64,000 nt of DNA from Siphonodentalium dalli (taxonomy: Eukaryota > Mollusca > Scaphopoda > Gadilida > Siphonodentaliidae): positions 220,486,205 through 220,550,204 of the forward strand of contig CP136064.1 in the NCBI GenBank assembly GCA_032622095.1. Direction: 5' to 3'. The notes beneath the pieces were generated by a model, which was not told where the DNA came from, ran no database searches, and worked only from the letters and a program-made list of their open reading frames with translations. The translations under genes were made by a program, and so were the position numbers. Positions 1-64,000 of the stretch are shown piece after piece (the stretch's first letter is position 1; the number at the start of each line of letters is the position of its first letter).

Positions 1-1706
1 ATATTGAAACCAGATGATTTATTAAGTCAAGCCTGCGCGAGTGCAAATGCGCCCAAAACATTACGCGTTCTTCTTCTACAAAATCAATGACGTCGATATA
101 ATTATGGTTGTCATTATGACCCTCTTGCATGTTTATCGAGAAATAATTGCAACTTGTCACGTGGTCGCCGACCAATCGGAATGCTCTGGATTTAGTGATA
201 ATCACACTCAGTATGTAAATATAAAGCCTTGATCGACGCATACGTTGTCAATAGTTTCGCTATCGAAACACCATATATATAGCCGTTATAAAAACAAACT
301 TGTATTAATATCTGCACCATTTTCGAACGCCATCCCTGAAACTGATGGCTTCACTTTAGCATATTTAACCCAGACCATTTGATTCCCTGTATCGTGTAAA
401 TGACTGTACAAGGTTTAGAGAAAATAGGCCACACGTCTTTTCCGCCAATATCTTCCTCGTAATATAGTTACGCTCCAAAATAAATAAAGTATCTATCTAT
501 CCAAATTGTCCCGCGTTAGTTGTTATAGCAGTCGAACAGACATACAGACATTCACAAAGATGGATGAGACTGAGCACATAGTTATGTTGTTGCAACTGGA
601 AGTTTCGAACCCTGAGTGTATATGGAATGGCTCTACATTGTATATAGGGTAACGAACGGAGGCATTATGGGTTGAAGGGGAGCTGTTCCCAACTTAGGAA
701 ATAATTATATGGATATCGCTTATTGTTATATGATAACTTCCACAGTAGCCGGACAACCGATCACATGGATATAAATCTTTAGAGTTCCAAATTTTGTCCA
801 ACGAATGTTTGCTCCACAATCTAATTTAAATTGGGTGATCAATTATATAGCAAAACTCAGCAAAGTGTGTGATGGTCATGCACCAAATACACATATTCAC
901 AAAGCTTCGGCGTACCAAATACACTTAACTGTGGCAACATGCATGCAATGACCCATACTATGATCGTGGGTGTAACAGATGACTTAGTAACTCGAAAGTA
1001 CGACCGAAAACTGAAATTAATGAGTTCCGAACTTTTTCAAATCTAACTAGAAATTGCGACTTTGAGGTTTGACTAAACTCGAAATGCAAAAAGTCCCATC
1101 CACGACTCTGAAATCAGTGTGTCGACATTTGAAATTTTGGGCATGTAACAATAAACAATCGAAAGTTTAGAGTTTACAGTTTATTTATTTTTTCAAATAT
1201 AATGTGGTGTTGTTTCGTTCGCGCGTTCAATATTTCAATCTCTAAATTCGTGTTTTCTTGCGCGTTATTTCCGGTTCCCTTTTGGCAGGTATACGACAAT
1301 ATCTGGCATATCAAATTACCCAGCTGGGGTCATTGTCTGGGGTGGGGTCAACATTTTTTTTAAATTTTAAAAGAGATTTCTAAACAATATCTAACTGTTA
1401 TTTGAGAAAACAAAGTCAAACTCTTGGGTCTCATGTCACCAGAAAATTGGCTACGTTTTGGGAATGCTCATAAAAAATCACATGTTTTCTTTCGAAACAA
1501 TTCCAGATAATAAGTAAATCCAATTTGGGTACTGTGCGCTAATTCAGACCATTTATGGGACCATCTCCTATTATACTGAACAGAATATATGCAACAAATG
1601 AATGAATGTGAGCCATGGGTGAATGCAAAATACACTCCGCTTCTCTGATAACGATAAGAACAATATGATACTTATAATGAAAATGAGTTAAGGACTCGGT
1701 ACCGCT
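1..1706. other. Unassigned A+T-rich DNA
   Basis: I see no convincing gene here; the reading frames are short and lack recognisable motifs. At 479-502 the sequence TAAATAAAGTATCTATCTAT resembles the short-repeat tail that follows many CR1/L2-type LINE copies, but no LINE coding sequence lies upstream in the window. Confidence 0.5.
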
Positions 1707-1710
1707 TTAA

Positions 1711-2233
1711 CGATACGGGCGGCGTTGGCGGTGGGTATGCTGTTAAAATATTCACCTCCATCAAACACCGCCATAAACAGAAAGAATAGTAAAATATAGA
1801 CAGACCTTGTTCTTATACCAATCAGAAATATGGCATAAACAGTATGTTATTGTTAATTGTTTTTCCTTTGTTACGTAAACAAAAGCAAAAAACGTTACGT
1901 TACCTGGCTTTTGTTTAGATCCGGATATGGTAAACATACAGAGCGTTATTTGTTACTGTTTTCCTGATATGGAAATAATAAAGAGCGTTTATATCATTTG
2001 TGTGCGATTAACCAATCGAATTGCGATGTGTTATGTAAACAGAAGCACAACTTCTGTAACATGAGCAGGCTCTTGTCTACGTACACCATCGTACTTCTTG
2101 ACGACAATATACTATTTACGCGATGATTATGTTTGGCATATGAACAAAACTATATATATATATATTAATATTCCTTCTTTTGATGGCGATTTGAACAAAT
2201 ATGAATATTTCTGCAACGAACGCCGCCCGTGCC
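1711..2233 (+). repeat. MITE family M2, complete copy
   Basis: This non-coding element of about 520 bp begins with GATACGGGCGGCGTT and ends with AACGCCGCCCGTGCC, so its ends are diverged inverted repeats; similarity continues inward for about 80 bp (AATATTCA and AGAATA... segments). The left end follows TTAA (1707-1710). Related copies lie at 25144-25480, 26429-26923, 30338-30832, 35627-35830 and, inverted, 63604-64000. TTAA flanks suggest a piggyBac-type or other TTAA-specific transposase acting in trans. It contains AATAATAAAGAGCGTTTAT at 1974-1992, which recurs in the palindromic element. Confidence 0.75.
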
Positions 2234-2239
2234 TATAAG

Positions 2240-3085
2240 TAATTACTCAAACAAGCAGGTATCTGCTTACCCGAAATTTAAAACGGTATATCTCAACTGT
2301 TCTGTTTTATCTCAGTTAACCACATTCATGTATAGGCGACTAGGGTGGGTAAAATATCCACCCAGTATAATTAAGGCCTTGAGTGGCCAGACTATATGAC
2401 ACCACTATATATGGGTATTAGCCGAGATAAAAGAAAATACTGTAGATTAGAATCGTCTTAATAAACGTGACTACAATCATATTCTTTCAAATTTAAACCA
2501 GTGAAAGGAAATGACGGATTACAAGCTTGCACACAAATGAGAAAATTACATACCATGCTAACCATTTCAAGTCGAACAGGGGGGGGGTAACTTTAGTGAA
2601 ACAACAAAACTCGAATGGATCTCATAATTGCCGGTGCACGTGTTAAATAATTTGGCTAATAAATGAAGTAATACTTGCTCGGACAAAACTACACGGTTGC
2701 AAACAAAATGCTAAGTTGAGTAAGGGGAATAACTCAACTAAAAGGTCCAACGGACCATAATTTCAGGTGCACATGTTCCCATGGTACAAAATATATTTGC
2801 CTAGTTTCCAAAACATTGACTACAAAATGAAGGAATCATATGTAGCTCGGATAATGTGGTTAGGGGGTGGTATAATAAATGAGATAAATTGACAAATATA
2901 ACGACGATGACATGACCAAATATTTCTTATATAACCCACAGCCGCAACTAACCCATGTACATAGTGTATATATGTGTTCCACATCATCTGACTCATGCGT
3001 ATACATGGTATTGTTTAAATTATCCAATCAGTAGGCATATGTATGGCTATGACTATGATTATTTATTTATAACTTGATAGATTAT
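2240..3085. other. Unassigned DNA
   Basis: No gene was recognised. The only notable feature is a run of about ten G at 2579-2588. Confidence 0.5.
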
Positions 3086-3088
3086 ATA

Positions 3089-3250
3089 GAGGGTAATCAA
3101 TTGGTTCCGAGAATTACGTTAAATAATTCTCGAGAGGCGAGAGACGTCGGTACGAAACGAGCGCTCGTTAGTGCACGAGTTTCGTACCTAAACGACTCTC
3201 GCCTCGAGTAAATTATATAACGTAATTCTCGGAACTAATTGATTACTCTA
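3089..3250. repeat. Foldback (long inverted-repeat) element
   Basis: An imperfect palindrome of about 160 bp. The left end reads AGGGTAATCAATTGGTTCCG and the right end is its near complement (CGGAACTAATTGATTACTCT). Pairing continues inward through GAATTACGTTA, GAGGCGAGAG and GGTACGAAAC, leaving a short loop around 3160. It has no coding capacity and behaves like a foldback MITE. Confidence 0.8.
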
Positions 3251-3509
3251 TTTATTACACTTCTGCATCAATTTGGTTCGCCAAACATGATTAAAACACA
3301 CAGAATTAGGGCATGAAAGTCCCGATGCGAGAAAGATCAACCATCGAAATTTCAGTCTAGATCAGTACGCGACGTAACGTCGATGACGTCACGAGAAATT
3401 ACAAATTCACTAGTGACAATTAATGTCGTTTTCAATGGAAATCGCACATAGAGTGTAATAAACACAATTAGTCAATTAAGAGGATTGTCCTATGTTCAAT
3501 CTAGTCATG

Positions 3510-4055
3510 TAGGTTGTGGTCCCCGGTGCTCAGTTGGCAATCAAACTCCGTATAGTTTCTCGTCGCTGCACAGCCTGTTCAGTTTCAGAGTTTACAGACG
3601 TATCCACGAGGTAAGGGCCACCACATGTTGGAGCCACCAGTAGGTATGCAATCTCTTCAAGTAGGTTGGGAACCCGATGTCTCAGTTGGTAATTAACCCT
3701 TTGAGTGCCAGGTCCGATTTTTGTATCAACCCATATACCCTGTGCCAATGCATTCTCTTATATATGCGAGTCGACCATAGGTCGCCTCGCATATATAAGA
3801 GAATGCATTGGCCTAACAATTTTTTATTTTTTTTTTATTTTTTACAATTTTAATAATTTATTCTTATATTCTTTAACAGACTTATTTTGTAGGTTTAGGG
3901 CCGATGAGATCGGCCCCTGGCACACAAAGGGTTTTAAATACCATGTAGTTTCTCGTACATGTAGCTGCATAGTCAGTTTCACAGTTGACATATGTATCCA
4001 TGAGGGTAAGCGTAAGGACCACCACAAGTTAGACCCACCAGTTCATACCCTCCAT
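3510..4055. repeat. Diverged direct duplication interrupted by an M1-like MITE
   Basis: The stretches 3548-3650 and 3945-4050 are related: both contain TAGTTTCTCGT, a CAGTTTCA block, GTATCCA(T/C)GAGG and a CCACCA(C)A(A/T)GTT(G/A)GA block. A TTAA-flanked MITE sits between them. No reading frame in the two copies is clearly conserved, so this is described only as a repeat. Confidence 0.5.
3697..3931 (+). repeat. piggyBac-like MITE (M1-related) with an internal hairpin
   Basis: The element starts CCCTTTGAGTGCCAGG directly after TTAA (3693-3696) and ends CCTGGCACACAAAGGG, followed by TTTTAA. CCC...GGG ends next to TTAA are the hallmark of piggyBac-family insertions; the right flank is imperfect. 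Inside, 3745-3812 is one copy of the palindromic hairpin CCAATGCATTCTCTTATATA... that recurs throughout the window. No transposase is encoded. Confidence 0.6.
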
Positions 4056-4404
4056 TTTGTTTTTTCATCGACGCACAGTCATAGCCGAGCTGTGGCACAC
4101 CTTGTGGAATCCACAAAGCATTGCCCTGACTATTCAACCAGGTTCCCTCGGTGACGCGATCTGAACCATCCAGGTCGAAGTGGTATCTTTCGTTAAGATC
4201 ACCTGGAATAATCAGAATGTATATGCATGTGTTTTGTGTTCTAAACGCCTGGAATTACGTGATTCGAGATGCATATTGAAAAAGCAAGTGAAACACCAAG
4301 CGTAGTATAAATGTATATGTACGGTACGCCGATTTTCAGTGCAGATAGTATAGGCCAGCCAATGCATCAAGGATTGGATACAAAACAATATCTAATGATT
4401 ATTA

Positions 4405-7245
4405 ACTAAACTAGCTGATGTACCGACTACGTGCGCGCTATTTAGGGATTTCTTTGTTATCGCCTCAGACTGGGCAGAATATACAGCGTCGGTCCAGAAA
4501 CATGCCTATATGACCGTATATGAGCGAGGTCGAGGTCAAGGTCAGGCAAACGGTCGCATGTGAAATTGGACCCGCCCATATTGTTCCCGGGATCAAAGTA
4601 GGTTTACATACCAAATTTGAGTCAATCGGTCGAGCAGTTTTCGAGTCTATAACACATACATACATACATGCACACATACATACACATGCATGCACATACA
4701 TACAGAAGTTCCAAAATATATAATAGACCAGCCGATGAGCCCGACGTTGTCCGGGTTATTCAAAAACCAAATTTCAAGTCGATAGCTCCACCCGTTTGCG
4801 AGATCTGGTCTGCACATGCGCGAAACGGGCGCCGAACGGTCTCGCCAATACGACAACGTCGACCGCCTGGTCAAACTACACACACGTACCAAGTTTCGTC
4901 CCGATCGGTCGAGAATCGTATATTTGTATAAATGACATACATACATACAGACATACAGACAGAGGTCTTCAAAATATATAGGAGACTAGCCGATGAGCCC
5001 GACGTTGTCCGAGCTATTCAAAAACCAAATTTCAAGTCGATAGCTCCACCCGTTTCCGAGATCTGGTCTGCGCATGCGCGAAGCTGGCGTCGCACGGGCT
5101 CGGCGACCCGATAAAATTCGTATCCGGGGCAAGATACATTCACATACCAAATTTAAAGTCGATAGCTCCACCCGTTTCCGGGATCTCGTCTGCGCATGCG
5201 CTGCACGGGCGTCGCACGGGCTCGCCAATACGACAACGACGACCGCCTGGTCAAACTACACATACGTACCAAGTTTTGTCCCGATCGGTCGAGAATCGTA
5301 GATTTGTATGAATGACATACAGACATACAGACAGACAGACAAACAAACAGAGGTCTTCAAAATATATTATAGACTAGCCGATGAGCCCGACGTTGTCCGG
5401 GCTATTCAAAAACCAAATTTCAAGTCGATAGCTCCACCCGTTTCCGAGATCTGGTCTGCGCATGCACGAAGCTGGCGTCGCACGGGCTCGGCGACCCGAT
5501 AAAATTCGTATCCGGGGCAAGATACATTCACATAGCAAATTTCAAGTCGATAGCTCAACCCGTTTCCGAGATCTCGTCTGCGCGTGCGCTGCACGGGCGT
5601 CACATGGGCTCGCCAATACGACAACGACGACCGCCTGGTCAAACTACACACACGTACCAAGTTTCGTCCCGATCGGTCGAGAATCGTAGATTTGTATAAA
5701 TGACATACATACAGACAGACAAACAGAGGTCTTCAAAATATATATGAGACTAGCCGATGAGCCCGACGTTGTCCGGGCTATTCAAAAACCAAATTTCAAG
5801 TCGATAGCTCCATCTGTTTCCGAGATCTGGTCTTCGTCTATGAGCCCGACGTTGTCCGGGCTATTCAAAAACCAAATTTCAAGTCGATAGCTCCCACCCG
5901 TTTCCGAGATCTGGTCTCGATAGCTCTACCAGCCCGATATTACCCGTTTCCAAGATCTGGTCTGTGCATGCGCGAAGCTGGTGTCGCAGGGGCTCGGCGA
6001 CCCGATAAAATTCGTATCCGTGGCAAGATACATTCACGTACCAAATTTCAAGTCGATAGCTCCACCCGTTTCCGAGATCTCGTCTGCGCATGCGCGAAGC
6101 TGGCGTCGCACGGGCTCGGGGACCCGATAAAATTCGTATCCGAGGCAAGATACATTCACATAGCAAATTTCAAGACGATAGCTCCACCCGTTTCCGAGAT
6201 CTCGTCTGCGCATGCGCGAAGCGGGCGCCGCACGGGCTCGCCAATACGACAACGTCGACCGCCTGGTCAAACTGCACACACGTACCAAGTTTCGTCCCGA
6301 TCGGTCGAGAATCGTAGATTTGTATAAATGACAAACAGACAGACAGACAAACAGACAGAGGTCTTCAAAATATATATGAGACTAGCTGATGTGCCCAACT
6401 TCGTCCCGCCTATTCGGGGATTTCTTTGTGATCGCCTCCGTCTGGGCAGAATATACAGCGTCTGGATAACTATCGTTCGATCGGCCCAGAAACATGTATA
6501 TATGAGCGTATATGAGCGAGGTCAAGAACACGGTCGCAAGTGAAATTGGACCCGCCCATATTGTTCCCGGGATCAAAGTAGGCATATATACCAGATTTGA
6601 GTCGGATCGGTCGAGGTCCAGAAACACGGCTGTATGAGCGTATATGAGCTAGGTCAAGGTCAATGACACAGTCGGACGTGAAAATGGACCCGCCCATATT
6701 GTTCCCGGGATCAAAGTAGGCCTATATACCAAATTCGAGTCCGATCGGTCGGGCAGTTTTCGAGTCTATAACACACACATACAAAAAGACATAAGTTCCA
6801 AATTATATAATAGACCAGGTGATGTGCCAGACTTCGTCCGGGCTATTTAGGGATTTCTTTGTGATCTGGACAAACTAGTGTTCGATCGGTCCAGAAACAT
6901 GCATATATCAGCGTATATGAGCGAGTTCAAGGTCACTGACATGATCGCACATGAAATTGAACCCGCCCATATTTTTCCCGGGATCAAAGTAGGCCTACAT
7001 ACCAGATTTGAGTCGGATCGATCGATGTCCAGACATTTAAGTCGGATATGGGCGTATATGAGCGAGGTCAAGGACACGGTCGCACGTGAAATTGGACCCT
7101 CCCATATTGTTCCCGGGATAGGCTTAAATACCAAATTCGTGTCGTATCGGTCGAACAGTTTTCGAGTCTATAACACATACACACATACATACAGGCAGAC
7201 AAGACAGACAGACGTTCCACAAAATATAATAGATAACGGAGATAT
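4405..7245 (+). repeat. Composite array of type A and type B interspersed repeats
   Basis: Units are joined head to tail. Each begins near AGACTAGC(T/C)GATG and ends in a CATACA/GACA microsatellite followed by TTCCAAAATATATAATAG or CTTCAAAATATATATGAG. Type A units (about 4410-4727 and 6385-7240) carry GATTTCTTTGTGATCGCC and TTGTTCCCGGGATCAAAGTA. Type B units (about 4728-6380) carry AGCCGATGAGCCCGACGTTG and an internal subrepeat of about 122 bp with CTCGTCTGCGCATGCGC in varying copy number. The many short open frames here are by-products of the repetition. The transposon class is uncertain; the tails would suit a LINE or SINE 3' end. Confidence 0.75.
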
Positions 7246-7640
7246 CTGAAGAAGTGTTTAAAGATTGATATAATTATTAACTAAATAACGGCGTTCAAGT
7301 TACAAGGTGTTATATTCGTATCGTATCTATATATGACTTTGGTTTAAATGTGGTTAAGGGGCTTTTGGGGATTTAAGAGCTTAAGCCCTTAAACCTTTTT
7401 GTAAATGCCATATAAACTGTTATTTGCGGTCTATAAATCATGCTAACACAAATTTCTAAAAAACTAAAGTTTGGACAAAATTTATGTCCACATTATCCTT
7501 GCATTCAAGGATTGAGGGCTTAAGCTCATTAACCCTGGACGTTCATAATAATATATCTGCAAATAATTGTTATTTTTCTCCAGTACTGAAGAGTTTACAT
7601 AGCACATAGACATATATATACACATCAGATTACTAATAAT
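7240..7640 (+). repeat. Segment duplicated at 19733-20140
   Basis: About 400 bp here is clearly homologous, in the same orientation, to 19733-20140. Shared blocks include GAAGAAGTGTTTAAAGATTG, TAACTAAATAACGGCGTTCA, CTTTTTGTAAATGCCATAT and ATATCTGCAAATAAT. In both places it directly follows a type A repeat, so it may be an extended end of that family. There is no open reading frame of note. Confidence 0.75.
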
Positions 7641-9282
7641 ATAGTTTACAGAGATAATATATGTTATATATGTGGTATGCTAATATCAATATTCAAAGTA
7701 GCCCTTATATTAAACCTCTTTCGTTGGTGCACTTTTTGATGCCTCGTTTTAGCTCGTTAGTCTAACCGTCGTCTGTCCTGATTTCCCCCCAGACGGCTGG
7801 TCCGATTTCAACTAAATTTGGTGTGGTGACTAGGGGTACCTTGGCGGGGTTTATAACGCCGTTAGTTTTTTAAAATTCTGATCTAAATAAATTTAATCAA
7901 ATAAATAACCAAAAACAAATACGCTCACTCTGGGCCTATTCAGCCCCAGATGTTAGTTCTTTATACATGTGATTTCACTGTGGCCCGCGCCATCCAACAG
8001 AATAACGGGTCAAGTCCACTTTGGGCTTATATCAGAACCAAATAAGTCCAATATGAACCAATGTCAATATTTAGGTCCAATATGAACCTATTTGCACGAT
8101 GACATATTGAAGTAGCATAATAATATTAATATGATCATACGCAGGCGTAATTAACGAACCGAAGCTAAACCAATCACATATATAGGGGTTTCTGTATGTA
8201 GCGTTTAACACAATTCTTATCAAAATCGCTTTATAGGTTCCCCCCAAATAAGATTCACATGCATAAGGCTTATGTTTGGTGGGGTAATTATAAATAGGTT
8301 TAATATGTTGTCGAGAGAGCATGGAACTGAAACTAACCGTTATATTACTTGGCGTACCGGGGGGAGCTCTCCGCGTCAGATACTCAGGCTGTTCATTTCA
8401 TGTCGATTTCAACGATAGTCGACAAGAAAAACAACGTCATCGTGTAACTTTCACCATTGACCGAATTCGCGTGGAACTGAATGTATCTTCTACTGTGTTC
8501 ATAAGTATGTGTTTTCATTCTATTCAAGAAAATAGGATATATATATATATATATATATGGATTATCAGATGCATGTAAGTATATGCAGACTTATCATAAC
8601 AATCAAATCCATATTAAATATTATTTTATTTCCTTTCGCACGGTATAGTCTCTACAGGACCATGCAGTATTGATCAACTGCTGTGCATCAGTTGGAAAAT
8701 AAAGCTTTGAGATACACGTAGATCGTGTTGGGTTGTGGTGATTTTAGTTTATTTTAAAAATATTAAAACGTCCTAGGGTCCGATGATTTGATCCAGTAGA
8801 GTGCCGGAGTAGACCCGTTAGAAATTCATTATGGACCTTCTTTCCCTTATAAATAAAAACAAATAAATGATTTTCTGACGTTTATATAAATAGGAGAATG
8901 TTGCACGTCGACTGATTTGGGTTGGCCTCTTGACAACCTATTACGACATTAATGCTTTAAGCCCACCGATCTACTGTGCGACATTCGCGCTCCCGACATT
9001 CAAAACAACATCGTCGTATTAAATAATAATTGGTGACGTCACAAAATCAGATATAGTCTATATACGACCCAAAGCGTCCGGCTTTAGTTCGTTATCAACA
9101 TATATAAAAGAATAGGATATGTCTATCATGTGCGCCAAAACTATCTAAGGGTCGTAACTCCGCCCAAAATACGAGGCCCTGGTCGATTTTTGAACTCGAA
9201 TAAGACATATGTCATGTGCGCGAAGTGCACACATACATGGGCCGCATGATGAAGGCTCACAAAGGGAGCCTGTTTCAGCTGT
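7641..9282. other. Unassigned DNA
   Basis: No gene is supported. An AT dinucleotide run lies at about 8531-8558. A frame opening with ATG at 8321 reads a hydrophobic start (MELKLTVILLG) but runs through that AT run and has no recognised domain, so it is not called. The phrase GGCTGGTCCGATTTCAACTA near 7796 has the look of a dispersed repeat. Confidence 0.45.
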
Positions 9283-9757
9283 ACATATATGTGACCCGCC
9301 ATATCAAATCCTGTCGTAAGTCGGGATTTTTTTTACCCTGTGCGAATGCATTCTCTTATATATGCGAGTCGACCATTGGTCGCCTCGCATATATAAGAGA
9401 ATGCATTGGCATAACAGTTTTTTAATATTTTTTTTAAATAAATGTTTCTTACAATTTTTAGGACATAAAATAAAAAACATCCATAACCCTGCAGGGAGCC
9501 CCACATATATATAGAAGCATATAGAAGAGTGTCGTCTGCTCATGTTTGTCTGGGGCTCTGTATGGGTGAAATTATAAAATTGTTAAAGAATACAAGCAAA
9601 AATTATTAAAATTGTAAAAAATTGTTAGGCCAATGCATACTCTTATATATGCGAGGCGACCTATGGTCGACTCACATATATAAGAGAATGCATTGGCACA
9701 GGGTAAAAAAAAATCCCGACTTACGACTGGATTTGATATGGCGGGTCACATATATGA
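9283..9757. repeat. Nested foldback element with two internal hairpins
   Basis: The outer inverted repeats are about 55 bp each: CATATATGTGACCCGCCATA ... AAGTCGGGATTTTTTT on the left, and the complementary TCCCGACTTACGAC ... TATGGCGGGTCACATATATG on the right. Inside lie two palindromic hairpins (9342-9410 and 9629-9697), separated by about 220 bp of A+T-rich spacer and bordered by CCCTGTG / CACAGGG. It ends about 120 bp before the large palindrome. No coding sequence. Confidence 0.75.
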
Positions 9758-9872
9758 TCGACGAACGTGCGGAGCCCTGAACCGTATACCAGAACCGTCC
9801 CCGGTCGTCGGGCATCATAACACATTGCGAAATAAATCTCATACATTTCACCAGAGAAGAACATTGCAGGTG

Positions 9873-9878
9873 AATGTG
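9873..9878. repeat. 6-bp target-site duplication, left copy (AATGTG)
   Basis: AATGTG directly abuts the left end of the 8.5-kb palindrome and is repeated exactly at 18420-18425 directly after its right end. Six-bp duplications are characteristic of Maverick/Polinton integration by a retroviral-type integrase. Confidence 0.85.
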
Positions 9879-10498
9879 AGTAGTATGGGGGTCTCGTTAC
9901 CTCCACATCTAAAAATAGATTTTATGGGGGTAAAATTGTTTGTACTAAAATATTCCCAAAAAAATATTTCAAAACCCAAAAAAAAATTTCTCAAAATTTT
10001 CAACAAAAAAAAATTTTAATCTCAAAAAATTTCTAACGAGTTTTCGGTCTCTTACCCAAATATCGGGCCGACTATTAAATGTCGAATGTTTTTTAAATTA
10101 TTTGCGTGTAATATGTTTCGTTATTTTTGTTCAAACAAATTTTAAATATTTTTCATGAAACTCTGTTAATTTTATTAATCGATGTTTAGAAATAGCTTTA
10201 TACCAATTATATGTGTATGGACAGGTCCGAGTCACGGTAATTTCGGTCATTGACACTATAGGTATGAATGCATACATTCCAGTGTTTATCAATCAGACGC
10301 AGTCCATGCATCATATAATTGTCATACCTGAAATAATTTGACACCATTACTCTTACATGAATAATAAAGAGCGTTTATTCTTTACTTCTCTATCCCGATG
10401 AAGTTATTGAGTATATGACAGGTGTGCATTATCGCGAATTATTGGAAGTATTGAGATGTTGTACTATTTTGAAAGCAGTCACGATATTTGAGCGTGTC

Positions 10499-10713
10499 CA
10501 AAAAAATTCAAAAACTTCCAAAACTTCCAAAACTTCCAAAACTTTCAAAAATTTCAAAAATTTCAAAAACTTCAAAAACTTCAAAAACTTCAAATTTATT
10601 TAAAATTTCAAAAACGTTTTTGAAATTTCAAAAATTTCAAAAACTTCAAAAATTTCAAAAACTTCAAAAATTTCCAAAATTTCAAAAACTTCAAAAATTT
10701 CCAAAAATTTCAA
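10499..10713. repeat. 9-bp minisatellite, left arm
   Basis: About 215 bp of units close to TTCAAAAA(C/T)(T) in the left arm of the palindrome. The mirror array in the right arm (17679-17800) is only about 122 bp. The difference equals the whole 93-bp length difference between the outer arms. Long lysine/phenylalanine/serine-rich frames across it are low-complexity by-products. Confidence 0.9.
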
Positions 10714-11269
10714 TATATAATGAAGATGACGAGCAACCAATTTTCGACTGGCCTGAGACATTACGTTATGGAATGAATAACGACAGCGGATCAGAATGTG
10801 ATCATACACGCAATAATAGAAGTTACTTTGATGTTGTTATGAATAGAATTTTATCAACCTTACGTATTAACAGTTTATTGAGTTATGCATACATATAGTA
10901 CGTCACTTGGACATTTTAACAGTTTATCACGTGATCACTAAATGTGGCAATCGGGTATCCACCGATGCCTGCAATGTATTATTTATAATAATTGGACTCA
11001 TTGATCTCACGTAAATAATACTCTTAGTTGTTCCAATAAAATAGTTATCAAATTCGATCACCAATAGATTTGACTGTGGAATATAATGACCTTTAACTTA
11101 TTTATCGATCTATGTTAGAACATGGTCTTAACAAAAAACTTGACCATAACAAAAATTACCTTACATTTATGCATGAATCTAATTAGACCATGCGTAAATA
11201 TTGTCAGCTTATCGCCTGATGAGCAAATCCGATGTTTATCAAAAATAGTACAACTTCCAGTTGGTAATA
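10714..11269. other. Unassigned part of the left arm
   Basis: Single-copy sequence within each arm, mirrored at about 17125-17678 with only scattered substitutions. No open frame of note and no promoter-like element that I can defend. Confidence 0.5.
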
Positions 11270-11905
11270 ACTCTTACGAATGAAGAGCGTTGAACATATA
11301 CGAAATTACTACACGAATGAACTGAAATTTATATTTCACATCTTACCAACAACAGATACAGACATAGTCATAGTGTTATACTGTATTACATGTACCCATG
11401 CTATGACATCAATAGAAGGGGCAATACACTCAAGGAGTTAAAGTGACACGAAACAAGGGACGTGATGTAATATTGGTGTTTGAATCTTAAAGGAACACAA
11501 GACACTCTAAAGGGACACTCATTATGAATGAATGTTAACAATACAAGCGCACGAATGAAGAGCGTTGAACATATACGAAATTACTACACGAATGAATTGA
11601 ACCTTGAAATTTATATTTCACATCTTACCAACAACAGCTACAGACATAATCATAGTGTTATACTGTCTTGCATGCACACACGCTATGACATCATTAAAGG
11701 CGGACAATCCACTCACGGTGTGACAACAGATACAGACATAGGCATAGTATTATACTGTCTTGCATGTGCACACGCTATGACATCATTAAAGGAACACAAG
11801 ACACTCATTATGAATGAATGTTAACAATAAACGCACCGGTGTTTGAATATTAAAGGAACTCAATACACTCATTATGAATGAATGTTAACAATACAAGCGC
11901 AGTGG
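11270..11905. repeat. Cluster of interspersed direct repeats downstream of the ATPase gene, left arm
   Basis: Several motifs recur at irregular spacing: ACGAATGAAGAGCGTTGAAC at about 11277 and 11551, ACAGATACAGACATAG-type blocks at about 11349, 11636 and 11725, and CATTATGAATGAATGTTAAC at about 11520, 11806 and 11871. The cluster is mirrored in the right arm at about 16495-17120. A 98-codon open frame across it is made of these repeats and is not called as a gene. Such a cluster could hold replication or packaging signals, but that is a guess. Confidence 0.75.
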
Positions 11906-12072
11906 TTGAAAGTTAAAATGACACAGAACAATATTTAAAGTTCAAATTTTCGGGCACTTAATGCGCCTTTTATCATTACGTATCGTTTCTCACTCTACAA
12001 TTCCCAATAATCCACTCACTCTCTCCCCGCTTATAGATATATAACGAAAACGAGAATATCATGTTGATGAAG

Positions 12073-12078
12073 TTTATT
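12073..12078 (-). terminator. Polyadenylation signal AATAAA of the left ATPase gene
   Basis: On the minus strand AATAAA lies only five bases beyond the stop codon of the 12084-13784 gene, implying a very short 3' untranslated region, as in compact viral genes. It mirrors 16313-16318. Confidence 0.7.
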
Positions 12079-12083
12079 GAAAT

Positions 12084-13784
12084 TTAATCGTCCGAATTGT
12101 CATCACTTTCGTCAGAAGTGTCATTTATTTCGTCCATGAATTTTTCTAGCATCGGTTTGTACTTTAATATTGACATTTTCACTGCATCACATTCTCCATA
12201 ACCATTATTCAAATATTTGTCGACTTTATCCATGACTCTGTTGTGCAGAGTCCCATTGCGCAGCTGCAGATACGATACTATTGTCCAAGCATAACCATTC
12301 ATAAAGTGCATCATATCTTTACTTTTAAGGTCCTTGTCAGCTTGTTCTTTTGCTTCTGTTTCTTTCGAACCATTTTCCTTATACGTGTCCACTTTATCAC
12401 TCCATTCCTCATGTGTTTTATCTCTACTCTCAGCACACAAACTTTTGAAGTATTCATCTTCATTCAATTTAATTTTCTTATTCTGACTATCATCCGTGTC
12501 CTCAGTTAATTTTCGTTTTAACTTATTTTCTTGACACCAGTTTTTTACGTGTCTCTGAACATCATAATGATCTTCGAACAAAAGCCCGCAGTCATTACAA
12601 GGGTACGACATGTCTTCTCGAATGTCTATGTTTTGACGGTTCTTCTTATTAATTTCATCGAGCTCACCAGGTGGCCTTATGTCGTTAGTATAGTCATTAT
12701 GTTGACCCTGGGGCACAATATAATTATATGTTATGCCCTTCTGTTGACCAGGGAGTTCTCTGTCATCGTATTTCATCGCATTCTGCTGACCCTGGGTCTC
12801 AGTGTCTTTTGTATGTTTTTTCATCCCATTCTGTTCATCTGGGTGTTCTCTGTCTTTTTGGAGATTATATTTCATGCCATTCCATTCACCAATATGTTGG
12901 TTCGTGTCCTCTTTTAGTACATTCTGTCGCAGACGTAATGTGTCCGGTGTTGCGGCTTTTAAATCCACCAGTAGGTAACCGTACGGTTCACTCGTCGCTT
13001 CCGAAAACTCTCGAACCATACGCTGAGGACATTCAGGATACATCTGTCTTGATAATGTTGAAATTAATCCCTTGTCGATTGGGTTATTGAACAATACCAA
13101 ATATTGACAATTTCGTCGTTGCGTTGGATCTTTGTTGTAGTAGAAATTCTGGTTCAAACTTATCAAAGATAAGTTCAAATGGTGACTTCCTTCGGAATGC
13201 AAATCATTAACTCTCTGGTCTTTTGATGAAGTTTGCATCAAGTCATCGAGTATAACTAGATTTTTATACCGGGGGTTGATAAGAGAATCCAAGTTTGCTG
13301 GTATTCCTCGTATAAAGTTGACCTGAGGGGTGACGGTATACTTTATTTCGTCATATAGGGGCTGCCAATATTTATAAAACCATATTATTCTGTCAGGTGC
13401 GGGTGATATTTTTGAGGCAGACTTTTGTAGCAAGGTTTTCACGAAGTATGTCTTACCACTAGATGTCGGTCCACTTACACATGCCGTGAATGGATGCTTG
13501 AAAATAAAATCTTCTTGGACATTGGCCATTGGATCATCAAAGCAGGATGTTATGTCGCTTTGTTGCTGTTTCCCCTGCTGGTGTTGTAGTATCTGGTGTT
13601 GCTGTAATGGCTGTTGTTGTGGCTGATGATGCTGCTGCCTGTTGCTGCTACTGTTTGTTGCTGCTGCTTGGTGCTGCTGTTGTGGGTGTCGGTTAACAAA
13701 CTCAGTGTGCTTAGATTGTACATGTCTTATCAAATCATGGTTCCGCACATACTCACTAGAGCAAATTGAACACTGGTGCTTCAT
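12084..13784 (-). CDS. A32/FtsK-like packaging ATPase with terminal zinc fingers, left copy
   Basis: A 566-residue intronless protein. Residues 5-26 form a C2H2 finger (C5, C8, H21, H26), and 35-76 are rich in Gln/His. Residues 92-290 form the ATPase core: Walker A GPTSSGKT (105-112), Walker B NLVILDDLM (175-183, acidic pair 180-181), GSHH at 199-202 and a polar NQN (211-213) in the sensor position. Four or so imperfect Gln/Gly/Met-rich repeats lie at about 298-365. A second finger (C396, C399, H412, C417) is followed by a charged tail ending DDNSDD. A32-like ATPases drive DNA into viral capsids and are hallmark Polinton genes; the finger fusion is unusual. A TATA-like box lies about 37 bases upstream of the ATG. 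It differs from the right-arm copy by one residue seen (Gln36 here, Glu there). Family assignment is from motifs and memory of the family. Confidence 0.75.
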   Translation of the reverse strand: MKHQCSICSSEYVRNHDLIRHVQSKHTEFVNRHPQQQHQAAATNSSSNRQQHHQPQQQPLQQHQILQHQQGKQQQSDITSCFDDPMANVQEDFIFKHPFTACVSGPTSSGKTYFVKTLLQKSASKISPAPDRIIWFYKYWQPLYDEIKYTVTPQVNFIRGIPANLDSLINPRYKNLVILDDLMQTSSKDQRVNDLHSEGSHHLNLSLISLNQNFYYNKDPTQRRNCQYLVLFNNPIDKGLISTLSRQMYPECPQRMVREFSEATSEPYGYLLVDLKAATPDTLRLRQNVLKEDTNQHIGEWNGMKYNLQKDREHPDEQNGMKKHTKDTETQGQQNAMKYDDRELPGQQKGITYNYIVPQGQHNDYTNDIRPPGELDEINKKNRQNIDIREDMSYPCNDCGLLFEDHYDVQRHVKNWCQENKLKRKLTEDTDDSQNKKIKLNEDEYFKSLCAESRDKTHEEWSDKVDTYKENGSKETEAKEQADKDLKSKDMMHFMNGYAWTIVSYLQLRNGTLHNRVMDKVDKYLNNGYGECDAVKMSILKYKPMLEKFMDEINDTSDESDDNSDD

Positions 13785-13820
13785 TTATACTTGACTAAAA
13801 TGTCTCGGTATATGGATTTC

Positions 13821-13827
13821 CTTTATA
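13821..13827 (-). promoter_or_regulatory. TATA-like box of the left ATPase gene
   Basis: Reading the minus strand, TATAAAG lies 36-43 bases before the start codon, with GTATAAAGGAAAT context. It mirrors 14564-14570. Initiation about 30 bases downstream would leave a very short leader. The box is seen in the sequence; its use is inferred. Confidence 0.5.
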
Positions 13828-14162
13828 CAAATGTTCATTATAACCTAAAAATATGTCCTGTCCGTATGTTTGATAACTTTATGTAGATGAAATAGTCTGC
13901 CGGAGAAGCACTGTGTAGACGGGGAATCAACAGGTCTTGTCGGTAAGAGAGTCAGATGAGAAGTGAAGTCTCGGCTATTAAAACATAGTAATGCGATAGC
14001 GAACATCAAACGAGTCTGGGCACGCATATCTGTCAAAAGATACAATAGCCGTCATTGGTCAATCTATCCTCGGTATCACTTTTCGATTTACAAAATCAAT
14101 TTCACCGAGAGGTTCCCTCGTCATTTGTAGTGACGTAATTGCGGCGTATTGCGGTATTTTAC

Positions 14163-14238
14163 TGCGGTGGCGCCGGCGCCGGCGCCGGCAGCGGCAACAA
14201 CGGCGGCGGCGGCGGTTGTTGGCGGCGGCGGCGCCGCA
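14163..14238. repeat. GGC/GCC-rich centre of the palindrome
   Basis: The symmetry centre of the 8.5-kb inverted repeat is about 75 bp of GGCGCC, GGC and GCC triplet runs with GGCAACAACGGC and GGTTGTTGGC blocks. It is flanked on both sides by CGCAGTAAAATACCGCAATT and its complement and by GTAGTGACGTAATT. Single strands should fold into a strong hairpin. It also separates the two divergent ATPase genes by about 820 bp. Triplet slippage probably explains the arm differences here. Confidence 0.85.
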
Positions 14239-14563
14239 GTAAAATACCGCAATTACGTCACTACAAATGACGAGGGAACCTCTCGGTGAAATTGATTTTG
14301 TAAATCGAAAAGTGATACCGAGGATAGATTGACCAATGACGGCTATTGTATCTTTTGACAGATATGCGTGCCCAGACTCGTTTGATGTTCGCTATCGCAT
14401 TACTATGTTTTAATAGCCGAGACTTCACTTCTCGTCTGACTCTCTTACCGACAAGACCTGTTGATTCCCCGTCTACACAGTGCTTCTCCGGCAGACTATT
14501 TCATCTACATAAAGTTATCAAACATACGGACAGTACATATTTTTAGGTTATAATGAACATTTG

Positions 14564-14570
14564 TATAAAG
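14564..14570 (+). promoter_or_regulatory. TATA-like box of the right ATPase gene
   Basis: TATAAAG about 37 bases before the ATG at 14607, an exact mirror of the left-arm box. Use as a promoter is inferred. Confidence 0.5.
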
Positions 14571-14606
14571 GAAATCCATATACCGAGACATTTTAGTCAA
14601 GTATAA

Positions 14607-16307
14607 ATGAAGCACCAGTGTTCAATTTGCTCTAGTGAGTATGTGCGGAACCATGATTTGATAAGACATGTACAATCTAAGCACACTGAGTTTGTTAACC
14701 GACACCCACAAGAGCAGCACCAAGCAGCAGCAACAAACAGTAGCAGCAACAGGCAGCAGCATCATCAGCCACAACAACAGCCATTACAGCAACACCAGAT
14801 ACTACAACACCAGCAGGGGAAACAGCAACAAAGCGACATAACATCCTGCTTTGATGATCCAATGGCCAATGTCCAAGAAGATTTTATTTTCAAGCATCCA
14901 TTCACGGCATGTGTAAGTGGACCGACATCTAGTGGTAAGACATACTTCGTGAAAACCTTGCTACAAAAGTCTGCCTCAAAAATATCACCCGCACCTGACA
15001 GAATAATATGGTTTTATAAATATTGGCAGCCCCTATATGACGAAATAAAGTATACCGTCACCCCTCAGGTCAACTTTATACGAGGAATACCAGCAAACTT
15101 GGATTCTCTTATCAACCCCCGGTATAAAAATCTAGTTATACTCGATGACTTGATGCAAACTTCATCAAAAGACCAGAGAGTTAATGATTTGCATTCCGAA
15201 GGAAGTCACCATTTGAACTTATCTTTGATAAGTTTGAACCAGAATTTCTACTACAACAAAGATCCAACGCAACGACGAAATTGTCAATATTTGGTATTGT
15301 TCAATAACCCAATCGACAAGGGATTAATTTCAACATTATCAAGACAGATGTATCCTGAATGTCCTCAGCGTATGGTTCGAGAGTTTTCGGAAGCGACGAG
15401 TGAACCGTACGGTTACCTACTGGTGGATTTAAAAGCCGCAACACCGGACACATTACGTCTGCGACAGAATGTACTAAAAGAGGACACGAACCAACATATT
15501 GGTGAATGGAATGGCATGAAATATAATCTCCAAAAAGACAGAGAACACCCAGATGAACAGAATGGGATGAAAAAACATACAAAAGACACTGAGACCCAGG
15601 GTCAGCAGAATGCGATGAAATACGATGACAGAGAACTCCCTGGTCAACAGAAGGGCATAACATATAATTATATTGTGCCCCAGGGTCAACATAATGACTA
15701 TACTAACGACATAAGGCCACCTGGTGAGCTCGATGAAATTAATAAGAAGAACCGTCAAAACATAGACATTCGAGAAGACATGTCGTACCCTTGTAATGAC
15801 TGCGGGCTTTTGTTCGAAGATCATTATGATGTTCAGAGACACGTAAAAAACTGGTGTCAAGAAAATAAGTTAAAACGAAAATTAACTGAGGACACGGATG
15901 ATAGTCAGAATAAGAAAATTAAATTGAATGAAGATGAATACTTCAAAAGTTTGTGTGCTGAGAGTAGAGATAAAACACATGAGGAATGGAGTGATAAAGT
16001 GGACACGTATAAGGAAAATGGTTCGAAAGAAACAGAAGCAAAAGAACAAGCTGACAAGGACCTTAAAAGTAAAGATATGATGCACTTTATGAATGGTTAT
16101 GCTTGGACAATAGTATCGTATCTGCAGCTGCGCAATGGGACTCTGCACAACAGAGTCATGGATAAAGTCGACAAATATTTGAATAATGGTTATGGAGAAT
16201 GTGATGCAGTGAAAATGTCAATATTAAAGTACAAACCGATGCTAGAAAAATTCATGGACGAAATAAATGACACTTCTGACGAAAGTGATGACAATTCGGA
16301 CGATTAA
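14607..16307 (+). CDS. A32/FtsK-like packaging ATPase with terminal zinc fingers, right copy
   Basis: This is the mirror-image twin of 12084-13784, with the same 566-residue length and domain order: N-terminal C2H2 finger, Gln/His-rich linker, P-loop core with Walker A (105-112) and Walker B (175-183), repeat-rich linker, C2HC finger (396-417) and an acidic tail. The only protein difference I see is Glu at residue 36 where the left copy has Gln. Both frames are open across 1.7 kb with no stop or frameshift, while all other mobile-element genes in the window are wrecked. That suggests the insertion is recent or the arms are kept alike by gene conversion. The start is chosen at the first ATG, which puts the first zinc-finger Cys at residue 5 and lies just behind a TATA-like box. 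Confidence 0.75.
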   Translation: MKHQCSICSSEYVRNHDLIRHVQSKHTEFVNRHPQEQHQAAATNSSSNRQQHHQPQQQPLQQHQILQHQQGKQQQSDITSCFDDPMANVQEDFIFKHPFTACVSGPTSSGKTYFVKTLLQKSASKISPAPDRIIWFYKYWQPLYDEIKYTVTPQVNFIRGIPANLDSLINPRYKNLVILDDLMQTSSKDQRVNDLHSEGSHHLNLSLISLNQNFYYNKDPTQRRNCQYLVLFNNPIDKGLISTLSRQMYPECPQRMVREFSEATSEPYGYLLVDLKAATPDTLRLRQNVLKEDTNQHIGEWNGMKYNLQKDREHPDEQNGMKKHTKDTETQGQQNAMKYDDRELPGQQKGITYNYIVPQGQHNDYTNDIRPPGELDEINKKNRQNIDIREDMSYPCNDCGLLFEDHYDVQRHVKNWCQENKLKRKLTEDTDDSQNKKIKLNEDEYFKSLCAESRDKTHEEWSDKVDTYKENGSKETEAKEQADKDLKSKDMMHFMNGYAWTIVSYLQLRNGTLHNRVMDKVDKYLNNGYGECDAVKMSILKYKPMLEKFMDEINDTSDESDDNSDD

Positions 16308-16312
16308 ATTTC

Positions 16313-16318
16313 AATAAA
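16313..16318 (+). terminator. Polyadenylation signal AATAAA of the right ATPase gene
   Basis: AATAAA five bases after the stop codon at 16305-16307, mirroring 12073-12078. Confidence 0.7.
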
Positions 16319-16494
16319 CTTCATCAACATGATATTCTCGTTTTCGTTATATATCTATAAGCGGGGAGAGAGTAAGTGGATTATTGGGAATTGTAGAGTG
16401 AGAAACGATACGTAATGATAAAAGGCGCATTAAGTGCCCGAAAATTTGAACTTTAAATATTGTTCTGTGTCATTTTAACTTTCAACCACTGCGC

Positions 16495-17120
16495 TTGTAT
16501 TGTTAACATTCATTCATAATGAGTGTATTGTGTTCCTTTAATATTCAAACACCGGTGCGTTTATTGTTAACATTCATTCATAATGAGTGTCTTGTGTTCC
16601 TTTAATGATGTCATAGCGTGTGTACATGCAAGACAGTATAACACTATGCCTATGTATGTATCTGTTGTCACACCGTGAGTGGATTGTCCGCCTTTAATGA
16701 TGTCATAGCGTGTGTGCATGCAAGACAGTATAACACTATGATTATGTCTGTAGCTGTTGTTGGTAAGATGTGAAATATAAATTTCAAGGTTCAATTCATT
16801 CGTGTAGTAATTTCGTATATGTTCAACGCTCTTCATTCGTGCGCTTGTATTGTTAACATTCATTCATAATGAGTGTCCCTTTAGAGTGTCTTGTGTTCCT
16901 TTAAGATTCAAACACCAATATTACATCACGTCCCTTGTTTCGTGTCACTTTAACTCCTTGAGTGTATTGCCCCTTCTAATGATGTCATAGCATGGGTACA
17001 TGTAATACAGTATAACACTATGACTATGTCTGTATCTGTTGTTGGTAAGATGTGAAATATAAATTTCAGTTCATTCGTGTAGTAATTTCGTATATGTTCA
17101 ACGCTCTTCATTCGTAAGAG
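16495..17120. repeat. Cluster of interspersed direct repeats, right arm
   Basis: Mirror of 11270-11905. GTTAACATTCATTCATAATG recurs at about 16502, 16566 and 16854; GTTCAACGCTCTTCATTCGT recurs at about 16820 and 17096. Small differences from the left arm exist (for example around 16653-16657). No gene is called. Confidence 0.75.
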
Positions 17121-17678
17121 TTATTACCAACTGGAAGTTGTACTATTTTTGATAAACATCGGATTTGCTCATCAGACGATAAGCTGACAATATTTACGCA
17201 TGGTCTAATTAGATTCATGCATAAATGTAAGGTAATTTTTGTTATGGTCAAGTTTTTTGTTAAGACCATGTTCTAACATAGATCGATAAATAAGTTAAAG
17301 GTCATTATATTCCACAGTCAAATCTATTGGTGATCGAATTTGATAACTATTTTATTGGAACAACTAAGAGTATTATTTACGTGAGATCAATGAGTCCAAT
17401 TATTATAAATAATACATTGCAGGCATCGGTGGATACCCGATTGCCACATTTAGTGATCACGTGATAAACTGTTAAAATGTCCAAGTGACGTACTATATGT
17501 ATGCATAACCCAATAAACTGTTAATACGTAAGGTTGATAAAATTCTATTCATAACAACATCAAAGTAACTTCTATTATTGCGTGTATGATCACATTCTGA
17601 TCCGCTGTCGTTATTCATTCCATAACGTAATGTCTCAGGCCAGTCGAAAATTGGTTGCTCGTCATCTTCATTATATAT
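17121..17678. other. Unassigned part of the right arm
   Basis: Mirror of 10714-11269, with a few substitutions. No gene or other feature is supported. Confidence 0.5.
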
Positions 17679-17800
17679 TGAAATTTTTGGAAATTTTTGA
17701 AGTTTTTGAAATTTTTGAAATTTTGGAAGTTTTTGAAGTTTTTGAAATTTTTGAAATTTTTGAAAGTTTTAGAAGTTTTGGAAGTTTTTGAAATTTTTTG
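17679..17800. repeat. 9-bp minisatellite, right arm
   Basis: About 122 bp of units close to TTTTTGAA(A/G), the mirror of the longer array at 10499-10713. It has contracted, or the left one has expanded, by about 93 bp since the palindrome formed. Confidence 0.9.
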
Positions 17801-18419
17801 GACACGCTCAAATATCGTGACTGCATTCAAAATAGTACAACATCTCAATACTTCCAATAATTCGCGATAATGCACACCTGTCATATACTCAATAACTTCA
17901 TCGGGATAGAGAAGTAAAGAATAAACGCTCTTTATTATTCATGTAAGAGTAATGGTGTCAAATTATTTCAGGTATGACAATTATATGATGCATGGACTGC
18001 GTCTGATTGATAAACACTGGAATGTATGCATTCATACCTATAGTGTCAATGACCGAAATTACCGTGACTCGGACCTGTCCATACACATATAATTGGTATA
18101 AAGCTATTTCTAAACATCGATTAATAAAATTAACAGAGTTTCATGAAAAATATTTAAAATTTGTTTGAACAAAAATAACGAAACATATTACACGCATATA
18201 ATTTAAAAAACATTCGACATTTAATAGTCGGCCCGATATTTGGGTAAGAGACCGAAAACTCGTTAGAAATTTTTTGAGATTAAAATTGTTTTTTTTTGAA
18301 AATTTTGAGAAAAAAAATTTGGGGTTTTGAAATTTTTTTTGGGGAATATTTTAGTACAAACAATTTTACCCCATAAAATCTATTTTTAGATGTGGAGGTA
18401 ACGAGACCCCCATACTACT

Positions 18420-18425
18420 AATGTG
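18420..18425. repeat. 6-bp target-site duplication, right copy (AATGTG)
   Basis: Exact match to 9873-9878 and directly adjacent to the right end of the palindrome. Confidence 0.85.
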
Positions 18426-19085
18426 AAGGCCCGTCTGCCGGTGGAAGTTTGAATCATCGCATTATACTTCGTAATACTCACTTTTGTCATCGGGAATCCA
18501 AATAGTTTGATAAATACGTGAAATACAATACAATACAATATGGCGCAGAGATACAAAATAATCTACTAGTGGTTTTATATAGCACTTAATTGATTACTTG
18601 CTCTTAGGACGTTTTTTTTTCTTCATAAATTGCAAAGATACAAGTCCGACAACTCACAATCTATGGGAAATGTACAGATATATATAGTGGTGGTTTTATT
18701 GTGTAATAATGGAAGGGTATCTCTATTTTTCACGCGGAAAAACTACAAGTTAAAAGTTAACTATATGAAATGTACAAGATGGTGGTTTTGTTGTGTCAAA
18801 TCGGACAGGAATCTTAAATATTTTCAAGCGGATGAACTTTTCACTTATATCCTCCGCATGAAAAATAATAAAAGGTCAGCCGACCACAGTGTTCTCCGAC
18901 AACGTGGCAAGCCGATGCCGCTTTATTAAAGAAATAAAAAAAAATGTCGAAAAGGGTTAATAAATCCGTAAAAAAAAAAATTCCGTCATCTATATACATG
19001 TTGCACATCTCTAATATGTGGGTAACAATGTTATTAAGTTTCAAATATCTAAGATCAAAACTGTTGGAGGAGTTGACTACACCAT
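18426..19085. other. Unassigned DNA
   Basis: Nothing recognisable apart from a short AATAC pentanucleotide run at about 18521-18540. Open frames are short and A+T-driven. Confidence 0.45.
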
Positions 19086-19732
19086 GAAGGTACCCTCATA
19101 CAGAAAATGACATACATACATACATACATACATACATGCACACATACATACATACATACTCACATACACAGAAGTTCCAAAATATATAATAGACTAGCTG
19201 ATGTGCCCGACTTCGTCCGGGCTATTCAGGGATTTCTTTGTGATCGCCTCCGTCTGGGCAGAATATACTGCGTCTGGACTATTGTTCGATCGTTCCAGAA
19301 ACATGCCTATTTGAGCGTATATGAGCGAGGTCAAGGTCAATGACACGGTCGCAAAGTAGGCCAAAATACCAAATTCGAGTCGGATCGGTCAGGCAGTTTT
19401 CGAGTATATAACACACACACACATACAAATAGACAGAAGATCAAAAATATGTAATAGACTAGGTGATGTGTCGACTTCGTCCGGGCTATTTAGAGATTTC
19501 TTTGTGATCGCCTCTATCTGGGCAGAATATACAGCATCTGGACAAACTATTGTTCGATCGGTCCAGAAACATGCCTATATCAGCGTATATGAGCGAGATC
19601 AAGGTCAATGACACGATCGCACATGGAATTGAACCCGCCCATACTGTTCCCGGGATCAATGTTGGCTCACATACCAAATTCGTGTCGGATTGGTCGAACA
19701 CATATATACAGGCAGACAAGACAGGCAGAAGG
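19085..19732 (+). repeat. Two type A interspersed repeat units
   Basis: After a CATA microsatellite (19108-19165), two units begin at about 19192 (TAGACTAGCTGATGTGCCCG) and 19452. Both carry CGGGCTATT(C/T)AG, GATTTCTTTGTGATCGCCTC and TATATGAGCGAG. Each holds a TCAAGGTCA motif (19331-19339, 19599-19607). The second lacks its normal tail. Confidence 0.75.
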
Positions 19733-20140
19733 GGATATTTGAAGAAGTGTTTAAAGATTGATGTAATTATAACTAAATAACGGCGTTCAAGTTAGATGTA
19801 TACGTATCTATATATAAAGGGGTTTATGAGGTTTGGACTTTGGTTTAAATGTGGTTTAGGGGGTTTTGGGCTTTAAGAACTTAAGCCCTTAAGCCTTTTT
19901 GTAAATGCCATATATTAACTGTTATTTGGGGTCTATAAATAATTCTAACACAACTTTCTAAAAACACAAAAGTTTGGACCAAATTTATGTTCACACTGTC
20001 CTTGCATCCAATGACAAGGATTGGGGGCTTAAGCTCATTAACCCTGGACGTTCATAATAATATATCTGCAAATAATTTGTTATTTTTCTCCAGAACTGAC
20101 GAGTTTACATAACACATAGACATATACACATCGGATTATG
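19733..20140 (+). repeat. Second copy of the 7240-7640 segment
   Basis: See 7240-7640. The two copies lie in direct orientation on either side of the 8.5-kb palindrome, about 12.5 kb apart. Confidence 0.75.
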
Positions 20141-23100
20141 AGCACATGGCTGCCAGGAACAAAAACTAGGATACGAGGTTGAATTTGCTGTGGTTTAATT
20201 TTTGGAACCCACCACCCCGGGAATGCAAAATTGTTTCCTGACTTATCTCGAATAAACACATTTCCAACGCACGTTTGTTATTTCAAGGGCATTTGGGGAC
20301 CCACCCCCCAAAGTTTGATGAAAACCGGTGAAAATAGCAGGATAAGGCAGACATAATGTGATAAATGTGTTCAGATAACCATGTTGATTATATGCCAATC
20401 GTGGAAGCGTGATGAGAAGCCCATGAAATCTCTGAAAATCACACATCAGGACATTGGAGGTGATCAGCGAGTTTCTGGGGTATACGGTATAGAGATACAA
20501 CAGCCAATTTACCATTTTGAAACATTTTCCAAAATATTTAAATTCACAAAACAATTCACATAAATTAACAAATTATGTTTGGAAATATATGTCCATCATT
20601 TTTATGTTGAAGAATGTGTGTACTATAAGTCTAGCAAAGAGCAGTTAGGTTTATTTCAGATAAAATATATTTTACTCTAAACAATTTCTTATTTTTAGGA
20701 GAAAAATTTCATAAATTTCAGATTTTTGTCAACACATAACTTCTCAACAAATAGTGTAGGACTATGCATTTGCATTCAGCAACCGACACAAGGACTATGT
20801 TATAACATGAACTAAGTTTCAATTTGCAATTCTCAACCATTTCCTGATTTTCTAGTGTATTAGACCAATTACCAAACACGTTTTTTCCGAATATTTGACC
20901 ACCTAGGTATGTTTTAATCAATATTTGTTTGCAATTATACATATATGAGTAGAACTAGTGGGGAATTTGACACATATATGCTTTTTCCACAATCATAAAT
21001 TCCTTTAGATTGAACTTATTGCAGTTGTAATTAAGGCAGTAGCCAATTCCTAGCCATGAGTCAGTTGTAGGAGACTAATTGGCGAAGAGTGTAAAGTCGC
21101 TCTAGCCTTTTCTCTCGTCGGGTAAACTCCAGTCGTTCTTATCACATATATGTATTTGCGGCACATATTGTCTCTGGAACAGAGCAATCCGACACTCAAC
21201 ATGAGCGATGAACTCAGCAGATTCTAATTTCAATCTACGTACATGTGACCGTGGACCAGGATGAGATGCTGTCCAAAATTAAGACGATGAGCGAATTCAA
21301 AGAATGATTCACCAGGCTCCAGAAACAGATAAGTAACACTGGGGTAGATATTACTTATCAGTTAGACTCTATGAAGGAAAATCAAGATCAAACTCCATGC
21401 TGGGTTTACCTCCCTTGTTGACTCGGTAAGACCGCTGACCTGCTACCAGCGACATTTCATCCACATTTGGTGGACTTCCGCGATATTAAATTTGGGCTGG
21501 GACATGGAATACAACAACGTTTGAATTGTTTTTAAATTTACAAATTTGTTGATTTTATTCATTTTTTTTTCGTTCTGAAAACACACTATAAAGTGTATAT
21601 AATATAATAACGAACACGAGACATACATAATTTATAAACTGTTAACAACATATATCAAATTCAATACATGACAAAGATGACTCAGTGGAGTTTATAAAGT
21701 GAACATAAAAACATTGAGGTAAGAATCTTTTTAAGGAAAGCAACTTTATTTAATGATAATAAACACATAAATAAAAATAAAAAACATGAGACATACATTA
21801 TTTATAAACTGTTAACAAAAGATATCAAACTCAATACATGACAAAGATGAATCAGTGAAGTTTATAAAGTGAACATAAAAATATTAAGGTAAGAATCTTT
21901 TTAAGAATTACTAAACCGTTTAGCACAGACCACAGTCCACTTCACTCATCCGATCATCACCAAACTTCATATTTATCTTGATATTGATCTATCAGATGAG
22001 AGCTATCAAATATGTTTTTAATTTCATCAGGGGGGGGGGTGAAACAAAAATTCCGGAACGTATGCCGGGGTGGGTGGGTGGTCAAAGCCACAAACAAGCA
22101 ATTTTTTTCCGCAACTAAAAAAACGATTTCCTGCTTGTTTTTTAGTGTTTTGGCAATGAGTTGGGCTTCAAAACCACTTTGAATGAGAGAAATAATGTAA
22201 TTCTAACTGTAAACTGACTGCAGGCAGTTATCGTGTTGTATTTTGTTGCACATTTTGAAATCCAAGATGGCCGCTGGCAGCCATTTTTTTTGGCCGAATG
22301 ACCTCAAAATGACTCATTCCTATTTACATGTCCATGTTAACATCCATGATAAATAGTATGCACAGAAATTCATATACAGCTGTTTACAGTGAATTTCCCC
22401 CCGCAAATCTCTGTTTTAGTGCTAAAAGGGGGTGGGTGTCAAAAAATGGTCGGAAAAAACTGCCGAAAACGGAAAAAAAATTGGCGGTGGGGGTGGGTGG
22501 GTAAAAAAAAATGATCGAAAGGGAAAAAATGCCATACGTGCCTGAAATCTTTTTCCGACCCCCCACCCCCCCTGATTTCATAGGAAAAAATGGTCGCCAG
22601 CGGCCATATTGCATTTACGTTATATGTTATCGCGTCATGTCGATATCTAGTATTACTTAGAAATTTCACCTTTCCAAATTCATAATTGCTCCATTGACTG
22701 TAACAGATGAAATTATTCCCCTCTTCGGATAGAGTGTCACTGAAACTTTATTTTGTCAGACTGTCTGTATAATCACTGATTATATATGGCAATAATCTGT
22801 AATAAGATGTGGCACTATTTTATTTTATATTTACATGCAGTGCTGTTTTTATACAACAATTCCAATCCCCCCTAGATCATGTGATCGATCATACATCGCG
22901 CGAGGACCTGGTTGAATTAAGGGGGGTTTTATGGATCACTTCTGTCCTCAAGATAGATTATACTTATGACATTTAATGGCATGTTGCTAACGTGGAGGGT
23001 TAGATATGCTAGAGAAACCACCACTCTTTAATTCACACCAAGTTCTCAGCTGTCATGTTCGGATATTAGAACCCATAGCCATGATATATGGTTTATTTTG

Positions 23101-23940
23101 TGTATACTAGTAATATAGTTATTTTCAGTACCTTTATATACCAGTACTGTGTATAACAATGCATATAAATTAATCCATGTATACATGTATATTGATTCAA
23201 CGGATTCAGTGGTTTTGTCCATCAGTCTATCAAATTTGCGGGGAAAACATGGCCACAAGCAGTACACCCTGCTAAATTTAGAATTTGAATCAATTGGCGC
23301 ACCCTGCAGTCAGCTTTTATTGGATATTTTGGGTCACCGCTAGATGTGAGCCATATTTTGTTCTCAAACTGTCCTTGTGAAGACATCACTGCCAGCGGTG
23401 ATCTTCAATTTTACTATTTTTATGGCTAAATAATTTGGTTGATCCTACAGACGACACCCCTTGTCCGATCGTCACCAGATTCCACAATGATCTTCTGGAT
23501 AACCAGGGTGAGCGTAATCTAATTTTCCCGAATATCTTACTCTTTGATCCTCTTTTGCATGACTGAATTGTTTAGCAACTGTACAGACATATCCCTCATC
23601 TGATAGTCACCAAACTTCATATTGATCTTCGGGCTGACAACTAGATGGGAGCTATCGAATACTTTGAATTTTTTTTTGGAAAACATTGTCGCCAGCAGTC
23701 ATCTTCTATTTTGGTTTTTATATACATGTATATCTCTTCATGCGGATAGCCAGTATTACGTAGGTACTTCAACTTTCCGCATTCCTGTCATCATTTGAAA
23801 TATAAAAATTTACCTGATACATGCACACTTCAAAATTTGTTTCGTCGTATCTATTTTAATGACCCGTATGGTAATATTGATACCGATATATTTGTCAAAC
23901 ATTTCTTTGTACAATGTACAGGTATTTAGTTTGTAACTAA
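20141..23940. other. Unassigned repeat-rich DNA with a short tandem duplication
   Basis: No gene is supported. A unit of about 175 bp is duplicated at about 21612-21735 and 21789-21905 (shared GAGACATACAT, TTTATAAACTGTTAACAA, CATGACAAAGATGA). A G run lies at 22031-22039. Around 22259-22290 and 22580-22610 are opposed blocks of the ATGGCCGC(T/C)GGCAGCCAT kind, and 21945-22010 resembles 23600-23665 (CACCAAACTTCATATT, GGGAGCTATC-type phrases), so old dispersed repeats fill much of the area. Confidence 0.5.
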
Positions 23941-23944
23941 ATCT

Positions 23945-24445
23945 AGAAATATATAATAGTAGCTGGTGGACCCGACTTCGTCCGGGATGTTCCCCTCTGA
24001 TTTTCCGAGAATTGCGCGATTTAACCTTGAATTGACTATTTTAAAGGTGAAGGTCATGTCGGGGTCACGATTTGACCCGTCCAAAACACTCCCCGGACAA
24101 AAGTCACGACAAAAGTACCCGTCGAAATCCGCCCGGCTTTACCCGATTTGACCTTGAATTGACAATTTTGAATGTCAAGATCGGGTCAGGGTCATGATTT
24201 GACCCACCCGAAACACTCCTGGGACAAAAGTAACAGTAGGTATCAAATTTCGTTGAAATACTTCCGTTTTACCAGATTTGACCTTGAATTGATCTTTTTG
24301 AATGTCAAAGTCAGGTCGGGATAAAGATTTGACCCGTCCAAAATACTCCCTGGAAATAATTTCCCCTAGGTATCAAATTTCGTCAAATCTGTCCGGCAGT
24401 TTTCCCGGCCATAGCTAACAGACAAACAGACAGACAAATGTCCAA
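23945..24445 (+). repeat. Three diverged tandem units with a type A-like start and tail
   Basis: It starts TATAATAGTAGCTGGTGGAC with CCCGACTTCGTCCGGG and ends with a GACAGACAAA microsatellite and TCCAAAATATAT, like the A and B repeats. Between lie three units of about 130-150 bp, each with TTGACCTTGAATTGA (or TTTAACC...), GGTCA(G/T)G and GATTTGACCC(G/A)(T/C)CC followed by ACTCC. It may be a third member of the same repeat superfamily. Confidence 0.65.
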
Positions 24446-24463
24446 AATATATATTAAACTAGC

Positions 24464-24832
24464 TGATGTACTCGACTTCGTTCGGGCTAGTTAGGGATTT
24501 TTTGTGATCGCCTCCATCTGGACAGTACCCAGTATATACAGCGTCTGGCCAAACTATTGTTCAATTGGTCCAGAAACATGCCCATATCAGCACGTTCGAG
24601 AACATGGTCCCACGTGAAATTGGACCCGTCCATATTGCTCCCGGGATCGAAGTAGTCCTACACACAAATGTTTAGTCGGATCGGTCAAGGTCCAGAAACA
24701 TGCCTATGAGCGAGGACAAGTTGACACGTTAAATACCAAATTCGAGCAGTGTTAGAGTCTATAACACATACACACATTGCATTCATGCATACACACATAC
24801 ATACAGACAGGTGTTCCAAAATGTATAATCGA
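24464..24832 (+). repeat. Type A repeat unit, diverged
   Basis: Begins AACTAGCTGATGTACTCGAC, contains GATCGCCTCCATCTGG and TCCCGGGATCGAAGTAG, and ends in an ACACATACA microsatellite and TTCCAAAATGTATAAT. The relation to the other type A units is clear despite deletions. Confidence 0.7.
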
Positions 24833-25143
24833 TAGCTACAACAATTCTATGGTAGATAGTTCACGGCCGACCTGATGCATGCATCTTAGTTTTCTTGTAA
24901 TGTTTTAATGTGGGAATTTTTCTCAAAGCACATAGATAATTTGACATTGGAGCGATCGGGTTTCGCCATTTTTTGCTGGAAAATCCCATGCTAAATATAG
25001 AAACATGGACTGATACCCAGCCGGTGACAGAGTCAGAAAGGAAGCATGACTGGTGCGCTCTGGTAGAGATTGAATCAAGATATCGGACAATGCAATGTTA
25101 CGGCTGTAATAAAGAATGGATATACATGTTGCCTGCCCTTTTA

Positions 25144-25480
25144 AAGATACGGGCGGTGTTGGTGGTGGGTATGCTGTTAAAATATTAAACATAAAGAGCG
25201 TTATTTGTTACTGTATTCCTGATATGGAAATAATAAAGAGCGTTTATATCATTTGTGTGTGATTAACCAATAGAATTGCGCTGTGTTATGTAAACAGAAG
25301 CAAAACTTCTGGAACACGAGAAGGCTCCTGTTTACGTACACCATCGTACGTCTTGACGACAATATATTATTTACGCACTGATTATGTTTGGCATATGAAC
25401 AAAACTATATATATTGTAATATTCCTTCTGTTGATGGCGATTTGAACAAATATGAATATTTCTGCAACGAACGCCACCCG
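25144..25480 (+). repeat. MITE family M2, copy with internal deletion
   Basis: Starts TTTAAAGATACGGGCGGTGT, jumps from the first 50 bp straight to AACATAAAGAGCGTTATTTG, and ends AACGAACGCCACCCG. AATAATAAAGAGCGTTTAT is present near 25229. The upstream breakpoint of the tandem duplication (25390) lies inside this element. Confidence 0.75.
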
Positions 25481-26032
25481 TTTTTTTTCTTCTGAAATAC
25501 AACAAATTTTCATTGGAAATTCCAGAATTTGCTTCAACTGAAAGTGGGGAATTGGTGCTGAAATTGCGAATTTGATGCTGAAATTGGTGCATTCCAGCAG
25601 CATGCAAAAAGACGAAAACATACCAAAAGTTGTTAACCCTTTAACTGTGGCATGTAACAGATCCAGAAAAGACTGGATTTAGGTTGTTGACACATAAATC
25701 CAAACTTACATCGATTTAGATATAAATATGAAGATGCTGGTGTAGCGAGACATTTGTTTGAACCTGGCGATAATCTATTTACTTTTTACCTTACTTCTGC
25801 TTAGTATCATATCTTTTTTATAAATGCAGGCTATTGCTAATATTTAGGTTTTTCATGGGGATTCGATGGAATGTAATTAGTATGTAGTTCAAGTATTATC
25901 ATTTGGATTATCTACCAGTGGCTATTTATTTTCAAAACTCATGAGAGAGGTCATAAAACATTGGAGGAAATTTATATTATGTTTGTGGACGACGGAATCG
26001 GTGTTAATTCTGATCAAATGCTGGCGCATTAA

Positions 26033-26424
26033 CCCTTTACCCAACAGAAGGGCCCTGTGCCAATGCATTCTCTTATATATGCGAGTCGACCATAGGTCGC
26101 CTCGCATATATAAGAGAATGCATTGGCTTAACACATTAAAAATTATAAAATTGTTAAAGAATGTAAGAAAAAATGGTAAAAAGTCTGAAAAAAAGATTTT
26201 TTTTAGGCCAATGCATTCTCTTATATATGCGAGGCGACCTATGGTCGACTCGCATATATAAGAGAATACATTGGCACAGGGCATAACTGTAACTATCACA
26301 ATGTGGTCAAGGAGCCGGTTCCAATGATATCCATATTTGTATGGTTCTATTGAGACAGACCGAAGATATTTTAGGCTGTTGAAGCTTTCTTTGGCCGGTT
26401 TTGGCCGGTTTGTTGGGTAAAGGG
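26033..26424. repeat. MITE M1 (piggyBac-like) with hairpin-spacer-hairpin core
   Basis: Starts CCCTTTACCCAACAGA and ends TGTTGGGTAAAGGG, with TTAA on both sides (26029-26032, 26425-26428), as expected of piggyBac-type insertion. The core holds two palindromic hairpins (26059-26127 and 26207-26275) around an A+T spacer, bordered by CCCTGTG and CACAGGG. It is repeated at 29942-30333 and inverted at 52161-52541. A frame of about 210 codons across it on the minus strand is not a gene. Confidence 0.8.
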
Positions 26425-26428
26425 TTAA

Positions 26429-26923
26429 AGGTACGGTTGGCCTTGGCGGTGGGTATCCTGTGAAAATATTTCCACCCGTCAAAAACCGCCACAAACAGAA
26501 AGAACAACAAAATGTAGACAGACTTTGTCCGTATACAAATAAGATATATCGCATAAACAGTATGTTATTGTCATATTTTCGACCATTGTTATGTAAACAG
26601 AAGCCTAAAAAGTTACTTTTCTGGTGTTTGTTTATATTATGATGGTAAACATAAAGAGCGTTCTTTGTGGATGAATTCCTGATATGGAACGAATAAAGAG
26701 CGTTTATGCCATTTGTGTGTGATTAGCCAGCAGCATTGTGTTGTCTTCTGTAACACAATCAGGCTCTTGCTTAGGTAAAATATAGTAAATCTTTATGATA
26801 ACATGCTGTTTACGCGATGGTCATGGTATTATATGAACGAAACTGTATGCGTTTTAATGTTTTTTTGTTTACGGTGATTGGAACAAATATGAATATTTTC
26901 GACAATTAAGGCCTCACGTGCCT
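26429..26923 (+). repeat. MITE family M2, diverged copy with TTAA on both sides
   Basis: Begins AGGTACGGTTGGCCTTGGCG and ends CGTGCCT, flanked by TTAA at 26425-26428 and 26924-26927. The left TTAA is shared with the adjoining M1, so two TTAA-specific elements sit back to back on one target site. Confidence 0.75.
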
Positions 26924-27010
26924 TTAAGACGTGTGTCGTGCCAAATGTCAACTCTGTAAGATTTGGTTTCATATTAACAGAGGAAAAATCTAATTGGGAG
27001 CCGAGGCAAA

Positions 27011-27560
27011 TTGTGGTCGATGTCGGTCTCGTTTGTCAACGGAAACATGATGATTACAAACGAGGAAGTAAACAATCTTTTGAATCGTGAAAAGAATGGG
27101 ATACTTTTAGTTAAAGCACGATATTTAGCAGGGGTTGCCGGACAAATAAGTTCATGTATCATTGTTCTGGGTGACACGGCCAGTTTCTGTACCAAAAATA
27201 TGAACCATTGTCTGAACTGTAGAGCAAGTTGGAATGCGAAAGTTATATTAAATAACAAAGTCATTAGTGAGCTATTGTACTTGGGCACATGATGAAGAGT
27301 CACTTAGCTCTAAATGGATAGAGCGTGAGGCAGTGCATCGTGCATTGTTGGATTATACTAGTAGTTTGAATGCAAGGGAGAGATCGATGCGATGGGCCAT
27401 TGATAATAAAAATGTTTAGCAACATTTTGTATACGGATAGTAAGAAGCCCAATTTACGAAAGATGGCTATAACAATACATAATGTATGTGATGAATACAA
27501 ATGAAAATTTAACACTCCAGGCGACCTTGATCGTTCCGAAGTGGATTTCAGCTATTTTGA
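27011..27560 (+). pseudogene. DIRS-like retroelement RT/RNase H relic, copy 1
   Basis: The open part (27011-27292, 93 codons) reads VKARYLAGVAGQISS and later CRASWNAKVILN followed by ISELLYLG. These fit the connection between reverse transcriptase and RNase H in DIRS-type elements. Downstream, across stop codons and frameshifts, pieces such as SSKWIEREAVHRALLDY and WAIDNKNV match the RNase H region with its TDN-like motif, then PNLRKMAI. DIRS elements copy via RNA and insert with a tyrosine recombinase instead of an integrase. The relic is broken by several stops and lacks the RT catalytic part. It lies upstream of the recombinase relic in the usual order. Confidence 0.6.
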
Positions 27561-27727
27561 CCCTTGCTATGTAGCTATAATTGGAAATTGTATAGTTTCG
27601 CAGAAGGTTGTTGTGTTCTGCTAATCAAGAATATTGTAAGCAAGGGCATGTAAATAACGAAGTATTCGGAAAGTACAAAATGTATTTATGTATATTAATT
27701 GCATTAAAGGTAGATTTCAATGACATA

Positions 27728-28292
27728 TGTTGAATTGATATCTTAACATGCATGTATTTTTCGTGAAAACTCTAGTACCGGTTTGAATGTGGACAAAGAG
27801 AAGTGTTTTATACAATCCAAGAAGATAATAAAATTTAAAAATACCAAATAAATAAAAAATTATTAAAAATTATAAAAAAAAATTTAAATGTTAAAATGTT
27901 TTAAATTTTTTTTAAATTTTAATATTTTTTTTAATTTTAAAAATTTTAAAAATAAAAAATAAAATATAAAATTAACTCTAAATTTATTTGATTACACGAC
28001 TCAAATATGCCCTTGTATACTATCTAAAATACTAGGATTATACTTATATTTTATTTATTACTATAAAGACATTTGAAAACTGCCGCAAGGTAGACTGCTC
28101 TGGACATCATTAGTGAAATTTTCCACTACCGATGTCCAAGACAGGGGTACCTCTACTGTAGGCCCTGGATACGAGCATCCCCCTGCTCATATATTATGGG
28201 TATTATAAAACAAAAATGTTGAATTGATATCTTAACATGCATGTATTTTTCGTGAAAACTCTAGTACCGGTTTGAATGTGGATAAAGAGAAG
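27728..28292. repeat. 76-bp direct repeat enclosing an A+T-rich insertion
   Basis: TGTTGAATTGATATCTTAAC...AAAGAGAAG occurs at 27728-27803 and 28217-28292 with one difference seen. The 413 bp between holds about 140 bp of almost pure A/T (27836-27975), partly self-complementary, and a stretch with GGACATCATTAG ... CCGATGTCC. Long identical flanks suggest a tandem duplication or a large target duplication. The same structure exists in copy 2. Confidence 0.8.
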
Positions 28293-28815
28293 GACTTCAT
28301 AAATCACATGGGACAGTATGAAATTGGATCCAAAAGTTACTCGTATTTCGTAACTTTTCAAAGATGGGAACGATTCGCAAAGTACATGTGGAACTTGTAT
28401 ATGTGTTGCCTTATATGTTACACATTTTGTGTACAATGGAGCATTATGTCATGTGGTAAATTCAGCAACATACGAGATGTTTGCAGATCCTACCAATAAC
28501 GGCTTTGTCTCAAATTTACAAGAGTCTGCCAAGAGAAATTTTTCAAAGCTCACAAATAGAAAATATCCTGTAACAACAGAAATGTTGATAAAATTGTGTA
28601 ACACAAAATTAAAGATTCTGACGAATTCTTCATATTATAGAGATATAACAATGATTTTATTGCATTCTGTATATTTCTATGATGAGTCTTCAGCTTTAAA
28701 AACGAATGATGTAGAACTTGTTTGGCGTTTGAAAATAAGAAAGGGTAAGACAGATAAATACAGACGAGGCAGTGAAGTTCTCATTTCTAAATGTAGTAGT
28801 CTGGCATGCCCATGA
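28272..28815 (+). pseudogene. Tyrosine recombinase (DIRS/XerD-like) relic, copy 1
   Basis: Two overlapping frames (28272-28499 and 28429-28815) give an N-terminal SAM-like part (YFVTFQRWERFAKY), a linker with DPTNNGFVSNLQESAKR and PVTTEMLIKLC, and the start of the catalytic domain, ending RKGKTDKYRRGSEVLIS and CSSLACP. The phrase SVYFYDESSALK occupies box I, where these enzymes normally have an arginine just before a YDEL/SEL motif; here Phe stands in its place. Copy 1 stops before box II, so it lacks the HxxR and tyrosine region. It is clearly dead. Confidence 0.7.
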
Positions 28816-28959
28816 TGCAACTTGTATCTGAAATATCTTATGTTCCTGTACAACTGCGCTGTGTGGATAGGATGATAATTATTTTTATTTGAAGTGAGAT
28901 TGTATCATACATGGCTGTATTGTAAGTTTAATGTATGTCAAACGTCAAGACTGCTCTAA

Positions 28960-29178
28960 ATAAACGCCGATGACATCCTTTTAAAACACTCTAAAAGCCA
29001 GTTAAACCATGGTTTACATGGCTGTTCTCTAATAAAAGCCATGTAAACTCCATGCTGAATGGACATCCTTTAAATTCCAAGTAAAGGCATTGTGTACCCC
29101 TCTTAAAATGTTAGTGAAACAGTATATACTTGGACAAAATCCACGTAAACCCATGTTAATCAGAACGGGTAGGGTTCT
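28960..29178 (+). repeat. Degenerate minisatellite upstream of the TATTCCGAAGG array
   Basis: Loose repetition of CCATG(T/G)TTTACATGG and GTAAA/GTGAAAC phrases, similar in the same orientation to 35090-35345. It recurs at about 33400-33615 in copy 2. Confidence 0.5.
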
Positions 29179-29287
29179 CTATTCCGAAGGTTCCCTATTC
29201 CGAATGTTCATTATTCCGAAGGTTCCCTATTCCGAAGGTTCATTATTCCGAAGGTTCGCTATTCCGAAGGTTCGCTATTCCGAATGT
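29179..29287 (+). repeat. 16-bp minisatellite (CTATTCCGAAGGTTCG)
   Basis: About seven units of CTATTCCGAAGGTTC(G/C/A), variant at the last bases. Also at 33621-33730 and, inverted, 34919-35065. It ends close to the downstream breakpoint of the tandem duplication. Confidence 0.9.
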
Positions 29288-29941
29288 ATTTTATTCTGGG
29301 CATATGAACAAAACTATATATATTGTAATATTCCTTCTGTTGATGGCGATTTGAACAAATATGAATATTTCTGCAACGAACGCCACCCGTTTTTTTTCTT
29401 CTGAAATACAACAAATTTTCATTGGAAATTCCAGAATTTGCTTCAACTGAAAGTGGGGAATTGGTGCTGAAATTGCGAATTTGATGCTGAAATTGGTGCA
29501 TTCCAGCAGCATGCAAAAAGACGAAAACATACCAAAAGTTGTTAACCCTTTAACTGTGGCATGTAACAGATCCAGAAAAGACTGGATTTAGGTTGTTGAC
29601 ACATAAATCCAAACTTACATCGATTTAGATATAAATATGAAGATGCTGGTGTAGCGAGACATTTGTTTGAACCTGGCGATAATCTATTTACTTTTTACCT
29701 TACTTCTGCTTAGTATCATATCTTTTTTATAAATGCAGGCTATTGCTAATATTTAGGTTTTTCATGGGGATTCGATGGAATGTAATTAGTATGTAGTTCA
29801 AGTATTATCATTTGGATTATCTACCAGTGGCTATTTATTTTCAAAACTCATGAGAGAGGTCATAAAACATTGGAGGAAATTTATATTATGTTTGTGGACG
29901 ACGGAATCGGTGTTAATTCTGATCAAATGCTGGCGCATTAA

Positions 29942-30333
29942 CCCTTTACCCAACAGAAGGGCCCTGTGCCAATGCATTCTCTTATATATGCGAGTCGACC
30001 ATAGGTCGCCTCGCATATATAAGAGAATGCATTGGCTTAACACATTAAAAATTATAAAATTGTTAAAGAATGTAAGAAAAAATGGTAAAAAGTCTGAAAA
30101 AAAGATTTTTTTTAGGCCAATGCATTCTCTTATATATGCGAGGCGACCTATGGTCGACTCGCATATATAAGAGAATACATTGGCACAGGGCATAACTGTA
30201 ACTATCACAATGTGGTCAAGGAGCCGGTTCCAATGATATCCATATTTGTATGGTTCTATTGAGACAGACCGAAGATATTTTAGGCTGTTGAAGCTTTCTT
30301 TGGCCGGTTTTGGCCGGTTTGTTGGGTAAAGGG
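29942..30333. repeat. MITE M1, copy inside duplication copy 2
   Basis: Same as 26033-26424, displaced by 3909 bp, with hairpins at 29968-30036 and 30116-30184. Confidence 0.8.
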
Positions 30334-30337
30334 TTAA

Positions 30338-30832
30338 AGGTACGGTTGGCCTTGGCGGTGGGTATCCTGTGAAAATATTTCCACCCGTCAAAAACCGCCA
30401 CAAACAGAAAGAACAACAAAATGTAGACAGACTTTGTCCGTATACAAATAAGATATATCGCATAAACAGTATGTTATTGTCATATTTTCGACCATTGTTA
30501 TGTAAACAGAAGCCTAAAAAGTTACTTTTCTGGTGTTTGTTTATATTATGATGGTAAACATAAAGAGCGTTCTTTGTGGATGAATTCCTGATATGGAACG
30601 AATAAAGAGCGTTTATGCCATTTGTGTGTGATTAGCCAGCAGCATTGTGTTGTCTTCTGTAACACAATCAGGCTCTTGCTTAGGTAAAATATAGTAAATC
30701 TTTATGATAACATGCTGTTTACGCGATGGTCATGGTATTATATGAACGAAACTGTATGCGTTTTAATGTTTTTTTGTTTACGGTGATTGGAACAAATATG
30801 AATATTTTCGACAATTAAGGCCTCACGTGCCT
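30338..30832 (+). repeat. MITE M2, copy inside duplication copy 2
   Basis: Same as 26429-26923, displaced by 3909 bp. Confidence 0.75.
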
Positions 30833-30919
30833 TTAAGACGTGTGTCGTGCCAAATGTCAACTCTGTAAGATTTGGTTTCATATTAACAGAGGAAAAATCT
30901 AATTGGGAGCCGAGGCAAA

Positions 30920-31469
30920 TTGTGGTCGATGTCGGTCTCGTTTGTCAACGGAAACATGATGATTACAAACGAGGAAGTAAACAATCTTTTGAATCGTGAA
31001 AAGAATGGGATACTTTTAGTTAAAGCACGATATTTAGCAGGGGTTGCCGGACAAATAAGTTCATGTATCATTGTTCTGGGTGACACGGCCAGTTTCTGTA
31101 CCAAAAATATGAACCATTGTCTGAACTGTAGAGCAAGTTGGAATGCGAAAGTTATATTAAATAACAAAGTCATTAGTGAGCTATTGTACTTGGGCACATG
31201 ATGAAGAGTCACTTAGCTCTAAATGGATAGAGCGTGAGGCAGTGCATCGTGCATTGTTGGATTATACTAGTAGTTTGAATGCAAGGGAGAGATCGATGCG
31301 ATGGGCCATTGATAATAAAAATGTTTAGCAACATTTTGTATACGGATAGTAAGAAGCCCAATTTACGAAAGATGGCTATAACAATACATAATGTATGTGA
31401 TGAATACAAATGAAAATTTAACACTCCAGGCGACCTTGATCGTTCCGAAGTGGATTTCAGCTATTTTGA
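30920..31469 (+). pseudogene. DIRS-like RT/RNase H relic, copy 2
   Basis: Copy of 27011-27560 with the same stop codons. The shared lesions show the element was already dead before the segment was duplicated. Confidence 0.6.
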
Positions 31470-32180
31470 CCCTTGCTATGTAGCTATAATTGGAAATTGT
31501 ATAGTTTCGCAGAAGGTTGTTGTGTTCTGCTAATCAAGAATATTGTAAGCAAGGGCATGTAAATAACGAAGTATTCGGAAAGTACAAAATGTATTTATGT
31601 ATATTAATTGCATTAAAGGTAGATTTCAATGACATATGTTGAATTGATATCTTAACATGCATGTATTTTTCGTGAAAACTCTAGTACCGGTTTGAATGTG
31701 GACAAAGAGAAGTGTTTTATACAATCCAAGAAGATAATAAAATTTAAAAATACCAAATAAATAAAAAATTATTAAAAATTATAAAAAAAAATTTAAATGT
31801 TAAAATGTTTTAAATTTTTTTTAAATTTTAATATTTTTTTTAATTTTAAAAATTTTAAAAATAAAAAATAAAATATAAAATTAACTCTAAATTTATTTGA
31901 TTACACGACTCAAATATGCCCTTGTATACTATCTAAAATACTAGGATTATACTTATATTTTATTTATTACTATAAAGACATTTGAAAACTGCCGCAAGGT
32001 AGACTGCTCTGGACATCATTAGTGAAATTTTCCACTACCGATGTCCAAGACAGGGGTACCTCTACTGTAGGCCCTGGATACGAGCATCCCCCTGCTCATA
32101 TATTATGGGTATTATAAAACAAAAATGTTGAATTGATATCTTAACATGCATGTATTTTTCGTGAAAACTCTAGTACCGGT

Positions 32181-33160
32181 TTGAATGTGGATAAAGAGAA
32201 GGACTTCATAAATCACATCGGACAGTATGAAATTGGATCCAAAAGTTACTCGTATTTCGTAACTTTTCAAAGATGGGAACGATTCGCAAAGTACATGTGG
32301 AACTTGTATATGTGTTGCCTTATATGTTACACATTTTGTGTACAATGGAGCATTATGTCATGTGGTAAATTCAGCAACATACGAGATGTTTGCAGATCCT
32401 ACCAATAACGGCTTTGTCTCAAATTTACAAGAGTCTGCCAAGAGAAATTTTTCAAAGCTCACAAATAGAAAATATCCTGTAACAACAGAAATGTTGATAA
32501 AATTGTGTAACACAAAATTAAAGATTCTGACGAATTCTTCATATTATAGAGATATAACAATGATTTTATTGCATTCTGTATATTTCTATGATGAGTCTTC
32601 AGCTTTAAAAACGAATGATGTAGAACTTGTTTGGCGTTTGAAAATAAGAAAGGGTAAGACAGATAAATACAGACGAGGCAGTGAAGTTCTCATTTCTAAA
32701 TGTAGTAGTCTGGCATGCCCATGATGCAACTTGTATCTGAAATATCTTATGTTAGCAGAAACAAATGATGACGATGAAGTTTTGTTATAGGTGGTTACAG
32801 TTGTAATGGGGTCTGTAGAATTCAGAGCGATTACTAAGAATTAGAGTTATACAACCGTGAAATATCGCTTGGTCGGCGAGCTTAAGTTCTGGGAGCCGAT
32901 GGGGCTACCATGGCAGCTAATTACAATATGAAAGAAAGGTGTTGGAAGCATCATGGCGGGCATGTTCCGGTATGTATGCGAATGATGATATTGCACAGAG
33001 ATTAGAAGTTTCATATAACCTTAGTTTATACGATATTGGAATGTTTGTTAATAATGTGTGATATAAATCATGTTTGAACCATATGTGGTTCAAAATTATT
33101 ATTTAATATTTTTGCATCTGAAAATTTATAATTCTGATGGATATATATATAATGTGCAGG
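32181..33160 (+). pseudogene. Tyrosine recombinase relic with C-terminal part, copy 2
   Basis: Same N-terminal and central parts as copy 1, then the extra 534 bases. In broken frames these read GATMAANYNMKERCWKHHGG near 32904, matching the GGATAAAN...KRHG-type box II region, followed by ANDDIAQRLEVSYNL, matching the end of such recombinases. The HS.R-like segment just before is scrambled by a frameshift. Stops and the box I Arg-to-Phe change make it inactive. Confidence 0.65.
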
Positions 33161-33620
33161 CGCGCAACGAAATCATTAAATCACCTGCGGTTCTTCGTAA
33201 TGATCTAGATAGACCCGGTTCAGTTGAAATGTTAGTAATGTTATCTTTATGGTAGAATTGAGAATACTGATATCTTTCCGCGTTTTTCCTGTACAACTGC
33301 GCTGTGTGGATAGGATGATAATTATTTTTATTTGAAGTGAGATTGTATCATACATGGCTGTATTGTAAGTTTAATGTATGTCAAACGTCAAGACTGCTCT
33401 AAATAAACGCCGATGACATCCTTTTAAAACACTCTAAAAGCCAGTTAAACCATGGTTTACATGGCTGTTCTCTAATAAAAGCCATGTAAACTCCATGCTG
33501 AATGGACATCCTTTAAATTCCAAGTAAAGGCATTGTGTACCCCTCTTAAAATGTTAGTGAAACAGTATATACTTGGACAAAATCCACGTAAACCCATGTT
33601 AATCAGAACGGGTAGGGTTC

Positions 33621-33730
33621 TCTATTCCGAAGGTTCCCTATTCCGAATGTTCATTATTCCGAAGGTTCCCTATTCCGAAGGTTCATTATTCCGAAGGTTC
33701 GCTATTCCGAAGGTTCGCTATTCCGAATGT
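33621..33730 (+). repeat. 16-bp minisatellite (CTATTCCGAAGGTTCG), copy 2
   Basis: Duplicate of 29179-29287. Confidence 0.9.
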
Positions 33731-33741
33731 ATTTTATTCTG

Positions 33742-34915
33742 GGCCTATTTAACCAGAAATGAATCAAATTTTCAACCCCCGCCCCCCTCCCAACACACAC
33801 GAGGAATGAAAAATACTATTACGCTAGTATTTACATATAGTACATTTATACACCTCATTCTAATTCCCAAATTGTCCCAGATGTCGGTTATTAATAGCAA
33901 AAAGACGGTATCAGTTTATCGTTTAATTATGGAAAGTTGAAAACACGATGACTGCATGACTGAAATAAACTACATGTCCGAACTGGCAATCTGTAGTTGA
34001 AAGAAACATCAACATTAAAGGCCCACTTAATTTTCGAACCCCCAGATCACATATATAAAATATATGCCATATTATAAACCATTTGAAATAGGAAGCTCTC
34101 TAACACTGTATTGTCAACTTATCCGATGCAATAAACTGTGAACATGTTAGCGACGTGTTTTTTGCGCTTTAGTTTCATCTGGTTTTGTTGCGCGAAGTGT
34201 ATTATTTTCAACGGAGGGGGTATAACTCTATATTTTAAAGATAGAGTTATTCCCCTTCCATTGAAAATACATTTTTAGTTTGAATTGTTTCATTCTGGGA
34301 GCCATAACGGGGGGGGGGGGGTGGTCTTTTTATAATTTCAGCTGTTTTCCATTTCTCTATGGGCATCTTATGAGACACAGCCGTTTCAAATGGTGATCAA
34401 TTATAGTATTTTAATAATATGTTATGGCTTTTATTGTTATTAAAACCGTATATCAAGGCACTATACAAAACATAATCGGTGACTCGAAAATTAAGTAGGC
34501 ATTTAAAGTCAATACACAGTCACAATTTCAGTTATGTTCATCTCATACCCGTTTATTCAGTGATATTTTGCTACGCAGTACGTTATGGTGCTCCATTATT
34601 CATTAAGACTTAATTACCCCCACTGTTACAATCCGCCTTTAGCTGGCGTATTCTTACCTAAAAGATTATTGAGATATAACGCCATACGTAATGACATTAA
34701 ATCGTATGGAACATTGCAATTGTGTGGGCTGCGCGTGAATGTGTATTGGGAAATAACATCATACGTACTGACATTAAATATCAAGGAAACCCGCGAAAAC
34801 AAAACAAAAAATTACATTTATTGTTTCAATGTTTTAAGTTATTTCCTTCATAAAAAAGTCTTCGTGATAAAGAACCCTCTCGATACTTAAGAATACATAC
34901 TTAACCTTTAAATAA
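33742..34915. other. Unassigned DNA with a short foldback
   Basis: No gene is supported. An imperfect palindrome lies at 34204-34269 (ATTTTCAACGGAGGGGGTAT ... ATTCCCCTTCCATTGAAAAT, with TAACTCTAT/ATAGAGTTA inside). A run of about 13 G follows at about 34309-34321. Confidence 0.55.
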
Positions 34916-34918
34916 CAA

Positions 34919-35065
34919 AAACCTTCGGAATAGCGAACCTTCGGAATAGTGAACCTTCGGAATAGAGAACCTTCGGAATAGTGAACCTTCGGAATAGAGA
35001 ACCTTCGGAATAGTGAACCTTCGGAATAGTGAACCTTCGGAATAGCGAACCTTCGGGATAGAGAC
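34919..35065 (-). repeat. 16-bp minisatellite, inverted array
   Basis: About nine units of CCTTCGGAATAG(T/C/A)GAA, the reverse complement of the 29179 and 33621 arrays. Confidence 0.9.
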
Positions 35066-35089
35066 ATGTCCCCAATCAGAACATACTCT

Positions 35090-35345
35090 TGCAAAGTATT
35101 GATGGAGTCATGGTGTAACAGATTAAACAATTTATATATTCTGGTAAAATCATGTGAAGCTCGTGTAAAATGAAATACGAGTGTAAAATCCCAGTAAAGG
35201 CATGGTGTATAGCCTGCTTTACTCTCGTAAAATGCTGGTGAAACATGATATACATGGGTAAAATCCATGTAAATCATAATTAATAGTAAATTATTGATGG
35301 AGTCATGGTGTAAAATTATACCCTGGTGAAACTTTGGTGAAACGG
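35090..35345 (+). repeat. Degenerate minisatellite of GTAAAATC-type units
   Basis: Repeating phrases ATGGTGTAAAAT, GGTGAAAC, CCAGTAAAGGCATGGTGTA and TGATGGAGTCATGGTGTAA (twice, at 35099 and 35298). Related, in the same orientation, to 28960-29178. Confidence 0.6.
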
Positions 35346-35626
35346 GATATACTATAGTAACACCTCTTTAAAATCACTTTGGTTTAAACGCTCTTTAAAT
35401 GTGTGTATTTTTTTCATTTCTGAATATCTCCGTTCTTTAGTCAATATAGATTTCTTCTTTGTGAATAATTTAGTTCTACATTCCCCAGTATTAATGTTTT
35501 TTGCAGCTAATAACACAACCTGTGATTTCGAATGAGATAATACCATAAAAATAATATACAAGTAATACAAGGGACATGCTAGTATGAAGTGTGCTATTTT
35601 GTCTTTGGAGTAGTTCAGGCCTGATT

Positions 35627-35830
35627 TAAAGATACGCGCGGACTTCGCGGTGGGTATTGCTGTTAAAATAGTCACATCCGGTAAAACCGTCATGAATAGA
35701 AAGAATATTATATAATATACAGATCTTTTTCTTATACCAATCATAAATATCACGTACATTGCATGTTATTGTCACGTGTATATGCTTTGTTATGTAAACC
35801 AACATAAAACCAACATAAAAAAACGTTACA
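35627..35830 (+). repeat. MITE M2, 5' fragment
   Basis: Begins TTTAAAGATACGCGCGGACT, keeps TTGCTGTTAAAATAGTCACA and CTTATACCAATCATAAATAT, then loses similarity after TTATGTAAACC. Confidence 0.65.
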
Positions 35831-36648
35831 AAACCATTTGTGTATAGACAAACACTCGGAAAATGTTGGTTGCGCTGTGGAAGGCGAAGATCAAGTTATT
35901 GGCGCCATCAACAATCGCATTCAATTCACACCAAACTTTATTTTAATCGACCAATACTACCCGCTGTCAGTTCAAAATTCAGCTAATCCACGTTGCGTCA
36001 TGATTGGGAAATGGTCTGACAGAAAACGCGTATATAATATAATTGTTCTTGCCAAGAGATGAACATTTTTCAATCCAGTTAGTATTTTCTCCTAACCTAT
36101 GGTAATTACGTCACACACCAAATAATGACTATGCTATGACAGTATTGTGAGTTGTAAGTTAAAGACGCACCAAATTAGGTGTTTTACAACCGATGTAGAA
36201 CGCTCGCGAATCTAAATAAGGAAATGATGCAATATCGTGACCCTGCTTATAAACAATTCGCCTTGCTTTTTAAGAGAAACTAAACACTCGACCTGTATTT
36301 TCTGAAAAGCGTGGGTTTTTTTTATATATATATTTATTTCCACAATGGGAACAATTCTGCGAGGTGGTATATGTCCTTTTTAAATATTGATTACATGGCT
36401 TTTTACAAGAGTATTGTTACACCGCCCTGAGCGATAATTCTATTTCACAACAGCACATTAGGCAGCTGATATGTTTTCTGTTTCTTTTGTGACAACAAAA
36501 TCATCATTTTACCTGTTCCAATCACCACGGTATATAACATGGTGTAATTGCCATGGTTTACTAGAATGTTTTTAATAAGGGTGGACCGGATCAGTTGCAA
36601 TGATATAAATGATATCAAAATGGTAGTAATGGTAATATAGATACTTAC
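35831..36648. other. Intron or intergenic DNA downstream of the lectin-domain exon
   Basis: A plus-strand open frame at 35838-36062 ends GKWSDRKRVYN and vaguely recalls the end of a C-type lectin domain, but it lacks the cysteine pattern and lies on the opposite strand from the gene next door. No exon is called. Confidence 0.4.
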
Positions 36649-39600
36649 CATAGTAAGTTGAGAGCAGCCATTGGAGCCAGTCGTACATTTCCTGGGTCTT
36701 GATTGTGAGCAGGTGCCCATTGGTCCTTGTGCAAATATTATGATGGTCTATCCAAGTCCCCCCGTCATCGATGATGACTTTGTATAATAGCTTGAACTGT
36801 TCGTTGTAAAGATAATCTGTAATATATTGGCAACATCAGCAGTTAAAGTTGCAAATAATCAATATCTGACTTACGGTGATGTTGAAAATTGCGTTCAAGT
36901 TTCCCAAACTCAGATATGACAACAAAGTATAGCCCGCATTCCAAAAATTGATTTTCAGCTTAGACGGCGCCCCATTCATGAATGTTCTAAAAATCTCAAT
37001 TTCAAACTATAAATTTGAAGGAAAAAATCATGATCCATCATAACCAATGCATGTTATTGTACTAGAACAACAACGTTTTACCACCCATAATATGAGAGAT
37101 ATTTTCCAATTATGTAAAAAAAGTTGTTTAAAAAAATCCCAGATTTTTAGGTAGGTCGATAGAGAGTATTACTGGAATATTTGCAAAAAACACACTGAAT
37201 TATCTAGACTATGAACCAAACTAGCATGCGCTCAGTATACCGTCTGTAATCATGACTCAGCGTGAAAATAAATCGAACATTTTTCATGGAATATTTTAGT
37301 TTATAAGGCAGCCATTTGCATAACAATTTTTTTTAGGAAAAATCACCATAAAACTACATAATGTATGAAAAGATGAATCAGTATTGAGTGTTTGTCTGCC
37401 AGATTATTGAAAACGTGGTTGAATAATATTTGTGTTGTTTTGTGTTGTTTTTGGTCATTCGCACGATAAAACATAGTCCTGCAAATGGCTGCCAAAAACT
37501 AAAATATGCAATGAAAAATGTTTGAATTAATTTCCCGCTGACGTTGATGAAGATGATGGAGATGATACTGATGATGATGCCGATGACGGTGACACAAACA
37601 CATACAGATGGCGGGTTCTGATGGCGACGATGATATTGATGACGATAGTAAATTATTTTTGTTTCACATCGGATGTGGATCTTTAACCCTTTGGCGGGGG
37701 GATACTTCATAATTATATCATATATATCGCATATTGTAACAAATAAATCATATAAACAACATTATTAAAAGCACAAGAGCTGCGTGGGATAATATGGCAG
37801 TCAATCATAACCGTTTGGGAGACTATGCCAGTCAATCCTACTATCCGTTTTGGAGACTAAGCTATGTAGTCAATCATATCGGTCTATACGCAGATATGCT
37901 TCAACGTTACCAGCAGACTTAAATGAACAACAGGAAATGCTGACACTATAACTAAATAACAGCGTTCGATACAAAAATAGCTGCGTGGTTCGAAGAGAGT
38001 ACGACTATTGTATGTGTTATGATGCGACGGAATGCCGATAGAAAACTTCATTGAGTGTCTTCCTGATCATCGATTACAAATTCTATAAAATGGTACTAGA
38101 CATCTCAATGGCCATATTCGTCAATCTCAAGTTTATGGTCGAAATTGAATTTCTGCGCACCAGCAGTTTGATGTTGATCGAAGAATGTATTGCATGGCGG
38201 CTGTTGGAATTCCACGTCAATTCATGCTTTGCGAGTTCTCACAATCCGGAGTTTTTTTATACAAAAATAGCTGCGTGCGATTATTTGTCATATTGTATGT
38301 ATTGTGATGCGACGGAATACTGCTCGAAAACTTCATTCAGTGTCCACCTGATAATCGATTACAGGTACTATATATAAAATCTCAATCTCAATGGCCCGAT
38401 TCGTCGTCTCAAGTTTTTGGTCGAAATTGAAGTGGTCGTTTTACATTTCTGCCGCACTTGCAGTCGACGTTGATCGAAGAATGTATCCGGCCTTCGTCGC
38501 TGAGATTGGCGGGTTTTGTTGGAATAAATCTTGAACGGAATTCCATAGGTCCCTGGCACAATAGACCCCCACCACACAAGGACATATATCATATACATGT
38601 ATCTTTGGGTGGTGGGCGTCTATTGTGCCAGAGACCTGTGCGGAATTTCACGTCAAGTCATGATTTGCGAGTGCTTAGTATCCGGAGTTTTTGTTGAATT
38701 AGCGTAGTATATATTCAGAGTCGGGATATCTATATTTCGTCATAATGTGCTCGAAAATGTCGGCAATATATCACATGTGGCAATTTCAACATTTTTTTAT
38801 TTTCCAAACATATGTATAGGACAAATGACTGCACAACCGGATGTCGAACAGATTTCGTTGAATGGGAGTTCGGCGTTCGAATTTCACTGCCCCGAAATAT
38901 GGTGACCGAAGTCATTTACCTGCACTTATGTCTTCACAACAATCATATTTACATGGGGACGAAATCCAGGGTGAGCTGCTACCAACATAGCTATTAGCTC
39001 TCTGTTCTGATTGATTCACTAATAATCTTGGTACCATTTTCGAGCAAATGACGGTGGTTCCCGGCCCTATTATAATAGCTTTGCTGCACATTTAACCATT
39101 TCGTGACCGGTACTTCGCTGGTGCAGCATTAAAGATCATGTGCCAGTGCATTTTCTTACATGTGCGAATCTTCCATAGGGAGCCTCGCATATATTATAAG
39201 AAAATGCACTGACCTACAATGTCAATAAATATTTATAGTCCAATGTATTCTCTTATATAAGCGAGGCTCCCTATGGGAAACTCTCATGTATAGGAGAATA
39301 AAAAGGCGCAGTGTTTTCGCAAAATGTCAGGAAGCTCCAGTCATGGAAGGGGTGATAGCGTTCGCTTCTCTTCTGCAGATATGGAAAGCGCATTTGCTGT
39401 GCAAGAATCGATATTCCGATTGGATCGTTTTCTTAAAGATGATCTATCTATTCGCTGAATGTTTTATATAAATTCCATAAAATAATATAGATATGAATCA
39501 CAGTCAACTATAGTATAAACTTGCCCAAAACGTATTATTTATCAACATTTTGTTGAACGAACTCTGTCCGGATTGTCAAATATCTAACGCCCAAAGCCAC

Positions 39601-40277
39601 TTGTTTTAGAGTTATCCATTTTCATCCGCAATTTGGTCAGAGACCGTCGGCTTGACGAATTTTTGCCAGGCCGCCAAAAACTACATATCTCGGGAAATAA
39701 CAAATTTAAGAAATCAATATCTTATCACTCTGAGCTTTGATGGGTGGGTTCCTCGACTCGATTTCAAATATTTGTTTACCCCAAAGCCAAATAAATAGTA
39801 GTTTTGGACGTTAATTAGGAGTATGCATCTTCAAACTAATATGTCTGTGCTTTTCAGCTAAATGTGATTATATATTGTCCCAATATTCTAGATCTAAATT
39901 AAAAATGAGTTCCAAAAACATGAGATCCAAATGATTCAAATTGGAATAAAATTGTCATAAGTCTGTATGGGTAAACTGTAAATGGGATTTTCACACTAAC
40001 CTATAAATAGTGATGCTCCTGGAGTGGACTCGAATACGGCGACCTCTCTGGTGTGAAGATCACATATGCCGCGTTCAGTTTCTAGTAGGATTGCCCCACA
40101 TGTGGCGTCCTCGTCGCACATCCCTGCACACTCTGTGAAGGAATGAGTCGACAGGTTTCTGATGGGGGTGTCGGTTGTTGATACACCCTCACTAACGATG
40201 GCGAAATGTAGCGCAGTAGCCAAGCCTATTGGGTCGAGGCCACACGAGACGACGAAGATTAATGTTTGTAGTTGCAT
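36649..40277 (-). CDS. Secreted PAN/apple plus C-type lectin-like protein, first two coding exons (partial)
   Basis: Exon 1 (40277-40001) has a hydrophobic N-terminus starting MQLQTLIFVVSC that could be a signal peptide. It then has THSFTECAGMCDEDATCGAI and GICDLH, the cysteine pattern of a PAN/apple domain. It ends at donor G|GTTAGTG in phase 1. Exon 2 (36816-36649) follows acceptor ATATTACAG and ends at the consensus donor ATG|GTAAGTATC. Joined in phase it reads DYLYNEQFKLLYKV, TWIDHHNIC and NGHLLTIKTQEMYDWLQWLL: the first half of a C-type lectin-like domain, including the C...GHL.TI.t.E core. Both exons are phase 1, usual for shuffled extracellular modules. The rest of the lectin domain was not found. 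PAN/lectin proteins in invertebrates are commonly recognition or adhesion molecules. Confidence 0.62.
37968..38690 (+). repeat. Diverged tandem duplication inside the intron
   Basis: A unit of about 285 bp (37968-38250) is repeated at about 38259-38690. Both have ATACAAAAATAGCTGCGTG, GTGATGCGACGGAAT (or TTATG...), GTCGAAATTGAA, TGATCGAAGAATGTAT and CGAGTTCTCA/CGAGTGCTTA then ATCCGGAGTTTTT. The second unit is interrupted by a foldback insertion. Confidence 0.8.
38547..38637. repeat. 91-bp foldback MITE
   Basis: Ends AGGTCCCTGGCACAATAGAC and GTCTATTGTGCCAGAGACCT pair over about 31 bp around a short loop. The first tandem unit lacks it. The flanks carry CGGAATTCC and CGGAATTTC, a possible 8-9-bp target duplication. 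Confidence 0.8.
39142..39310. repeat. Diverged hairpin-spacer-hairpin element
   Basis: Two hairpins (39142-39212 and 39238-39300) follow the same plan as those in M1 but with paired changes in both stem arms: CCAGTGCATTTTCTTA pairs with TAAGAAAATGCACTG, where the family has CCAATGCATTCTCTTA. The loop-proximal stem also differs on both sides (TCTTCC ATA GGGAGC in place of TCGACC ATA GGTCGC). Confidence 0.7.
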
Positions 40278-40299
40278 ATCTCCTTATTGAAATGGATAC

Positions 40300-43200
40300 T
40301 GAAATACGAGAACACTAAGTTGAAACGGTCATGTGTCCTTTTAAATATAATAGTAGGTGTACGTACATTTACGTATTAATCGATAAATACTCGACATACC
40401 GGTATTAGGCTTCATATATTCTGACCAAAACTTACCGAAGTCATAGCAATTTTCCTGTCATGTTCAATTATCCGTCTAGCATGATTTATATGGTAAAAGT
40501 TAAGAACTTGTGATACACACTCTGATGTTCTTTATTTCAGAAATTAATGTAGTGGGTGGGTGTGCGTTTCCCCTACAGACTGGGGTCGAGTTGTAGATTC
40601 TATTTATTACATGATCCAAAACCTCGATAAACATACTTAAATCAACTAACATCGGCTTCTATGATACATGCGATGACGTTTCACATAACTATGCTTTGTT
40701 TGCCCGCGTAAAGAAATAGTCCCAGATAAATAAAGACTCTGTGACTATTTAATAGCGTACATTGTATATTTGATGAGTTAACTTTTCAATCTCTTCATTC
40801 ATTAGAGTTTGTTGACAAAATATTGAAAGCCATAGTATTTTTGAGACGTAGCGTACGGAATGTAAACAAACCGGAAGTCAAAGGTCACCTGGCACTATTT
40901 CATGTTATGCAACGAAGTTGAACGAACGTTGCAAATCGCAATTTATAGAATTAGTCTATTGAATGGAATATGGTTAATATCATGTATAAAATATATATAG
41001 ACTTCAATCAGCCAGGTGCATTCAATTTCTGAAATTCAGGTTCTGATTGTTTGATCTTGCCGCGTACCTGAGGGTCGAAGGAGGTGTGGCTAATATCAAC
41101 GTCCTTTATTCGTACCCATTAATCATATGAATTAATGCAAAAATCAGATCCAACACCAAGTCAGTCAAAACAATGTTCCAAATCAAATTTACTTCAATAC
41201 AACGCTGCTGGATAACGAAATCATATAGTCCGACAGCTGATATGGTACCACTGTACACAGGACTTAACTTGACCCGATCCGTTTTATTTCTTAGTATGCC
41301 CCCTCAACTTTTAAGCAATTTCAACATGAAAACAAAGTTGCCGCGGAGACACCAGACAAGATGGCGTCAAGCATGGCCGCCGTTTTTCAGACGAGGGACT
41401 GAGTCAGTATGATACATATTATAGAGCTAAAATTTTGTCAAATGTATACAAATATATATATATGTTTGTGTAGATCAGATATAATGGGCACATGAATGAC
41501 CAGTCCAAAATGGCCACCAAAATGGCCGCCGGAAGTGGAAAATTTAACAATTTTTTCACAAATATCTTCTACATTAGATTCTGCTGTGTTCGTGCACACT
41601 TGTGACTTTATTATGTAATTGTATGTTAACTCTGTAGCTATGTATTATGACATTATTTTTCCCTATCCAATCCTGAGCTCTCTAAAATTCGATTTCACGG
41701 AACGCTGTAAAAAAAATCACCAAATATCGTCATTGGGATTCTTGTCATTTTTGCAATAATGAATAAGCAGCACCGGACGATGTAAGTGAGGCATACCATA
41801 TCTATGAATATTTCACCTGCGTGGAACTAAGATTTTCACTTTGGATCAAAATGGCGACCAAGATGGCGGCAAAAATGTGGAAAATGGTATATATATCTCA
41901 ATTCCATAAAAGTTGGTGTAATTTGCTCCATTGTTTCATATAGTAATACCAGTTGAATAACGAGGACAGTGTATTATGAAATGTTCCCCGGTGTGACACT
42001 TTGCATACACGGTCCGGCCTAAGTGTAATAGTCTTAGTGTATCGGCAGCATTCAATTTCTAGATTATGACAGCTGGTGACTAATTGGGTTTTAACAGTGA
42101 CCTCGCGGTAAATTTCTGAGATAATTTGATAGCTCGTATGTATCGGTCGGTTTTACTTTGGACATGAGTTTGATCTTATGTTTCTCTGTGATATTTCCGT
42201 AAATATCACTAGCTTTCCGTGAGCTGACAAAGTTATCATTCATATGTTATGAAGAAAATTGTTGAAAAACGACTGTCGGCCTATATTAGGCGGGTTATCA
42301 TAATCGCTTTGAAAGCCATTTGTAACCACAATTTTGCGGATACAGTTAAGCCATGCGCAATTAATCCATGCTTTCATTCTGCCAGCCATTTGGCCAGCAG
42401 TCTATTAGCGTCCATAGACTCCAGTCGAAGCCAGCATTTTACCAAATCTCTTGGGATATCTAGTCGAATTAGGAATCGCCTCAACTCTGCTAGTGCGGCT
42501 GCATTTGTGGTAGATTTGCTGATACCGAGAAGATTATTTGCATAGTTTAGGTGGAATCCTCTATTTCATTTGACTGGCTATTAACTGCTTCGTCATCCAT
42601 CTGATGCGTTGGTGATGATCGGTTTAACGACACTGGTCATCCGTGTAACCAGGACTCGGATGAGTAACGGTGGACGCGCCTCCCGCGTGTTTGCATTGTC
42701 ACTGGTTGCTCAGGAAAACGGCGACTAAATGTCTTTAAAATATAGCAACCTATATTTTAGTGTGTGTTGTGTTATTATGTTGACTTGTCCACCGCAGGAA
42801 ACATAATTTATACTAGCAGATGGAAAGATATCCTCACAATACACTCTAGTCTCTACAGGGTGCTGATACACAATCAGGGACACAGTGATCTGGACAGAAA
42901 AATCAACATTTTCAGATAAACGAGGAGGTGTGATACTATAACAAAAACATGTGACGACTGCCGTTCTTCAGATATATGTATTCATTGTATTGGTCTACAG
43001 CCCTCTCCCAACTGACATATTTGTTGGAGGATAATGGTGGTATACCACGCTGGTCATCCGTGTAACAAGGACCCGGATAAGTAACGGCGGACGCGACCCC
43101 CGCGTGTTTGCATTGTCACTGGTTGATCAGGAAACGGAGACGCCTATAGTTTTTTGTGGGAAAGTAAATGGACGCGAAAATTGGTAACGATGGACGCTCT

Positions 43201-45160
43201 TTTTTTTTTCTCGAACATATTTACCTTCACACGACATGACATAGGCATATATGGCCTATTATAGGTATGTTTGAAGAACAATAAATGTCGACTTTTTGTG
43301 ATATGGTCATTTATATATTTTTACACAACATAATGAGAAATAGACCAATAACACAGAGACGTCGTTAGAGCGTCTCCGTTGGTGGCTACCCACATCCTTT
43401 TCCAACTTTATCCCATTGGGCCAGACAAAACTCCCCTTCCAAGTTCTCGCACCACCCTCTTGGTACCAACTGGTACCTCAAACTTTCCAACTGTTGGATA
43501 TTTTTCACCTCGCACCCTTCCAATCAGAAAATATCTGACTGATGTCCATTTCAGTACAAAAGTGTGACCAAAATCAGGGGGGGGGGTCGCAAATAAAATC
43601 CAGGAGTCCTGGTGGGTGGGTCCTTTTCTGACCCTCGATCGCTTGTTTACCATGTTTATAGACAAATTATAACTACAAAAAAGTTATTATATTGTCAGGC
43701 TCTAAACTGCATGGGCCTACTTATTATTGGTTAATGAAACAGCCTGCAGATGAGGCTAAGCTACCATTGGTCATATATACATGTACATGGGACTATTCAT
43801 CACATGAGAGAAAAGCCTGTTGTGCATACATATATTTGTGTCACATAGATATAATAATGTGGGTAGCCTATATGGGTCTAGATGCTGAACCTTATTTGAC
43901 AAGTTTAATTAACGAGTGTTTTGTGATTTTCTGAGATTTATGGGGCTTTCCGTTAAGCTGACATGACCAACATTTCACCCGCAAGGTTATTTAAACCATT
44001 TTACACCATTATTGTGTCTGCCTTATTCTTCTATTTTCACAATTTTCCAAGTGTTTAAACCAGAGATGATGTATGCTCAACTTAGACCTGCGGCCTCGGG
44101 TTTAAGCCACGGATTTACAATGTCAAACGGCTGTTTAAACCTATAGAGGTATAGGTAGAGCAGGTTTAACCTGGAGATGACGATTCCGGCCATATGGTTT
44201 GGACATTTTGAACTCATATATAGCTATTTGAGTCTAAACATTGACGGCTGGAAAATATTTAGTCATAACATGGGTTAGTGATTTCCATACACGTGTAATT
44301 GCATAATAGTTCCATATAAGCTTGAGTTATATTATCTCACCGATATCTCCGGTGCGATTTATTTTGCCAACCACGTGCCTGTCGCAAGAGCTTTTGTCAT
44401 ATATATATTGTGAAGCGCGTCCAATGTTACTTACTAACGCGTCCTCGTTACAAAATGTTAATGCAAAATATTCAGATTTCTTGAAACTGGTTGCTTGGCG
44501 TTGGTTGTATTTCTGATATTCCAATGACCGGATATGGGAGGGTGCATGTCTTATAACGTCACGCTTTGTTCAAATTTGGCCGTGATAATACTATATTTTG
44601 GGCCAATTTGCGTGCAATCTCTCGATTACCGTACCACTTTGCCCTATATACCATAAATGAGGACAAGTTGGCACAAATTTAGCACCCAAAGATTAAGACT
44701 AATATTGTCTACTATTGTCTAACAGTATCTGTATATATTTTTAAAGCCATGTAAACGCCGCTTTTCTTGATGAACCAGACACAAAGCAATCACACGGGAG
44801 TCGCGTCCGTGGTTACTCATTGGAGTCCTCGTTACACTAGATACTTCGATAGGAAGATCGTGCTAAAGTTTTGAGCGTAATTTGAAGAGTGCTCTTGATG
44901 CTCTTATTTTTCATTCAGGAATATCATAGTCAAGGCCGGTTATATCTTGCGCCTGTTCTTCTAATCTTGGAAGGTCTGTGAGAACAGTCTGTTGAAAAAC
45001 TGGTCGGAGTCCGCAGGCAAACTGCCTAGATTTTTTAAATGATCTTAAATAAATAGCCTCTGAAATTCCTCAAATTATTCGACATTTCTTCCAGTCCTCA
45101 TCAGATACGGGAATCGGTAATACTTCGCAACTGGACATTGGCTAATATAAGACTATAAGT
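40300..45160. other. Unassigned repeat-rich DNA
   Basis: No gene was found. A block of about 100 bp is duplicated at about 42620-42725 and 43036-43142 (CTGGTCATCCGTGTAAC, CGCGTGTTTGCATTGTCACT, GGTTG(C/A)TCAGG). AAATGGC(C/G)(A/G)CC-type blocks at 41507-41545 and 41850-41880 recur near 59570, 59890 and 61860, marking an old dispersed repeat. A G run at 43577-43586 sits in a block with GGGTGGGTCC that resembles 22560-22580. Confidence 0.5.
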
Positions 45161-45164
45161 CCGT

Positions 45165-46110
45165 TGTTCAAAATAATGATTGTTCTCTGTCATCAAGTTA
45201 TCGACCAGTTTCGTTAAAAAACAGATGGAGCATATTGTTCGTTCACAACTGACGAATCGTCTGGACTCTAATAATTTTCTTTCTATCCGTCAACATGCTT
45301 TTTATTTCGTAAAATCATCAACGCCACAAACGATTGGGCCTACAACCTGGACAAAAAATCTACAAACTGATATTTTTATAATGGATTCGAAAAATCTTTC
45401 GACACCGTTCCGCATGAATTACTAAAATATAAAATATACCGCTAGGGATTATCCCCTCATGTTCTACGATGGATTGACGACTTCTTATGTAATAGTAACC
45501 AACGGGTAATCGCCAATGGTTCTGAATCTTCATACTCTCCAGTTTTATCAGGAGTGCCTCAACGAACAGTTCTCGGACCTACTTTATTATTAATACATAT
45601 AAATGACATCCCGGAGAATATATCTTCAGAAATTTGGCTATTCGCGCGATCGCTGATGATTGTTTGTTACAGAACCATTCGCAATGAAAAGGACATCAAC
45701 ATTCTTCAACAGGACATCAATGAACTTGGAGATTGGGCAAAACGATGGGGTATGAGGTTTCAATCGATAAAGTTATGTGGTGTCAACTTGACGCAGTGGA
45801 CTCGATTAAATATCTTGGTGTTCAGATATCATCCGACCTCAGCTGGAACAAACATATAAATATGACCTGTTACAAAGAAAGTCGCGTTCTCGGACTTTCT
45901 CAAAAGAAATATTCATGGCTGACACAAAGACACAAGAGAGAAATTCTACTTCAGAGTAGTTCTTGAGAGAATTGAAATTGCCTCCTCTGCGTGTGATCCT
46001 TACTACAACAACCTTATCCAGGAACTTGATCAAATTCAACATAGATCAGCACGGGAGCATCTCGATCTGTCGACGGCTATTGTTTCCGGGTATACATGCA
46101 TGAGGTGTCG
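45165..46110 (+). pseudogene. Degenerate LINE (Jockey/CR1-type) reverse transcriptase
   Basis: Pieces in three frames reconstruct an RT order: SSYRPVSLK near 45187, MEHIVRSQL, RWIDDFLCNSNQRV, SGVPQRTVLGPTLLLIHIND (normally ...GTVLGPLLFLIYIND), a damaged FADD box near 45640-45660, then DWAKRWGM, DSIKYLGVQISSDLSWNKHI and YYNNLIQELDQIQHRSAR. Stops and frameshifts occur throughout, and the endonuclease and most of the fingers domain are missing. It is a 5'-truncated dead copy. RT motifs are clear; the exact clade is not. Confidence 0.75.
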
Positions 46111-46312
46111 ATAATCCCTTGGTTCAATTGTGGCCGCTTATAGTCTATTTCTCATTTCTTCTGGGGTTTTAATGGTTTGTCATCTTTGCTTTTAGGGTTT
46201 TAATGATTTGTCACATTTGGGTTTTTGAAACTTTGGTGCTGATTCAATGTTGATGGTAGGAAATAATCTGTGTGATGTTTTATTTATTTATTTATTTTTG
46301 CAAAATAGTTAA

Positions 46313-47408
46313 TCTCATATATATTTTGAAGACCTCTGTCTGTATGTCTGTCTGTCTGTCTGTCTGTCATTTATACAAATCTACGATTCTCGACCGATCG
46401 GGACGAAACTTGGTACGTGTGTGTAGTTTGACCAGGCGGTGAACGTTGTCGTATTGGCGAGCCCGTGCGGCGCCCGCTTCGCGCATGCGCAGACGAGATC
46501 TCGGAAATGGGTGGAGCTATCGACTTGAAATTTGCTATGTGAATGTATCTTGCCCCGGATACGAATTTTATCGGGTCGCCGAGCCCGTGCGACACCAGCT
46601 TCGCGCATGCGCAGACCAGATCTCGGAAACGGGTGGAGCTATCGACTTGAAATTTGCTATGTGAATGTATCTTGCCCCGGATACGAATTTTATCGGGTCG
46701 CCGAGCCCATGCGACGCCAGCTTCGCGCATGCGCAGACCAGATCTCGGAAACGGGTAGAGCTATCGACTTGAAATTTCGGGCTGGGTAGAGCTATCGACT
46801 TGAAATTTGGTTTTTGAATAGCCCGGACAACGTCGGGCTCATCGGCTAGTCTCATATATATTTTGAAGACCTCTGTCTGTATGTCTGTCTGTCTGTCTGT
46901 CTGTCATTTATACAAATCTACGATTCTCGACCGATCGGGACGAAACTTGGTACGTGTGTGTAGTTTGACCAGGCGGTGAACGTTGTCGTATTGGCGAGCC
47001 CGTGCGGCGCCCGCTTCGCGCATGCGCAGACGAGATCTCGGAAATGGGTGGAGCTATCGACTTGAAATTTGCTATGTGAATGTATCTTGCCCCGGATACG
47101 AATTTTATCGGGTCGCCGAGCCCGTGCGACACCAGCTTCGCGCATGCGCAGACCAGATCTCGGAAACGGGTGGAGCTATCGACTTGAAATTTGCTATGTG
47201 AATGTATCTTGCCCCGGATACGAATTTTATCGGGTCGCCGAGCCCATGCGACGCCAGCTTCGCGCATGCGCAGACCAGATCTCGGAAACGGGTAGAGCTA
47301 TCGACTTGAAATTTCGGGCTGGGTAGAGCTATCGACTTGAAATTTGGTTTTTGAATAGCCCGGACAACGTCGGGCTCATCGGCTAGTCTCATATATATTT
47401 TGAAGACC

Positions 47409-47442
<34 letters not shown>

Positions 47443-47952
47443 CTTAATACAAATCTACGATTCTCGACCGATCGGGACGAAACTTAGTACGTGTGTGTAG
47501 TTTGACCAGGCGGTGGTCGTTGTCGTATTGGCGAGCCCGTGCGACGCCCGTGCAGCGCATGCGCAGACGAGATCTCGGAAACGGGTGGAGCTATCGACTT
47601 GAAATTTGGTATGTGAATGTATCTTGCCCCGAGTACGAATTTTATCGGGTCGGCGAGCCCGTGCGACGCCAGCTTCGCGCATGCGCAGACGAGATATCGG
47701 AAACGGGTGGAGCTATCGACTTGAAATTTGCTATGTGAATGTATCTTGCCCCGGATACGAATTTTATCGGGTCGCCGAGCCCGTGCGACGCAAGCTTCGT
47801 GCATGCGCAGACGAGATCTCGAAAAAGGGTGGAGCTATCGACTTGAAATTTGGTTTTTGAATAGCCCGGACAACGTCGGGCTGGGTAGAGCTATCGACTT
47901 GAAATTTGGTTTTTGAATAGCCCGGACAACGTCGGGCTCATCGGCTAGTAAA
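46313..47952 (-). repeat. Inverted array of type B repeats with an exact 537-bp tandem duplication
   Basis: Read on the minus strand, units begin ACTAGCCGATGAGCCCGACG and end in GACA repeats plus AGGTCTTCAAAATATATATG. Units 46313-46849 and 46850-47386 look identical over 537 bp. A third, more diverged unit fills 47387-47952. Each contains two or more copies of the 122-bp subrepeat with GCGCATGCGC. Open frames on both strands are by-products of the repeat. Confidence 0.85.
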
Positions 47953-49780
47953 ATATATACAAGGAGATAACAAGCTCAATGGCGAACTAAAAATGCAGTA
48001 ACAATGTCAACTATTTGGCAACGCCCCGCTTCGACCATGACAACGGCGATTGTGCGACTCGTTGAACGGTAATTTTCATTTGTTTGCGACGTATCTGTCA
48101 CTGATCGGGCAGCTTAGTTCTACGTGTAAGCCCATGTATGCTGCATCAATAATGTTTGGAACTGTGCCTTCGTTGTACAATGCACATGTCCTGGATTCAA
48201 TACAGTACTGTGTATTTACTGATCCCCACATGTGAAGATATAGAGATCAAGTCACATAAGATATTTGTCGCTAAAAGAGCATTCTTAGATTAGAACATGA
48301 CAAAATGCCCAACATACAGGTACCTGAACATTTTCCTTCTTAGTGCACCCAGCGGTTTTGTAATTTGTGTAAAATTAACTTGTTCATTCGAAAATGTCAC
48401 CACTTAGCCTACCATAACATGAGTTATTTTAGTCATATTCTGATTAGCAGGTAGGCCCTACATATACGAAAAATTATTGACCGTTTAGTTACTTTTATAA
48501 AGGTGTTTGTATGAAAGTATTAGTTAAAATTCTTCGAAAGAGGGGGCGGGTGTGGTTATCTGAAACTGAAAATAATGAGCAACACATTTTTTTAAATATA
48601 AGGGATGTATACCCGAAAAATTGCACTAAAAGCGTATACATACATAAAATAGTAGAACACTGGGTTGGCGGGTCCCGAACGTGGCCAAAATAACAAAATA
48701 ACTTATAGGGATACGTCTGATTTATGACCCCCCCCCCCCCCCCCCCCGACCCCCCGGTTCGGACGCCAATTAGCAGGTATATTATTAACATCCACGGGGT
48801 GTTTTGTTGCGGTATTATTTTTAATTGGGTAAACCTGACTGGTGTGTGCATACTTCAAATGAGGTAAGAATTAAGATCGTGGGAAGTTGAGTGGAAATAA
48901 ATGTCATAGAATTGTCATATCTGGAGACAAATCTTGACTGCGCGAAGGAATTATATTTTAGATGACTAGATTTTAATCACAAATAACTAAGTCATTATAG
49001 AATATAATTTTCACCGGTTATAGATTTAATTAATCTTAAAATCTTAAAAACAAAGTTAGTAATTTGATATAAATTTAATTTAATGTTGGATTACGAATTT
49101 CCGTGTACAAGACGTAATCAAATTAATTTACGGATAGTTGATTGGGCAACGCGTGGCACACATGCTCGTGTAAAAATATATGTTGATACGGGCCGTAAAC
49201 TCAAGCCAATCACTGACTAGTGACTATAAATGAGTATGTTGGACTAGTATGCATCGAGTATGAAATTTTATTTGATACATTTTCTTGAAAACTGTACAAA
49301 AATCACTCGACAACACTAATTTGTATGTCGTGTGACTCATACTAGTACGCGTATTCATGTCTATAGCGAGCATGACATTCATTAGAAAACGACTTCTCGT
49401 GAGCAAAAGTTAATGAAATTTCAATTGCTGGTCGCACAATCGTCGTTGTCATAATTGACTACTCGGCGTTGTCAATTGAGTGCGATGATACCCCCACAAA
49501 TACGGACACATCGCCATCAATCACAGAACTGAGGTGAACATTAGTTGTGAAAAATCACCCAAATACGTATGGCTATGTCATTATTTGGTTTCCACTCAAT
49601 TTTATAGGATTTTATATATTTTCTCAACTCTAAAGACGAATTTCACACAGTGATGTGTGTAAAACCAAAACAACCGGTCTATTTATGTCAAAGATTATGT
49701 ATTGTTGTGCTAACTGTCTAGTGCTGAACTCTTTACAGATTATCGAATTGAAGATCGCCGTACCTAATAGAAATATAATA
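47953..49780. other. Unassigned DNA with a 20-C tract
   Basis: Nothing recognisable as a gene. A run of 20 C lies at 48728-48747, followed by GACCCCCC; reads through this may be unreliable. Confidence 0.5.
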
Positions 49781-49782
49781 TA

Positions 49783-50057
49783 CTAGCCGATGAGCCCGGC
49801 GTTGTCCGGGCTATTCAAAAACCAAATTTCAAGTCGATAGCTCCACCCGTTTTCGAGATATGGTCTGCGCATGCGCGAAACTGGCGTCGCACGGGCTCGG
49901 CGACCCGATAAAATTCGTATCCGGGGCAAGATACATTCACATATCAAATTTCAAGTCGATAGCTCCACCCGTTTCCGAGATCTCGTCTGCGCATGCGCGA
50001 AGCGGGCGCCGCACGGGCTCGCCAATACGACAACGTCGACCGCCTGGTCAAACTACA
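49783..50057 (+). repeat. Type B repeat unit, truncated
   Basis: Starts TAGCCGATGAGCCCGGCGTT, carries two subrepeats with GCGCATGCGC, and breaks off at GTCAAACTACA where another repeat begins. Confidence 0.8.
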
Positions 50058-50480
50058 AATTCATGGTACCCGTCCCTCAAAGACTGACCCGATGAAAAAT
50101 TCCCCTGTTCCTAGGACATATATGACACAACAACCCATTCAGCGTTTCGTTTTGCATCCGTATTTTACGCATGGGTAGCCGTTTAGCAGCTTCGATTGTT
50201 ATCGGGCGGAAAAACTACCTGATGAAATCCCCTTTCCCTTCCTATGAAAGACAGCACAACACGCATTTTTTGTTTTTCGTGCATTTTTTTGTTTTTCATG
50301 AATTAATTCATGGTACCCGTCCCTCAAAGACTGACCCGATGAAAAATCCCCATGTTCCTAGGACATATATGACACAACAACCCATTCTGCCTTTTTAATC
50401 GAGATAATTGCATTCCGCGTTTCGTTTTGCATCCGTATTTTACGCATGGGTAGCCGTTTAGCAGCTTCGATTGTAATAAA
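50057..50480 (+). repeat. Two-copy direct repeat (TTCATGGTACCCGTCCCTCA)
   Basis: A segment of about 145 bp occurs at about 50059-50200 and 50307-50475. Shared blocks include AGACTGACCCGATGAAAAAT, CATATATGACACAACAACCC and GTTTCGTTTTGCATCCGTAT. The second copy has about 30 bp inserted before GCGTTTCG. Confidence 0.8.
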
Positions 50481-50734
50481 GAACGTTGTTCCTTAACACC
50501 TCCGAATATGGTCAATATAAAGATCGTTGATGCCTTAACCCCCGAGTGGCGTTTGCGGTGATTTTGATGATTGGGAGTGGAAAATCGGTGCTCAGAGCTT
50601 GTCCAAAATGCGACGTCGACTATCCCCGTGGGTTTTTACACTTATATACGAAATTTGGTCTCGATCGTTGCAGCCGTTTTCGATTTTATAAAGTACATAC
50701 AGACAGACAGAGGTCTTCAAAATATATATGAGAC

Positions 50735-51065
50735 TAGCCGATGACCCCAACGTTGTCCGGGCTATTCAAAAACCAAATTTCAAGTAGATAGCTCCACCCG
50801 TTTCCGAGATCTGATCTGCGCATGCTGAAGCTGGCGTCGCACGGGCTCGGCGACTCGATAAAATTCGCATTCGGGGCAAGAAACATTCACATACCAAATT
50901 TCAAGTCGATAGCTCCACCCGTTTCCGAGATCTCGTCTGCGCATGCGCTGCACGGGCGTCGCACGGGCTCGCCAATACGACAACGACCACCGTCTTGTCA
51001 AACTACACACACGTACCAAGTTTCTTCCCGATCGGTCGAGAATCGTAGATGTGTATTAATGACAA

Positions 51066-51102
<37 letters not shown>

Positions 51103-51128
51103 GGTCTTCAAAATATATATGAGATGGT
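50735..51128 (+). repeat. Type B repeat unit
   Basis: Starts TAGCCGATGACCCCAACGTT and ends in a long (GACA)n run (51061-51101) and GGTCTTCAAAATATATATGA. It holds one perfect CTGCGCATGCGC. Confidence 0.8.
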
Positions 51129-51320
51129 ACATTCCTGTCCGTATTTCTGGAATTATTCATTTCTCAATGTTTTTTTCGTGTTTATCGCATCAGCCTGGTC
51201 GCAGAATCGTTAAACCGCCGTAGCACCGTGGTTGTCAAGCCGCAGAATCGTGGAATTGGTCGTAGAATCGTCGAAACGATTGTGCCGTCTATTACCATGA
51301 CGAAGATAGGAAATTGAATA

Positions 51321-51514
51321 TGATCAACTCTGGGGAGACATAAGGTTTTTATAGCTCAATATGAATCGCCGTTTATAACAGTAATAATAATACAGTTTAG
51401 AGTCAGGTTTCCACATATGATCAACTCTGGGGATACATATGGTTTTTATAGCTCAATATGAATCGCCGTTTATAACAATAATAATAATACAGTTTAGAGT
51501 CAGGTTTCCACAAA
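51321..51514 (+). repeat. 97-bp tandem duplication
   Basis: TGATCAACTCTGGGGA begins at 51321 and again at 51418; the two units differ at only a few positions. Confidence 0.85.
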
Positions 51515-52160
51515 ACTGTGTCGACGGGCTTTACAATAAATACGTGCATCCATGTGAGCTTCTACGTGCACAGATAAATAAATAATGTCCTTATTTCCAA
51601 ACTATATACATTTGCATTTTCATTTGTCTTTACAGTTACATTTTAAGTGTTTAAAAACTCTTTCAAATAAATGAGTCTTTAGTCCAGATTTAAATTCATC
51701 AAATGGTATAACTGGATCAGTTATCTGGCAGACGGTTCCAGAATAATGGACTTTTTTACTACTATTTCACTGAGTGAACATGAAAATCACTCATCTGACG
51801 ACGACTCATTTGAAACGCATTCAGGCGGATCATTGCTAAAACAACACTGCATCGGGAGCAACTTTAATTAATACAGACTATAGGCGCGACGCTCAAACCT
51901 TGCCGCTGATATTTATGCAGGCTCGTCGGCAAAGTGAGAATAAGCCGATCAGCACGATTCTGTTCTGGAAACTATGCAAATGACCCTGGTTCAATGGCCT
52001 CAATTCTTAAACAATTGGATTGAACAAGTCTCAGCCAACGAAGAAAAGAAAACAAGGTTATTCTCTTTCAAAGTGGTCTCATTAAATAATCATCTCTCCA
52101 TTTGGACAACCTCAAAATATCTATAAAAAAAACAAAAAAAGAACACACGCCTGCTTAAAA
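51515..52160. other. Unassigned DNA
   Basis: No gene is supported. The stretch from about 51640 to 52080 reads like the remains of a dispersed repeat, but I cannot assign it. Confidence 0.4.
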
Positions 52161-52541
52161 CCCTTTACCCAACAAACCGGCCAAAACCGGCCAAATAAAG
52201 CTTCAACAGCCTAAATTATATTGGGTCTGTCTCAATAAAACCATAGAAATATGGATATCATTGGAACCGGCTCATTGACCACATTGTGATGGTTACAGTT
52301 ATGCCCTGTGCCAATGCATTCTCTTATATATGCGAGTCGACCATAGGTCACCTCGCATATATAAGAGAATGCATTGGCCTAAAAAAATCTTTTTTTAACA
52401 CTTTTTACCATTTTTTCTTACATTCTTTAACAATTTAATGTGTTAAGCCGATGCATTCTCTTATATATGCGAGGCGACCTATGGTCGACTCGCATATATA
52501 AGAGAATGCATTGGCACAGGGCCGTTCTGTTGGGTAAAGGG
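52161..52541. repeat. MITE M1, inverted copy
   Basis: Starts CCCTTTACCCAACAAACCGG (after TTAAAA) and ends TGTTGGGTAAAGGG before TTAA (52542-52545). Hairpins at 52311-52378 and 52446-52515. It is the reverse complement of 26033-26424 with modest divergence. Confidence 0.8.
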
Positions 52542-52545
52542 TTAA

Positions 52546-54490
52546 GTCGTCACACAATCCCACAGTCAAGACACCCCTTTTGGCTATTCGAATGTCTACA
52601 AACTCAGTTTCGGTCCGGAAGTTGTGCGACTGGCATAAATTTGAAACTGGGACAGCCCTACCTGCACTTAATCCCGGATCCGCTGATACCCATGCCAATG
52701 TTATCAGAAACCCAAACAGCTCTAAACAAAATATTAACAAGAAAACCATAGTCAGAAATGGTAACGCCCTCAAGGCATATAAATATATAATATAAAATAT
52801 ATTGATTTCGTAAACGCAACACTTCAGAATTCCGTTAAAATAACTAATCCTTCAAATTATTGCAACAACTATACGGCTTATCACTGAAGGTTTCTCATTA
52901 GTAACACCAGAAAGCCTCTCAATGCAGACAAAAAAATCTACTAATCGGATTAATACGCCCCCGATACTTCGCAATACGACATTTAGTCTACCTTCCAACT
53001 GAGGCATACTTAATCAGCAATGTTAGCTATTATATTATTCATTGTGTTCCCGAAATAAAATCTTCAAGAGTGGCCCAGCCATTGTTCAGACCTTAATATC
53101 GAAAGCAATTAACTCGGTCATAGAAGTTATATACTGCAACAATGAGACATCCGCGAATACATACATCCTGCAAAAAGTCTAACCGGTACGTAATAGAGCG
53201 CGTACGTTATTAATATAGTTACCCCATGCCTCCTATGTTATTCTTTTATAAATTGTATTCGTCAAAAAATAACATAAGTAACGTATATAAGAACAGAAAA
53301 CAGTTAATAAAATTACAGTGCAAATACAATACATTTATTATATATGTTACTAATTGATTGCTATATACGTGATAAAGAACGCTACTGTATAGAGTTACCA
53401 CTGAAGTTACTCGAGCTACCTGGTCTTCCGCATAAGCTTCGCTAAATTGAAGGCGTCGGAATAATATGTATCAAGTAGAAAATATGCAACGTCAGACATT
53501 GTTGAATAATCGTTTCTATTCGAAGTTGTTTCCGTTGTTTGTTTACGGTCGTTACCTTTTATTTTGATTTGTCGTGTTATTTCGTGTAAAACAGTTTGTT
53601 GTATAATTACGGAAATTAAATTACAGCTTCTGCAAATGATACCTGATGTCTTAATTATATTACTTATCTTGGAAAATATCCACAGAAAAACATTGGATGT
53701 CACCCTTTGTGTTATATTGTGGGAATAGGACATTAATCTTCGTTCTACTACAATTTCTTAAAATAACTCCCATCGTGTGAAACCCGAAACGTGTTGTCCG
53801 CGAAATATCCCCATAGCTACTGTCATCTCGCCAGAACAGCGATACTATGTATATCGGGAGGGCGCAATAATTAAATAACTGAAGCCTGACGCCTGTGTGG
53901 TGCGATGTTTTTCAACGTGGCACTATAAAATCAAGATCAAAGGTCTTCCGGGCGGAAATGCGTACATACAGAAAAGGACATTAGCTTCGTTGTTTTAAAT
54001 TCATCAATAATAGCTCAATGATGTGAAAGTTATTCATTCTGCATTCCCCCAATGGTAATAAACTGTATCAAGCCCAGAGGATTTTTGTTTTGATTTTAAT
54101 GTTTCCGATGGTGCTTCAAAGCAAAACAACCCCCATGAATTTAACACAATGCATCGATCAACGTTTGAGTTCTACGCATGGGATTATGTTTTCGTCTGCG
54201 TTGTATAAATGGTCGGTTGAATAAATGAGGTGCCTTTAGTAGCATCGAATTTGGAGACGAGCACAAGCCTTCGAAGAGCTTTCTTCATCTTGAGGTTATC
54301 TTTGCAATATGGTGTGTTAAACTCATCCCTAAACTGGTACGAGACCATGCCGTTCCATTTAAATCGCAGTGTTTTCAGTGCATATGGAAACGTTTCACGC
54401 TGTTAGCAGCCATGTTTTAGATAAATATGAATATTTTATTTGTGCAATAAATCATGTCAATATGCAAATAATCACAAATAACATATATAG
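52546..54490. other. Unassigned DNA
   Basis: No gene is supported. A minus-strand frame of 105 codons (53416-53733) has no recognisable motif. No splice or promoter context stands out. Confidence 0.45.
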
Positions 54491-54492
54491 AG

Positions 54493-54636
54493 GATCTCAC
54501 ATGAGTTTCTATTTTATACGGAATTTATCAACCGAGTTCACTAAATTCGATTTGAGCCGAGGTTTACCGAGGCTCAAATAGAATTTAGTGGACGAGGTTG
54601 ATAAATTACGTATAAAATAGGACGAGTGTGAGATAC
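54493..54636. repeat. Foldback element
   Basis: GATCTCAC at the left pairs with GTGAGATA at the right. Inward, TTTCTATTTTATACG, AATTTATCAACC, GTTCACTAAATTC and TTTGAGCC pair with GCTCAAATAG, GAATTTAGTGGAC, GGTTGATAAATT and CGTATAAAATAGG. About 140 bp, non-coding. Confidence 0.8.
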
Positions 54637-54639
54637 TTT

Positions 54640-57490
54640 TTATCACATGATCAAATAAACGCGAAGCAATGCGAAATATCCATCGAAAACAACGATAAAA
54701 ACCGCAGCGATCGCAAGTCATTTGAAGAACGATGTGACGTCATCGCACGCGCTGATATTAAACGTGTCTCTTATCGATAATTATGAAACTGCTTTTATGG
54801 GCAAATTATGTGATAAAAATTATTATTGCACAGGGGGCGACATGGCCAATATTGGCCGTCTTCCTGTTGTCCCCTGAGTTCATAAATGAATATATTGTAT
54901 ATGGCGGTTATCCGTATTTGTTCACACACCTCGGTTGGTATAAACCAGCATTGGCAGTGGTCAAATAAAATGTCAATCGGTTCACATGACGGTTCACATG
55001 ACAGAACGGTATTTGATCAAAGAGAGCGTGGCTGCATATTACATAATCGACTTCGCTACACCCTGCGGGTTAATAAGATGTGAAGCTTCCAAGAAAGTTT
55101 CCCGCAGTATTATCATTCACCAACATCATGCTGGAATTTATACAAAGTTTTATGAGGTCTCTGCCTCGGTGGTTAATTCCGCCTACACGTTCATTGATTA
55201 TCTGGGGTATAATCGAGGGTGTATGCATTTGTATGGTGATATTTTTGTGCGATATAGAGTTCCTCACTTGCCACTTGTCCTCATGCTTAAATCGCCCGGT
55301 ATAATAAAGCTCCATATGGCAGCATATTTGGACAGGTCTCCCACTAAAAGTTTTGATGTTATCTTCCCCACCAGCTTTTTGCGCTGAATAGTTTTCTGGT
55401 GCACAATATTATGGAGCTAAATACATATCATTCGGTGTTCTGAACCAATGCTTTGGCCAAATAATATTTCGCCTTTGGTACCCAGTACATGTATGCTTGC
55501 ATAAGACTACTGCGGATATATACAACGGTCCCACCAATCTTTTTATTTTCTCCATGTATTGTGTCCATTTGGTATCGCTGTACTGAAACGTGGGATTCGT
55601 CATTATATGCCCATGTATCCATTATAACTACGTACGATATCATATTTTCTGAGAAATTTGTCTACAAAGGTTTCATCGCCAAATTTGTTTTGACCAATCG
55701 AGTAAATATTCCAACATACATTGTATCCTCGCGCAAATAGGCACATCATCGACCTATAACGTAACGTGAAATAAATATGTAATGTGATTATTTAATTCTG
55801 AAATAAGCAGATAAGGGACTCATATACCCGTTATTTCGTTTTATGGGGCGCGGGCCAAAATGAAAACAAATGTGAAAGAGCGTACACCTGAAAAGTCGTG
55901 AGTTGGGTTATTTGTTTCATTGTCCGCAGATAATCTGCTTAGAATCTCCTCATTATGAGTCGATACGGTGACGCTCTCTTTTCCAGCACATTATCGATTC
56001 AAAATGAAAAATTCTACGCAGATTATCTACCTAAATCAAGTTATATTATAAGCAGTTAATGTGCGTTTTTTGCTGGAGATCATGCTGAATATATTCCAAT
56101 TTAGGTGACTTCTTGTGAAATTGCAATTTGATCTTTGTTCGAATGTGTTAGACGTCATATTAGAAAATTGCGTTAGAAGCTGGGATGATGGAAACGTTTG
56201 CTAAATTATGAGATTAGCATTAGAATTGAAAGGTTTCAAGCAAAATATGATTGTGAGAACTGTTTGAGATATGCCACGTGACACAGAAATAAGTCATGTC
56301 AAAATTATTGTTCATACGCAGTAGGAACGCAGTAGGTAAAATAATGCACATACCACCCCATGGAAGTGTTATTATAGTAAATAGAGCAAAATACAATGAC
56401 GTTTTGGTATCTGGCTGCCATCTTGACAACAACCCTGTCTGAAGTTAATCATTGTTGATGCTGATGGGTCAGAGTAGCCACATATTATAGTCCCTCTCAG
56501 TTTCTGTTCAAATTTACGCCAACATCTTTTTAAAAACATGGCCAGAATCCCAAAAGGAGTTTTTGGAAACATTCCATGCTGCATCCTTTAAAATGAATTT
56601 CCCAAGTAGCTAGGTTTCGTTTGGACAATATTGGGTTATCGTTGTGTACCATATGCGACCATCGACAACGACGGACCACTGTTGGTCCGATGTACACAAA
56701 TATCCTGAATGTATTCCACATACACAAATGCCCCAGCAATTTATCTACCATAGCTTGTTGCTAATCACTATCAATGAGTATTAATTCAGCACTGTGTTTT
56801 TTTTATAGTGTACCAAAGTTTCTACTGGTTGCATCAATTGTGTCAAAGTTTGTCCTAGTTAATTCGATCTCCCCATTGAGAAATTGATCGGCTTAATGAA
56901 TTGTATGCATGCGTTTTGGCCACGATGTATTTTATAAAAGCACAGAATATATAAAATGAGATTGGATAACTTTGATCGATTTTATAAAGACGATTCATTA
57001 ATTGATTGATTGACTGATATGACTGATTTAGGTTTAATGTCGCTTTCAGCAACCGAGGCCACATCACGACATTTTTAGTTGTGGAGAAAATCCGCACACT
57101 TACGGCTAATCTAACAGTGATTTCAATAGCTGATAAACTGGTCGACCATGTGCGGCAAACCACCGCGCGGCCATCGGCGAGATAACAATTTCGAGTTACA
57201 AAGGCCTCGATGGAAACATGTGGATTCGAAGCCTTATCGCCAGCGCCGGCAGACGATACGACTTGGAGTTGTACCCCTTACCGACTGAGCCCCCTAAGGC
57301 AATTCATTGGGGAAAAAATATTATATATATATAGTATACTATAGCTTGATTAATGTCTTCAACGGTCAATGGGATCATCAGACATATACCATGTTACTTT
57401 GGTTGCCTCTGTGTAATTGACTCGTTCCATACAACATGGATTTTCTAATTCAGTTATAACAGTTTATATTGGAACGGTATCACAGGCCCC
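54640..57490. other. Unassigned DNA with one possible SINE-like repeat
   Basis: Frames at 54783-54968, 54986-55387 (133 codons) and 56372-56751 have no recognised domains. At about 57015-57295 a block with GGTTTAATGTCGCTTTCAGC and, later, GTGGATTCGAAGCC recalls tRNA-related repeats of mollusc genomes; the second phrase is close to a B-box. This is memory-based and weak. Confidence 0.4.
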
Positions 57491-57496
57491 TGGGGA

Positions 57497-57563
57497 AAAT
57501 ACTAAAATACCAATCTAGACTATACCAGTCACTGGTATAGTCTATATTGGTATTTTAGTATTT
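57497..57563. repeat. 67-bp near-perfect palindrome
   Basis: AAATACTAAAATACCAAT and GACTATACCAG pair with CTGGTATAGTC and ATTGGTATTTTAGTATTT around a 3-base centre. Confidence 0.85.
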
Positions 57564-58335
57564 TTTGTTTTATTAATATAGAAACATTCACCAACATGTT
57601 CGTCGATTTTATCGGTCGAATTCATCTTTTTATTCAAGTATGCTGGTGGGAACAGTCATTTATAGATGTATATGTTGGCAACTACAATTTGATTGAATTA
57701 TTTCATATGGAAATATCATGATGGTTCTTGTCAGTCGTACATAGCCACGGTAGGTACGTTTTACAATTTGTTTTCTTTTTTTAATTTTTTTTTTACAACT
57801 TGTGTCTTGATGTTTTAAGTGGAGAGATTGAATTGGATCGGGAATCAACCGACCGATTCCTAATACGCATGATTGTGCGGATGATCTGAGAGAAGATGCA
57901 GTTACATTGAATTATTGTGTATAAAAGCGTAACAAATGAACCAGGAGAGAAGATGATTATCAGTGGGAAACTAAGTTTGTCAGCCGTTTGGGATAATTTA
58001 GCCTGAAACAGAAGCACCAGCTCAGGTTTCTGCATTGTTTTGTAGTACACGACATGGTGGTCAGAATATGGAACATTCCTTGATTCAATTAATAAAATTG
58101 TTAGCAATGATCTATGTGGGAATCCCCGAACAGGAATCAATGACATGTCATATAGTTGCTTAACATGAAATGCCCAACCTATGATCATCTGAGAACGGCC
58201 CAATGTCGTGGTATCAACATTGGTCTGCAGTCGGATCGCCAATGTTGGCCCAGCTAAGGGCGGATTATCAAAAAGCCAATGGGTCAACATTGGCAATCAA
58301 CGTTCACCCAACAAACATTGAACATTTAGTCAGGG
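57564..58335. other. Unassigned DNA leading into an inverted-repeat region
   Basis: A minus-strand frame of 167 codons (57793-58296) shows no domain and is not called. From about 58200 the sequence has CCAATGTTGGCCCAGC and AACATTGGCAATCAACGTT phrases that pair loosely with CCCAACGTTGGGCC phrases at 62840-62885. Confidence 0.45.
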
Positions 58336-58895
58336 AGCCTGTTGTGTTCTATTTGCACAATCGCGTACGAAAGGTTTGATACCCCAGATTTGTTACACCC
58401 CAGGAACGTTCAAAGAAATCAGATTTCTTAAGTTCCGCATTCCTGTCGTTTAGGGACCAGAGACCCCACAAAAACTGACTTCTATTTGCACTTTTGAGTA
58501 CAAAGCTGATTTTTGTATTAATAGTGCTCCAGCAATTACTGATCAACAATACAAAATTTCTGAAACGAAATTTCCTGGCGTTTTCAATTCTGAAAGGGGT
58601 TTTTGAAAATACCCCCAAAACCCAAAAAATGACTTCTATTTGCACTTTCGAGTACAAAGCTGATTTTCATATTAATAGTGCTCTAGTCATCACTGATGAA
58701 TAATACACAATTTCTGAAACAAAATTCCCTGGCGTTTTCATTTCAGAATGGGTTTTTTTAAAGTACCCCAAAAACCCGAAAATTTACTTTTATTTGCACA
58801 AAACGTTTATTTTGTTCCTCAATAGTTATCCTGCTATCGCTGGTCATAAATACCTCGTTTAAGAAACGAAATTCCGTGCGTTTTCATTTAAGAAG

Positions 58896-58995
58896 CACAG
58901 GTCACCAGAACAATAATTGACCCTACCCCAATAATACTTAATTATATAGGAGTAAGTATTATTGGGGTGGGTAATTTTTGTTCTGAGATCTGTGT
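58896..58995. repeat. Foldback MITE inside the left arm region
   Basis: CACAGGTCACCAGAACAATAATTGACCC pairs with GGGTAATTTTTGTTCTGAGATCTGTG (given here as ends only), and CCCCAATAATACTTA pairs with TAAGTATTATTGGGG around an A+T loop. Confidence 0.75.
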
Positions 58996-60039
58996 TAAGG
59001 GGATGGTGGGTTTGAATTAAGTACCCAACCAGAATCCGAAACAAATGTTTTATATGCACTGCCGTACGCACATATCATATTTTTTCTTAATTATATCTCC
59101 ACTATCATCATTGTTCACAGATCAAATGGTGAAAAAAACGAAATCACTCGGCGAATTCATTAAAAATGTTGTAGAAAATTATGAAATAATAAAATGTTAT
59201 GGACCCCGTACGTTCACACGCTGTCAAATTTACCTGACAAGTTTATCAGAATTTCGTTGTAGAAGCCCTGTAGGCTGTAGCTAAGATCTGTATGATTCTT
59301 GGTCAGAATCAATGGTGCAGTAACACCTGATATTTCATATTCTAAGCGACAAAACAATGGAAAATATACAATATGTAATTGTTTTTGGCAATTTTTTCGG
59401 GTAGAATCGGGGGAACAACATTTTCAAAATCCGCTTTGTGGGACATTTTACAGAGTTCTTTGGGAAAAAAGTCCTATTTACGTGTATGGCTTTATTGTTA
59501 GATATTTCGATGCTTGTGGAATTATTAATAAATTATTATTGTTGTCATTACAAAATCCAAAATAGCGGACAAAATGGTGTCCGGAAGTGGTCAAATTGTG
59601 CAAATTTCGCTACATTTTACCAGATAATTTCCATTTTTTTTAGAAAAACAATATACCATGCTAAATCGATATCTGATAATAATGAGCCATATCACGAGGA
59701 TTTGGCCCTTCAGTGTCCATAAAATTAAAATAGATTTAAAACACAATTTCGAAGAAAAACCAATTATTATTGTAATGCCCAGAAGGGAATTGAACTCACC
59801 AGTGCACTGAATAATGAATACCAATAATGTGGCAGATATGCATTAATGCCCATTTTAGCAGAAACGAGGGCGTCAATATCGAAAATAAGGACAAAATGGC
59901 GACCGGCAGCAGTAAAATTGGGCAAGTTTGGCTAATGTTCACTAGACTGTTTCCATGGCATCGAAAATAGAAAAAAATATCTATTTTCATTGATTTAAAT
60001 TGTAACTAAATATAATGTATATCCAATAGTCTTGTATGC

Positions 60040-61545
60040 CATGAGATGAGTGTCAAAAGCCACCAAACGTGTATCCAAACATATCCAATGAGTGTCCAAA
60101 ACCACTTAACGAGTGTCCAAAGTAATCTGAGGAGCTTAAGTCCACGCATCGGGGATCTCAAACCACCATCTTATTTAATGTAGTATACCAAACAACACAG
60201 TCCATAGAACGGGCATCCCCAATTGCCAACCAGTATCCCGAACCACCCAATACGCATCCCAATCGACCCAACTAGTGTCGCAAACCATCCAAATGGTCTC
60301 CAACCACGCCCTAATGAGTAATCCAAACCATCCAACGATTGACAACATATATCATCCAGAGAATGTCCCAAATCATGCACATGGTGTCCCAATGGTTGAA
60401 TGGGGCACTAATTTGTCGATTTGTTCAATGATTGGCCATTGAATGGATTCAGACGACGTTTGGTGGTTTGATACCCTGTTATATGACATAGGACTCTCCC
60501 CGGATGACGTGGGACTCTGGTTGTGAGGTTATTGGGTGCATATTAGACACTCTTTTCCTTTTGAACACTTGCTGGATGGTTTAGGACACTCATTGTGTGG
60601 TTTGGGGCAATAATTTGATGGATTGACCCACTCGTATAATTTGGAACACTCGTTCGATTATTAGGGACACTCCTTGGATGGATTGTGATACTCACTGTGT
60701 GGGTTAGGACACCAGCTGCATGGTTTGGAGGACTATCTGTGCAGGTCGGGAATAAATTTCATATAGTATGGGGCACTACTTAATTGTGTGTGCCTCCCAT
60801 TGGAATATTTGAGACACCAATTGGGTGGTTTTGAGCACTAGATGTGCACATGGGACACGAATGGTGGAATGAGACACTAATTTGTCGACTGGTTCACTGA
60901 TGGGGCCGTGGAATGGATTGAGATGAAAGTTGGTGATTTGGGACACGTGTTGTATGACATAGTACTCTCCTTGGATGGCCTGGGACACTAATTTTGGTGC
61001 ATATGGGACACTCTTTTCCTTTCGAACACTCGCTGGATTGTTTGGGACACTCATTTGGTGGTTTTTGGGCAATCATTGGATGGATTGACCCACTCGTTGT
61101 ATGATTTGGATCACTCGCGGGATGGTTAGTGACACTCATTTTTGGTAGCTTGGGACAAAACCTGTGTAGTTTGGAACGTCAGTTGAATTGTTTGGAGCAC
61201 TACCATGCGCTGTGGTTTGGAACAATCGTTGCAGGGTTACGACAATAATCGGGGTAATTTATATGGCTTGTGACACCCATTGTGCGGGCTTGTACACCAG
61301 ATACATGGCTCGGGGGGCCATCTATGTGGGTTGGGAACCAGTTGCATATGGTTTGGGGCACTACTTGGTGGTTTGGGAACCTCATTGGGTGGAATATTTA
61401 CCATGCTTTACTCGGGACAATATTTGAATTTGGGGCATCAGACGTATGGATTGAGATACTCATAGATTGGTTTTGGATACTAGGTAGGTGACTCAGTATA
61501 TTATTTGTTACACTCGTTATGTGGTTTGGGAATATTTATTCGATA
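60040..61545. repeat. Degenerate minisatellite with a strand switch
   Basis: Units close to GG(T)TTGGGACACTC(A/G)TTG-G-ATG recur every 20 or so bases. From 60040 to about 60395 they are on the minus strand (CCAAACCATCCAA, GAGTGTCC); from about 60400 to 61545 they are on the plus strand. Within the plus part, 60401-60740 and about 60870-61200 are related as larger units displaced by about 470 bp (both with CACTAATTTGTCGA, GGACACTC/AGACACTC then TTTTCCTTT). Long frames through it are not genes. Confidence 0.8.
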
Positions 61546-62825
61546 TTTGAAGATTTAGTTTAAAAAGTTAAAAAGTTAGAAATAAAAAAAACAATTGTTG
61601 ACTTCCGATTGCCATTTTCGTCGTCATTTTTGTGAACTCGGGTTATGACTTACTATTATCGGATTAGGATTGGACATCATGTATAGTGGCGCAACTGGCA
61701 CCTATGGTGAAAGTTACCGTAAATTGCTCTTTTTGTTACTTCCGGTTGCCATTTTGTCCTCCATTTTGGATTTTTTCGGTCAAATTATGCATGAAATGAC
61801 AGGCATATGCCATGGAATCAAGAACAATTGGTTTGTGTTATAAATGTTTGTAGTGAGTGGGGTATACTCCCGGAAATGGCCGCCATATTGCCCGGAACAG
61901 ACACTGTCACATTTTAACGTCGAAATAGTTTGAGCAGACATCCTTACGAAAAATGAATGAAGTTTAATCCTCGTGGGGGTGTGCACGTTTGACCGGCCTG
62001 GTTCCCGGACTAAAATTTCAATTTTAATTTTCTTACATATTTTCTGCATTTTTTGTACCCAAAGATAACGATTTTACCTCCCTGAAACGCGCGGAAATTT
62101 GGGCTGTTTTGTCATATTCAGCAGTTAGGGAATGTTTGTGGTCAGTAGATTTGTACATTTATATAAATTTATTCCAGGTTCACCTTAAAATTGTGCTTTG
62201 TATTCGACAGTATGTGAAAATAAAAGTAAATTTTCCGGTTTTTTGTGTTACATTTAAAAACCCCTTCTGAAATGAAAACGCCAGGGAATTTCGTTTCAGA
62301 AATTGTGCATCATCGATCAGTGATGATTAGATAACTATTAATACAAAAATCAGCTTTGTACTCGAAAGTGAAAATAGAAGTAATTTTTTGGGGGTACTAT
62401 CAAAACCCCTCTTCTGAAATGAAAACGCCAGGAGATTTCGTTTCAGAAATTGTGTATTATTGGTCAGTGATTGCTGGAGCACTATTAATATAAAAATCAG
62501 CTTTGTACTCAAAAGTGCAAATAGAAGTGATTTTTGGGGGTACTATCAAAAAACCCCTTCTGAAATGAAAACGCCAGGAGATTCGTTTCAGAAATTGTGT
62601 ATTATTGTTCAGTGATTGCTGGAGCACTATTAATATAAAAATCAGCTTTGTACTCAAAAGTGCAAATAGAGGTAACTTTTGGGGGTTTTGTGGGGTCTCT
62701 GGCCCCTAAACGCCAGGAATGCGGAACTTAAGAAATCGGATTTCTTTAAACGTTCCTGGGGTGGAACATATATGGGGCATCAAACCTTTCGTACGCGATT
62801 GTGCAAATAGAACCCAGCAGGCTCT

Positions 62826-63600
62826 GGGATTAATTGGCCCAACGTTGGGCCAACAAACAGTAAGCCATTGGCCCAACGTTGCCCAAGGTAGTGGGACCAC
62901 CATAATATAATATGTTGTTGTCAGTTGACTAACTCATATGTTTAAAAACCAAGTGAGTCACGATTTTATAACTTTTCGGAAAAGTAGAGAATAATATATG
63001 ATATATATGACAAATCAACATTCTCAAACATTATGAACAACAGGAACTGATCTATAAAATTAGTGAAAAATAGTGATATCTTCTATTTCAGGCGGCCGTG
63101 CTGGTGGCTATCTTCGGCAAGAAGTTCATATTTTGCACTTAAAAGGTGCCATTATGTCTTATCTTCACGCAAATATATACATTTGACAAGATTGTCTCTA
63201 TAATTTGCATCAAACTGACATAATGGCTCGTCTGAAAAAAGGTGGCCATTTTTGACGCCATCTTGTATGGTGTCTATGGTGATTAAATCAGTGGATATAA
63301 TAACTGGGCGTGTTTTTAAGTGCGCGGCCATATACTAATCCATACAATAATTCAGTTAGAATATTGTGCTAAGATGCAGTTCTTCATGGTATAATATTCA
63401 AACTGGAGATATATTTCAGGAAAACAAATTCAGCTGATATTATATAAATTAAAAATTAAAAGGCTTTATAAATATAAGAGTTCAATGTATAGTTGTTTAG
63501 TATTTTACAGAGGGTATTTAGCTCTGGCCATTGGAGCCTATTTAGTGTGAACCGCTTCGCTATACCCTTCAATAAATCACACAAACTACATTCATTTCTT
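62826..63600. other. Unassigned DNA
   Basis: A CCCAACGTTGGGCC motif lies at 62840-62880. The rest is A+T-rich with no recognisable gene. ATGGC-type blocks near 63090 and 63235 resemble the old dispersed repeat noted elsewhere. Confidence 0.45.
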
Positions 63601-63603
63601 ACA

Positions 63604-64000
63604 GGCACGGGCGGTGTTCGTTGCAGAAATATTCACATTTGTTCAAATCACCATAAGCAGAAGGAATACTAAAATATATTTAGTTTTGTTCACATGCCAA
63701 ACATAATGAGCGCGTAAATAGTATATTGTCGTCAAGAAGTACAATGGTGTATGTAAACAAGAACCTGCTCGTGTTGCAGAAGTTTTGCTGCTGTTTACAT
63801 AACACGGCGCAATTCTATTGATTTATCACACACAAATGATATAAACGCTCTTTATTATTTCCATATCAGGAAAACAGTAACAAATAACGCTCTGTATGTT
63901 TACCATATCCGGATCTAAACAAAAGCCAGGTAACGTAACGTTTATTGCTTTTGTTTACATAACAAAGGAATAAAATTGACAATAACATACTGTTTATGCC
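63604..64000 (-). repeat. MITE family M2, inverted copy cut by the window end
   Basis: Begins GGCACGGGCGGTGTTCGTTG, the M2 right end, and runs as the reverse complement of about 1845-2233 to the last base. ATAAACGCTCTTTATTATTT is present near 63841. Confidence 0.8.

What the first reader, a model, noticed from the sequence alone, without database searches (positions are those of the whole stretch)
9873..18425. An 8.5-kb perfect-ended palindrome with a 6-bp target duplication: a fully foldback Maverick/Polinton-like element
Seen: the inverted repeat runs to the exact ends (AGTAGTATGG...CCATACTACT), with AATGTG directly on both sides. Known: Mavericks/Polintons make 6-bp duplications, start with AG and carry an A32-like ATPase, but are normally 15-20 kb with TIRs of a few hundred bp. 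Inference: this is a snap-back genome, in which one end of a Polinton plus the adjacent ATPase gene was copied back on itself, like the defective-interfering genomes of DNA viruses. Such a molecule has two authentic ends, so it could be replicated and integrated by helper functions. A host-borne foldback Polinton of this kind would be a new class of non-autonomous element.
Basis: partly seen in the sequence, partly recalled or inferred. Interest (0 to 1): 0.92.

Follow-up and report, generated by a model that had tools for sequence, protein, structure and literature searches.

The report
Palindromic satellite elements of Polintons
The window holds one member of a repeated family of mobile DNA elements that read the same from both ends, are related to virus-like Polinton transposons, and appear to start each new insertion as a mirror image of themselves.

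Summary
In detail: 9879-18419 is an 8541-bp palindrome with exact ends and a 6-bp duplication (AATGTG), carrying one 566-aa C2H2/A32-like ATPase gene twice, reading outward from the centre. It is not a one-off: I saw 20 further inverted copies in the same genome, with their own 6-bp duplications, many with the same centre. The genome also holds a 17.6-kb Polinton (PolB, integrase, ATPase) whose end matches the palindrome's outer ~595 bp at about 95%. A sister type (3 copies) carries a stretch of the Polinton itself, with the same internal deletion in all three, so descent by deletion plus inverted duplication is visible there. In the window's type only the terminal repeat is shared and the ATPases are 31% identical, so 'the adjacent ATPase was copied back' is not shown. 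The two ends of an element are each other's closest relatives (33 of 34 ends), while ends differ between copies more than interiors do (13 of 15 pairs). I read this as a lineage of non-autonomous Polinton satellites that exchange terminal repeats with Polintons and start each insertion as a perfect palindrome. Mobilisation by helper Polintons and a packaging role of the ATPase are inferred.

The parts
9873..9878 (.). Left copy of the 6-bp target-site duplication, AATGTG
18420..18425 (.). Right copy of the 6-bp target-site duplication, AATGTG
9879..18419 (.). Whole palindromic element, 8541 bp, type I (ATPase type)
9879..10473 (+). Left terminal repeat shared with the Polinton (95.5% to L029, 95.8% to L031); starts AGTAGT
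17825..18419 (-). Right terminal repeat shared with the Polinton (95.1% to L029, 94.6% to L031)
10500..10716 (.). (TTCAAAAA)n-like tract inside the left arm; longer than its right-arm partner (about 17673-17800)
11276..11925 (.). Internal repeat module of the left arm; exists in two sequence types among copies (windows 26-35% apart). Mirror partner about 16466-17115
12084..13784 (-). Left-arm ORF, 566 aa: C2H2 finger, A32-like P-loop ATPase, second finger and C-terminal region
14607..16307 (+). Right-arm ORF, 566 aa, one residue different from the left one
14148..14253 (.). Centre: GC-rich loop (GGCGCC/GGC with AAC), flanked on both sides by TGACGTAATTGCGG and GCGGTATTTTACTGCG; 14080-14315 folds as a strong hairpin

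Best explanation
It is a member of a lineage of palindromic, non-autonomous Polinton derivatives ('palindromic Polinton satellites'). Shown: palindromes with Polinton terminal repeats and 6-bp duplications, a centre shared by many copies, a C2H2/C-terminal protein related between the two types, and ends that are each other's closest relatives. Inferred: they are copied and integrated in trans by Polinton PolB and integrase, which recognise the shared terminal repeat. The first palindrome arose when a Polinton replication intermediate folded back and lost inner genes (the product is visible in type II). Since then the element replicates as a palindrome: a displaced single strand folds into a half-length hairpin whose one open end is an authentic origin, and copying round the loop gives back the full palindrome. 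Template switching or repair at this stage copies one arm on to the other, so each new insertion starts with identical arms. One terminal repeat can be exchanged with a Polinton's, and the next cycle puts it on both ends. The type I ATPase, a finger-bearing relative of packaging ATPases, may steer Polinton capsids to the satellite; this last step is speculative.
For: Family: 17 of 20 fetched copies contain an inverted repeat of 0.73 kb or more, 7 of the 10 among them that were not picked as visible pairs; in 15 of 19 palindromes (window, these 17, L030) it covers 70-100% of the length. Duplications: 14 of 17 with both ends in the piece have identical 6-mers, all 14 different, plus L030 and 4 of 5 further pairs. 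Polinton end match 94.6-95.8% over 595 bp; PolB and integrase by Pfam. Centre: the window's centre sequence is found in 12 of those 19 palindromes, on both sides in 7. Type II: Polinton DNA with the same internal deletion in 3 of 3 copies. Both ends in concert: end divergence within an element median 0.40%, between elements 4.64% (17 elements with both ends, 40 ends); partner nearest for 33 of 34 ends; terminal 6-mer (positions 8-13) equal at both ends in 23 of 23 palindromes or facing pairs; partner ends grouped in 17 of 17 on the tree, 2 of these as identical pairs without support value, which my script counted as misses. Site patterns in 6 complete copies: variants in both arms of every carrier 32 (terminal) and 28 (interior), in one arm of one copy 11 and 43, mixed 4 and 1. 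Exchange: among 15 pairs of 6 type I arms the terminal repeat differs by 0-4.0%, the interior by 0.37-0.58%; 13 of 15 Fisher p < 0.05, best 7e-9. The window's end is nearest to the Polinton's (1.8-2.4%), then a palindrome's (3.2%); sister on the tree, support 0.916.
Against: No step of replication or mobilisation was observed. Arm identity could also be kept by gene conversion in the chromosome. The type I ATPase has no close source in the two Polintons seen, so type I's snap-back origin rests on analogy with type II. 7 of 19 palindromes lack the window's centre sequence, and 4 of 19 (L009, L010, L016, L021) are inverted over half their length or less, yet L010, L016 and L021 have perfect duplications. 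Within a copy, terminal repeat and interior differ equally in 4 of 6 copies only; L018 (p 0.048) and L020 (p 0.002) have more in the terminal repeat. L009-L019 has identical terminal repeats and an ordinary interior, and L012-L013 is not significant. Constraint on the ATPase is weakly supported: ratios of 0.29-0.82 between the two module types, 0.12-1.87 within type I where defined, and singleton variants 27 nonsynonymous to 10 synonymous, near neutral. In L031 the Polinton's ATPase match is split over two frames; a working helper was not shown.
Confidence: 0.72

Rival explanations
1. Each palindrome is an independent snap-back (defective-interfering-like) product of a Polinton and a dead end that does not spread as a palindrome.
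For: Type II arms are plainly a deleted, doubled piece of a Polinton; the ends of each copy resemble each other as in one-template products.
Against: Junctions are shared: 12 of 19 palindromes have the window's centre sequence, all 3 type II copies have the same internal deletion, and type I interiors are only 0.37-0.58% apart. Independent events would give different centres and junctions.
Confidence: 0.08
2. The palindromes spread as stable units, and the two arms are kept alike only by gene conversion in the chromosome after insertion.
For: Long palindromes convert between arms in other genomes (recalled). The inner part of the arms (region B) differs by 0.15-0.82% within the 6 copies tested.
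Against: Variants that are not private to a single arm are in both arms of every carrier in 60 of 65 cases. Terminal repeat and interior differ equally within a copy in 4 of 6 copies, as a clock since insertion would give; 2 of 6 do not fit.
Confidence: 0.15
3. These are ordinary non-autonomous Polinton deletion derivatives, and palindromy has no role beyond giving two ends.
For: Copies inverted over half their length or less exist (L009, L010, L016, L021), and L010, L016 and L021 have perfect duplications, so exact symmetry may not be needed to insert.
Against: 15 of 19 palindromes are inverted over 70-100% of their length, in at least two gene-content types; in L009 and L010 the shortened arm joins at the GC-rich loop, as expected of later deletion of an unstable palindrome.
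Confidence: 0.2
4. Assembly or foldback-read artefact.
For: Palindromes are a known artefact of single-molecule reads (recalled).
Against: Ends coincide with direct 6-bp duplications in many places, and the arms carry real differences. One pair (C8:25385420-25393090) has inverted flanks and stays open.
Confidence: 0.02

Closest known systems
Polinton/Maverick transposons (polintoviruses, adintoviruses)
   Same: 6-bp duplication, AG-starting ends, terminal repeat shared at about 95% with a 17.6-kb Polinton of the same genome, A32-like ATPase gene
   Different: 8.5 kb, palindromic over its whole length, no PolB and no integrase found; ATPase fused to C2H2 fingers and present twice
Snap-back / symmetric defective genomes of adenovirus and of yeast linear plasmids (recalled), and AAV 'snapback' satellite genomes (PMC8235507; abstract and section list seen)
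   Same: Inverted duplication of one genome end with inner genes lost; two authentic ends; for AAV the abstract says such genomes regulate rep expression and packaging of the parent
   Different: Those are extrachromosomal products; here an integrated, multi-copy, diversified lineage
Phage-inducible chromosomal islands that redirect packaging (recalled)
   Same: A satellite carrying its own packaging component while using helper capsids would work alike
   Different: No homology claimed; role of the ATPase here not tested
Foldback (FB) elements and other DNA transposons with very long inverted repeats (recalled)
   Same: Very long inverted repeats, target duplication
   Different: Arms are coding, end in a Polinton terminal repeat, and meet at a ~0.1-kb GC-rich loop

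Membership tests
Polinton/Maverick (autonomous) | 6-bp target-site duplication | tested here: met
   AATGTG both sides
Polinton/Maverick (autonomous) | Terminal inverted repeat of hundreds of bp beginning AG, shared with a Polinton | tested here: met
   595 bp at 94.6-95.8%; AGTAGT start
Polinton/Maverick (autonomous) | Protein-primed DNA polymerase B gene | tested here: not met
   no match of the L029 PolB frame in 9879-18419 (tblastn) and no further ORF of 150 aa; present in L029 (PF03175 5.6e-46)
Polinton/Maverick (autonomous) | RVE integrase gene | tested here: not met
   no match of the L031 integrase frame in the element; present in L031 (rve 2.6e-14)
Polinton/Maverick (autonomous) | Capsid protein genes | tested here: inconclusive
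   none of the Polinton frames tested, the 420-aa one included, matches the element; that the 420-aa frame is a capsid gene is my guess, as Pfam, PHROGs and PDB gave no match
Polinton/Maverick (autonomous) | A32-like packaging ATPase | tested here: met
   Pox_A32 28 bits, cut-off 22.8, E 1.8e-6
Non-autonomous Polinton derivative | Ends shared with a Polinton in the same genome, same duplication length, no mobility genes | tested here: met
   whether any Polinton here is functional was not tested
Snap-back defective genome | Arms are collinear with part of the parent genome up to one end | tested here: inconclusive
   collinear Polinton block in type II relatives L017, L027, L030; in the window element only the terminal repeat is shared
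Snap-back defective genome | Exists as linear or hairpin DNA outside the chromosome | not testable with these tools
   no reads or tissue DNA
Packaging-redirecting satellite | Helper-dependent replication and capsid use | not testable with these tools
   inference only

The most novel reading that the evidence does not exclude
This eukaryotic genome hosts a diversified clade of dedicated palindromic satellites of a Polinton virus. They replicate through a hairpin that renews both arms from one template at each cycle, re-equip themselves with the terminal repeats of whichever Polinton is active, and carry a finger-tagged packaging ATPase or a finger/C-terminal accessory protein to divert Polinton particles: a eukaryotic counterpart of phage satellites.
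Probability: 0.3. Interest if true: 0.92.

Novelty: new variant of a known kind. Interest (0 to 1): 0.82.

Why it matters
Polintons are thought to be both transposons and viruses, but how they replicate, whether they make particles and whether they have parasites of their own are open questions. A multi-copy palindromic satellite family would give a natural record of replication (both arms renewed together, ends exchanged with Polintons) and genes to test for packaging. Ten paper searches (open-licence PMC papers only; listings seen, and for only the top of the list) showed me no description of such an element.

Tried and rejected
Heterotypic ends: one search suggested that C109338, C131509 and C191833 have different left and right ends. 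One search showed that the differences lie in the 165-450 region, and the C109338 sequences printed there are a (TTTCAAAAA)n-like tract, not the terminal repeat. I therefore left these three, and C25385 and C59900 which also align poorly there (5 pairs), plus C191822 (one end) and P231068 (same duplication and nearly the same ends as P231194), out of the end-distance statistics. The permutation result included poorly aligned pairs and is not used.

Structure of the ATPase domain: mean pLDDT 30.9, not used; no fold search made. Solved structures: one short finger match at E 0.35 for the 566-aa protein, none for the 420-aa frame. PHROGs: only one weak match, E 0.023, for the 107-aa frame. Viral contigs: no relative of the ATPase, no match of the end pattern. 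Selection on the ATPase: copies too young (its first version, stopped with an error). Papers: besides listings I saw passages of PMC12368964 and PMC6431247 and a term search of PMC11071308 in which none of six terms occurs; none is about such elements.

Genome-wide counts, ATPase copies outside palindromes and the empty site of the window insertion could not be obtained: the genome search answered only, which scored 40 candidates of 2777 and 40 of 1152, so copy numbers here are lower bounds. Host: 1 of 11 chromosome ends looked at carries (CCCTAA)n; the species was not identified.

Full report
Observation. The element runs from 9879 to 18419 (8541 bp) between two copies of AATGTG. The arms are about 4.2 kb, with 25 mismatches in 4189 aligned pairs, and differ in the length of a (TTCAAAAA)n tract. 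The only ORFs of 150 aa or more in it are two 566-aa frames, one in each arm, reading outward from the centre. They match Pox_A32 (28 bits, cut-off 22.8) and, below the cut-offs, C2H2 fingers before and after the ATPase part. The centre folds as a strong hairpin (236 nt, z -23, as expected for a palindrome).

It is a family. The window lies in a 2.23-Gb genome of 9 contigs; a search with the outer 1.1 kb gave 50 matches from 40 scored candidates of 2777. I fetched 20 of the matching places: 10 because one search showed two facing matches (L009-L018), 10 from single matches (L019-L028). 17 of 20 contain an inverted repeat of 0.73 kb or more, 7 of the 10 single matches among them; L019, L024 and L025 show none in the piece fetched. 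L030, from the search, is inverted too. Over these 18 and the window, the inverted part covers 70-100% of the length in 15 of 19 (L023 judged on an incomplete piece) and 27-50% in L009, L010, L016 and L021. Counting the window, 17 of the 21 places have both ends in the piece; 14 of 17 have identical flanking 6-mers, all different; L009 has 5 of 6, L012 4 of 6, L022 3 of 6. Reading the flanks, L012 has TTTAGT on both sides if its left end carries one extra AGT, and L022 has CATGTG on both sides if its right end carries ten extra bases. L030 has GGTGTC on both sides. Of five further facing pairs, four have identical 6-mers and one (C8:25385420-25393090) has inverted flanks. I opened two of the five: L059 is a palindrome with ATPase frames of 566 and 565 aa and 99.3% identity to the window's inner arm, and L060 is one with a relative of the finger protein described below. 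That makes 20 inverted copies besides the window's.

The centre. A sequence next to the window's centre was sought in 22 places: found in 14, on both sides in 7 (window, L012, L014, L016, L020, L021, L022). Two of the 14 (L019, L024) are not shown to be palindromes, so 12 of 19 palindromes have it; L011, L015, L017, L023, L027, L028 and L030 do not. The loop itself is GC-rich, with GGC/GCC and AAC triplets, and varies between copies.

The parent. C4:165204843-165222411 (17.6 kb) has the same end and ATTGTA on both sides. Its terminal repeat is 1147 bp at 96%. Its pieces carry an 832-aa PolB frame (PF03175, 5.6e-46), a 376-aa integrase (rve 2.6e-14, chromodomain 8e-7), a 148-aa frame weakly like adenovirus protease (E 0.005, below the cut-off), a 420-aa frame that I take for a capsid gene by position (no match found) and an ATPase with GPTGSGKT. 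In this copy the ATPase match is split over two frames. A second element at C3:231194884 has CCTGTC on both sides; in the 3.4 kb of it that I read, integrase (residues 10-294) is 98% and ATPase 99% identical; its other genes were not looked at.

What is shared. The window element shares only its outer ~595 bp with the Polinton, and none of ten other Polinton frames finds a match in it. Its ATPase is 31% identical to the Polinton's over 119 residues and points the other way relative to the nearest terminal repeat. Three other palindromes (L017, L027, L030; type II) share more. L017 and L027 have Polinton DNA at 86-88% from the last 22 integrase codons through the 163-aa frame (in one arm of L027 this part is shortened); L030 keeps only a 78-bp edge of it. 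All three then have the same junction that removes the middle of the 145-aa frame, the 107-aa frame, and the first 20 codons of the 420-aa frame. A 70-bp block at 97% recurs nearer the ends in L030 and nearer the centre in L017. They also carry a 191-aa finger protein (stopped after 122 residues in L017) that matches residues 394-563 of the window's protein (24%, E 4e-11) and its N-terminal finger. Neither this protein nor the C-terminal part of the window's protein finds a match in L029, L031 or L058. So the two types seem to share an accessory finger/C-terminal protein not seen in the Polinton, and the type I protein looks like that protein with an ATPase inside.

Arms change together. On 17 elements with both ends (15 palindromes, 2 Polintons; 40 ends in all; five pairs, one lone end and one duplicate left out as told under Tried and rejected) the two ends of an element differ by a median of 0.40% (largest 1.86%), ends of different elements by 4.64% (smallest 1.02%). 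The partner is the nearest of all ends for 33 of 34; for L020_R an end of L021 is equally near to two decimals. Of 10,000 random pairings the lowest mean was 0.0306, against 0.0060 observed. The terminal 6-mer at positions 8-13, typed in, agrees in 23 of 23 palindromes or facing pairs (20,000 shuffles: at most 13); outside it L011 and L013 differ at one position between their ends. On the tree partner ends group in 17 of 17 by the printed tree; my script counted 15, because two identical pairs have no support value. In six complete copies, variants present in both arms of every carrier number 32 in the terminal repeat and 28 in the interior; in one arm of one copy 11 and 43; mixed 4 and 1. So differences shared beyond one arm are nearly always in both arms, and differences in one arm look like mutations since insertion: each copy seems to have begun as a perfect palindrome. 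Gene conversion in place is the main rival.

Ends travel separately. Among six type I arms (window, L009, L012, L013, L014, L019; L019 seen with one arm only) the interior (901-4200) differs by 0.37-0.58% and the terminal repeat (165-590) by 0-4.03%; 13 of 15 pairs are significant at 0.05, the best at 7e-9; L009-L019 has no terminal difference at all and L012-L013 has p 0.067. Within a copy the two regions differ equally in 4 of 6 copies, but L018 (p 0.048) and L020 (p 0.002) have more in the terminal repeat, so a higher mutation rate there is unlikely to be the whole cause but is not excluded. The window's end is closest to the Polinton's (1.8-2.4%), then to another palindrome's (3.2%), and sister to it on the tree (0.916), while its interior is 0.37-0.48% from the five other type I copies. 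Exchange of one end with a Polinton followed by copying to the other end would explain this.

Mechanism. From knowledge of protein-primed replication (adenovirus, phi29; recalled), a displaced palindromic strand would fold into a half-length duplex with one authentic end, and copying round the loop restores the full palindrome. The terminal AGTAGT repeat, and an extra AGT at one L012 end, would fit the jumping-back start of adenovirus (recalled). Yeast linear plasmids are recalled to have palindromic and hairpin derivatives; the eight papers listed did not show that work. AAV snapback genomes have been described as satellites that regulate their parent (PMC8235507, abstract seen). None of these steps was observed here.

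Nesting. The L021 palindrome (CATGTA on both sides) lies in another Polinton's PolB: tblastn finds residues 323-486 just before and 490-832 just after it.

Limits. Searches for all ATPase copies and for the empty site did not complete, so copy number is a lower bound and the source of the type I ATPase is open. The copies studied are those nearest to the window's outer arm, half of the first 20 picked because they faced a partner.

Noticed in passing
L021:13-6805: A palindromic element with 6-bp duplication CATGTA sits inside the PolB gene of another, more distant Polinton (35-38% PolB identity to L029): nested Polinton-family insertions.
   Followed up: partly
L012 left end, about 463-465: One extra AGT before the AGTAGT terminus, as if protein-primed replication had slipped by one triplet.
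   Followed up: partly
C8:25385420-25393090 (L052, L053): A facing pair of ends whose flanking 6-mers are reverse complements (CAGACG / CGTCTG) and not a direct duplication; perhaps the mirror extends into the host DNA.
   Followed up: no
window 25382-33585: Large direct repeats: 3909-bp spacing (25382 and 29291, 99%; an identical 210-aa frame lies at the same spacing at 25922 and 29831) and 4443-bp spacing (28843 and 33286, 100%).
   Followed up: no
window 4934-6359 and 46310-47830: Tandem arrays that recur in inverted orientation at the two places at 92-95%, both in stretches of higher G+C.
   Followed up: no
window 9327-9712: A 105-bp inverted repeat (92%) ending about 160 bp left of the insertion; looks like a small hairpin element.
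   Followed up: no
window 14128-14160 and mirror: TGACGTAA next to the central loop in both arms resembles a CRE/ATF site (recalled), which would fit a two-way promoter at the centre.
   Followed up: no
L060 (C4:191835500-191840500): A further palindrome whose piece encodes a relative (64-70%) of the 191-aa finger protein and showed no match to the P-loop part of the ATPase.
   Followed up: partly
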